Assembly: GCA_030272585.1 (NCBI GenBank)
Contig: BSYQ01000012.1
Location: forward strand, 806,001 to 870,000
Length of the DNA: 64,000 bases
Source of the DNA: Bryopsis sp. KO-2023
Lineage: Eukaryota > Chlorophyta > Ulvophyceae > Bryopsidales > Bryopsidaceae
Direction of reading: 5' to 3'
In this document: piece after piece, positions 1-64,000 of the stretch
Layout: every line of letters begins with the position of its first letter
How positions within the stretch are numbered: position 1 is the first letter of the stretch
The notes under the pieces: generated by a model
Seen by the model: the letters and a program-made list of their open reading frames with translations, nothing else
Told to the model about the DNA's origin: nothing
Database searches by the model: none
Program-made: the position numbers and the translations under genes

Positions 1-34
1 TAAAAGAAAAACAGTATGAATTTTCCTTTGGAAT

Positions 35-4191
<4,157 letters not shown>

Positions 4192-5419
4192 TGTGTAAGT
4201 AAAAGCAGCAGAGGGTTGTGGAAAAAAACCAGGAAGTCCAAAAGCGCAACTGTGGGACACTGTGGCGCGCGCAAGTGATGGAATATCGGCCAAGCCTTTA
4301 AATGTCAAAGAAGAGATTGCTGGCTTACAGCAAAGCGCGGCGATTTGTAGCTGAGCGGCAGCTGTAAGTCGCGATCGCGCTTTACGAGTGCGTGCGTAAT
4401 TGATGCTCCTATGTCTGACATGCAGCAACTCCTGGGACTGTGCAAAGGCAGCACTGTAATCATCAATCATCAATCATTAATCATTGGCCAGTAGTAGGAT
4501 CAAAACCGCACCACCACTGATCAATTGATCAAAACCACAGCCAAAAATCGACTTATTGCGATTTCCTTCAAAACGAGTTCTTCGCTTTTTGCAGTAAGGA
4601 TCCACCTCTTTTTATCACAAAAAAAGGGGCTTCTTCCTTTCCGTGGTCAAGTTCTGTGGTCAGTTTTTCCCTGATTCTGAACTGGATTGTCCGCTCGGTT
4701 ACCTTGCTCAGGTACCTGATTTGAAACGATCACTCACCCGGATGGGTAGAACCTGCATTCAAAAAATGAAAATAATAAAAAAAATTCTCTGTTTTTGATG
4801 GTAAAGTTCTCTGACCGAATGTGTTCGAGGTGTTATTAGTAATAATCACTTGTGTAATAACTTATTACACAAGTCCGTATCTACAACCAAATGATTGTCA
4901 TTCAAACAAGAAAAACGATATCACCCCCTCTCAAAAGAAATCGAATGTGGTCGAGGTCGGTCGCACTTCGATTCTGAATATCTGCTGGGATGTAAGCACT
5001 GCTGCCAGCAGCTCTACACTTCTTCCAGAAAGTTTTGAGAACTGCCATTAGAAATTGTGTGGCAACTGGACCAATTGCAAGGTAATTGTCGGCGTAATTG
5101 GATTTGATGATCTTTTCCACCTTGCATTATCCTCCATCCACCTGATCTGATGTGACGGCATTTTCAAACCACCCAACAAAAGAAAAGCGCCTTGACGAAC
5201 ACATTGCTGTTAAAAATGGGAGGAAAATTCAAAATTCAATCCCGCAAGGTTAACCAACCTTTGACTCGACCCCCTTGACGTCTATTATCACTTATTTTTT
5301 TCTAACGACCAAAAAATGCTATGTTATGAAAAGCCCCCAGGACTCCTGTCTGCCAAAAAAACACTCCAACCCCCCACAGCAAGAAAAGAAAAAAGAACTT
5401 CTTGTGTAAAATTTATGTG
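4192..5419. other. Intergenic: protease promoter side and DTW gene 3' flank
   Basis: No open frame with family features. It holds a near-perfect 25-bp palindrome at 4849-4873 (12-bp arms CTTGTGTAATAA and its complement around one base) and short ATCAATCAT repeats near 4457-4485. The protease transcript should start here. Confidence 0.6.
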
Positions 5420-8241
5420 TCAAGTCTTGCTGCCTTGCACGGTTCCGTAAACCATCGGCCGGTGTTTCTGTTTGAGCACCATGTCCATTTTTAATCGCAT
5501 GTTGTGTTTGAGTGCCTCCGCCACTTTCTCGCTTTCCCCCATTTCCGTCAAGAAAGCCGCCACCGCCTCCAGTGTTGAAACCCTGACAAAAATGAAAAAA
5601 AAAACAGTGTGCAAATTCAACGCTAATCTTTGATTTAGAAAAAAAATAGGTGACAGGACACCAAACATCACAGTTATTTGGTTTTCAAAAAAAAAAACGC
5701 CAATGCGATCCCAGCCCTCTAGGCTCTTTCCCTTTCCCCCAACCCCAACCAACAAAAAACAGAAAACCAAAAAAACTTGAAAAGAAAACTAAAAAAAAAA
5801 GAAAAAAGCACTGCTGAAAAGAAAAAAACCAAAGGAGGACAGCTGAGGGAGGTTTTCTTGGACCATTGTGGTGACATTCCATTTTCCTAAAATCTCTTTG
5901 GAATCTTTTTAGTCTTTTTCATTGTCATTATTATTCGATTGCTGGGATGCAGGAAATAAAAAGACGGCAACCAAAAAGAAGGCCAAGTGAATAGTAATAA
6001 TAAAAATGTGCACATACATGCAGTGGCAAAAACCCAGCGAAAAAAAAAATCAAACCCCACCTTCCAGTCTCCTCTTCACTTCCACCATACTTCCTTACAG
6101 GTCCCATCAGACACACTTTTTTTCCTTCCAGCACACTCATAGGAGATAATTTAACTGTTCACGAAGAATTCAAAAAACAAAAAATAGTAAGAATTACGAA
6201 AACAAAACGTAATTCAGAAGATCATGTTTGGGGAAAAAAAAAAAAAAGAAAACCACGCCAACAAAAAAAAAACTATGGTTGAATGCATCGTGAAAAAACA
6301 AGGATCTCATATGCACTCCTATGATTTATGAATTTCCCCACCCCCCAAAAAATCAAATAGAATAAAATATATAAACATGAATAAAATAAGACAGCTTCAA
6401 AGACATACATTTTCATTTCATTTTTACGTGAAAAAATAGTGTGATAAAATATAGATGTATGTAATTCTTTATTCTTTCTTTTTTTTCTCCATCTGTTCAT
6501 CCAAGAAATCACCTCTAGGAAATTCCTGAGGATATTTGGACGCCATTTTTCTTGCTCCACGAAAAGATCCATCAGGAACCAGCACCACAACACCTTTCCC
6601 TCCAGACTCTTCCACGGATTTCTTGAATTCCGAAACAGTCAATGCAGTTTCCCCTAAAAAAATTCCCAACGAAAGAAAAAACTGGTTGAAACCATCCAAT
6701 TGCCAATCAACAATTTTTCTTTGCTCGGCTGGTGAACAGACAGGAGAAGGAAAAAAAAACGAGAGGGGAAAAAATCTACCACAGAGTAAAAAACAGCCTC
6801 GCGATTTTCAACTCAGGGATTATGATGTCCAGCACCCTGAGTTTTAGTTCATTCTCCCAAAAGTAGCAATTATTTGAAGCTTTTTTTTTTCCCTGGGGAA
6901 AAAGTGACGGCTTGAAATCTAGTTGAACAAATTGCAAAACACATAAGCTTTGCGGTGAAACCTCGATCTCTATGTGAAAAAAAAAAAATCTCTCTAGCTT
7001 TGTCGATTGATTTCTGCACATCTGGTTATGGAGAGTTAATTTGTGCATACCAGGCCAAAGCACACATTTCACCATGTCAGGATCATTGTAAATTTCTTGC
7101 AGTCTTGCCTGATGTTCCTAAAATAATTCAAAAACAGAAAAAAATAAAATTAAAACAAATCAACCTAGGAGGAAAAAAAATATACAAAAAAAACGCTCTA
7201 ACGAACCCACGAAAGCAACTCTTGTTCAACACAGAAAGTCATCAAGTTAAAAGTGCGAATGTCTTTTTCTCAGCAGTCAAAAATCTAGGGGGGGGGGAAA
7301 TTGAAAAAAAACATAACGTAAAATTGTTGATGGTCGGGGGTGTATTTGTTAAAGGAAAAAAGAAAATCAAATTGCTCATGGTTGGGGGTGTAACTGGTAA
7401 AGGGGAAAAAAAAAGCAAAAAAAAGCACCTTGTGGCCTTTCAAACACAGCTCCGAATTTTTGAGGGTTCGATGTATTGATATCCCTGTGTTGCTGGACCT
7501 TGCCCTGTGACCCATCGTTCCAACAAACACCTTTAAAAACAAGAAAAAAAATGCATTAAATTGGTTTAAAAAGAAGGAGATTGATTCTTTTTTTTTTGGC
7601 AGCTCCACTATTTTTAAGAAAACTTTCCAGCAAACAAATTTGTAATCAAATTAAGACGGCATTTGAACATGGCCTCAGGGATGTTGGTTTATTTTTGTTA
7701 GAGCGGTCGGCTGAAAGCCTGGATGGTTTTCTTTGTTTTTGGTGAAAAAAATAATGCAAAATTAAAGCAAACTGCAGGACCTCTGCTGATCTCTTTCCAA
7801 TCGATGTCCAGATAAACATAAATTAAAGCGGTCAGAAATTAATTCTTCAGATGATGTGAAACTCCATACTCAAAATTTGCCAAGTGTATCCCCCCAAAGT
7901 GTAAACAATAAAAAATAATATTCCAGAAAAAAGACAAAAAAAAGATATTTACTCCTGTGCAAGTTCCTACCATCCAATCATGAATTAACCATTAGATGGG
8001 CTCACCACTCGCCATGGTGTATGTGCACGACGACTTTCGTGGCGTTGTCCACGCACAACGATGCCTCGCACATGCAGTTTTCCTCCATCAGCCAGCAGCC
8101 CAGGCAGCGTGGGCCTCGACTGTGCGCCATCAACTGCTCGCAGTACTTGTGCATCTTCTCGTCGTTTTCCTCCGTCCCCGACATCAGCTCCGCTATTTCC
8201 TGACACCTCACCCTCATCTGTCGCGCCTTGGCTTTCCCCAT
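5420..8241 (-). CDS. DTW-domain tRNA-uridine aminocarboxypropyltransferase-like protein, 6 exons
   Basis: DTW (TapT/DTWD) proteins use S-adenosylmethionine to add an aminocarboxypropyl group (acp3U) to tRNA. Exons: 8006-8241, 7429-7504, 7051-7117, 6513-6653, 6061-6124, 5420-5582. Phases close to 248 residues. A Lys/Arg-rich start is followed by the Cys cluster CLGCWLMEENCMC (metal-binding in the family), HIHHGEW, the conserved RSSNTG, VKCVLWPG, then VPDGSFRGARKM and STLEAVAAFL near the C-terminus. The name-giving DTW position reads DGSF here. Exon 5 (6061-6124) was placed by phase and is the weakest. The gene is divergent from the PP2C gene, with 317 bp between start codons. Confidence 0.85.
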
Positions 8242-8558
8242 CTCGTTCTTCCTCTTGTTCTATTCCTCCCTCACTCCTTTACAACCTTCCCTCTCACTCT
8301 TTTTTTTTTGGTTCTGTTTCCTCTGCCCCGAAGCCAAACACACACACACACCCAAAACAAAACCACCTCCTTCGAAATATCGACAAGACCAAACACCCAG
8401 GGGGCTTACGCAATTTTGAAAGACGTTGACGATTGCCGTACGACTCATGGGTTGGTCGGCTGTCGTATGCTGCCAGGAACTTTGGAGTCACTAAACAGTG
8501 TTCCTCCAGCGCGCGTTCGTGGCGCGGTCCCTTTTTCTTGGGTTGCTAATCGATCGAT
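8242..8558. promoter_or_regulatory. Shared intergenic region between divergent DTW and PP2C genes
   Basis: 317 bp separate two divergent start codons, so both promoters must lie here or overlap it. It holds an ACACACAC run near 8338-8351 and T-rich tracts. I see no clear TATA box. Confidence 0.45.
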
Positions 8559-11500
8559 ATGCCAACAGTCGGGTTGCATCGCTCATCCAGGCGAGAAAGG
8601 AGGGAGGAGGAGCGAGGCCGCAGGCACCGCTCGAGGAGGGAAAGGTGAGGATCCTCGACCCCTTTCCGACCGTGATCGGGCTCGATCGAACGAAACCCAA
8701 CACACACACACACACAACCCCGAAGAGATTCATCAACTGAAAAAAAGTTCAGCAATCTTGTGGATGGATTCCATCGTTCCCCTTCCGACGATGCACGTTC
8801 ACAGCTTTCGCTCTTCAGCGATCCCCTTCCCGAGTGCTTCGGTTTTTCTTACTTCGATAGCTCTTTCATCAGCGCTTGTGCCCCCCCCCCCTCTTTGCAA
8901 TCTGTCTTCTTTTCGGTCTGCTGATTCATATGATTCCACAAGGCATCGATAAACCATTGAAAAGGAACTTCCCTCTTTTTTTCTCTGTGGGCTTGTTGTA
9001 TTTCCTCTCTTTCTTTCTTTTTGAAAGGGTGTGTTTTTCCCAGCAGCTCCAACAGCTACAACAGGGAGGACTCGAGACGAAGCAAGAGGAAGGGGGACTC
9101 CAGCAGCAAGTTGAGTGATAGAGGCCGGAGGGAAGAGGAGCGACACCAGCACTCCCCTGAGAAAAAGCCCAAGGTGGCAAAGAATTCGCAACAACAACAA
9201 CAGCAGCAGCAGCAACAACAGCAGTCTACGAAAAAAAATTCAACAGCGGAGAAGAAACAAGAGGAAGCTGGGGTGGCTGTTGTAGAGACAGCCGCTCAAC
9301 CACGAAAGGTGACCATTTTTTTTGGATTAAGAGAATAAAAATATAAATTGAATAAGAATGTTGATAGAAAGGGAAGGCATGGAATCTGTTGTTTTGTTTT
9401 CTTTTGCTGCAGTGAATTTTTCATTTTTCATCTTTTTTTTTCATCTTTTTTGGGTTTTTTTTGTTTGTTTCTTTTTTTTGGGGTGGGGGAGGGGGGTTGG
9501 GGTACTGGTGGGAGCACGTAAACGTTTCTGATCAGAAACACTCATTTTCTTTGAATTTTCCCTTTCTTTCTTGTTTTTTATTTTCGATCTCTTCCATTTT
9601 TATATTAAAAAAACCCCTTATTTTTTCTTCTTCCTGATATGGCCCTCAATTTTCCCACAGGGAGTTCCCACGAATCTGCTGAGCTTCGGGGAAGAGGTAG
9701 AAGAGGGCCAGACCCTGTCGAGCGATTTCAGCATCGGCAAAAGCACTGCCAAACGATTCGCCAAAGAAAGAACGCTGGTGCTGCCCGCCTCCATGCCGTC
9801 AGACAACAACAGGCCCAATGGCTTGAAGGTCCAAGACCTAGATGCATTGGACAACGATTCCAGCCCTGGTCTGGAGTCCAAATCCGTCAGCAGGGTCTAC
9901 CTTGGATCATATCAGGTACATGGCCCCCCCCTTTAAAAAAAAGAAACCCAGAAAAAATTTATATAAAAAAAGAGAAAAAAAAATTGCACCTCGCTGCTTT
10001 CCAAAAGGAAATTTCCGTCAAATGTCCTGTGCTGCCGATTCAAAGCGTGTTACTCCTTTCTCACTTTTTTTTTTGGTGAGGGGCTGGTTGAAGATGTGTT
10101 GCTCCCTTCTCACTCTTTTTCTTAATCAATTTGTGGCCAGGCGATTGGATGTCGACCGTACATGGAAGATCGGCACACCGTTATCCCTGACTTTCAGCCC
10201 ACATCCACTAATGGTGGCAGGGTTTCGGACGGCGTCGGGCGAAGCTTCGCTGCCGTCTTTGATGGGCATAACGGTTCTGGAGCTGCCGAGGCCCTGAGCT
10301 CCGAGCTCCATTTAATATTGGCAAATGACCCCGTTATCAGGATGCACACAGGTCAGTCATACTGGCATCATTTTGGTCCAGCCCATTTTCGATCCTCCTC
10401 TAGTGAGCAAAAGTTGTTGCTGGTGCGGGATCTATAAAAAATACAAAAAACCAGGGGGAAAAAAGTTGAGTCAATATGGGAAATACGAAAGAAAAAAAAT
10501 TGGAGTTGATTGACCAATAAATATCATAATATTGATTTTTGATTTTTTTTCCGAAATTGTAACATACTGAGGAAATCATTGTATCGGTGCTTTCGAAAGC
10601 GAATTTTTTTTTCTCCTTTCATGCTTTTTTCCTTGTCAAATTTCCTCAAAGAGCCCCCCCCCAAAAAAAAATAAAAAATAAACACCACTGGAAGACCTCT
10701 TGCAAATCACATTTAAATTAAAAAGCAACGAATGAATTCAGGGGAAGGACCCCCCGCCACGCTGAGGAGGGAAGAAGAGGACATCAGCAATGCTTTGAAA
10801 AAAGCTTTCAAGACGATAGACGAAAGAATTCTTTCGAGAGCCAGGGAGGACAAGATTAACAACGGCTCCACTGCGGTGGTTGCTTTTCGACTGCAAGACG
10901 TTATTTACACAGCCAACGCAGGTAAATAGTCATGTTGTAAGTGAATCTAGACAAAAACACGCACAAGTAACCCCCCAACCCGAATAAAGTCTCCCCCCAT
11001 ATGTATTTTTAAATACATGTATTTACATCAAGAGAAGTTTGTTGTGACAAACTCCAGACTGCCATTCAGTTTTGCACAAAATCGTCTCGTAGATTGGTTT
11101 TCGGTGGGAGGAGGATTGACTCCGATAATTCTTTTGTTTCGAGAAGAATGTGGAGTGGTCTCTTTTGATCTTTCCAAGAATAGAAAAAGAAATAAACTTC
11201 AACAATTTGTGCCACTGACACTCCGGTTGGAATTTCTGGTGCAATCTTAATCTTATGATCAACTCAAAGTGCCTGGGGCAATAACCTCAATGGCTTATCA
11301 ATCGATCCAAAAAAACTTCATTCTGTTCGTACCCCACCCAAAGCAATGTTTTAACTCTTTTTTGGTTTTTTTCTGATTTATTTTACATTTTTTCATTTTT
11401 TTCTACTTATTTTTTTTTTCACCCCACCCACCCACCCAAGGTCAAAATTCAAGAGCATTGATACAACAGATTTATCAATAGTGGTATCAGTGTTATTTTG

Positions 11501-14199
11501 ATATTCCCAATTTGTTTCCTATTTTTTAATATCAAGACCCATTTTTGGTGATTCAAGAGTATTATGTTCAATTTCCAAACAAAAGTTTCTTTTATCAACA
11601 TTGATCCCTATTTTTTTCCCAAAAAAAAATCCCTACAACCCTATTTATGTCTGCATAAATTTATTTTAATTTTGGATATCAAGACCCAGTTTGGTTTTTC
11701 TTTTGAGGTTTTTTATCAATTTTTTTTTGTTTAAATATCAAGACTCAGTGTATTTTTTTTCCCGTTTTATTTTATTTTATTTTTTGGATATCAAGACCCA
11801 GTTTGGTTTTTCTTTTGAGGTTCTTAATTTATTTTTTTTGGCTATCAAGACCCAGTTTTTTTTTTCATTTATTTTTATTTTTGGATATCAAAACCCAGTT
11901 TTTTTTTCTTTCATTTATTTTTATTTTTGGATATCAAAACCCAGTTTTTTTTTTCTTTCATTTATTTTTATTTTTGGATATCAAGACCCAGTTGGTTTTT
12001 TTTAAATCCCTCCCTTGAGGTGGACACAGTTTTTCAATTTTGGCAAGTTTCGAACAAATTATTGTTAAAATCGTCCACATCTTGTTTGTTTCCCCTTCAA
12101 CCTCATTCATAACCAAAAAGTGGCAGAAGGGAAAAATGAGCTCGATCAGAATAAATTCTTCTTCCCTTACAATATATTTCTTTTGTTTTTAGTATGAGGA
12201 GAGGACTCTTTCGTTTCCTTGCGTTTTTTTCTAAGAAAGTTAATTAGTCGTGTACAGGACCCAAGATACGCATTTCTTGTGCATGTCTCGTTTTCTTTGG
12301 GTTGTTTTAAAGAAACCAAAACCCATTATAAATGGGCAAGAAAAAGATTTCTTTTTTTCCTTGCTCCCAATCATATTACCCATAAGATTATTAAGATTAA
12401 GTTTTTTAAAAAAATCTGCGTTTTTTTTTGTTGACAGCCCCTGTTCAAATAGACATTCAAAATGAACACCATATTTATTTATTCATATTTAATTTTTTTC
12501 TCTCTTTCGTTGTTTTTTTTCCCCTCTACTGCAACGATATTTTTCCGGCAAAATAGATTTCCCCCCACCCCCACCCCTCAGTGTTTGCAAGGATTTCTCT
12601 TTCCAGGCCATTTCCTTCTTTTCTTTCCCAACCACATCATATTTTCTTTTTTTTTTCCTTTCCCAACCATATAATTTTTTTTACGTTCATTTTTTTCCCC
12701 ATCAGGAGACAGCAGGGCCGTGCTTTGCAAAGGTGGCAAAGCAATTCGATTGACGGAAGACCACAAGCCAAACCTGCCAGAAGAAGAAGCCAGAATAATG
12801 AAAAACGGAGGTCGGGTCGAATTTCAAGCCTGCTGGAGAGTGATATTGGACGGGGGCGTTTCAAAACCTACCATCGGATTGGCTGTTTCTCGATGCCTGG
12901 GGGATCTCCCTTTCAAGGAGCCCAACTGGTTGGTGCCGAATTGGTCCTTTCGACTGCAAATGGTACTGCAGAAAAAAAAGTAAAAAAAAAAAAGAAGGGG
13001 AAGAAGGGGAAAAAAAAATCTCCCAACCCCGAGAAATCGAACCTCTGCCCCCCAGGGAAAAAACAAAGCAGAGTCTGCAAAATGTTGGGCTGGATCACCT
13101 CAAGAGAAGCAATATATGTTTTTCTAATTATGTTTTTTTTTTTTTTTTGGGGGGGGGGGGAGTTCGTTGCCCCCCTCATCCTTTTCAAACTTGCAATGAT
13201 TATATTGTGGGTTTCCCCATGCAGTTTTGTTCTCAATTTAATGTATTATTTTTATTTGTTGTGTTTATTTATTTTATATATATATATATATATATATTAT
13301 TTTATTTTATTTTTATTTTTTTGGGGGGGAGGGAGTCCCAGGATTAAGTCTTAGTGTCATGTCTGCACCCTTCCTCTCAAATTTGTTCTCCTTTTCTGTC
13401 CCTTTTTTTTCCCAACCTAAACATAGGTTGGAATATCTGAATTATTATTATATCAGTCCTGAAATATGTGGCAATAGGTGGGCTTCGTATATAGGAATCG
13501 TTCAATTTTTATATTTGTCGCAAGACTCCCTGAAACCACATCCTAGTGTTCACTGCTTTTTTTTCCCTTTGCTGACTGCACCCTTTGTAAGTTTTCTTTT
13601 CTTACCCCTCTGTTTTTTGTTTTTTTTTGCTTTTTTTCTTGCCCTCATTAGGTTGGTTGATTGCGAGCCCGATGTTTGTAAGAGGACCTTAACTTCAGAG
13701 GACGAATTCATAATTCTGGCATCGGATGGGCTGTGGGATGTCATGTCAGACCAGGAAGCTGTCGATATCGCTCGTGCAGAGCTCAAGGTGTTTCCCCATC
13801 CATCAGTATTGTCCCTTTTCTATTTTTAGAACTGTTTTGCCCTTTTTCGGTTGAATTGTTTTCTACAGAAGCAGGATCAGTCGGTAAAACTTTCTATCCT
13901 GCAAACCAGTCAGCAGGCGGTTTTCCGTTTTTGTTTTATGTTTTTTTTTGTTTTATGTCCGTTGAGAGGTTTTGTTCAGCTCCGTGTTTGAATAAACAAA
14001 TGGTGTCCTTTCAGAAATATATATATAGAAAATTAACGAACTCTGCATTGGTTTTTCATTCATTCAGAAATCCAGCTTGGAGACGCCAAGGTTGTCAGCC
14101 CATATAGACAGGGCATGCACTGCTGTGGTTCAAGCTGCCTTGGTTGACGGAACGATGGATAACGTCACTTGCGTTATCATGCAGCTCTGTTGGGTTTGA
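8559..14199 (+). CDS. PP2C-family protein phosphatase with RS-like/poly-Q N-terminal extension, 8 exons
   Basis: Metal-dependent Ser/Thr phosphatase. Exons: 8559-8644, 9044-9308, 9661-9915, 10141-10351, 10742-10921, 12706-12928, 13652-13787, 14068-14199. Phases close to 495 residues. The first about 117 residues are rich in Arg, Ser, Glu and Lys with a Q run (about 9190-9225), suggesting a disordered and possibly nuclear tail. PP2C motifs follow in order: PYMEDRH, FAAVFDGHNG, NGSTAVVAF, ANAGDSRAVL, LAVSRCLGD, EDEFIILASDGLWDV and DNVTCVIM. The metal-binding acidic residues (ED, DG, DG, DN) are all present. Exon 2 has a NAGNAG acceptor (9042-9046) that could add or drop one Ser. The exon 6 donor (GTTGGT) was chosen because it restores EPNWLVDCEPDV. 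The exon 1 start is inferred from composition and phase. Confidence 0.88.
11672..11995 (+). repeat. Intronic minisatellite, about 7 copies with core GGATATCAAGACCCAG
   Basis: The core recurs near 11674, 11733, 11786, 11840, 11883, 11929 and 11976, spaced 43-59 bp apart, with T-rich spacers. It lies in the 1.8-kb intron between PP2C exons 5 and 6. Later copies read CAAAACCCAG. An older single copy is near 11530. Confidence 0.85.
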
Positions 14200-14825
14200 T
14201 CAAAACAAACGATCGATCCAACACAAAGGAGGGAAAAAAAAGGAAAATACTTTGAAATTATTTTTTTTAACAAGTTCGTAAGGAGATTGATAGATCATTG
14301 CAATGGTGGGTGGGTTCAATGTAAAGATGGTATTCGGAGGTCGTTTTTTGCAGCAAAAAAGTGGTGGAAAAATTATTAGACAGTGTTGGAATTTGAACAA
14401 CTACTCCGTTCAAATTCTTCCTCCTTTTCGACAAGGTTATTTCTAGGCCCATGTTGCGGGGGGAAAGCATCGTATACCCCTGAACAGATTTAACCTCAGC
14501 ACTTTCAGAGCACCGCCACCGAAACTCCTCTTCGACATGATTGGTCAAGGAATTATCGAAGTTTGTCGAAAGCAACTTTTAATGAGAATAGAGAATTAGG
14601 AGTTCACTATTACCCATTTCGAGTGAATCCACCAGTGTGAGGGTACAAGATGCAGAAGCAATTACCAATGTGGTCAACCGAGCAGGGCCGAAAAACGAAG
14701 TTTTCCAGACGAACGCACCGGAAATCCACATGGGTTGTCCGTATGTCTGACTCTCAGACGCAGACAACACAATTCCTCCTTGCCTGTTTCTGGACACGAG
14801 CCAACCCCGATCCTCACCGCGCAAC
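14200..14825. other. Intergenic: PP2C 3' flank and DHQ synthase promoter
   Basis: 627 bp between two genes in the same direction. No open frame with recognisable features. The half next to 14826 is higher in GC. Confidence 0.5.
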
Positions 14826-17800
14826 ATGCTGTCTTCTGGACTCACTTTCTCGCTCGGCCAGACCAAACTAGCGTGTCGACATCGGAGAGTTTCGTCGGCA
14901 ACCAACTCCCGCACGCCCTCGGGGCAAATCTCGGGAAGAGGCTCGAAGCGCAGAATTTCGCGTCCATCGAATGTCGAGCGTTTTGCGGATTCCCACGTCG
15001 CGTTCGCCGTGGCCGCGGGGCCCGCTCCGTTAAAGACGGTGGAAGTCGACCTAGGAGATAGAAAGTACCCGATTTATATCGGAGGGGGGTTGCTGGAGAG
15101 GGGGGACATCTTGGCCCAACACATCCCCAGCAGCAGAGTGCTGGTTGTCACAAACGAGACGATTGCCCCTCTATATCTGGACAGGTTAGACATTCTGTTG
15201 TTTGTTTAAAAAAAAAGAAAAGATATTTTAAAACAAGTAATACATTAGTAAATACATATATAAATGAAAGGACATTTTTTTGAGAACTGGATGACTGAAT
15301 CTCCACTTCAATTTCGATTTCTTTTTGGAATTTTTGATACAATAAGGCCAGATACTGGTGTTTGATATGAAAAGAGGATCATCCCGAATATGCCTGCCCC
15401 AAAAAAACAAGCAATATACTAAAATATGAAAAAAAAATGTAATTCAAATGGACCTCAAGTTAGAAATCTAATCATCAACTGATAGATGTAAGATATGTTA
15501 AAATAAATATAGATAAAGTATTTATTACATACTTATTAGAATACAAGATGGAAAATAAAAGAAAACATACATTTTAAGAAATTTTTGAATTTTAATTATA
15601 ATTTTAACCTTCTGCTCTACAGATGTGTGAAATCCATCGAATCGGGCGGCGATTTCAAGGTGGATTCTGTCATATTGCCCGATGGTGAGGAATTCAAAAA
15701 TCTGGAGGTCCTTCAGAAAGTGTGGGACAAAGCTTTAGAAATTCGAATTCCCCGGAGTGCCACCATGGTTGCACTCGGAGGGGGGGTCATCGGGGATATG
15801 ACTGGATTTGCTGCCGCTTGCTATCAGCGAGGGGTTCATTTTTTGCAAGTAAGGATCTAGTGATGGTCATGTTGGGAAATATATAGATAAAGTGGTTGTA
15901 TGTTGCAGAATGAGGTTGGGGAAATTAAATAAGAGAAAAAGAATAAGAATAAGAGAGGGGTGAAAATTGGGAGGAGGGGGCTTTTTTTTTTATAAGAGAG
16001 AGTGGAAATCAAGCTGAATTTACTGTGGCAAATAAATTGCCACATTTTGAAAATCATTCTTTTAATTTTCATTGTCTATTTTTTAATTTTTTCTGTTCGT
16101 TTTTTTTGGTTTTTCCTGCGCTCCAAAAAAAAGATAAAAAAAATCAATTCTTAATTTTCAATACAAACTGACAGATCCCCACCACCGTGATGGCCCAAGT
16201 GGATTCCTCCGTGGGCGGCAAAACGGGGGTCAATCACCCGTTGGGCAAAAACATGATCGGAGCGTTTTATCAGCCCACTTGCGTATTGATTGACACGGAC
16301 AGCCTCAATTCGCTGCCAGACAGGGAGCTGGCCTCAGGCATTTCCGAAATCGTCAAATACGGTTTGATCAGGGATGCCCCGCTGTTCGAGTGGCTGGAGG
16401 AGAACGTTGAAAAATTGCTGAATCGAGATCCGGAGGCTCTGACGTACGCCATCGATCGATCGTGTGTCAATAAGGTATCCATCTCAGTAAAGCAGAAAAA
16501 GGAGCCAAAAAAAAAGTAACCCCTTTCCCCTCGGGTTTTGTTTTTTAGATTGGATATGGGAAGATTGATTGATTGTAGGATTATATATAGCGGTTGGAAA
16601 CGGTTTGTTTTTTTTTTCCAAAAAAAAGAAAGAAGGAAAGGGTTCCATTCACCGTTTGTTGGTTATGGAGGGCAGCCAGTTTAAAAAAATACATATTCAA
16701 AGGTGAAAAAGATATACTGCATGTTGATGTGGCTTCTGGCAATGACACGTAAATATCCTGGCAGCATGTATTTGTGAAGATCGTGGGAATAAAATATCTA
16801 TGGAGAGGGGGGTGCTGATTTTTGGATCAGGGTTTCTGGTGCTTTTCCAGGCAGAAGTGGTGGCTGAGGATGAGCTGGAAGGTGGGGTTCGAGCAACTCT
16901 CAACTTAGGCCACACTTTTGGCCATGCGATGGAAACCGGTCAAGGATATGGGGTTTGGTTGCATGGGGAAGCTGTTTCGGCAGGCATGGTCATGGCTGCT
17001 CGAATGTCGGAAAAACTGGTGAGGTGAAAAAGAAAAAAAAAAGAAAAAATTGATACAGAGGGAGGTGTGCTTCTGGCTTGATAGGTACTTAGGAGTATGC
17101 CGAGTAGGTTTTTACTAATCCTGTCTGTTTTTTCCCTTTTTTTTTTTTTAATTGTTTGTGACCGTACACTGGCCAAGTTGTGGGGTATGAGTGAAGTTGT
17201 GAGTGAAAGTAGCAGTTGGATTTTCTGGTGTTTTTTTTTAAACGGGTGTGGGTGCGGTGTTTTTCCTTTAATTATTTTTGAAATGTCGACTGTAGGGATG
17301 GATAACTCCAGACATTGCAGAACGGACGGAAGCCCTGCTCAAGAGATGCAATTTGCCGGTGATGCCACCACCAGACATGACCCCCGACCAATTCAGGTAT
17401 ATATATAAATATACATATACAGTAGAAGTCGCTTTAATAACCATCGGATAATTAACCCCGCCGCTTTCTTAGCCCAAATCGCCAGGAACGGAATTTTCAG
17501 GGGGTGAGAACCATCGTTTAATCAGCCCGGCCGTCGGCTAATTAACCACGGCACTCGCGAATTTCATACGCGAATGGTCGAACGAAGAACGCGCAGTGCA
17601 AAGGGAATTCGAAAACAGTCGAACAAAATGAACTGGAAAACAGTCGAACAAAATGAACTGAATGCATAGAGAATATGAAACGGCTGAAAAAATGAACGCA
17701 CTGCAATATGAATATGTAACTGTCGAACTTCTGTATCTGTTTCTGGACGTCATAACCTGCGACTCGTGCTCGACAAGACCTTTCCGTCACCGAGAACGAC

Positions 17801-18233
17801 CCAAGACGGGATCATGGAGTTCCTTCGACGGCGTTTCAACCGCCAGACCACTATTAACGAGTTCTTTATAGTTTGATTCGAATGCGTGCGCGTCTGGGAG
17901 AGGGGAAATGTCGGACATCGGATTGTTAACCAATCGCTTAATTAGCCCGAAAACGCGTGGCCCGAATGTGGTTAACAAAGCGACTTCTACTGTATATATA
18001 TGTCTGTAAGAGATTTTTTAAAAAAGGGAAAAAGACATACTGGGTTGTGCATGGTTGATTCAAAGGTTTTTCGTTTGGTCAGGTCGCTGATGGCTGTGGA
18101 CAAGAAAGTCTTGGATGGAAAGCTGCGGTTGATCTTGCTGAAAGGGCCCCTTGGTGAATGTGTGGTGACCAGCGATTTCGACCCTGCTGTTTTGGATGCC
18201 ACCCTCGATGCATTCTGTGGGAAAACAGATTAA
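14826..18233 (+). CDS. DHQS: 3-dehydroquinate synthase, stand-alone, with N-terminal leader, 6 exons
   Basis: Converts DAHP to 3-dehydroquinate, step 2 of the shikimate pathway. Exons: 14826-15184, 15623-15848, 16175-16474, 16851-17018, 17296-17396, 18083-18233. All phases close to 434 residues. The first about 70 residues are Ser/Arg-rich with few acids, like a plastid transit peptide. The first 20 residues are only mildly hydrophobic, so a bipartite secondary-plastid leader is unproven. The enzyme core has the NAD-site [13 protein letters not shown], then [34 protein letters not shown], the zinc/active-site [11 protein letters not shown] and HGEAVSAGM, and a C-terminal MAVDKKV. It is not fused to other shikimate enzymes, unlike AROM proteins. 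14826 is the first ATG after an in-frame stop (14748). Confidence 0.95.
17420..17992. mobile_element. Tc1/mariner-pogo-like non-autonomous DNA element (MITE)
   Basis: 573 bp flanked by TA on both sides, with terminal inverted repeats of about 24 bp that begin CAGTAGAAGTCGCTTT and have about two mismatches. It sits in DHQ synthase intron 5. No transposase frame is present. A roughly 25-bp unit containing AACAGTCGAACAAAATGAAC is tandemly doubled near 17613-17662. The CAGT-starting termini and TA target fit the pogo/Tigger group by pattern only. Confidence 0.8.
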
Positions 18234-19137
18234 GAAACCCAATGAAAAATCCATTCGGCCCATAATTTCTCGGGCAGTTCGGCTTTTCTTGGGCTGTGTT
18301 TTTCTTTTTGTTGAGCATTTTCTTGGGGTTGGAAAGAAGATATATCCTTGGTCAGACAAAGAGTTGGTTGGATTTCCTGGGTGGATGTGGTTTTGTTTTT
18401 GTTATTTAGTAGCAGAACTTTTGAGGTAGGTTTTATGAAAAGAGGGGGTATGTAGAGATATGACTAATGGCAAATCAAACACTTGAGAGTATTTGGTGGA
18501 GCGGAAAAGGAATCCCCTTGAAGTTTACCTGGCACCTGACTTGTGACATGTCAGAGTTTCAGACGGAAGAGTATTTGGCCTTCTGAGTTTGTACAATCTA
18601 TTATGCGGTCTACGAAATGAATTGGCCCCAAGTCTGCCATTATCGCATGAGTGCTGGTGAAAATTTTGCCTCCCAATCGAAGTCTTAAATACACGGAAGC
18701 ATCAGGCCAGGGGTCCCTGGCGTTCAAATCTCGACGAAGGGGCAGAATCCTCCTTCCAAAATCCGATCAAAACCAGACTTCCCAGTCTTGTTGAATGCGG
18801 GCAGCCAGCAGCAACACAATATCTATTCCCTGAACACCACACATTCATGATCAAATTACCCACATTGAAAACACAAACAAACATAAATTATATTGTGGAG
18901 GAGAATACAAAAACACATTGAAAACACAAAACAAACATTTTTTTTTTCTCTTTTCCTTCAGCATGCCACATCTACAAGCGAACAAATATCACACAACAAG
19001 CAACTTCAAAGGAATAATCGAAGTGTAATTCTCCAACTTAATTACCGTAGAATCAAAAATTCATTCAACTGCCAGAAACGGGGTGGACGACCACAGATGC
19101 CCCCAAAAAAACATCTTACCTTGTACCCTCCCCCCAA
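18234..19137. other. Intergenic between convergent DHQ synthase and lectin genes
   Basis: Both neighbours end here, so the stretch should hold two 3' UTRs. A short direct repeat (CACATTGAAAACACAAACAAAC-like) occurs near 18860 and 18913. No coding signal seen. Confidence 0.5.
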
Positions 19138-20112
19138 CTATCGATTTTTTCCATCCACCAACGCGAACACTTGGACCTCGCACAACGTCAAAGATTCCTC
19201 CGCAGAAACACTGACAGTCACGTGGCGACCCCTGAGGAGAGCGCACTTGAACTCCATGGTTTCCCCCTTTCCGATCCTTTCCCCCGTCGCGCAAACGGCG
19301 TTCAATTTCGAGTCCACACTTTCACCCACTCGAATATGGAGGTTGCGCAGGCGTTCGTGGCAGCAATCCAACCGGTTGGTTATGAGAACCCGAGTGACTG
19401 TGTAAGAGGCCCCCAAATCCACTTGCCACCATGGATTTAGCTCAGTTTGAGTGTGTGTGCAACTCCCCCCCGAATAGTTTGGATTCGCGTCACCGTCGAT
19501 GGCCCTACCGGGCGCACCATCGTAAGCCAAGGAAGATTGACTCGCCAGTTTCCCTTGGCTCACCAACAATTCGGCGGCGCTGCACTGTCCGTCGCCTTGG
19601 AGATCGTATTTGTATTTGATGTGCTTCAGGAACTCTGTGTAGATTTCGTTCTGGTTGTGAGCGGCGTCGTGATTCCTGAGACAGAAAGCGGCGCCGGATT
19701 TCCCAAAGGGAAATCCATCGCAGCCCGCCGTGGACAAACACTCGGACTTGGCACCTTCCAGTGTGTTCCATTGGGCGCACTTGATGATGGTATATTCCGC
19801 TCCACCAGACGGAATATCATCACCTTCCGTCAATCCAAGGGAATCGCACGACTCAGCGCCAGCTGAACATAAGAAAACACACACACACACACAGCACAGG
19901 GACTGGTCAAATCTGGTCAGGCCAGAAACTCAAATGGGTCGCCTGCAGGCGAGGGTTGATTCACAACAACGAATGATACGTGGATTCTGCAGCTTTGGAG
20001 CGGTGGTCGACTGGCTGCTTTTGCTTTTGCAACAGGCATTCTGTCGTGCCCGCTTACCAGCGAAACTGATGAGCGTCAAAGCGATAGCACAAGAGAAGGT
20101 TTGGGAGGCCAT
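19138..20112 (-). CDS. Secreted F-type lectin (fucolectin) domain protein, 2 exons
   Basis: Predicted secreted carbohydrate-binding protein. Exons 20058-20112 and 19138-19862 give 259 residues. The N-terminus MASQTFSCAIALTLISFAAG is a signal peptide, split by the intron. Residues about 24-115 form a Cys-containing region (SCDSL, IKCAQW, SECLSTAGCDGF, FCLRNHD) that resembles PAN/apple spacing but is not firmly assignable. Residues about 118-255 are an F5/8-type fold with SQSS, AIDGDANPNYSGGSCTH, NPWWQVDLG and ITNRLDCCHERL. The fucose-binding signature HX26RXDX4R is present exactly, from His of SCTH to Arg of CHER. Stop is TAG. F-type lectins are known in animals, some bacteria and some algae. 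Confidence 0.92.
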
Positions 20113-20871
20113 CGTAGAAGAGTTCGGGCGTGGTGCCAGCACAGCTGCGTTTGGGTGCCTTTCCTTGAAGTTTCGGCGCAGAGGTGGAAGATTCATTAGA
20201 GCAAGATTTGCGCGCGCTGGTGGTCCTGATAACCGATTGAATCTATTTGCTGTTCGATTGGTTCAGCTCACACTGGGCCCCACGAGCAACTTTTAATGAT
20301 TCTTGCTCCTTTTTTACTTTTTCTGTAATGTTGGAATCCCGTAAAGTACCTTGCAGGTCGTTACAGATCTGGACACAGAACTGGAGGATGAAGGGATGCT
20401 TGTCGTTGTGTCTTGGCCTTTTTCTGTGAGATGTTTGTGTCTACAATAAAAACGAAAAGCATAGGGACGGTTGGAATGGGGTTCTAACAACACTGTGGAG
20501 GAGAATGCCATTCTATTATCGATGTTGCGAAAATATATATTGGAGGTCGGTATTCACCTGTGAAACAGTTTTTACAACACAGTTCACGAAACTGTTTTTG
20601 AAATTATTTCTATTTTTTTTTCTTCTTTTTTATTCCGAGAGAACCATCCTTCGAAAAAATTCATCTCCCGATCAATCGATAATCAGAGGAACGAAAAATA
20701 TATTTTTTCTGAGGAGCCCCCTCCAGGTCAGAGTTTATTCAATCAAGAAATCTTTATTATCCAGTGCTCGCTTGCCATTCGCGGCTCCAGACCTTTGGTA
20801 AGAGAAGAAAAAAGGGTGAAAATTAAGTGAATGCATACATATCGGATCACTTTCTTCTTCTATGGTCGTCT
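20113..20871. other. Intergenic: lectin promoter and Cys-rich gene 3' flank
   Basis: 759 bp between two minus-strand genes. Plus-strand open frames here lack family features and look incidental. Confidence 0.5.
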
Positions 20872-23442
20872 TCAAGCTCCAAGACAGGTGCACTTTCTGG
20901 CGTTGGTGAGAATCTTGTGGACAGCGACCTCCCCTGAAGGCGAAGTTTTCCGTTGGAAAAACGCCATGCCACAAGTTTGGCAAAAACAAACAGGATTCGC
21001 GGGGTGGCAGCACTTGGCGACTTCGCCGACGCATATCGGCGGTGGACGCTCTACGCAGCCAGTCTCAGGAAGTGCGGGGCGGCATCTGAACGGGAAATAA
21101 CAATTTTTTTAAAAAACAGCTTGTTTTTGTTTTCGTGTTGACCAAATAGTAGCCATATTGTGTTCGTGGAAAACTTTTCGCCAATTGGGTGTACGTATAT
21201 ACTTTTCTGATACGATCGAAAGGGCATAGTCGACTCACACTTTAAGTCTAGCATCGAAGATTTCCGGGAGCGCCACCAAGAACGCCTTGCAGTGGCCACC
21301 AATACAGATCCCTAGCATCGTCTCTTCAAATCCTGCAAAAAAAACGATTGCTCAAAAACTAAATGTCTGAAAGTCCTATCTCTGGCGGAAATTGCTTGTG
21401 CAATTAAAGGCAGCGTCTGGAACAGAAGAGATCCAGCTTCCACAAATATGTCTACAGATGTTTCAAATGTTTCAATTTACCACCATTGCAGTTTCACCGA
21501 CGGCAGAGCTCAAATGCCCTCGGAAATTAATCTTCTTCACATTTTGCTCGACATTGAACTCGACACTGACACAATCCCTCACATATCGTGTTCCTGTGGC
21601 AGGATTATTGTTCGAGAGGTATACAGTTCGAATAAGGGTGGGTGGACGATTGGAAAGTAGTGGGTGGGTGGTGTGGGAAGTGAGAGAGAATGGGTACGAT
21701 GATAATGGTGCGCATGAACAGCTCATTGATTGAGACTTAAAACAGGCCCCAGGTGTACAGCCATAGTGACCTTCAAGTGTAAACAGATTTCTTAGAATAT
21801 TCCTTTGGAGAGCCTTCTTTTTTTTTGAAAAATATTCTTTTTTTTTATCCTATGTTTTGGTCAATCGATCAGGGTTTGGTCTGTCGGATCGATTCCCAAT
21901 TCTACAAGTTGTTAAAACCAATAAACAAGTTGTTAGAAAAATGACGATTTACGAGCTACATCAGAGGAAATACATCTTATTTTTAAATGTATATATATTT
22001 ATTTAATATACCTGTCATTTTTTGTTGATTCTCACCAGATCCAATAGGTACACTTGCACCTGTCACTTGAACTTGGCATCCGAAAACTGGAAAACAAATT
22101 TTCAGCTTTCGGCCATGCCGAGAATTCCCCGATCTCAGGGCTGCATGAAACCAAAAAATTAAAAATTAAAGCAATATTGAGAAATTTCATCGCAATAATA
22201 ACAAAACGTTACACCAGCTCATGAATGTTCGTTTTTATGGTCCATGGACCTCGAAAAAAAAAGAATAAAAAAAGAATCTTTGGTGGAAGATTTCGACAAA
22301 GTAGATAAATATAAATAAATATATGTATAAATCTACCTTGGGTGCATCCACAATTCAGCAAATTGCATGCTACTGTGTTTGCAAGCTGACACTCCCCTGC
22401 AAAATCCCTCGAGTCGAACTCAAAAAAGTCGATGGCCTGATCTGCTATCTCCAGCACTCCCTCTCTCCTCACAACTGGCGAACTGCAGAAAGAACCCCAC
22501 CCAATATGGACCCCCTCAAAAAGCCACTGGCAATATCTCACTTTTCATGACCAAGAAAACACTGTGCATTTTTAGGTATGCATGGATGAAAGGTGGTGAC
22601 GTTTTTAAGAAAACCAATTGGATCAAAGTTTTGCAAGAGCATTCAAGAAATTGCAGAACCGTGCGTAATGCTCGAGGAGAAAAAAACTCACCGTATGTCC
22701 AACGCCGCCTGTCGAGTGATTTTCCTCCCAAAAGTTTTCATGTTGCACGACCCCAAATATACCCTGACGTCTGACATACAATAAAATACTCATGATGCCA
22801 CATCAATAAAACACTGGGAGAATAACGTCGGCACATAACCGCGGTTCGAGGGGGGGTTCGTCGACAGATATGAGTGCTGGCAATTCCAGGATGTCTTGGG
22901 GGCAGATATTTTTCGGAACGGTGGCTGAAGTACTGCTGGTGTGGAGATAGCTCGCGTGGTGCAATGCTTGAATCTCACTCGGAAGTTCTCATGACAGAAA
23001 TACTGACTTGGTCGGCAGTAACGCACCTACGAACGCGGGCGTTGCTCAAGGTCGAGATAGACGTCTAAACGATGAAACAAGGGGCGCGAGAAGGAAACAG
23101 GGTAGAGGTAGCGAGACGACAGGTCTACAGTTGGCAGTTCAATATCTCGTTGATCTCCTTCACCAGTGCTCTCTCGGTTTTCGTAACGAATGGACAACGT
23201 AAGCAACGCAAGACTAAAAACGTTCGACCCAACCAACCCGCCGAGAAGGATCCCAAACGCAGCGAGGCTGGGTGACCGTCGATGGGGGTGTGGCGCTAAG
23301 CTACTGCACGCATATTACTTGTGTATGCAATGATACAAACTCCCCCAAGTTTTCACGTATCCTCACCTGAACAAGTGTGCGCATCGCTCGCCAACGTAAC
23401 CACGGCAAGAAGGCCGAGCACGAGCGTGGCGGAAACTCCCAT
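20872..23442 (-). CDS. Secreted cysteine-rich protein of unknown function, 7 exons
   Basis: I do not recognise the family. Exons: 23367-23442, 23129-23213, 22692-22763, 22337-22482, 22036-22086, 21239-21332, 20872-21085. Phases close to 245 residues. The start codon opens a strong signal peptide (MGVSATLVLGLLAVVTLASD). The mature part is rich in Cys pairs: LRCLRCPF, GECQLANTVACNLLNCGC, GICIGGHCK, a 3' exon with KCCHPANPVCFCQTCG, and a C-terminal KCTCLG. There are no membrane segments after the signal. The exon 2 donor (GTAGAC) and the exon 3 acceptor are weaker than the rest but fit the phase. It stands tail-to-head with the lectin gene, another secreted protein. Confidence 0.75.
21630..21765 (+). 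repeat. Dispersed repeat, copy 1 of 3
   Basis: About 130 bp containing GGTGGGTGGACG, GAACAGCTCATTGATTGAGA and AGGCCCCAGGT. It matches 62380-62500 (same strand) and 61915-62045 (opposite strand). It lies in an intron of the Cys-rich secreted gene. Confidence 0.6.
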
Positions 23443-24652
23443 CGAGCGAGCGGAGGAGGCGACTTCCACGAAAATAGGACACTGGACCTGCGTTCGTTTT
23501 TCACGGTCAGGTGCTCTTGTGGAAGAAAAGGAGTTGGTCAGCACGAGGGTTCGCAGCACCTTCCGTTTCCTAGCGGTTATGTTTGTGTTCTGTATCTTTC
23601 ACGAGTGGATATTAGCACGAGCCTATCGACACATTGTGAGGACTCTGTGAGATACAAATCGTAATGCTTCTTTGCGTGGGGTGAAGTCACGTGACAGGTA
23701 TGGCTAGTGTGAGAAGAGTGAGGCGTTTGTTCGGATGAAACCGTGGGTGGAACAGTTCTGGCTTGGAAGTACAAACCTGACCTCCTTGCTTTTGATTTTT
23801 TTTTTCTACTGTTGTTTGTTTTCATTGATGGTGCCTTACTGGGTGAAGGTGTGGGACAGAGTAGAATATTATATTCAAATTCATACATTTTGATTTGGTT
23901 GAGAGGCAGAATTTCTTGTAACAGTACTGTTACACCAGTGTGTTTTGTTTGGGTGGTTAATTCTGAAGCTCCATTCCAAGCCAGGAAAAAATAACCCCCC
24001 GAAGAAAGAAAAACAGTTCTTTCAAGAGTTTCTGTTTACACAGTTCAACACAACAGTTCAAACGAAAATATATCGCCCCAACACAAAACATATTTTCTCA
24101 ACCCCTTTACCATCAAACCAAGAAGACGAGATTCCTTTCTGCAAAAAAAAAAGGAGTCTAGTAGTTTTATTGCGACTTCATGACACCAGTCTGAAAAAAA
24201 AAGCGATGATGGACCGAAAGCATATTTTTCAAAATCTCTGTTCAATACAGTCAGAGAATGTTCTGCATCGATCCAGTCAAAAACAAACCTGAGTGATACT
24301 TCCAATAAAAAAACCCGAAAAAACAGAAACTGATTTACTGATGAAAACACCCCCCCTTGCTTTTTCACCTCCCCTTCCCCCCGAAAAAAAAAATCGAGGA
24401 GGATGCAGAATAAGTCCATGTTAATAAACCAACTTTTCTTTTGTCACTTTTGCTTTATGGATATGGTTTTCATCCTCCAATGCTACCATCACACTGTTAT
24501 TGTACATGCCAAAAAACAAAACACAAAAGCTAGACATATGAAATGTATACCTATATAGATACAGCTATACATGTCAAATTATATGTATATAGAAATATAA
24601 CTGTATGTCTCATATGAATATATTTTTCCACTGTGATGAATCCAAGGGCGAT
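23443..24652. other. Intergenic: upstream of the Cys-rich gene, downstream of the WD40-channel gene
   Basis: 1.2 kb. AT-rich toward 24650, where the channel mRNA 3' end is expected. Open frames here are short and lack motifs. Confidence 0.5.
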
Positions 24653-27600
24653 TTAAACAATCGGCCCTGTATCTTGTCTTCTGGTTTCGTCTGCGAAAGG
24701 ATTGCCCTCGACTGGAGCTGTTGAAAACACACAGAACAAAAAAAAAAGGAAAACAGCCGATCAGAAAAAGAAATAGCAGTGCTGTGCTGGTGTTCGTTTT
24801 CCCGAAAGATGATGTTATTTCTTGAGAAAAAAATGAAAGAGATAGCGTTCATTATTTGTCCGACCGAACTTTTCCCACCATCCCCACAAAATTGTGCATT
24901 GAAAAAAAAAAAAAAAAGATCAGGCACACCACCAGAAGCACTCCCCCAAAAAAAGACATATCTACACGAAAACAAAAAAAAGTTGCTGGATCGAAAACAA
25001 ACACCTGTCAATTCTTCTTGGGGGGTTTCCATTCCGTTTGCCCTCAGTACATTCAGCAACGCTTCGAACCTCATGTCTGAGTTTGCTTTCAATCCAGCGT
25101 AGAGATTTTTCATCTCCTTCCTGCAGAATTATTCAAACGAAAAAAAAAAAAAAAAAAACACTCTGAGAAAACTTACCGTAACTTTAAAATCCCAAGACCG
25201 ATTTTTTCTTTTCCATTCCTGGATTTTTTTTAAGAAAAAAAAATTGTTTCCCTGTAGCCCTCCTACTACTAATAAGAAAGTGTGCAACAGATACACAGAG
25301 TCCCTGATTCTATTCTTAGCTGGACTCAGAACCCTTACAAATGTGCTACACAAGTTAACCTGCTCAAAAGCCAGCAAAACAGATCCCTAGTTTTCCAAAC
25401 AAATTTTTAGAGAAGTTCGCAACGTTTTTCCAGTACCCTGTTTTTTTAATTATGTGTAAAAACATCCCCCCCCATCACTCCCCTCAATCCTGCCTTAAAA
25501 CAGAATACCTCAAAATGATGTTCTGCTCAAGAATTCTTCCTTTCCATTCTCCTTGCCTTTCTTTGATGTCTTCTTGTTTGGGCTCCAAAATGTGCAAATA
25601 TTTTCCAATAGTCGCACTTTTTTTTTTTTTAAAACCAACCGAGAAAGAACGAAAATACTGTCAGGTTCTATATCGTCATTTTTTTTGTTTTTTCCAGAAT
25701 CCACATCCACAGAATTTTGCCAGAAACTGAATCAACAGAAGGCATCCTTTTTTTTCCCGTTCGGACTCTGTGGTGTCAAATTGCTCAAAAAACTTGCTTG
25801 CAAGTTTTTCTTTTCTGATTTGGTTTAGGATTAGTTCCAAGGGTTGAGCGGAAAAAAAAAAAAACTTCTATAGCAAAAAAAAGCAACGAAAATTGTGAAA
25901 ACGTTGTGTAAGACAAAAAAAAGGAAGAATGTATAGATTCGATATGCATACCTGCACTTTCGTCTTTTTTTCTGAGACATCATGGACTCCATGTCGTTCA
26001 TCACTTCAGATCGTGCCTTCGGAAAAAAAAAAAGGAAACCACTTAGCGCAAACAAAAACCTTTATTAAAATGCACAAAGTTTTTTTCTGGTCGAAGTAAA
26101 GCATCACGGTCCACCCTCGGGCATGCGAGATATGAGTCTTAAAGAACGAAAAAACGTACTGCCCAAAAAAACTCGATTTCTAGTTTTCTTTCCAGTTTTC
26201 AGATTTATTATTTTTTTTTTGGGGGGGGGGGCGGCGTGAGATCAAAACCACTGCTCCATATCACATTTTTATCTGTTAATAAGACCTGGACTAAATACAT
26301 ATATATTTATATATACCAAAACACCAAAAGCCAAAAATAAAGCCATTTCCTCCATCCCTCCATCCCTCCACCCACCAACAGAAACTGATTCTCCTCAGTG
26401 TTTTTGACCCTGTCAAAGCTATCGCCCATGACAGCGATCAGCAGATTGAGAAGCACGATCATGATGGCCAGCAAATAAATGACAAACATGATGGTCCCAA
26501 TCACTCTGAGGCTGCCGTCCAGAGCGCTCAGCGAATCCAATTGTGTTTCGCCCAGCATCATTCCAAAGGCCGTCAGCATGGAGAGTCCGACGCTCCCATA
26601 CAGCGATTGAGCCTCTGTGTAGCAGCACACAGGGAAAAAAAAATGACGAGGGCAGGGGGTCGAGCACATGGAGATAGAAAAAAATTGGGGGGTGAAAACT
26701 GGCTGATTTCTTACTGATTTTGTGCTATTTCTGTATGTTTTTTTTAGTGAGGTATTGAGCGTTTGAAACTTGACTGGTTTGTTGGTTATCTCAATCCTAG
26801 CTTGATTATTCATGGAGGCCCCTTTTTTGATCGATTTCCGCTTATTCCCAAAACAGTTTAACAGAAAGGGAAAAAAAAAGCCAGAACCTAGCAAGGCTAA
26901 GGAATCCATAAACCTTATATCAAACACTTGTTTTCAATTTCTGATTCGAAAGAGAAATCCCCCCTCCTCCTCCCCAGACCCCTTTTTCCTCGGCCTCACC
27001 TTGCTTCGATTCCTCACACTGCTCGATCTTGACCTGAGTAGTCACTCTGACTTGGATGTCCTCATCGGTGGCATTCGCCACCGAAACATTCCCCCCCTCC
27101 ATGGCCGTCAGATTCCTCCCCATCAGCACTGTTTTCTCCAGGATACAAGGCCGATTGAGATTCACACGGAACAGCACGTAGAAAGCAATCGCAAACCCGA
27201 TCATCAGCCCGAAAGTCAGGATCAGAAACACGATAATGGCTTTAAGGATCTCTTTGATCATGATCACCACCGGGGCGGTCGTCCGGAAGCCTTGCGCATA
27301 CCGGAGCATTTTCCAGGACAGCAGAATCGACTCGGTGCTGACCATCACTGTCAGACTGTTCTGCTCATCCACCTCGGTGGATCCAGCCGCCACAAAAAAG
27401 TGATAGGGAGCAATCACCCCCACCAGAAGTCCATAGGAAGCCAGATCGATCCAGTTCCAGTGAGATTTCGCCCAGCGGAGCAGCCCTCGAGCACCGGATT
27501 CCCGCCGGAAAGCATTCACTTTGGTGAACTCCCTGACTAGGCCCAGCACCCCCAGGATCCAGCAAATCAACAGCGAAAGGGCTGCGTACATGTTGGTTTT

Positions 27601-30600
27601 CCTTCTCGGGGCATTGGCATCCAGAAACTGGTTGAACGAAATCAGCTTCCACAAGCCACCCAGGGAAATTGAGTAGGTCGTGAACAGCAGCCATAACAGG
27701 GCAAAGTGCCAGAGCTCCTCCACCAGGAGCCTCCGTCCATAAATCTTCCAGTGTGCATGAATCACAGCTTTGACGATCGTGGTGGAATAGATCTGACTTC
27801 CTCCATATCTGATCGACAGCTGTTTCATGAAACCACGCTTGTCCAGCGACACTATGTCCGGATAAGGCACCACCCTAGGGATGGCTGAGATCATTTTCGC
27901 CCCATCGGTGGCTGAATCCAGCATGTGGGAGTCTGCCCTGTGTGAAGCCTTCAGATTGTCCATCCACATGCGCTGGAGGCCGGATTGAGTGTAAATCATA
28001 GTGTCGCTGGTGGTTACTTTGAATTCTCGATGCCGAAAGGTGCGTTCGGGGACCTTGATGGTGGGGAGGGTGTGGAAGAGGGTGTCGTCAGACAGGACGG
28101 AGCGATATGCTGATGGGAAAACTTTGGACAGGGGGATCAGGGATGCGGAGTAGACTTTCATCATGGCTGGATGGGAGGTCAAGCCTTTGGACAGGTGTTT
28201 CAGAATGATCTGCCGACGAGAAAGCCACAGGTTAGACATTCGATGCTTAACAGGAGGAAAATGCAGCGCCCTTGAAACGAAGCGAAATGGAACAGGAGAA
28301 CAAAACGAATTGCTGAAAAGGAAAAGTAAAGATGGGAAATGGGGGTTTGGGGGTCTCTAACTAAGACTCATCTCTGGTGTAAAAAGCTTCTTTTTCATGA
28401 TTGATCCTTGGACCGATTTTCTGCTCACCTCAGCGCACTCTGGAATTCTCTTGGACACCGACAAATCCAATGCTGTGGTGATTTTCCCTTCAGTGCAGCT
28501 GTCCGGCTCCACCCCCTTTTCCTTGATCAAGTCCATTGGTACCCGATGCTTCATTGCCCAAGACACCATCCAATCCAGCAGCTCATAGTTCCTGTCCAAA
28601 ATCGCATGCATGGGAATGGTCAACCCCTCGTGGTCAGGGTAATTCAGCAAACCAGCCCCATGCAAATCCAGCTGGCGAGAGATCTCCTTTTCGTCAGTCG
28701 TAGCCTCCGCAAGGTCCAGATTATGCCAATCGTTAAGACACCCTTCCGTTGCATGGACATTCCACACAAAAAGCCCCCCATTCTCCCCAAGGCAAGCCAC
28801 TCGACGGCCATCATGGGAAATCGAAATGAATTTGCTGGGTTGGAGGCCTCGACCCTTGAGGATTTTTGGTTCCGAAACTCCATTGACGTCCAGAATCATC
28901 AGCTGATCGGTGGCTCCATCCTGACATTGAGTGCGTTTCAGCAAGTATTGCCACGTATCATCCGAATAGAACTCTCCGACCTCAGGGAATCGTTCCTTCT
29001 TCTCGTCTGACTCATCTTTTGGATCAGTTTCCCCCTTTGATGTGGAAGTAAATACCGCCTCAAGATCATAACCGCTTGCTGTGGTTGGTGGCGTCTTGAC
29101 ATCAATTTCCTCCGGAACTGGCTCCTGGCCTTCATCGATTGTGCTGACTTGCTGCGGGATGGAGGGATACGGCTCCACCTTGAAAACAGCTTCGTTTGCC
29201 ACTTCAGGAGGACTTTCCCCACCTGCACTAGCCGACCCATTCACAAAAGGTATCTCCTTGAGCAGGACCTCATTCCCATTACTCGTTTCCAGCAGGCCAT
29301 CGGATAATAACGGCAAGGATGGGTGCTCCGCACCCCTCTTCCTGATATCCACCAGCCTGTCGACCACCACCCAATTTGAATTCTCAGCCATGCACACGTT
29401 CGCTGGCACCCTAGCCAAATCCTTGAGATCGGCCTCGGTGGTTTCTGGATTGCAGGTCAGGAACCCCTCCCCTTGCTCCGATATTCTCCAATCGCTCCTC
29501 ACCCCCACCACCGCAAACGACCCCATCATCGATATGTTGTGAGGAAACGACACCACCCCAGAAGGCCCCATCCACAACTTATACTCCAACCTTTGGATTT
29601 TCCTGCGATTCACCAAATCCCACACATTGACCTCCTCCTCGCTGGGCATCAATACACCCCTCGTGCCATCCGAGGAAAACTGGCACCTTTTCAGCCCCCC
29701 ACCTTGTCGCCTCGACACGATCACCTGTTTATGAGGGTCAATCCAGACCAGCATCCCGGTGTCCTCGCAAACCACCACCATTTCCTGACTGTTGGGGTCT
29801 CTGGAAAAGGTGATGCCCCATGCTGGATAGTACTTGCTGCGCAGTTTGGCGATCCGTCTGGAGTGAGTAACCACACATTCGGCGGAGCCCTCCAATTCCC
29901 AGAGCAACACGGACAGATCCCCCATGCAAGTCACGATGCGCTTCCCATGGGGCGAAATCCCAAACACACAAAACCTGTACCGGTTTGAGGAGGTATCCTT
30001 GCCCGAGACCTGATCGTCCAAAGCAGCGGTCTCCTCATTCATTGAATGCTCCAAATACAGCGAGTCTTTGTCCAGAATCCGCCTCGTTTGTTGGGCTTTT
30101 TTTGCCCTCAATAGAGCCTTGATCTCTTTGGCCGAGCATTCCCCTGTCGCACCTGGCAGCAAGGTGTATTTCAACCCAGTCCCCAAATCCCAGACGCTCA
30201 TCACCAACGCATAGGATCGACAAATGCCCAGCAGCTCCCCATCCATCGAAAACCTGCACGTAACCTGCCCGTTGTCGATCAGTTTGTCTGAGCTCTTCAA
30301 AACTGCAGTACTGATGCCTTCCAGCCCCCCTGCCGAGTTCCCCAAAGGCCTGGGATTCCAAACCAGCATGTTTTCCTCGCTGCACAGCAAAAATCGATCC
30401 CCAGCCCACGAGAAATGCAAATCCATGTCTAAGGTATCGCTGTTGGGGTTTTTCGACAGCTCCGCCGGCACACTGAAACCCAAAACTTGAATGCCGGACC
30501 TCGCATCCCAGATATAGCCTTTCTGGGCATCGGCCGAGTAGACACCCAACCACTGCCCGTTCCCGGAGCTAGCGATCAAACCCAATCCGTACGATCTTTG

Positions 30601-33253
30601 CACTCTCACCCATTGATTGTCCCAAGCATCCGTGTCGACCAGCCTGGTTTCGGACCGCCCTATGTCTGTCGACAACCTTTGCAGCAGAGTTTGAGAATGC
30701 ACATCCCACAGCAGAATCTCCAGCTGATCTTTGACCACGCAGGTTGCAATCCCCAGACAGCCATGCAAATCAGGCAAGAAGGATGCCCAGTAAACGTTCC
30801 CACCCCCCGGGTCCTTCAGTGTCGATGGGTCCGGGGCTTGGAAGAGATGGCTGCCCTCAATTTCTGGCATTAAGCAGGTCGAACTCTGATTGAAATTCCT
30901 GACCTTCCACAGGTAACACCCCCCTTGTCGCATCGACGAGGCCTTGGTTTCGATTTCCCAGGTGGCCACGTAGTCATCCATCGGAGACCAGCACCCCACT
31001 ATGCCCTCCAGCAAATAACCCACATCCGAGGCTTCCTCGAAATTGGGGAAAACCGTGATAAACCCGGACGGCCTCTCGTTGAATCCCACCAGCAACCCTT
31101 TGTTCGAATTCGAAAACGCCCCCCATGCGAACGCGAAATCAGGGGCATTGTTTCTGGAAGCTACTTGCATCACTCTGGAAGCCAGCATCTCCTGGTGCCC
31201 CCTCATCGGACCGCTCCGGCTGGTGTCCAAAACAAACAGAGAGCACCCTTGTCGGAAATTCAGCCCGGCAGGTGCACCCCGCAAGGATTCATCCTCTGCT
31301 AAATTGTTGGGGTGGGTTTCGTCGTCGCTTGGGTTGCCTTGGGAATCCCCCCCCATGTCGGTGAAATAAGTGACTGGGTACATCAGGGAGGTGCCATCTC
31401 GGCAGAAAACGGGCCATCTGACTTTGGGTCCTAGCATTTCTTCGTGCTTCCAGTTCACGGAGCAATCGCCATACACCACTCGAGTGTTGGTGTCCCACAT
31501 TGCGACATTTCCATGGAAATCGCAAGAAAGGACCATCTGTTTTGTTTTTTTTTGTTTTTTTGTTTTGTTAATTAAATTTAATTTAGGTTTTTTTTTGGGA
31601 GGGGGGGGGGAGGAGAGGGAGGGGACACACACACACACACACACGTGTAGAAAAAGAAATAGTTTCAGTGCTGAGAAAGTGTGGGGGGAAATGGGTGGTG
31701 AACATATTCTCGGAAATCCTCAAAAATTATCAGTGCAGAGAAATTATTATCTTGTGTCAGTGTGTTTCCAAAACAACAAGTAAACGAAAGTCAACCAGAG
31801 CAAAGAAAAACTAAAGCACCACGATTTGCTTTAGAATAACTGAGAAAATTGGGAGATCCAACCACATTTCAATTTTTTTTAGCCATTTCGACATGTATAT
31901 ATATGGAAAAGATCAATTCCAGGCCAAAAAAATGTCGTTTTTAGAGTGTGTGGACCGTGGTGCAAATCTTACCGTGGTGCTGTCAGCATAAAAAGCAATG
32001 TCAGCAACAGGTGACAGCTTGTGTATTTTCTTGTGCTCATGGAGCATGGTTCCGTGATCGGCGCTCCACACTACGAGAGATCCATTGTCGTGCCCAGATG
32101 CAATTCTCGACCTAAAAATAGAAACAAAAACAAACAAGGGTCTTGATTAAATGAACCGCCCACTGTTTTGTTGAAGAGGTGTTGTGTTTGCTAAGCGGGG
32201 CATTTTTGTTACAAAGAGAGAATATTCTGGAAGGAAACCCCATGTGTTTTATGTACAGAACCGATATTAGGGATCTCCAAAAAGAAAAAAAGAACGAGTC
32301 TTTTATGATATCGTTTTATTTAGCTCTCAACTACTGCAAGTTTTGCTCCCAAATATTTTATATCGAGGAAACCTCTAATCCATCATGTCCCAGGCAAGGT
32401 AAAAAAGCATTGTATCTACAATTACACTACAAATTTAGGACACAGGTTGACTGGCTTTACCCATCGGCTGAAAACGAGCAACACGTGATGGCATTCTTGT
32501 TTTCGTAGAAAGTGATTTTCGACACGATCTCTTTTCTGCTGGCCGTGGGTTTGCTTCCGGAAGATTTCCTGTGTTCGATTCCTTCGCTTTTATCGGGATC
32601 CAGGACAAACACCGGAACTCCGCTGATCACGTGAAAATCATCAAAAAATGACAGTTGAGTGCCGCCCAACGGAGGATTTTCTGCATGCATCAAATTGAAG
32701 GGATGTTGTTGCTTTTTTCCTTTCCGCTTGATTCATCCCTTTTCTTTTTTGTACATTCCAGCAAATACTGTTCACCATTCAAGGCAGCCGATGCTAGTAC
32801 TCTATTTATTATTATTTTATTTTATTGATTTATTTTTTATTTTTTTGACTGGGTTCAGGGAGCAGGAAGTAAAATCCAACCTACAATATTTCCCACGAAA
32901 ATAAAGACTATTTGAAAATGCCACATTTGCAGGTAAATAAATGAACCTTTTTTGTAATAAATAAATGACTAAAACCTATTATTTTAAAAGACGTAAACAA
33001 AACAAACACATTTGAAGGATTATTTATATGAACATGAAAATGTAAATTACATTTAATTTACATAAACTTTTCCCCACTCACCTCCTTGGCCATGACTAAG
33101 CGCCGTCGCGTTCGCCCTCGTTTCCACCTGTGCATGTTCGTTCAAAACGTACCACCGAACTAACCTCCTCACTTGATACGCCAACGCCGTAACGCAATCC
33201 ACCCAATGAAGGCGAAAGCCTTCGATCACTTCATTGATCGGGTCCAATATCAT
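24653..33253 (-). CDS. WD40-repeat/TRP-like cation channel fusion, 10 exons, 1793 residues
   Basis: Exons: 33082-33253, 32461-32680, 31973-32111, 28429-31536, 27000-28209, 26376-26614, 25952-26016, 25509-25556, 25005-25120, 24653-24717. All phases close. Residues 1 to about 1120 carry many WD40 blades (e.g. SGHDNGSLVVWS, SCDFHGNVAMWDTN, GVLMPSEEEVNVWDLV). A helical ankyrin-like stretch follows (about 1140-1225). Then six membrane segments: about 1376-1396, 1420-1440, 1464-1487, 1500-1516, 1534-1561 and 1655-1682. A pore loop sits before the last (GSVGLSMLTAFGMMLGE), and the TRP-type S6 end reads LLNLLIAVMGDSFDRVK. The C-terminal tail is charged and may form a coiled coil (KRRKC, EWKGRILEQNIIL). 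By analogy with TRPV/TRPA it should be a plasma-membrane or organelle cation channel with a WD40 sensor or scaffold. The start codon follows an in-frame stop. The 48-nt exon at 25509-25556 is placed by phase. Confidence 0.92.
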
Positions 33254-34175
33254 CTTGAAACTCCCAGCAACGCCACAGAGCGTCTCGTTGTTGGATTCCC
33301 GACAGAATCAAATTTCTGTCGATCGAAGAGCGCAGCTTTTCTTCGATCGGATTGCCTTGGCGGGATGGGGGCGTGCGTGAAGGACACCAACGAAACGTGG
33401 TAGATTTCCAGCGTGGGTCCGTCGTTTCACTTTTTTTTGCTACGAGGCGGAATTCCTGCTGTGGCGGCGCGCGCTAAGCGAGCAACCCATGAATTTCGAC
33501 ACAAAGCCGCGAACCAGCTCTCCTATCTCGACCTGCCGCCTTGCGGAACGTCGAAGAGAAACAGGAAAAGGCCAGCTGGGTTTTCTTTTTGGGGTTGGGT
33601 TTGGGCTTGACGTGATTGATGTGCCATTTGGGATGCAACGTCTCGTCTCGCTCATGGTCGCCGCTTTTCAGCAGACATTCCCACACATTTTTGAATGGTT
33701 TTTTCTTTCTCTTTTTTTTTGGTTCCAATACGAAAGCGGCATCTCCTTCACAATGCAAGTATTTGTTTTGTTTTTTTATTGCTGGTGGCATGATATGATT
33801 GTGTTGTAAATTACAACTTGTAATCATCAGTGTTGGCGTGGTCACAGAAGTTTGAACTGTGGGCTCCAGTCATAACTGCCTTCTGTGTGTATAACCTTTG
33901 ATTTGATGTAATAACTGCCTTTTTCAACTAAAGATTGGGGGAATTCATTTATCACAGCAACAGTTCATAAATTACATTTGACACTAAGGAGATTCTTGAA
34001 TAGACTCCCCTAACTGGATGAAAACGGACAAGAGAGTTGGGGTGCCAAGATATACTACCCAAACGCCTCTTTTTCAACTTTATGCATGATCATCACTCCA
34101 GTTCAAAATCAAGTCACTAGGCAGCTTAGCCTAGGCTAACTTTATTAAATTAGGGCTTAAGCCTACAAACACACC
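33254..34175. other. Intergenic; the duplicated block begins at about 33955
   Basis: The first 700 bp hold the channel gene's presumed promoter and no supported gene. From about 33955 the sequence (AACAGTTCAT.AATTACATTTG and on) matches 41440 and onward. Confidence 0.55.
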
Positions 34176-35285
34176 TTACAAAGTACTGTCACTTTGGAAC
34201 ACATCTCCACCACTCGCCGCCGCTGACGCTGACGCCAACGCCAACGCCACCTCCGAGGAGATACATGGCGAAATATGTGCTGACAGACCCAGGGAGACTT
34301 CAGCAGACTTCTTCTTCAAGCCTTACAAAGAAAAAAAAAATGATTCAACAAACAGCAAGTGTATGATGGTGAGCAACCACCGTTACTAAACCGTTCAGAT
34401 CTTTGAGAAACCGAGAACAAAATCATCAGAAACTCACCTTGGGCTTCAGCACCAGCAGCCCCTTCTCTTGAACCTACACCAGAAACACACAATAAAGTTC
34501 AACACAAACTCACCTTGGGCTTCAGCACCAGCAGCCCCTTCTCTTGAACCTACACCAGAAACACACAATAAAGTTCAACACAAACTTACCTTGGGCTTCA
34601 GCACCAGCAGCCCCTTCTCTTGAACCTACACCAGAAACACACAATAAAGTTCAACACAAACTCACCTTGGGCTTCAGCACCAGCAGCTCCCTTCTCTTGA
34701 ACCTACACCAGAAACACACAATAAAGTTCAACACAAACTTACCTTGGGCTTCAGCACCAGCAGCTCCCTTCTCTTGAACCTACACCAGAAACACACAATA
34801 AAGTTCAACACAAACTCACCTTGGGCTTCAGCACCAGCAGCTCCCTTCTCTTGAACCTACACCAGAAACACACAATAAAGTTCAACACAAACTCACCTTG
34901 GGCTTCAGCACCAGCAGCTCCCTTCTCTTGAACCTACACCAGAAACACACAATAAAGTTCAACACAAACTCACCTTGGGCTTCAGCACCAGCAGCTCCCT
35001 TCTCTTGAACCTACACCAGAAACACACAATAAAGTTCAACACAAACTCACCTTGGGCTTCAGCTCCAGGCGTAATGACTTTCCCGTTGTTAAAGAATGGG
35101 CCTAGATGGTTCTCTTGGAAAGGAATAGACATTTTGCTGGTTGAAGATAAAACAATTTTTGGATATATCGCACATCCATGCATGGTTAATTTATACAAAG
35201 ACAAGAAAAAAAGGATCTGAAAAACGAAAACCAAAAAGACAAGAAAGAGACTTCCAACAGGAATTGCAGAGCTGAGGAAAGTCAT
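34176..35285 (-). CDS. Small membrane/secreted protein gene with micro-exon array (copy A)
   Basis: Family not recognised. Supported exons: 35051-35285 (78 codons plus one base) and the terminal exon 34176-34321. The start ATG at 35283-35285 opens a long hydrophobic N-terminus (MTFLSSAIPVGSLFLVFLVF). Exon 1 ends PGAEAQ with a GTGAGT donor. Between the two exons lie eight near-identical micro-exons (34438-35010). The three nearest the 3' end are 36 nt and each add GSREGAAGAEAQ in frame. The five nearest exon 1 are 37 nt and shift the frame into a stop. The terminal exon encodes KKKSAEVSLGL, then an Ala/Ser/Gly-rich end and TAA. Exon 1 to the 36-nt units to the terminal exon stays in phase, giving about 127 residues plus 12 per unit. 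An upstream exon is possible because a good acceptor (TTTTTCAG) lies inside exon 1. Confidence 0.6.
34438..35050 (-). repeat. Tandem array of eight 76-77-bp exon-intron units
   Basis: Exon cores: 34438-34473, 34514-34549, 34590-34625 (36 nt each); 34666-34702, 34743-34779, 34820-34856, 34897-34933, 34974-35010 (37 nt each). Read on the minus strand, each core is bounded by CTGGTGTAG before it and GTGAGT or GTAAGT after it. The roughly 40-bp mini-introns include TTGAACTTTATTGTGTGTTTC. The 37-nt form has one extra base (GGGAGCTGC against GGGGCTGC). Confidence 0.92.
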
Positions 35286-36875
35286 TGCAGCCACCTTTCA
35301 GAAAAAAGCTATTACAAAATTTACAGCATATTTGCTTGGTCTCCAGATTACACCATCAGCTTTTTCATTCCCTTCTTCGACAGAAATCTCACTGACAGAA
35401 AAAATGTACAACAACATAATAACAAATAAACTTCCATAATGAATACGGTGATGTCCTCCAAGGGACTGGATTTGTCTTTTTTTTTCAAGGGCACCACGAA
35501 CACAAGCAAACACAACTTGAAGGATATAACAATCTTTTGGCTTGAATGGGTGTATGGTGTGGATGCTGTTTTTGTTTTAAGATTTTCGGTTTGGAGTTTG
35601 AATCGTGGGTGGGGAAAGCTCGTGAAACAAAAACTTGTGGCCGATGGAATTGAGTCCTCCTTGTTCGAAGTAACAAATTTGACAGCAAACGCCTGGTGGT
35701 GAAAGAAGAGGAGTTGAACCTCTGGGAAGGAACATCAATAACAACCAAACTTGTGTGTAAGACGCATAGATAATGCTTGAGAGGTAAATCATCTCAAAAA
35801 AACAAACTTCTCGACTAAACGAATACCTCAGCACCCAAAACGAAACCACACCAGCCAAAACCAAACAACGACCAAGCCACAACCAAATAACGACCAAACC
35901 AATAACCGCTTGAAACAAATGAATGCTTGGGAAACAAAACGACGACCAGAAACGCATTGCACTTGGATTGCTGAAAGAAGAAGAACAATGGAACCTTTGC
36001 TTGAATGAAACTCGAAACGAAGTGTTTGACGGGCCGCGAACGATTCGCGTAATCGATTTTGCCTGGGAATGCGGAACAAGCTTGTAAAAACGTGCGTTTG
36101 AATATTTTTAAAGGATTTCAGGAACGATAATTGATTCTCCTTCAAGGGGAACGTGGAGACGCGGAGAGAAGTTCTCTCCACGTTGAGACTATAAGACAGC
36201 AGAGGAATGCGCACAGGGATGCGGCCGGACTTTCGACGTTGCGTGGATTTTGCGAAGACAAATGGAGCTTTTTGCTATCCGATCGACGGTTGCGGTCGCT
36301 GACGTAAAGTGATTAATGTCCTCTGAAAATCACCCCGCAAATTTACAGCATTTAAATGATTAAAAGCGAAACTTCAATTCTGTCTTCTGAGGAAAAATAA
36401 GAAGTTCCAAGTTGCTGATGAAAAAATCACCAAGCAAGTGTAATAAATTTCACTTGAATTGTGAGGAGACCATAAAGAAAACGTTAGCGAGATATAACAT
36501 GGACCTGGCCTGTACGATCAATTTAACCTTCGTTGATTACTCTCTAATATCGAACACACTGGATTTTCTCCATCACAATGTGAGTAAGTTGATTTGATTT
36601 GATTTGTCCAAAATTTATGGAGGCTGATCTGATTGATTCATGGAGGTAGTCTGTGCGATTTGATGCCGTTTTGCAAAAGTTCTTTCCAGCATCTTCGGGG
36701 GAAGGATGGGCAATTTGTTGATTATGGTGATGGGGTTGAGGACAATCACAATCCCCACCAGTCCAAAAACATCTCTGGTATTGGATCAGGTGCTAAGTAA
36801 CTGGGTGAGGATGGAGACCCCCTTCTCAACCGATTCTCAACCAGGAAAACCGAGGGGAATGAACAGACCCCCTTG
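35286..36875. other. 5' region of copy A gene; no resolved exons
   Basis: Much of it is conserved with block B (42460-44200), including 35600-35740, whose minus strand stays open in both copies, and the hairpin at 36150-36184. I could not join these to the 34176-35285 gene with consistent phases, so they may be upstream exons, promoter or decayed sequence. Confidence 0.4.
36150..36184. repeat. Hairpin conserved in both duplicated blocks (A copy)
   Basis: AACGTGGAGA pairs with TCTCCACGTT, with an inner GAGA/TCTC pairing around AAGT. The same sequence occurs at 43722-43756 in block B, in the same place relative to the gene. Confidence 0.75.
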
Positions 36876-36955
36876 ATGAGCGACATTAGGCGCGTCAGCG
36901 ATTATCCCTGCTCAAGGAAGGCAGGCGCTCACCGTTTGCAGCGGCCCACGTTTTT
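36876..36955 (+). pseudogene. Orphan BTB-gene first-exon-like sequence
   Basis: The ATG at 36876 begins MSDIRRVSDYPCSRKAGAHR, which resembles exon 1 of the BTB gene at 56082 (shared KAGAH). No BTB domain follows. The same stretch recurs without its ATG near 45826-45890 and 38555-38625. Confidence 0.4.
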
Positions 36956-37085
36956 GTTTTTTTACACTCAAAGGGAGCTTTTAATTCCTCCCTTGAGCTT
37001 GATGGTGGGAGCTTTTTCTTGCCACCTCGTTTTTGTGACGTACCCTTTCCACTTTATACTGTTTTCTGGTGACTTCGGAGTTCTA

Positions 37086-38550
37086 ACGCTCCAATACTCT
37101 CTTCTATTGTTGGTGGGTACAGTCAGAAGCCACAAATTCTAGTTTTGAACGACGGAAAAACAGGATCAGTATGGAAATTGTGTTGATTGAAGATTGAACA
37201 TTTTTGTAGTCTGGAACCTGCACTTCTGTATCGAGATGCATTTTCATGATCCCAGCCAGTAGTAGACCAGTCTTGATGTATGTTGTAGATGCTATAATGG
37301 GGTTGTGTTCCAAACCCTCCCCCAGCAGCTTTAATGACAGCTGGGTGACACCATCCCCAGTGTGCTGTGCAGAATCCAGTTGCCATCAATTGATTTTCAA
37401 ATGTATGATTAGAAAGATTGAAAGGAGGGGAAAGAAGCACGACATTGCAATATGGTATGCATACCATATGGTTTCTTCAGGTTCTTGCAGCAAATGACTC
37501 TGGGATTCAACACAAAAGCATAACGGAGAGAAACTCCCCTCGTTGAATGTATTCGATGTTGGCAACTGTTTTGCAGATTTGTATCGTATCTTACCTTTAC
37601 TCAAGTCAATGACCAGGCTGGTATCATTTGGAATGATTCTACAAGATTCCTCCTTCCGTCACACTGGACTTTAAGGTGCCTTAACGCTGCCCAGCGTTGG
37701 CCGAAACTTGGGCGACCGCCATCGAAACAGTTGTGGCCTTTCCATCGTTTTCGAGATTTTGGAAAACGATCACCCCAGCAATCATCGTAAGCCCCTTTGA
37801 ACTTGCTCTGGTTAGTGTTCAGGGCACCGGCGCCGGCTTGTCTATTGCACTTGTTATGCTTGACAAGAATTTTGAGTGTGGCGAAAGCCCTGCAGCTTGC
37901 ATCCACAGCACCACGACATGCATATCAATTAATGATCAATCCTTGGATCAAAAACAACATTCTGAATGTTTTTCCCATCTGAATCTTAAGACTTGGTCAG
38001 TCCTCATCCAGAACATTTCCTTCGCAAAATATCCCTGAACGCTCCTTCAAAGTGGTATCCATACAAAAACCACCATATCCACAAATGGATCCATCAACTA
38101 CTCAGCACGTCGGCGCCTAAGCACACCAAGAAAGTTCCAGTTATTGGAAACACCTCGGAATTCAATTGAAATACTGCTGCTGGTAGTATTCTCAATCGGC
38201 ATTGAATGAAATTCGCTATGCACCAAATGAAGGTACTTGTGTTTTATGTAGAAATCGTTCAGCATCTTGAATACAGCATTGTGAATGCACAGCGGAGGTA
38301 ACAGCTCTAGAGTTGGACGAGATCTGGTCCAACTCTTAAAGTAAGTCGCCCCAGAAAGGATAAAGTGATAATGGTAGGAAGACAACGCACCCAAAAGACA
38401 ATGCAATAAAATGTGGTGGATTCTTTTTGCTTGTTTTGCTGCAAAAGAATTGTCCGTTTTGCAGTTCAAGGAATGCTCACTTCAACTCCAAGTTGGATAT
38501 GTTGATTAAATTGATGAACAGAAGCCAAAGGTTCCGTCTGATTACGCGGG
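37086..38550. other. Unassigned region with minus-strand open frames
   Basis: A minus-strand frame of about 120 codons (38098-38469) is open but has no ATG near its start and no motif I know. A second (37601-37906) includes a Cys/Trp-rich stretch but also lacks a start. These may be exons of an unrecognised gene or chance frames. Confidence 0.3.
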
Positions 38551-38742
38551 GTTCCGTCAAGCGCGTCAGCGACAGCCCTTAGCCAAGCGAAGCCAGGCGC
38601 TCACCGTTCGCAGCGGCAATTCTTAAAACCTAGAGGAAAGTTCAGAGTCTATTGTTGCCGTCGAGGATGGTGGGTGCTTTACACGCAGTTCTGTTCCATG
38701 ACAACCTAATGGTCGCTTAGAAACGACTGCCTTCACGCGCAG

Positions 38743-40230
38743 GCGCTTGTGCGCGACTTGGAAGGTTCCCTGCAGAGATTGGGACTGTGCTTCAACGACG
38801 CCAAACTCAGCGACGTTGTTGTTGAGACCGAAGATGGGCGCGAGTTCTACTGCCACAAGATTGTCCTTGCAGCCGCCAGCCCAGTTTTCGCAGATTTGCT
38901 GTATGAGACCTCTAGTGCCTTGGAGACGCTGAAGCAGAGAAAAGCAAAGGAAGGGAAGGTGTGCATGAGAGAGATGGACCCTGGAGCGGTGGAGTGGCTT
39001 CTCTCCGCCTTGTACACAGGAGAAGGGGTCTTGACAGATGCAATGGTTGTACCTGTGATGATGGCAGCGAGTATGTACCAAGTGGAGTGGGTGGTCGCCG
39101 CTTGCAGGCTCTTTTTGAGAGACAACATCAAAGAAGACACTTGTTGCGCTGTGTTCAACCACCTGATTGGCGTGGCGAACCAAGGACTGCAAGGACAGTT
39201 TGCGAAATTTATTCATGACAATATTGCATCAATCAGCGACAAAAAAGGTTTTTTGGAGTTGAGCGTCGATGCGATCCAGCACCTCCTTGCGACGTCTCCC
39301 ACCACTCCCGAATTTTGCTTGGCACTGATGAGATGGTTGCTTCACGACCTCGAGGCACGACGAGGGATAGCCGGTTCTTTGATCAGCGACCTCCACATGG
39401 ACGACCTAAAAAACTTCGCTGCATCAGAAATGATAAAAGGCTTGGAAAGTGTTCAATGTGATATTCAACAGGTACTTCGTGCACAGGCTGTGGAGTTGCG
39501 ATCCGTTGAAGCAGCTGTTTCCTTTTGCTATTCTCCTTCCTTTCAGAAATGGCATGATTGGAGAGTACCTCGGTCGGGATGGTACCACATTGTCGCTGTT
39601 GGTGCAAAAGCTGCAGATAACCCTTGTGGGAGGGGGCGGGGTGGACGGGGTGCAATAATCGGAGCTTCGTTCGAGCTTCCAGCCGGAGGAATCGTGAAAA
39701 TACTCACGGGGAGCATGTCTACGGATTCGAACCGAGGTAGTGGTGGTGCAGGAGGCACATTTGTCGTTAGACCCGACGGCTCGTTGCTGATAGCCGCCGG
39801 TGGAGGGGGTGGATGCAGCTTAAGACGGGGTCAGGATGGTACTGATGCAAACGTTGAGAACGATGGGAACGCGTCGCCAGGAGGTAGTCGTGGTGGGACG
39901 CAAGGGCTCAGCGTACCACATGGAGGGTGTGGATGGAAGGATGGACTTGAGAGTCTTGCGACACCACTGAGAACCGGAGATGTGAGGGGATTCGGAGGGG
40001 GGTCAAATAGTGGTGGGGGTGGGGGGTATTCTGGTGGAGGAAAAGGTGCGATAGATGGTTATCACTGGGATGGGGGTGGGGGTGGGGGTAGTTACGTTTG
40101 TTGTGGGGCGACGAATGTTTGGAAGGCAGTGGGTAGCAAAGGTCATGGTCGTATTTCCATCTTCAATTGCAAGGAAAGGCCTGCATCCTCTGCCTTTGAG
40201 AAATTTCTGGTTCACCTTTTCGAAGAGTGA
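38743..40230 (+). CDS. BTB-BACK-glycine-rich protein 1 (5' end unresolved)
   Basis: Main exon of 495 codons to TGA. It opens after an acceptor (GCGCAG) with ALVRDLEGSL, so a short upstream exon is expected. The region homologous to exon 1 of the 56082 gene (38560-38665) has no ATG, so the 5' end may be decayed. Domains: BTB about residues 4-120 (SDVVVETEDGREFYCHK, AAASPVF, GAVEWLLSALYTG); BACK-like helices about 120-240; linker; then a Gly-rich domain about 260-480 (SGWYHIVAVGAKA, GGAGGTFVVRPDGSLLIAAG, GGGGGGSYV) like the glycine-rich region of ALK/LTK receptors. BTB-BACK proteins often act as Cullin-3 adaptors, so the Gly-rich part may bind targets (inference). Paralogue of the genes at 54400 and 63637. 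Confidence 0.82.
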   Translation, partial: ALVRDLEGSLQRLGLCFNDAKLSDVVVETEDGREFYCHKIVLAAASPVFADLLYETSSALETLKQRKAKEGKVCMREMDPGAVEWLLSALYTGEGVLTDAMVVPVMMAASMYQVEWVVAACRLFLRDNIKEDTCCAVFNHLIGVANQGLQGQFAKFIHDNIASISDKKGFLELSVDAIQHLLATSPTTPEFCLALMRWLLHDLEARRGIAGSLISDLHMDDLKNFAASEMIKGLESVQCDIQQVLRAQAVELRSVEAAVSFCYSPSFQKWHDWRVPRSGWYHIVAVGAKAADNPCGRGRGGRGAIIGASFELPAGGIVKILTGSMSTDSNRGSGGAGGTFVVRPDGSLLIAAGGGGGCSLRRGQDGTDANVENDGNASPGGSRGGTQGLSVPHGGCGWKDGLESLATPLRTGDVRGFGGGSNSGGGGGYSGGGKGAIDGYHWDGGGGGGSYVCCGATNVWKAVGSKGHGRISIFNCKERPASSAFEKFLVHLFEE

Positions 40231-41435
40231 GGAAGAATTTGTCATTTCTTGAAAGACAAAAAGGCCATACACACATGCTGCCACTGTGTCATTGATGGCC
40301 TGAGATCAGTAGCTTTTCTGGCATCTTTTCTGATAAAAAGTTCAGTGTTCGTTTTTCTTGTGTTACAAAAACCGTGGGCTCTTAAATTTTGTCCGGCTGG
40401 AATTTGCATGATCGATAATGCTTTTCTTTTCTCTCTTACAATGTATTTCGAGATTTGTTTCTTCGTTTGTTTGTATTATCCGAAAATAAAGACACATCAG
40501 TAAATCCATATTTGACAACGGGGGAACTGAGGACAGAATGCTGATTCTGGCAGTTTGCACTCATCTTTCACTGCTCTTCATTTCAAATCTCTTCGTACCA
40601 GTGTGAAGGGGTGTGGGTGGAGGAGGAAGAAACCAATTCTGACAATGCTGCAGAACTACTTGACAGACACTCTGCATGATGCAAAGCGCAACACAATCGA
40701 TCAACACCCCTCGGCAATGAAAAAAAACGACTACTGCTTTCAATATTTTTTGCAAAGAGCAAAGACCCCCCGTAATTCTGAAACCAATTCCCTTCAAATA
40801 AATAACAATGGTGCTTTTTTCCTTTTCTTCCTTTATATTTTACCTCTCTCAAAGCTCGCTCAGAAATCTCCAGCGAAAAAAACAACTCACCAAAGCATGT
40901 TACAGCTGGGTTTTAAAGTTGATCAGTTTTTTTGTGTTGTTGCCCCACCCAGTTTTTTTTCACCCTAATACCTCTCAGCCACGTTGAACTCTATTCTTCT
41001 TGACCCACACGAGCGGCCATATTTTTTTCTTGAGCTGTGATCCACCTCAAAAAAAACCTAAGCAATAATAATAACAGAAGCGGAAAGAAAGATTCGAGGG
41101 ATGAGGGAAGCCTGTAAAATTTTTTATATATATTGTCGAATCAAGGAACGAACATCTTTTAACATGAGCTGAAGCTGACGCATCTGAAACACCCAGAATG
41201 GGTGTGCACGAATACCAAAAAGGCAAGAAAGTGTAAACCACTTCTTTTTCTTTTTTTTTTCAAAATAAATCGAACATCGCAATCTGCATGGTGGGTTGAA
41301 CGACCGACTCCTAAAAGCCTTGTCCCAAGAAACCCATTTGAATGAAAAAAGACCCCTTGAAACAATGTGGGGTGCAGGTCAGTCATTTTGGATGCGGGAC
41401 CTTTCCAACCAGGCTGTGAGACTTCACAGATTCAC
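40231..41435. other. Intergenic downstream of BTB gene 1
   Basis: The first 270 bp are a likely 3' UTR (AATAAAGAC near 40486). The rest holds homopolymer-rich sequence and no supported gene. Confidence 0.5.
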
Positions 41436-41703
41436 AGCAACAGTTCATGAATTACATTTGACACTGAGAAGATTCTTGAATAAGACTCCCCCAACAAGAT
41501 AAAAACCCAAACACTAGATCCACATGGGACAAGAGAGTTGGGGTGCCAAGATACACAACCCAAACGCCTCTATTTCAACTTTATGCTTGATCATCAGTCC
41601 AGTTCAAAATCCAGTAACCAGGCAGCTTAGCCTGGAGCAATATACAGACACAGGAATAAATTTATAAATTTATAAAATTAAGGCTTAAGCCTACAAACAC
41701 ACC

Positions 41704-42456
41704 TTATAAAGTACTTACACTTTCGAACACATCTCCACCACCCGCCGCCGCCGCCGACACCAACGCCACCTCCGAGGAGATACATGGCGAGGTATGTGCT
41801 GACAAGCCCAGGGGTGATATTTGAAGGCTGGTCTTCCTCGCAAGGGAGAAGTCGATCGACTTCAGCAGAGTGCTTCTACAAGCCTTCAAAAAAAAAAAAA
41901 AACTGATTCAACAAACAGCAAGTCTATTATGCTGAGCAAACACCTTGACTAAACCGTTCGAATCTTTCAAAGACCGAAAACCAAATCAGCACAAACTCAC
42001 CTTGGTTTTTAGCAGCAGCAGCCCCTTCTCTCCTACCTACACCAGAAACACACAACAAACTTCAGCACCAGTTCAAAGACAGAACCAAATCATCAGAAAC
42101 TCACCTTGATCCTCAGCTCCATCTTCTTTTCTTCCAGCCTGCAACAAAACCACACAACACAACATCAGCACCAACTAAGACAAAACCAAACCCAGAACCA
42201 CTCACCTTAATTCTCAGCTCCAGCCGTAATGTTTTTCCCGCTGTTCAAGAATGGGCCCACATGATTCTCTTGAAAAGGAATAGACATTTTGTTGGTTGAA
42301 GATAAATTTTCTTCCGTATGTATCGTACCAGCATGCATGTTTTTGTACGAAGACAAGAAAAGAATTCCTTCGAAGGATCTGAAAAACGAAAACCAAAAAG
42401 GCAAGAAAGAGACATCCAACAGGAATTGCATAGAGAGGGAAAGCTATTGCAACCAC
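41704..42456 (-). pseudogene. Copy B of the small membrane/secreted protein gene, probably decayed
   Basis: The terminal exon homologue (41704-41889) encodes LGLSAHTSPCISSEVALVSAAAAGGGDVF, ending TAA. The exon 1 homologue (about 42210-42456) encodes KMSIPFQENHVGPF. The ATG used by copy A is missing, a roughly 10-bp length difference shifts the hydrophobic part, and the codon matching CAA in PGAEAQ is TAA. Only two micro-exon-like units remain: about 42001-42036, and about 42107-42140 of unusual length. A shorter alternative product from an inner ATG cannot be excluded. Confidence 0.55.
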
Positions 42457-44387
42457 CTTTCAGAAAAAAGCTTTTGTAAAATCAACAGCAGATTTGCTCG
42501 GTCTCCAGATTACACAATCAGCTTTTTTATTCCCCTCCTTTAAACCCCACTGACAGAACGATGTGCAATAACATAATAAAAAATAAAATGAACACTGTGA
42601 TGTCCTCGAAGGGACTGGATTTGTCCTTTTTTTAAGGGCACCACAAACACAAGCAAACACAACTTGAACGATATAACAGTCTTTTGCCTCGGAATGGGTG
42701 TATGGTGTGGATGCTGTTTTTGTTTTAAGATTTTCGGTTTGGAGTTCGAATCGTGGGTGGGGAAAGCTCGTGAAACAAAAACTTGTGGCCGATGGAATTG
42801 AGTCCTCCTTGTTCGAAGTAACAAAGTTTACAGCAAACGCCTGGTGGTGAAAGAAGAGGAGTTGATCCTCTGGGAAGGAACATCAATAACAACCAAACTT
42901 GTGTAACACGCACAGAAAATGCTTGAGAGGTAAATTATCTTCAAAAAAACAAACTTTTCGAATCAACGAATACCTCAGCACCCAAAACAAAACCACACCA
43001 GCCAAAACCACACAACGACCAAACCACAACCGAACCACAGCCTGGCATGAATGTGTGGAATGCATATTTGTGATCATGTTGAAGTGTTGTTTTCATTTCA
43101 TAAGGAACAGAATTTAGTCAGGCAAGATGTGACTTGCAAGGATATTTGTGGCTGCAGAGACATTTTAAAGAATCAGTTTGTTAGAACCAAGAATGTTTGT
43201 ATGGACACGGTGGCTATTTAGTTACCGGAGCAAAAATAAAATCAGTTGAATTCTTCGAATCTTGATTTTTTAAGCAACCGTTTTTTTTTTTTCCTCTGAC
43301 GATTGGCGATGGAGTGTTGATTGAAACTGTGTGTACTACTCGGTGTGCCAGTTGAATGCCGTTATGATCTAAATCTGCATCGTGGCGACGATTCCATTAC
43401 TGGCGGCGCGATTTGCATTCGCCGTTGTATCCGAAAGACCGCCATCATAAGCCCCCCCCCCCTCAAAAGTCGGAAGAAATCGAGGTCGTGGTGGTGAAAG
43501 ATGATGAAGCTTGGAGTATCGGAGTCATTCAACAGCTTGAAACAAATGAATGCTTGGGAAACGAAACGACGACCAGAAACGCATTGTACTTGGATTGTTG
43601 AAAGAAGAAGAACAATGAAACCTTTACTTGAGTGAACCACGACGGAACAAGCTTGTGAAAATCGCGCGTTTCAATATTTTTAAAGGATTTCAGGAACGAT
43701 AATTGATTCTCCTTCAAGGGGAACGTGGAGACGCGGAGAGAAGTTCTCTCCACGTTGAGACTATAAGACAGCAGAGGAATGCGCACAGGGATGCGGCCGG
43801 ACTTTCGACGTTGCGTGGATTTTGCGGTGACAAATGGAGCTTTTTGCTATCCGATCGACGGTTGCGGTCGCTGACGTAATGTGACTAATGTCCTCTGAGA
43901 ATCATCTCGCAAATTTACAGCCTTTAAATGATTAAAAGCGAAACTTCAATTCTGTCTTCTAAGGAAAAAGAAGAAGTTCCAAGTTGCTGGTGAAAAAATC
44001 ACCAAGCGCGTGTAATAAATTTCACTTGGATTGTGAGAAGGCCGAAAAGAACACGTTACCGAGGTGGAACATGGACCTGGCCTATACGACCAAATCAACC
44101 TTAGTTGATTAATTCCTAATATTGAACCCACGTGGGTTCAGTGCACTGGATTTTCTCTATCACAATGTGAGTAGGTTGATTTTATTTTATTTTTCCACAA
44201 TGTATGCAGGTTGATCTGATTTAAATCATGTAGTCCATGCGATTTGATGCTCGTTTGCAAGACTTTCTTTCTGGGATCTTCGGGGGAAGGAGTTGTGATT
44301 TCTTGATTATGGTGGTGGGGTTGAGGACAATCATTTGGACACTTATAATCCACCCCAGTCCAAAAACAATACTGGTAAATACCAGTA
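42457..44387. other. 5' region of copy B; no resolved exons
   Basis: Parallels 35286-36800. It includes the conserved hairpin 43722-43756. A perfect palindrome (AATACTGGTA, AA, TACCAGTATT) ends at the insertion point near 44389. Confidence 0.4.
43722..43756. repeat. Hairpin conserved in both duplicated blocks (B copy)
   Basis: Identical in its arms to 36150-36184. It has been kept while surrounding sequence diverged. Confidence 0.75.
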
Positions 44388-45690
44388 TTGTCCGAGTTAC
44401 CAGGTTACTAGCGCTAGTTCTGAACTACTAGCGCTAGTAACAATGTTCAACCCCCTCCACTTTCTCTTTCAAACTTCATATTTTTTCCCAAAATTTTGCA
44501 GAGACCTTTTTTATGACTTGAATGTATTGGGAAATAAAAATGAGATCAAAATTCAAACATTAGATCCTAATGCACGCCTCCTATCTCCTTATTACGATTT
44601 TGTGTCGCAGAAACAGCGTTTGAAGTCTCTTCCATATTTTTCTTTCCACGACGCTTGGAATGTAGAGTTTGTACCTCATTTTTAGATCGTGGTTTCAAAA
44701 GACCAAAACACATAATGTGACAAAAAATCAAGTAAAAGAAAAGTTTTTCAAGGCTCCTAGTATCTCACTCATGTGGAGGTAATTTTAGCTTGCTGCAGAA
44801 TTGTCTTGTCTACAACATTATGGCCGGTAGCTGGAAAACTAGATTTTTCGAGCTCATGAGATGCATTGGAGATAAATCCACACCTATCAAGGATTCTCAA
44901 GAAAAAAATCCGGCCTCATTTGACGCAATTATCCTCTCGTAATGCTAATCCAAAGTTGATGCGTTTCTCACAGTTCATTTTATCCGAATCATGGGTGTGA
45001 CCTTATGTACGACCTAATTGTACAAAAACCATAAGATATCAACAAAAAACTTCGTAAAATGAAATTTTTATTAAAAAAGCATCTTAATCTCCAATTCGTT
45101 TCATATTTTGGAGGGGCTCTAACAAGTATAGGCTAGAAATCGTGGGCACATAATAAGCATTCATTCCCACCAAAATATATCACTTTGGAGGTAATATATC
45201 CCTCTCGAAACATTACACCGAAGATTATGAAGATTAGTCAACATTTATGTGTCCACATGTAGAATAAATTGTTCTAGCGGCAAGAAACGGCAAGAAACTG
45301 TCAAAATGCATCAAGTTTGCATTGACCTAATGGGACGCTTTTTACATCAAACGAGGCTGGCTTTTTTTTCTTAGAACCCTCAATAGGTGTGGATTTATCT
45401 CCAATGCATCCCATGAGGTCGAAAAATCTAGTTTTTCAGCTACCGGCCATAATGTTGTAGACAAGACAATTCAGCAGAAAAAGCTAAAAATGCACTAACA
45501 TTGGTGAGAAGCTAAGAGCCTCTCAACTATTTCTTTCCACTTCAGATTTTTTTATGCGATCTATAATTGTCTTGTAAACAATTGTTCAGGAAATGAGATC
45601 TAAAATCTTTTTGCCAATAACCGTGGAATGATGAACGTGGAAGCAATTTTCAGTACTAGCGCTAGTAGCGAAAACTGGTAACTCGGACAG
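44388..45690. mobile_element. 1.3-kb DNA element with terminal inverted repeats, TA target site
   Basis: The ends read TTGTCCGAGTTACCAG (left) and the complement of CTGTCCGAGTTACCAG (right), with TA on each side. Palindromic ACTAGCGCTAGT motifs lie just inside both ends. Block A (about 36770-36800) shows the unfilled site. A second inverted pair of about 150 bp lies inside (about 44785-44935 and 45340-45500). No transposase frame seen, so it is non-autonomous. Confidence 0.8.
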
Positions 45691-45825
45691 TATATTGGAT
45701 CGGGTGATGGGTAACTGGGTGAGGATGGGGACTCCCTTCTCAACCGATTGACGACCTGGAAAACCGACGAGAATGCCCAGACCCCATCAAGGGGGACATT
45801 TTTATTATTTGAATCATTTGGACAT

Positions 45826-45890
45826 GAGGCGCGTCAGCGATCAGTCCTGGTCAAGGAAGGCAGGCGCATACCGTTTGCAGCTGCCTACGT
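45826..45890 (+). pseudogene. Second orphan BTB-first-exon-like sequence
   Basis: GCGCGTCAGCGATCAGTCC... with AAGGCAGGCGCATACC matches 36885-36950 and the 5' flank of BTB gene 1. The ATG is absent here. It has no BTB domain downstream. Confidence 0.35.
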
Positions 45891-46495
45891 TTTTGTTTTT
45901 TACACTCAAAGGGAGCTTTTAATTTCTCCCTTGAGCTTGATGGTGGGAGCTTTTTGTTGCAAACTCGTTTTTGTGACGTACCCTTTTCTCTTTACACTGT
46001 TTTCTGGTGACTTCGGAATTCTACTGGAGATTGAATTACCAAGAAATATGGTCTCAAAGTTGCACTTTGACTGATTGCAAAGACTCCAACCAGCCAAAGG
46101 AATTTCTTCCCGCACCAAGCTGTCACCAGCCACATCACCAACCTCCATCCTTTTTCTCACACTAGCCCTCGATTCCATTAACACACCAAGTGTGGAGCGG
46201 CGGATTCTGGGAGGTCGCGTGTAAATTCATGCAGATGCATGGTGCCTGGCATGAACTTGACTATTGGTGCCAAAGCTGTATCATATGGTCTGGAGAATGG
46301 CATGATTTCGGTTCTGGTATTCGCAGCACAGCGGGTTCGAAAACATGGTCGGGCAAGAACTTCTGCTGGAACTACGCTGACGCCACCGCAGCATTTTAAA
46401 CGCTGAACTGGTCGGTGTCGCCTTGCTGTGCCACGGATCACGATATTGAAGAAAATGAATAAACATACAAAAGATCCCTTGCACCATATAAAAGT

Positions 46496-46566
46496 CACAA
46501 AGTCGAAAGAAGCACCACACACTTAGTGCAAAAGCTGAAATGAAAAGAAATCCAACACACACGATT
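46496..46566. repeat. Left arm of 71-bp inverted repeat flanking the ankyrin exons
   Basis: Near-perfect reverse complement of 47305-47375; the mismatches I see cluster around AAAGCTGAAATG against AAAGCCCAAATG. Confidence 0.9.
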
Positions 46567-46753
46567 AATCTGGTTAACCAGATTTAAATTATATGCTTAC
46601 GTATCGGCTCCATTGTTTGTTGCTGCACCTGCAAAGTTCTTGCCAACAAGCTTGCATTCAGAGCTGGTGACATTCAATAGATACCCTATCTTTCCACAAT
46701 GAATATCTGCAGCTGTGATCCTGATTTTTGGGGGTTGGCGTTTTATATTTCAG

Positions 46754-47298
46754 GGGCAAATGTGGATTTAGAAACAGACCGAGGAGCCACCCCTTTGATT
46801 GTTGCAGCGGAAAATGATAGATTGGAAGTGGCAGAGTTTCTCCTTGAATCAGGTGATCTTCTGTGAAAACTCCTAATGTCAATGCCAATTTTTGCATAAG
46901 TCTTCTGGAATGTTTTGAGTAGAGGCTTCGTGATTTGATCCACAGGTGCCATTGTGAATGCTCGTGATGATGATGGTGTAACGCCCTTGCACCTTGCTTC
47001 CTATCCTGGAAACCCAAAGTTGGTTCAATTGCTATTGGACAATGGAGCTGAAATAGATGCCCAAGATGATTTTGGGGAGACCCCGGTGTTTTGGGCAGCC
47101 TATTTTGGAAGTGCCGAAGCCATTGAAGTTTTGAAAAACTCGGGTGCAGATCTGAGTATCACAGACCAAGCTGGGGATACGATCGAAGATTTCATCTGTC
47201 GGTGTTTGGAGGTTACTGATCCTGATAAATTAGGTTGCAGGGCAGGAACATGCGGTGAAGGAGAGACAGAACGCCTCAAACAAATTCTGAAAGGTTGA
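46754..47298 (+). CDS. Ankyrin-repeat protein, 3' exons (5' end unresolved)
   Basis: Exons 46754-46852 and 46946-47298 join in phase and end with TGA. They encode three ankyrin repeats: ANVDLETDRGATPLIVAAEN, IVNARDDDGVTPLHLAS with LVQLLLDNGAEID, and AQDDFGETPVFWAAYFGSAE. A Cys-containing tail with a charged end (TERLKQILKG) follows. An upstream exon ending near 46665 (LANKLAFRA, GCTG before GTGACA) would fit the phase, but no start codon was found. Ankyrin repeats are generic protein-binding modules, so no specific role can be given. The exons lie within the inverted repeat 46496-46566/47305-47375, only 6 bp upstream of the right arm. Confidence 0.7.
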
Positions 47299-47304
47299 TG
47301 TCAC

Positions 47305-47375
47305 AATCGTGTGTGTTGGATTTCTTTTCATTTGGGCTTTTGCACTAAGTGTGTGGTGCTTCTTTCGACTTTGTG
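47305..47375. repeat. Right arm of 71-bp inverted repeat flanking the ankyrin exons
   Basis: See 46496-46566. Confidence 0.9.
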
Positions 47376-49647
47376 CGCCTTACCCTTTGAATTGAATGAG
47401 TTTCCAGTGATGTTTTTCAGGAATGGTTTCTGAGCATTCCGCAAATTTTGTACAGAAATGCATTTGCCATGTGGAGAATAGATCAATCAGTTTAACTTGC
47501 GGAGGTGTGAAATATACAACTTTTTAAGATCACCAGAGCCAGGTGGTCATCTGGATGTTTGGTGCAACTGAGGGGCTAAGAAAAGTCCGGCGGAAAAAAT
47601 ATTGTTTCAGAGTACTGTTGAATTCTTTTCTTTTCTTCGATTGGGGTATTTCCCCACCTCTAAATAACCACACACACATCTCAACATCCAGACTCTTCTT
47701 CCACTTTCAAGAACACAATTGTTTCCCTAGTGTCTCATGAGACAGTGCTTTGCCTGGAGCTGGAAAAAGAAAAAATGCCAAAACAAATCAATCGGGTGGC
47801 CAGACACCGTTTCTTTTTAGTTGCCTTGTAAGAAAATTTCGTGCAGTCTATGGACAAGATTCTCTCGCGATTCTGGCGCGCCAGTTGTCACGTGGCTTTC
47901 CTCCGAATATGGAGAGCTGGAATTTCCGAGAAAAGGAAAAGAAACAAGCGAGTAAGTTGCCAGCAAAGATGCCTCGGTCACGTTTGGTGTTCACCATCGA
48001 TAGGCAAATTCTTGTCTTGTCGTCCCAAAACGTTTTGCGTGTTTCACGAAATGTGCAGCGCACGAAACCACAAGATACAGAACTCGGATCGACCCAAACA
48101 CACAAATCGGCGAAATCGGATTACCTCACAGCTGGCGGCATGGATTCAACAGAATCAACGGCCGTGTCGGGGATAATTTTCTTTTGGCGTTTCGCTGGTA
48201 TGAGCAACATGATCCTGGCAATAACTTGACCCGAGCTGACAAAAATCCTTTCAAAACTTTTTTACTTTTTTTAAAAGTGGAATCCCCCTTTCTTGAAGGT
48301 CGATTGAGGGATGACGCAGGTGTTTGTTCGCCAGCCTTAGGTGCAGGCAAAGCAAGCCCTAGCCAGCTTAGGCTCCGCGAAACAAATCAATTTCCGTGAT
48401 ATCCACCGACAGACAGACGTACATGTGTGAGGGAACATCTGAAAGAAAACAAAGGAAGGAGGTAGCCACGGAGGTGATACCTCTTGCCTTTGTTTTTTTG
48501 CAGATGTTCCCTTTCTCAACGGGTTATCCACCATTGGTAGAAGGGCAATCCAACTCCCCCCACTGCATCGTTTCTGATATCAATATCAGAACAAGTGTGT
48601 GTTCTGTGCTCTGGGAGGAAGAAAGAAAACATTGTCTCAAATTTTAAGAGCCACCACCCAATTCCCAACTCAACAACTCTTATGCAATTTGTTGTTGTCC
48701 TGATGTTGCCAAGAATAATTTCCAGGTTTTCATTGATCCGAGCAATTGTTTTGCAACACAGCGACTTTCAAGCATACACAGGTCAACAGAATCTTTTTTA
48801 AAAAGCGTTTCCACATTTTCCTCCCTCCTCTTTGGTCTATATCGACGTGCACTTGTATTTTACAAAACCAACTGAAACGAATGAGCCCTATATCCCCTTT
48901 CTTCTTTAAAAACAAGCCCCTCCAACTTTCATATCATAATAAAAGGACTAAAATCAGCTTGGGACCTCCAAAAATTGTCGGTTGGCGGCAATTCCATGCA
49001 TCGTATTGTTTCTTTTCCTTTTTTTTTCCCAGACTTGCCCGCTCTTTTTCATTTCGTTCTGGCCATACTCACCTTCAACGACTGGCATTACAGAATTCGA
49101 AAAAAAGAAGAAAAAAAAAGTCAACGACAAGGAAAAAGAAATCAAATGAAAAATATGGAAGATCTATTAACTGTTCATTCAATTTAGGTTTTCCACCCTT
49201 CGGAAATTTTCTTATCTATGTTTTTGTTGGCTCCAACTTTTTTTACTTTCAAAGTAACTGGCATTTCTAAAGGAATTTCTTCCCGCACCAAGCTGTCACC
49301 AGCCACGTGATCAAATTCTTTTCTTGATTAAACTGATCCTTCCACATGATAAAAAGAAGAGAAACAACGAATAGGCTGGATGGCAGCAAGGGCTGGAATA
49401 CCCATACTGGGATACAACCATAACTTCCACAGTTAAACTCACAAAAACGTCCCCCCTATGCATTCATTTTAAATTGAACCGATCGTATCACAGAGACTAA
49501 AAACTCTTCAGGAAATGTCTTCCACCAAAGAACGGCGAAGAACACCTAACAAACAAACAAACATCAATTACATGAACACCTAAAATACTTTGTCAGGTTT
49601 TTTTTATGCATTCGAACAATCGGAAAACAGAAGCTCTTGCGCCGCTT
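47376..49647. other. Region without a supported gene; contains a foldback at 48431-48511
   Basis: A plus-strand frame at 47750-48229 is open for 159 codons but has no recognisable motif and an unlikely composition. GGAATTTCTTCCCGCACCAAG at 49271 repeats a block at about 46099. Confidence 0.4.
48431..48511. ncRNA. Possible structured RNA: 34-bp imperfect hairpin with 13-nt loop
   Basis: The arms 48431-48464 and 48478-48511 pair along 34 positions with about four or five mismatches. Size and shape are like a small-RNA precursor. This is a fold by eye; transcription is unknown, and it could be a foldback-element remnant. Confidence 0.4.
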
Positions 49648-50758
49648 TCAGCCTTGTCGAAGTATCTCGAAGGGACTACCGTTGGGGCATTCTTCAGCGA
49701 GGAATGTCGTTGCTCCGCACTGCTCTCCATAAACATAATCCGCCAAAGGGACGGTCATCTCCGGATCGAAAATCCCCATATTTTTCATCGCCGTGATCGT
49801 TTCGGGGTCGCATGCGCACATGGACTCTTGAAACTCTATCGCGCTCCAGCAACACAATCCGGAAGAATCGGGCTCCGGAATTTTGGCGAGCAGCTCGGGA
49901 GTGAATTTCTCCGGCGTGGCTCTGTGCACAGCGACACAACGTCAATATCCACACCGTGGAGGAAACACTCCAGAATGCCCCTTTTTGTTCAATATTCAAA
50001 ATACTCAAGGGAAAAGGAGCGCCTAGAGTAGCTTTGATGAACGGCCACTTAATCGAAACATTTTATGGATAAACCAGCCCTGATGCAGCAAGCGAATTCT
50101 TTTTCTCGTCGAAATAAACCCCACCGGAGAGGGGAGCACCAGGCGTGTCTGAATCTATTTTTTCCATTCTCGATATCGTTGTACCTCCCAGAACTTGGCG
50201 CCGATCTGGTTTCCGCACATTTGCGTTTTTCTGGAAGACATTCCAGTAGCCTGGTAGTATTCAACTAGTTGAATACAGTACTGTGCTGTATTGCCAGCGC
50301 CCATACACTTACCTTGGGTGCGTCAATGGAAATCCCAGGTCCACAGTGACGGGGAGGAACTGGGGAAGACACCCCACAAGAATCCCAATAGCTCCTCTGC
50401 TGCACACGGGCCTCAACCCACCGAATTGCGCGACCCCTCTGATAAAGCCGTTGGTCTGTCGAGTGTAGAGCCTGGCCATCTCCAGCTCGCTTTCAGATTC
50501 GAACATCGTCTCGTCGGGAGGTGGAACTTCACTATACATTCCCTCCTGGCCCTCTATTCTATAGTAAGTCTCGGCTGTGTCGTCGTTGGGCTCCCCGCCG
50601 CCTGAAAAGTTGTCCCGTAGTTCCCTCAAAGTTCCTTGAAAGAGCTGTCCCACACGGGTGCGAGCCCGAGATCTCGATAGGCCTTGTGCCTGCGCTATTT
50701 GTGTATGCAGGAACAGGCAGCACAACGAAACGATTGCAAGAGTGTCTAAAAGGCGCAT
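49648..50758 (-). CDS. Predicted secreted protein, family unknown, 2 exons
   Basis: Exons 50313-50758 and 49648-49921 join in phase to 239 residues. The ATG at 50758 was chosen over an upstream in-frame one because it starts a signal peptide (MRLLDTLAIVSLCCLFLHTQ, AQAQG). The mature protein has an acidic middle (PPPDETMFESESELEMARLY) and a C-terminal half with six Cys (GLCCWS, MCACD, EQCGATTF, EECPNG). No membrane segment or known domain seen. It is divergent from the secreted-protein gene at 51471, with 712 bp between starts. The intron (49922-50312) holds a beta-tubulin-like fragment. Confidence 0.75.
50185..50220 (-). pseudogene. Beta-tubulin N-terminal exon-like fragment in an intron
   Basis: The minus strand reads M-CGNQIGAKFWE and then a GTAC donor-like site. 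Beta-tubulins begin MREIVHIQ.GQCGNQIGAKFWEV. The match covers only about 11 residues. It may be a captured exon fragment or coincidence. Confidence 0.35.
50257..50276. repeat. Perfect 20-bp palindrome
   Basis: GTATTCAACT followed by its exact complement, next to the tubulin-like fragment. Confidence 0.8.
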
Positions 50759-51470
50759 GTTGCGGTGGGGTTGCCTGAAAATATCGCTTTGACGGGTAGA
50801 AACAGTGCGACGGTGGAGAGCGCCTCCATGGTGCGCTGTGGTGTTGTGACGAAGTTCCATCTGACAGCGAATACCAGTGTAAAATGCATGCATGCATCCA
50901 CAGGTACTCATTAACTTCATTGCCGTTTGTAACTTTTTCTAATTTTTCTGTGTCGGCCGCCCTAGCCTGGAAGGGGCAAAGATCTTTTGGTGGGGCCTGC
51001 CCCCCATGGCTCCCCCTGGCTACACCTATGTTGAAAACTGCTTTGTATTGCAGCTGGGATTGTTCTGATCCCAGTGTTGTGCTGATTGCACTGATTAGGA
51101 GAGATTAACACTTTTCAATTTCGGACCCACTCTTTTCCTTTTCCTTGGAAATATGACTTCTGAAAGGTGTCTTTTCACTGAAAGGAAAGAACACCTCCAC
51201 CAGCTCCAAATTCGTTGGAAGGGGATATCGCAAGTCAAAAACTGGGGCGCGATCAGGAGCGGATCGAGCTGTCGAAACGTAGGTATTCTTTTCGTGAGTC
51301 GTGAAACAGCGTAGGAAACTGAACCCTGGCGGCGGCTGTGTTTCGCAAATGCATTGCATCCGAACTGGGGTCAGCTAATATGTTCAGTTTTCGATAGATA
51401 AGGTATTGTATCGTTGCTGTCCTGCAGGGTGGCGGGATCGACTAAATATAGTCTCTAGGAAATCGACACG
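50759..51470. promoter_or_regulatory. Intergenic between divergent secreted-protein genes
   Basis: 712 bp that should hold both promoters. No supported gene; a minus-strand frame at 51105-51359 lacks features. Confidence 0.4.
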
Positions 51471-52917
51471 ATGCAGATTTTTCGATATCTGGCCATCGTT
51501 TTCGTATCGTGTTCGGTTTTCTGCGTGGCCCTATCTGTGGCGGAAACGAATCGCTTCACTTTCTGTAGCCGAATCCTGTCGGCGGACGAAAGAGCGGATG
51601 TAGTCGAGGATACCAAATCGCAAGGTTTTGGGGCCAGTGACGGCGATCCGATCGTGTGCAAAAGACAGGGGGGAACGGTGTCATTGAAGGATGGGCTGCA
51701 GGTATGCAACCACCCTCTTAAAAAAAAGAAAACCAGCAGCTATGTGAACATAAAAGGCCATTTGTGTAAATTTCTGATCCAAATGGATGCATCTCAGTAA
51801 AACTGACCGACGCATCACTCTGGGGGGTGGAAATTTCAAATTTGGAAGTGGAAAAAATGGTTTGAATGTAGAAAGAAAAGGGTTTCTGAAAGGCCTCAAC
51901 TCAGGGGGGTTGGCTGAATAAATCAAAACAAAAAAGGTATTGAGAATAGGTGCCTGTGTGTAGGCTTCCAGCTGCCAGGAATCTGTCGTCGATTTGACTG
52001 GATCAGATTCCTCTTTCGCTAGAAAACTCGAAGTTGGTGGGAAATCTGGGAACCTGCATGCATTCGGGACGGATGTGTCATACGATGGGGGTTAGTCATA
52101 AATTTATTGCTACTGAGTGGTGGACCTTTTTGAAAAGTTCCGAGGTTTTTCTTCTTGAAACTGAGAAAATTATATTTGTCGTCAAAATTAATTATTTGCA
52201 CTGTTTTTTTATTCTCCTAAAATATATATATATATATATCATTTTCTTTTTTTTCCCTCCAGATATGATTTTTTTAACTGCTGTTTGCACGGTTGTTTCT
52301 TTTATTCTGCTGAGAATAAACATTATTCTGCTGAAAATAAACAATCAATAACTGCATTTTATGGGAAACCAGAAACCAATGTGACTTTCTGAAAAATAGT
52401 TCACTTTAAAATTGAGTGGCATCAACTTTTGTTTCCCTAATCCCTATCATGGCCTCAGAAAAAAAAAACCCTAAAAATTCGCAAGACACAGAATACATTA
52501 AAAAAATATATATCTATTTTTTTACAAGTTTTTTTTTTTCCGGTGTCAGGCGTGGTGAAACGAACAGTATGTTTCAAACACAACGTCCCGATGGGTGGAA
52601 GCGACCTATCGGATGACTCACCCCGGTGCTTCAGGGGAAACAATCAACCCTTTCTGATGTTTGTCGCCAAAACTTGCCGTCCAAATTCCAAAAGCTGCAC
52701 CACCCACTGGCTCCTGGCCATAGATGGGAAATGCGACGGCAGCCCCGTTAATCAACTTTCATCTGTGAAAGAAACAAACGGTAGCAGTTTGGCCGGAGGG
52801 GTGGGGTCTAATCAAGCAGGGAGTGGCGATCAAACGAGAGGAAAACCACCACCCCCAGCAAGAGTGCCGGAGTTATCCAATGTTCCGCTGCCCCCGGTGT
52901 CTAGGGATGGAAAATAG
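51471..52917 (+). CDS. Predicted secreted protein with Gly/Pro-rich tail, 3 exons
   Basis: Family not recognised. Exons 51471-51701, 51964-52090 and 52550-52917 join in phase to 241 residues. Exon 2 is required: exon 1 joined directly to exon 3 runs into a stop. The signal peptide is MQIFRYLAIVFVSCSVFCVA. The mature part contains NRFTFCSRILSADERADVV, scattered Cys (IVCKRQ, SSCQES, TVCFKH, PRCFRG, TCRPNSKSC, GKCDGS), and a C-terminal low-complexity stretch (GGVGSNQAGSG, GKPPPPARVPE). No membrane segment after the signal. Stop is TAG. Confidence 0.78.
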
Positions 52918-54399
52918 GAAGGAATTGGATGTACAGATTTGAGAGAATAATGATGATTGGTGGTTTTATTATGTGACAGTATTATTCCATTTATGGAGAT
53001 AGTTTTGTTTATATATATATTTGGGATTTGGGGTGGTTTGGCTTGAAAAGTTGATTGGATGTTTTATATGCTGAGGATAGGAGTCATTTTTCTTGATATT
53101 ATCACCAAAAAAAAAGGAAAAAAACTGTACAGCAGAAATCAGAGAGAGAGAGAGAGAGTGCTTCTTTTATTCTCATATATCTGCCCCTATTATGAATATG
53201 CTTCTTTTTTTTCATACTCTTTTTGTTTAGTGACTGAGAGTTTTTGATCCAAAAAAAAAAGACCTAGAGGTGAAACCCCCCAAAACAAATCAATAAAAAT
53301 GACTCGAAAAAGGGGAAAATGATTTCACTCTGGTTGAGCGAAAAGTAGCTTTGGAAATATGAGAGATGAGCAGAGTCTGTCTGGACAAAAAACACAAAAA
53401 AAGGTTTTGCAGGGGGATTATTGGTCTTCATATGTGTTTCCTAAATAAGAGTAGAGTCGAGTGTAATCAAAGGAAGTTGGAAAAGCGGGTGGGCAAAAAG
53501 GAGGAAAGCAAAATAAATATGCTTTGATAAGAGTTTTTTTTGCTCTTTGTTTTTGAGGGTGGTTCATGAGTGAAATTTGAGAGAGAGAGAGAGAGGAAAT
53601 AAGTAGGAAAAAAAAGGCAAACTCAGAGGGGGTTGATTCCACAACAACGCTTTTAAGAGAGTGGGGGGCAAGGGGGAGGGGGGGTCATGGATCTTTCATG
53701 AATTCCAGGGTGAGCTGAGAGGAATGCAATGGATTTGATGCACGGATCGATGGAAATTAAACAGTGGAGACTTGACCATTCCATACGGATGAGGTGGTTG
53801 CTGTTGTGCATTTGTAATTTTTGGTTTGGTTTGGTGTTGTGCATTTGTTCGATACTCTTGAAACTCATTCGATATCGGCGTGGCATGATGGTGTTGATCA
53901 ATTATATTGCATGATTTGGTTTCCCTATCTGGCGGCTGGAAATGGTTGCAAAAGATGGGAGAGAAAAATTTCCTCTATTTCCCCCACAGGTGCAAAGTGA
54001 TATAAAAATGCAGTGGAAGTCACTTTACGGTGGAGGGCCCTTCCTGAAGGAGGGCCCTCCTTCAGAATTATTATAATTTTCTGTTTTAAACTGTGTTCGA
54101 TCCTACCCCACCCCAGAATGTGGATCCACTTGTCGGCCTTGATACACTTTTCAATAATCAATTTGAAGCTGTAGCTAATTTATTTTGACCAAATAGACCC
54201 CACTCTACCAGCAAAGAAGAAAGAAACGAAAAGAAAATCGGACGATTTTCTATCCAGATACAAACACAGAATCACAATCTGGATCAGAAGGCGCCTCAGA
54301 TTCAAAAAAATTCTTAAGAAACCAAGGAAAAGGTAACCACAGATGCATATTTTCTTAAAGAAAGACTCTTTATTATCCTTCCGGGAAAAAACCAACCCA
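52918..54399. other. Intergenic built from duplicated flanks
   Basis: About 53020-53600 matches 57310-57670. About 53620-54399 matches 62945-63636 and continues into the 3' end of the BTB genes. GGAGGGCCC inverted copies lie near 54033-54062. No supported gene. Confidence 0.6.
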
Positions 54400-56082
54400 T
54401 CAAGTTAGCCATTTCTCAAACTCTTCTGAACTAGGCTTTCTCTTGGACTTCCAGATAGAAACACGGCCATGACCTTTGCTGTCCACCAGCTTCCAGACAT
54501 TTATCGCCTCGCAAGAAACGTAACTACCACCCCCACCCCCACCACTATTATAATATCCCCCACCCCCCCCACCGGAATACCCACCCCCACCACAGAGCCC
54601 CCCCCCTCCGAATCCCCTCACATCGCTGGGTGCAACAGGTCTTGCAAGATTTTCAAGTCCATCCAGCCATCCACACCCTCCATGAGGACATGACATCCTC
54701 CCTTCTGTCCCACCGGGTTGACCTGCAGGCGACGCGGTGCCATTGTTTTCGACGTTTGCATCAACACCATGGCTGTTCGTACTGCCATTTTGTTCTAAGC
54801 CCCATCCACCTCCTCCGCCAGCTGCTAACATCAAGGAACCATCGGGTCTGAAGACAAATGTGCCTCCCGCACCACCACTGTGATTACTTGAACCAGAAGT
54901 GGACATGCTTCCCGTGAGTATCCTCAAGATCTCTCCAGTCTGGAGCTCAAACGAAGCTCCAAGCATCGCACCCCGTCCACCCCGCCCCCCCCCACAAGGG
55001 CTGTCTGCAGCTTTTGCACCAACAGCGACGATGTGATACCATCCCGACCAAGGTACTCCCCAATCCTGACATTTCTGATTGGAAGCAGAATAAAAAAAGA
55101 AAACGCCTGTATCAATGGCTCGCCTCTCCAAACGTACACGAAGTACCTGTTGAATGTCGCGTTGAACGGTATCCAATCCTTCTATTTCTTTCAAGGCACC
55201 AAACTGTTTTAGCTCGTCTACATTCAGCGAGAAGAAATCCAGATCGCTGAACAAGGAACCCGCTATCCCTCGTCGTGACTCGAAGTCGTGATTGAACCAT
55301 CTCGCCAGTGCCAAGCACAATTCAAAAGTGGTGGGGGACGTCGCCAGGAGGTGCTGGATAGCAACCACGCTCAGCCTCAAAAAACCTTCCGTGTTGCTGA
55401 TTGACGTAAAGTGGTCATGAATGAATTTCGCAAACTGCCCTTGGAGTCCTCGGTTTTCTACGCCGACCACCTGGTTGAAAACATCGCAGCAAGTGTCCTC
55501 ATCAAGGTTATCCCTCAAGAAGAGCCTGCAGCCGTTGACCACCCAATCCACTTGGTACATTCTCGCTGCCATCATAACAGGTACGGCCATCGCGTCTGTC
55601 AAGACACCTTTCCCCGTGTACAAGGCAGAGAGGAGCCACTCCACCACATCAGGGTCCACCCCTCTCATCAGCACTTTCCCTTCCTCTGCCTCTTTGAAAC
55701 TGTGTGCACCGGAGTCTGAATGCGCTTCAAGCATAGCTGCGAACACTGGGCTGGTTGCAGCAAGAACATTCTTGTGACACAGGAACTTGCGGCCATCTTC
55801 CGTCTCTACAACAACGTCGCTGAATTTTGCGTCGTTGAAACATAGCCCCAATCTCTCCAGGGAGCCTTCCAAATCTTGCACAACTGCCTAGCAGATAAAC
55901 GAGAACAGTGAGGCGGCCACGAGATTCAAAAAAAAAAAAGAAGACAATGGCTGCACAAAGCACCTACCATCCTCGCAGTGGACTATAAAGTTCCTTGAAT
56001 GCCTTTGTATTTGCCGCTTCAAAGAGTGTGCGCCTGCCTTTCCATCGCTAAGGGCCGCTAAGGGCTGCGCTGGAGCACTCAT
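54400..56082 (-). CDS. BTB-BACK-glycine-rich protein 2, 2 exons, 532 residues
   Basis: Exons 55968-56082 and 54400-55883 join in phase. Exon 1 (MSAPAQPLAALSDGKAGAH) is short and basic. Domains: BTB about residues 48-165 (SDVVVETEDGRKFLCHK, LAATSPVFAAML, VVEWLLSALYTG); BACK-like about 165-285 (NQVVGVENRGLQGQFAKF, HDFESRRGIAGSL); Gly-rich domain about 310-520 (GWYHIVAVGAKA, GGAGGTFVFRPDGSLMLAAG, long G runs, GGGGSYVSCEA). About 70% similar to BTB gene 1 by eye. No signal peptide, so probably cytosolic or nuclear. BTB-BACK proteins usually dimerise and recruit Cullin-3; that role here is inference. Confidence 0.9.
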
Positions 56083-58105
56083 CAGCTGACGAGCCTGATG
56101 GCACCCCGCATCATCAGTCGAAATCTTTCGCTGTACTGTTCACTTGATGGACTCCAATCCCTTCCACACCGCCTACCCAGGTGGTCATTCTCAAAGGCAA
56201 GCAAGATGGGCTCACCCAGTGACCCAGTGGGTGTGGACCTGGAACGGGTGCTCAGTCGGTCAAGTGGCTTAATTAAGTCTAAGAGTTGTTCTTTACCGCA
56301 CGAGCTTCTGTCACAGGAACGTCGACCGATCTTTCGCATAACGAAGCCAACGGTCAAAAGTCATATATTGGGAAATTCCCTCAACTCGATCTAACTTTGT
56401 CTTTTTCATCACTCTGCGAAAAACACTTGTTTTGGGGTTTATGGTCGGTTCATTTTGGATTTTGATGGATTTAGAAAGATGGATCGGGGAGTGGTGGGGT
56501 GTCCTTGTTGATACTAAGGTTGTGTATAATTACGATTTTAAACAAAGACCTCCAGCTGTTGAAATACTGAGCGCTCTTGGGTGTCTCTGGTGAAAGTCTC
56601 TAGGTGTATGTATATACATGCGAGAAAATACATCTGTGTTCTCAATAGACGAAACCAAATCGAAACTATCCACATGTGAAAAATACTGGCAGTTTCTTCG
56701 AAGCATGAAAAGAGTCGGACTGATTCTTGCAGGTTCCACGAAGGGCGTTGGCAACCAGCGATGATTAGCACGACCGCGCGCTAGCGTGGTTGTGTTCTTT
56801 TTTTTGTTGCTGAGGGAATGTCTGAGGCAGGAAAATCCGACAACAATAATACCCATACTCTTGGTAACTGACTACCACTGCAGCAGCGCGCTAGCAGGTT
56901 CCAGTCTCTTACAAGAAAAGAAAGATATGAATCAACGAAAAGAAAGATATATATACGCAAACTACCAGAGTCTTTCTCTCTTCCTGCCCGTTTCGAAGGA
57001 ATTCATTGAAACTGACAAAGGCTCCCAGTTTCTCTTCCCAAAGAGTCACAATCGATCATCCCTTTTTCCCGAAGAATCTTTCGAATCCAAATCTTCGATC
57101 CTGCAATATCTCGATCTAATATTCAATAGAAAGACAAGCATGGGAAAGAGGGGAGACTGGTCGATTTTGATGTTGGAATCACCAAAAACCAAAGAGCGTT
57201 ATCATGGATCGATCAATGTCAACAGGTTGGAAAAAAAAAGGTCTTACACGAAAAACAGGACAAAAAGAGAAAATTCCATAATGTTTCCTAACTTCTAATG
57301 AATTGTTTTCTTTATATATTAGGGAGTTGGAGTGGTTTGGTTTGAAAAGCTGATTGAAAAAAAGGGGGAATTGGTTTCAATCTGGCTGAGCGAAAAGTAG
57401 CTTTGAAAATATGAGAGATGAGGAGAGTCTTTCTGGAGAAAAAACCACAAAAAAAGGTTTTGCAGGATTATTGGTCTTGATATGCATTTCCTAAATAAGA
57501 GTAGACTTCAGTGTAATCAAAGGAAGTTAAAAAAGCGGGTGGGTGGGTGAGCGGGCGGGCAAAAAAGAGGAAAGCGAAATGAATGTGCTTTGATAAGAGT
57601 TATTTTTGTCCTTTTTGAGGGTTCATGGGTGAAAGTTGAGAGAGAGAAAAAATAAGTTCGAATTCTTGTGATATGGATCCAAGTCCAAAGGAAATCTCTT
57701 CCTTTTTTTTAAAGAGAACCTTCAGATCCCATTCTCAGGGTATTGTTTTTGTTCTGGCCACAAGATATGCCCATCGCTCGGCTTGATGGGGGCTAAAACT
57801 AAACAGCCAGCTATCCCTATTCTGGTCATTTTCCAACTATTTCCTAACAATCAGGCAGAGGAGATTCTAAATTTTTGTTTGAACCAGTCGAAACTCCATT
57901 CACTCATCCCATTCTGTACAGGAAAAACCTTAACATTTGAGATATGCTAAGACATACAAATCTGTGCGAAGGCCATGAATGCATGGATCTCCACAACCCG
58001 CAACACTAACAATCGATACATGTTTTTCACACAGGCCCCACTGCCCTAGTTAATTTTTGCTGCACCCCTGTGGTCTCAGTGAAAAAAAAAAAAAGGGAAA
58101 GGAGT
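56083..58105. other. Region upstream of BTB gene 2; no supported gene
   Basis: A plus-strand frame at 56786-57298 is open for 170 codons, but its composition looks random and it overlaps simple sequence. 57310-57670 is a copy of 53020-53600. Confidence 0.45.
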
Positions 58106-60154
58106 TCATGAGCTAGGGAACTCCAGCTTCCAAATGGATTCCTCCGGGGAGGTTTGACTGTGGTGGCATATCTTCATGCAACGCACCAAGTTAGCCTTGC
58201 TAGAATAGAATAGACCGTCCAAGCATCCGCCGTTTCCAAAATTGCCCATCCTGGACATGCTTCTACAAGAGCCGAGCAGTGATTCCCCCACCCAAATCCC
58301 TCTGTTTGCCTCCATCGATCTGCATGATCACCCAAGGAACGACCCCCAAAAACATCATCTGATCATGAATTTCCACCAAAAACAGCGATGAAATCCCACT
58401 CCTGAAGAGGTTTGCATTGGTCAGTCGAGACAGCCCTTCGTGGAATCCAGAGGAGAGAAACAATCCAACGATCGTTGGGACGACCGAGGTGACTTGCCCC
58501 ACACTCCAGAAGTTCCTCATATATGCTGCATGACTGGGTTTGACCCAAGGGACTGGAGTGGGGGATTGCTTGCGCTTTCTGGTGTCATTGCCAGGAGAAC
58601 ATTGAGAATTATTCCATCAATTGTCTTGAGGCAAGAGAGTCCCAGATCCATCTAATCGTGGAAAGATACGAATGCACACAGTCAGACCAGAGCATCACCA
58701 TGGCGACCCACAGAAGAGCTGTGGGTACAACACCAACTTGGACAGCTCCATCTTTTCCATCGAAACCTGCAAAAGCATTAATCTATCAACACAGAGAAAA
58801 GGCCCCGGTGCAATCATGGGATTGGGACGACGGGAATATGCATTTACATATGTTGCTTGACGATCATTGTTGTTTTCCCCTCACATCTTTAGAGTAGCCA
58901 TGATTTCCTGGACAGACTCCCTGACTTGAAAAGGTGACGGACAAAGCATCGTGCACCTCCTCCTCACCCACCCCGTGGTAAATTGCTTGTATCAATTGGG
59001 AACTCTCCCCTAATGATTCTTCTGGATTCGAGCCCTCACCATCAATCTAAAATTCAAAAGAAAGCAAACAATCACATTTACCCTGGAAGAAACCCCATAG
59101 AAACAAAAAGCAAAATCAATAGCGGTCGACCCCCGACATGGCCTCACAGTTGACACAATTCAGGTGGGTATGCAATATATAGAAGAAAAAAAAAGGGAAG
59201 TTTTGCCCCAATGGTGCCCACACACAAATGGAGGCACAAATGGAGCTTTTTATACAGGGGTTAACCGACCTGAAGGGTTTGTATAGTGAACCAATTGAAT
59301 GATTTCTGAGGAGGACACGCGGGCAAGATAGAGGCTGACTATCTTCAGCACATGAAGTACTGCATGAGCGACTCCACATCCTGATCGGTCCAAAATATGT
59401 ATCAAGCAACCATCCCAATCACAGTGAACAACAGCAAGCAGATAGACTTCCTTACCCAAATTGAAGGGAAACCAACCAGATAATAAAAAACTAAAGATCG
59501 AATGCTGCTTTTTTTGCATCTGTTGGTGAGTGTTGGGGGTAATGACAGCAAGCAATTTCCACCCACCGACCTCGTTAACATATTGCTCTACTCCAGAATC
59601 CACCAGAAAGTCGACTTGGGGAAATGCTCACATCCAGGGGTGAATAGGAACCAACAATCTTTTGCCATGGTCAGACACTGCGCAGCAAAGCTGATGAATG
59701 TCCACCATCCTGTCCAGGCCCTTTGGAGCTTGGTGGTGCAAGGAGACAGACGGGCTGCCCAGAAACCCGATCAACCTCTTGCACAACACAACCTGATTCT
59801 TGAGAATGCTGATCGATATGATTCTCAAGATGTTGGCCACAGTCAGGTGCACCTGGGTGTCCCCAAAAAAACAAAAATAAACCCACCGATCAAAACGTGC
59901 ATTCGTTTGCGCCAGTTGAATGTCCACACCAAGACCAAATAAAACATTGGAGGCCTCTTGAAGAATGCAACATATATCTGAGCATTATTGGCAAAGGGTT
60001 GCCAAAAATAGCCTGGAATCTCAACTGGGGTTGAACGAGGAAACCCCCAGTAAAATAGGGGACATTGTTGTTTCACAGCAGAAGGGTGAGAAGCACAAAA
60101 TCTTTGTTTTAACCGACACGACATGTTGCAAATGAACATCTCACATTTTCGCAC
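58106..60154 (-). other. Possible multi-exon gene or pseudogene for a hydrophobic protein
   Basis: Several minus-strand frames are open and hydrophobic: 59843-60154 (FYLVLVWTFNWRKRMHVLIGG), 59628-59927 (LTVANILRIISISIL), 59250-59603 (EVYLLAVVHCDWDG) and 58263-58520 (TSVVPTIVGLFLSS). They suggest membrane segments, but I could not join them with good splice sites, and neighbouring frames overlap in different phases. No family recognised; it may be decayed. Confidence 0.3.
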
Positions 60155-60996
60155 TCACATTCCCCACCAGGGAAAAACAATTGAAGCTGCTGACCGCCAC
60201 ATCGCCCGAACCGCCCAGCCAACAACAAGTGTGCTGGTCGCCACCACCACCTGTCCCAAGCCTTTTTGTCAGTAAATTAATATATGTGTGTTAGATATTG
60301 CCTGTCACGTCAAAAAGTCTTGGTTCGAGGTGTGTTGCTCCTACCAATGGCGCCACTGCACGAGCGCTTGGAATTTTGCGCGCGAAGGTTGGCGGACGAA
60401 CGGAGTCTTCGGGCGCAAAACTGAAAAAGAACCACATTGTTAATGGACCTTCATCCACAACGAAGGCCCCAACAACAATGGCGTCACTCTTTCAACGACT
60501 CACCAGATCCTCCCCTCACTGCCGCTAAGCCGTGATCGTTGTTTGGACTGTCGGCGAGGCGGGGAACAACGATCACGGCGCTGGCCGCGCTACCATCAGA
60601 AAACAAAAAAAAAGAACAACAATCAAATGCTGCAGTATCACATGATCGTATCTCCAGGTCACTCGAAACAATGTTACATCATCAGCCAACAAGGGATGCT
60701 CTGACTCCTCACCTGGTCAGGCAGGCAGCACCAGGCCCAAGAGGCCCAGCACCACCAGACCGACAGGCGCCAGCCTTCCCCTCAACCCCCTGGACAGAAC
60801 ATGTGCTACTTTTAGAGGTCCAGTGCTTTATCCTTGTAAAATTGGATCGTTTTCCACAATCCTCACAAAACAGTTGACGGTTTACATTTCAGAATGTAAT
60901 TGATGTTGATTTGATTGTTACATTTCAGAAATTTATTTAAAAAAATTCATTGTATTTATTACCTCTTCCTCCTCCTCTGAACCCGCCTTAGGACGG
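60155..60996. other. No gene seen; one clear hairpin
   Basis: Contains a 15-bp perfect inverted repeat (60529-60543 and 60565-60579, GCCGTGATCGTTGTT) and Gly/Pro-codon-like GC-rich repeats near 60720-60780. Confidence 0.45.
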
Positions 60997-61211
60997 CAGG
61001 TTGCAGCGAATCCTTCGCTTGCAACCTGTTGAGGAGGTCCTGGTGGAAGATGTTTCCACCATGTTGTCCCAAGAAGGGTTGGGTGAACGAGGTGTTCAAC
61101 CCAGCCCCTCTTGGAACAACATCCAGCTCAGGGCATGTGTATGCCTGAGCTGGAAGGACAGGGAGACATCTCCCGAGGGATGCCTCCACCGGAGCGGATG
61201 GATGGCGGTGG
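60997..61211. ncRNA. Run of six adjacent hairpins, candidate structured RNA
   Basis: Consecutive local stems: 60997-61010/61014-61028; 61042-61048/61054-61060; 61061-61088/61093-61122 (about 27 pairs, few mismatches); 61122-61136/61141-61154; 61161-61166/61169-61174; 61186-61191/61206-61211. The spacing is tight, with almost every base in a stem. Strand is unknown: some mismatches are G-U pairs on one strand, others on the other. It matches no RNA family I know. A foldback mobile element is the main alternative. Confidence 0.5.
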
Positions 61212-61299
61212 GCTGGAAAAATCACATAAGGTCTTAGAAATCTGTTCATTTCTTTTTTTCTTTAATTTTTTCACAATCAATCAAACTAATATTTATTGG

Positions 61300-61375
61300 C
61301 TACACATCTAAGACCTATTTTAGGTCTCAACCAATGAACTGTTACTAACAGTCTGTTAGTGCCCATTCATTGGGT
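61300..61375. repeat. Further inverted repeats beside the hairpin run
   Basis: AGACCTATTTTAGGTCT is a short palindrome near 61310, and CCAATGAAC...CTAACAG pairs with CTGTTAG...TTCATTGG just after it. Confidence 0.6.
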
Positions 61376-61914
61376 GGCACTCGCTTGCCACACCACCCAC
61401 GGATTCGAACTCAACACCTCCCAGACGTACTAATTTCTCCACTCAAACTAATGTACCGCTGGGGTCCCCACTCGAACCACCCCCAGCGTTGCACGTATGC
61501 CTTTCTGGCTCTCACACTATTCAAATATCACAAAAACTTCCAAGCTTTGCCATGACTGTCATGGAACTCACCTCCAGTGGAGGGCTTGACACGCCGCGGT
61601 GGTGGGAGGTGGGTCTTGGGGGGACGTGACCCTGGCCCCGCGGTTGCGTGCTGGGGGCCAGGTTCCATCGGGTTGGGGCCCGGAAACATCTGCGATCAAA
61701 ACTAGAAAAAACGAAGGATGTCGACAGCAAGCATAATATTTTTCAAGCCCTTTCTGATGCGTGGCGCCATGCTTCACAGCGAACGCCGTCGTTCTGAAAG
61801 CCGACCCCCAAAAACGATTCTACTCTTCTCTTTCTCTCCTTACCTCCTTGGCTCCAGAAGTCGAAAGCTCTGAAGAGCGCGCAAGAAATTCTGGAGCAGG
61901 TCGCAGGTGTTGGC

Positions 61915-62095
61915 TGTACACTTGGGGCCTATTTCAAGTCTCAATAGATCAGCTCTTCATGCGCACGATCATCCTCAGACTGTCCACAGCACCCAGTACT
62001 CTCCAAACGTCCACCCACAGTTGGACGAACCGCACACCTCCCAAACGTGCTAATCCCGGCGAGAGGCGATGAAACATCTCGCTTGTACAAGGTGC
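61915..62095 (-). repeat. Dispersed repeat, copy 2 of 3 (inverted relative to copy 3)
   Basis: Contains ACGTCCACCCACAGTTGGAC and GTGCTAATCCCGGCGAGA. It is the reverse complement of 62325-62510 with about 10-15% differences by eye. Confidence 0.8.
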
Positions 62096-62324
62096 TCTCT
62101 TGTTTTGGCTGTTGAAAACATTGTCTGCCCCGAAAATATTGATACAGAATGCTGTGGAGGCGAAAAAGCCGCGTGAGATATTTTTGACGTTTGATCAAGT
62201 GTAGGTGTTGCCTTCGTCTTCTGGACCCAGGTCTGCTTGTTTCACTTTGCTGAATGGGTGTACAAGTCCTCATTGTTTTAGCCTAAAGAACTTGTACAAA
62301 ACAAGAGGGCACCAGGAAAAAGCG

Positions 62325-62510
62325 AGGTGTTCCATCGCTTCTTGCCGGGATTAGCACGTTCGGGAGTTGTGCGGCTCGTCCAACTGTGGGTGGACGTTTG
62401 GAGAGTACTGGGTGCTGTCGACAGTGCGAGGGTGGGTCTGAGGATGATGGTGCCCATGAACTGCTCATTGATTGAGACCCGAAATAGGCCCCAGGTTGTG
62501 GAAAGAAGCA
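62325..62510 (+). repeat. Dispersed repeat, copy 3 of 3
   Basis: Reverse-complement partner of 61915-62095; together they form a large inverted repeat with about 230 bp between arms. It also matches 21630-21765. Confidence 0.8.
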
Positions 62511-62827
62511 CGGCAACAGCTTTCCCTTCCTTTGCTTAGAGCACAGGCTAATGCTTTTTTGGAGCGGTCTTCTTTGTCGTTTGATTCTGCTTCTTTTGAG
62601 GATAAACATGGGTTGAACGTTGGCTTGATTGATTGTGGGAATAGATACGGACTCGTGTAACAGAAGGTGTTCAGCGACCTACTCAAGTGTACAAAGATTC
62701 CTAAGATTCCCTGCATCAAAGATTGTCGACGCAGGCAACACAATGGCTGAGACTCATCATGCGCAGATCCAAGAGTTACACAGAAATGTGTCCCAGAAAT
62801 TTTTTATTTTTATTTTTGTAAATTGTC

Positions 62828-62901
62828 GGACCTGTAGCTCAGTAGGTTAGAGCACCGGTCTTATGAGCCGGAGGTCGCGGGTTCGAGCCCCGCCAGGTCC
62901 A
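62828..62901 (+). tRNA. tRNA-Ile (anticodon UAU)
   Basis: 74 nt with a full cloverleaf: acceptor stem GGACCTG/CAGGTCC, D-stem GCTC/GAGC with GG in the loop, anticodon stem CCGGT/GCCGG (last pair T-G), anticodon loop CTTATGA, T-stem GCGGG/CCCGC with loop TTCGAGC, discriminator A. No intron and no encoded CCA. Anticodon UAU reads AUA. Position 37 is G, unusual for an Ile tRNA, where A is expected. Confidence 0.9.
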
Positions 62902-62944
62902 CTTGATTATTTGAATTGCCCAGGCCTGGGGAGAAGGAAAAGAA

Positions 62945-63636
62945 AAGACAAACTTAGAGGGGGTTGATTCCACGACAACACTTGGAAGGGGGGGTCGTGG
63001 ATCTTTGATGAATTCCAGGGTGAGCTAAGAGGAATGCAATGGATTTGATGAGCGGATAGGTGGAAATTAAACAGTGGAGACCTGACCATTCCATATGGAT
63101 GGGGTTGTGCTTCTTGTGCACTTGTTGCTCTGTCGATATTCTTGAAACCCATACATTTTCAGCATGGAAAGATGATGTTGGTCAACTATGTCGCATATGC
63201 ATGTTTTTTTATTTTTCTATCTGCTGGCTTCAAAAATGTTGAAAAGGATGGGGGGGAAAAAGTGATATAAAAATGAAGTGGAAGTGGAGGGCGAATTGCC
63301 CTTCCTGAAGGAGCTGTTCACAATTATAATTTTCTGTTTTAAACTGAGTTCAATCCTACCCCACCCCAGAATGTGGATCCACAATTGTCTGCCTCGATAC
63401 TCTTTAAAAAAATCAATTTGAAGCTTTAGCTAATTTATTTTGACAAAACCATCAAAGGAAAAAAAAAACGAAAAGAAAATCGGACGTTTCCTATCCAGAA
63501 ACAAACACAGAACCACTCTCTAGATCAGAAGGCGCCTCAGATCCAAAAAAAATCTTAAGAAACCAAGGAAAAGGTAACCACAGATGTTTTTTTTAAGAAA
63601 GACTCTTTATTATCCTTCCGCGAAAAAAACAACCCA
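62945..63636. repeat. Duplicate of the BTB gene 2 downstream flank
   Basis: Matches about 53620-54399 (shared GAATTCCAGGGTGAGCT, GGAATGCAATGGATTTGATG, GAAATTAAACAGTGGAGAC), continuous with the BTB gene 3 fragment. Confidence 0.85.
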
Positions 63637-64000
63637 TCAAGTAAGCCATTTCTCAAAATCTTCTGAAGAAGGCTTTCTCTTGGACTTCCAGATAGAAACA
63701 CGGCCATGACCTTTGCTGTCCACCAGCTTCCAGACATTTATCGCCTCGCAAGAAACGTAACTACCACCCCCACCCCCACCCCCACCCCTATTAAAAACTC
63801 CCCCACCCCCCCCCCCGGAATACCCACCCCCACCACAGAGCCCCCCCCCTCCGAATCCCCTCACATCGCTGGGTGCAACAGGTCTTGCAAGACTTTCAAG
63901 TCCATCCAGCCATCCACACCCTCCTCCATGAGGATATGACACACCCCTCCCTTCTGTCCCACCGCGTTGACCTGCAGGCGACGCGGTGCCATTGTTTTCG
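63637..64000 (-). CDS. BTB-BACK-glycine-rich protein 3, C-terminal part, cut by window edge
   Basis: The frame is open from the window edge to TGA (63637). It encodes the end of the Gly-rich domain: NNGTASPAGQ, PHGGGCGWLDGL, DVRGFGGGGLCGGGG, GGGGSYVSCEAINVWKLVD, then KPSSEDFEKWLT. It is nearly identical to the end of BTB gene 2, differing mostly in the lengths of Gly runs. The BTB part lies beyond 64000. Confidence 0.85.
   Translation of the reverse strand, partial: ENNGTASPAGQRGGTEGRGVSYPHGGGCGWLDGLESLARPVAPSDVRGFGGGGLCGGGGYSGGGGGGVFNRGGGGGGGGSYVSCEAINVWKLVDSKGHGRVSIWKSKRKPSSEDFEKWLT

Follow-up and report, generated by a model that had tools for sequence, protein, structure and literature searches.

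Eight near-identical units of 76/77 bp stand in tandem on the minus strand at 34438-35050 of the window (the whole 64-kb stretch of DNA analysed here), and each of them combines a predicted strong 5' splice site, a predicted weaker 3' splice site and a core of 36 or 37 nt. Our preferred reading, which we hold with about as much doubt as conviction, is that this array arose recently, as an internal tandem repeat (minisatellite) of an exon-intron unit that is itself older, within a spliced gene that is present in two copies, and that its donors compete for one downstream acceptor. It is unlikely that the array is protein-coding.

The array was delimited in two ways. TRF reports a tandem repeat at 34423-35068 (period 77, 8.4 copies, 98% matches) and pattern extraction recovers the eight units, and together they confirm the starting observation of an earlier sequence-only reading of this DNA, namely eight 76-77-bp units with ordered splice-site-like ends. 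In transcript order, five cores of 37 nt are followed by three of 36 nt, and an extra A is what separates the longer form from the shorter. There are eight spacers of 40 nt, one behind the first exon considered here (E1) and one behind each of cores 1-7; they start with GTGAGT, except behind cores 4 and 6, where they start with GTAAGT, are otherwise identical, and all end in CTGGTGTAG. AGGT is found at every unit boundary, as TAG/GTTC at 8/8 cores and as AAG/GTGAGT or AAG/GTAAGT behind the cores (the slash marks the predicted junction). The string AAGGTGAGT occurs 11 times in the 64-kb window, 0.51 being expected from shuffles, with 7 copies at E1 and the array, 3 in the duplicate described below and 1 elsewhere; because copies within the array are not independent, the meaningful count is a handful of diverged copies. 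Additionally, E1 and the core have CTGG-GCTGAAGCCCAAGGTGAGTTT in common, with one mismatch. On the plus strand, AATAAA occurs eight times in 34438-35050, once per 40-nt spacer, so that any transcript of that strand would run through a series of poly(A)-signal-like motifs. The parts of the candidate gene, in transcript order, are as follows.

35217..35851, minus strand: candidate 5' intron of 635 nt, donor CTG/GTGTGG, acceptor TTTTCAG/ATCC (prediction only)
35051..35132, minus strand: predicted exon E1, from the ATG of MSIPFQENH... to the donor
34322..35050, minus strand: E1 donor to E3 acceptor, 729 nt, readable as a single intron containing the array
34974..35010, minus strand: core 1, 37 nt, frame-breaking (stop)
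34897..34933, minus strand: core 2, 37 nt
34820..34856, minus strand: core 3, 37 nt
34743..34779, minus strand: core 4, 37 nt, followed by GTAAGT
34666..34702, minus strand: core 5, 37 nt
34590..34625, minus strand: core 6, 36 nt, in frame, followed by GTAAGT
34514..34549, minus strand: core 7, 36 nt, in frame
34438..34473, minus strand: core 8, 36 nt, in frame, its donor facing a 116-nt spacer before E3
34176..34321, minus strand: predicted last exon E3 (GLKKKSAEV...STL-stop), with a strong acceptor
34141..34146, minus strand: AATAAA downstream of the E3 stop, presumably poly(A)-signal-like

Comparison of the window with itself reveals a segmental duplication in which 33952-37085 (copy A) pairs with 41432-46023 (copy B) in the same orientation, with segment identities of 74.8 to 81.4% and insertions in B. 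Copy B holds an E1 homologue, two units with cores of 34 nt and 36 nt, and an E3 homologue.

41432..46023, minus strand: segmental duplicate B, counterpart of 33952-37085
42105..42138, minus strand: unit B2, 34-nt core, between spacers of 67 and 68 nt
42001..42036, minus strand: unit B3, 36-nt core without the extra A, then a 117-nt spacer to the last exon

In alignment with the B spacer, the spacer of the A array lacks an internal stretch, and splice-site-like ends, donors and acceptors alike, are retained in B. The proposal of the sequence-only reading that the repeat units are exon-like is thus upheld in so far as the ordered splice-like ends are kept in the diverged copy and unit number differs, 8 in A vs 2 in B. 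Since B already has exon-intron units, such a unit seems to have existed before A expanded it eightfold. As the extra A is missing from the 36-nt core of B, the simplest reading of these two loci is that 36 nt was the earlier core length and that the frame-breaking 37-nt form arose later and then spread. In B, the shared frame of the first exon is closed by a stop immediately ahead of the E1 donor, as seen in 4/4 joins tried, and the frame of entry into E3 differs between A and B because of a 43-base difference.

Two other parts of the duplication stand out. A block at 36101..36340 on the minus strand is almost identical between A and B within a segment that is 81% identical overall; it includes a run of 154 bases identical between the copies (36101-36254) and the palindrome CGTGGAGAGAACTTCTCTCCGCG, and 36101-36249 folds better than its shuffles (z -3.16, 0/200). 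It could be a promoter element, a structured RNA or a product of gene conversion, and we take the palindrome to be promoter-like. A second stretch of about 98% identity lies at 35540-35740, and its B copy carries, on the plus strand, GGAGTTCGAATCG, which we take to be T-loop-like; Rfam gives no match there.

What could be translated across the array? We enumerated the 256 combinations of included and skipped cores, and 8 of them are open to the E3 stop, all being subsets of cores 6, 7 and 8, whose 36 nt hold E1 and E3 in one frame. Every combination that includes any of cores 1-5 meets a premature stop; a 37-nt core placed after E1, for example, reads GSREGSCWC-stop. The earlier statement that 36-nt cores add GSREGAAGAEAQ in frame is therefore true of 3/8 cores and fails for the five cores of 37 nt, which bring a stop. 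Among the eight open combinations, five (none, 6, 7, 8, and 6+8) need no intron shorter than 116 nt, and if 40-nt introns are not removable, a product could take in no more than two in-frame repeats, those of cores 6 and 8. We also considered core frame 0 (VQEKGLLVLKPK), which is slightly better kept in B than the frame chosen by the sequence-only reading (3 synonymous and 3 non-synonymous codons, P 0.12); it was rejected, as a stop interrupts the corresponding frame of E1 in A and in B.

Are the predicted sites good enough to be used, and could 40 nt make an intron? Our reference consists of 16 introns of 93-1784 nt assigned in nearby genes of the window: five in dehydroquinate synthase, five in an aspartyl protease, four in a PP2C phosphatase, one in an ion-channel gene and one in an ankyrin gene. 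Joined translation, which is open, served as a check on all five junctions in dehydroquinate synthase; the closest solved structure to this enzyme is chain 3zok_A, which we take to be a plant enzyme. For the other 11 introns the boundaries were set by eye, with conserved protein sequence as the guide, in genes with Pfam-matching pieces, so single-base errors are possible among them. PEP2 was absent from a first set of 10 introns and was added to the second. The 40-nt spacers are less than half as long as the shortest of the 16 assigned introns, and the distances from the last core to E3 (116 nt) and from E1 to E3 (729 nt) lie inside the assigned range. A minimum intron length is generally assumed (PMC5435141), and introns of 43 and 49 nt are validated in human genes, their splicing being termed enigmatic (PMC8363638). 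In other words, 40 nt is not impossible, given the human cases, and single 40-nt introns here would be unusual.

Site models were built from the 16 assigned introns, with the assigned sites scored leave-one-out. Donors of both array forms score above 16/16 assigned donors. Acceptors are more varied: the acceptor of the candidate 5' intron scores above 16/16 assigned acceptors and that of E3 above 15/16, and the array acceptor scores above 5/16, with 24.6% of AGs in the window being as good. One assigned acceptor (ATGGTGTGGTGTGTGTATAG) is likewise TG-rich. Acceptor ranks are model-dependent, since they change with a shorter model (6 bases, 10 introns), under which 12.6% of window AGs equal the E3 acceptor and the B2 acceptor falls in the top 0.6%. 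A first result from 10 introns, which placed the array acceptors below all training sites, was softened by leave-one-out scoring and 16 introns. The donor 9-mer is invariant at 9/9 columns vs 17/33 overall among five copies compared (A E1, A core, B E1, B2 and B3; P 0.0006), a figure to be read with the 33 columns having been hand-picked and with fewer than five copies being independent, as a single base separates A E1 from A core. From these comparisons the donors look maintained, and the array's internal acceptors seem usable, if weak. Dual-specific splice sites were considered as well and set aside on site scores: read in swapped roles, the acceptor boundary scores 0.63 as a donor and the donor boundary -5.49 as an acceptor, both below 16/16 assigned sites.

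The history and behavior that we infer for the locus run as follows. A small spliced gene on the minus strand, present as two segmental duplicates, would descend from an ancestor with serial units of a spacer and a core of about 36 nt, each ending AAG/GTGAGT. The CTGG-GCTGAAGCCCAAGGTGAGTTT ends common to E1 and the core lend themselves to slippage or unequal crossing-over, and by one of these routes the repeated ends would have allowed one unit to become eight in A, with B keeping two. GTAAGT behind cores 4 and 6 would fit an expansion step of two units. The pre-mRNA would then present nine strong donors, those of E1 and the eight cores, vs a single strong acceptor before E3, and most or all of the array would be removed as one intron or as a few nested ones. 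Occasionally a single core may be included with its neighbors skipped, and inclusion of any of cores 1-5 would lead to an early stop. The array may thereby alter splicing.

Coding constraint was evaluated by comparing A with B. From an earlier in-frame ATG at 35183, E1 shows 3 synonymous and 16 non-synonymous codon changes, and randomly placed changes would give 4.2 and 18.3, respectively (P 0.41). No significant synonymous excess between A and B emerges in any of three frames for the cores, for E1 read from MSIP or for the final 111 aligned bases of E3 (P 0.12 to 0.80); these pieces are short, so weak constraint could still act on them. E1 is identical to its B homologue at 68/82 positions, and its coding score is near zero. 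E3 has the top coding score among the pieces tested and ranks in the top 1.3% when set against 9315 open windows of 48 codons. Over its last 111 aligned bases it shares 89% identity with B, where the counterpart is open and also scores as coding, so a real C-terminus is possible. This last part of E3 has the same stop in both copies and a nine-base in-frame gap. Pfam has no match at E 1 to the joined in-frame product, E3 or the ORF at 35577-35957, and none at E 0.01 to a GTG-started ORF at 34959-35294. As far as these sequence comparisons go, the gene is probably either non-coding or free of remaining constraint on its protein.

The same observations bear on a different reading, which we judge unlikely yet worth serious attention: both copies are dead or were never transcribed, and the splice-like ends are leftovers carried along by a minisatellite. 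The locus may indeed be silent. Such decay would account for the stop in the first exon of B, the lack of significant codon constraint, the five units with a frame-breaking core and the failure of Pfam to place the joined product or E3 in a family at E 1 or better. It fits poorly with the donor 9-mer, which is retained across A and B copies, with the 5' and E3 acceptors, which are strong and retained in both, with a 5' donor identical in the two copies, and with the nearly identical block upstream.

We find improbable the model of the sequence-only reading, in which the units are used as micro-exons and copy number together with alternative splicing varies the number of 12-residue repeats in a protein. 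The donors are very strong and cores 6-8 do connect E1 with E3, as this model would have it, but 5/8 cores break the frame, and since most do, a repeat protein is unlikely. The peptide is also not conserved (SREGAAGAEAQ in A vs RREGAAAAKNQ in B, with 0 synonymous and 4 non-synonymous codon changes), purifying selection is not significant, and the 40-nt introns it requires are outside the local range of 93-1784 nt. The hydrophobic N-terminus proposed for this protein fares badly as well: its start ATG at 35285 is ATA in B, its stretch contains a strong acceptor with first exon base 35216, and it scores as non-coding, with 91% of open windows of that length scoring at least as high. From frames and codons, the repeat-protein reading is largely contradicted by the former and unsupported by the latter.

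Could the stops themselves be the point? Cores 1-5 might be included on purpose so as to trigger mRNA decay, their number setting output, and we grant this only a slim chance: the premature stop in every combination with any of these cores and the unusually strong donors speak for such a rheostat, and against it, there is no significantly conserved coding product to regulate. Slimmer still is the chance of copy-number-tuned splicing, in which every minisatellite unit would supply a full poison micro-exon together with a 40-nt intron, and the number of units in an individual would set its yield of productive mRNA; if it were true, each added unit would add a strong donor and a frame-breaking exon. 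That the array is a repeat of small structured, snoRNA-like non-coding RNAs rather than exons is very improbable: tandem units of about 77 nt in a gene of no clear codon constraint would suit it, but Rfam has no match in 33800-36300 at E 5, and neither single units (z -0.35, 0.01) nor the array (741 nt, z -0.22, 20 shuffles) fold better than shuffles. A piece of B gives a fold z of -0.22, a lax Rfam search of B returned two chance-level matches (E 4.2 and 4.8), and at the gathering threshold the whole window has one Rfam match only, a tRNA.

How does an array of this kind, read as a repeated exon-intron unit, compare with known systems? Among the matches listed in the open-licence literature, we noticed no case in which the repeated unit is this small, with a core of 36 nt and a spacer of 40 nt; aphid bicycle genes (PMC9168663) and human NBPF (PMC9313022) figure among those listed. 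The exact core pattern has 0 occurrences in viral contigs and 0 in prokaryote genomes, and a 44-base piece of the upstream block has 0 in viral contigs; as the collections searched are of viruses and prokaryotes, these absences say little. A paper on tandemly repeated exons is named within the reference list of a Schistosoma micro-exon gene (MEG) paper. Internal tandem repeats in human segmental-duplication genes, with units of 9-39 and 62-228 bp arising by slippage or unequal crossing-over, change exons and introns, in a few cases out of frame (PMC2812944). Here, too, the array is in one member of a duplicate pair and unit number differs, but the unit is a whole candidate micro-exon with a 40-nt spacer (cf. 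PMC2812944). The polyubiquitin gene UBC has tandem units with AGGT splice sites, and splicing gives a variable unit number (PMC10809524); our array shares AGGT at unit boundaries and the possibility of variable unit number by splicing. In UBC the repeat length, 228 nt, is divisible by three, and a single site acts as donor and as acceptor (PMC10809524), whereas the units here are 76/77 bp, five cores are 37 nt, and donor and acceptor are separate. The Schistosoma MEGs have introns of 0.1-5 kb, exons mostly in multiples of three and a conserved signal peptide (PMC10526429). The likeness is in serial, very short (candidate) exons; the eight candidate cores are 36/37 nt and 3/8 are multiples of three, vs MEG exons of 6-81 bp, and the spacers are 40 nt in A and 67/68 nt in B, unlike the MEG introns (PMC10526429). 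Finally, an intron-exon stretch is duplicated in a potato gene, multiplying splice sites, and in fission-yeast cases several AGGT-containing copies are spanned by one intron (PMC4974935). Here a duplicated intron-exon stretch multiplies splice sites in like manner, but in contrast to intron gain by AGGT duplication, the exon-intron unit is already in B and pre-dates the expansion (cf. PMC4974935).

The window seems rich in duplications. Two intronless BTB-BACK ORFs with a glycine-rich C-terminal part lie at 38749-40230 and 54400-55881, and a third copy of the glycine-rich part, at 63648-64000, is cut by the window end. Further duplications of about 80-82% identity pair 53602-54751 with 62932-64000 and 53307-53588 with 57359-57647. 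A minisatellite at 11658-12002 (period 46-47), inside the 1784-nt PP2C intron, offers an ordinary intronic repeat for comparison, and a 48-base palindromic inverted repeat at 3814-3861 (91.7% match to its own reverse complement) sits in the first assigned intron of the aspartyl protease gene. Within 26307-31644, a 1095-aa ORF with weak beta-propeller matches below Pfam cut-offs stands directly upstream of an Ion_trans ORF on the same strand; the two are perhaps one fused channel gene.

The locus is of interest as a small natural example of an exon and an intron that seem to be multiplied jointly, at the pace of a minisatellite, and its diverged sister copy displays an older state. If it is silent, it shows how easily splice-site-like repeats with partly open frames may be misread as repeat-protein genes. 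If it is spliced, one could test cleanly by what rule the spliceosome selects one of nine near-identical donors, down to what length introns are removable in this lineage, and in what way a frame-breaking exon variant spreads through an array.
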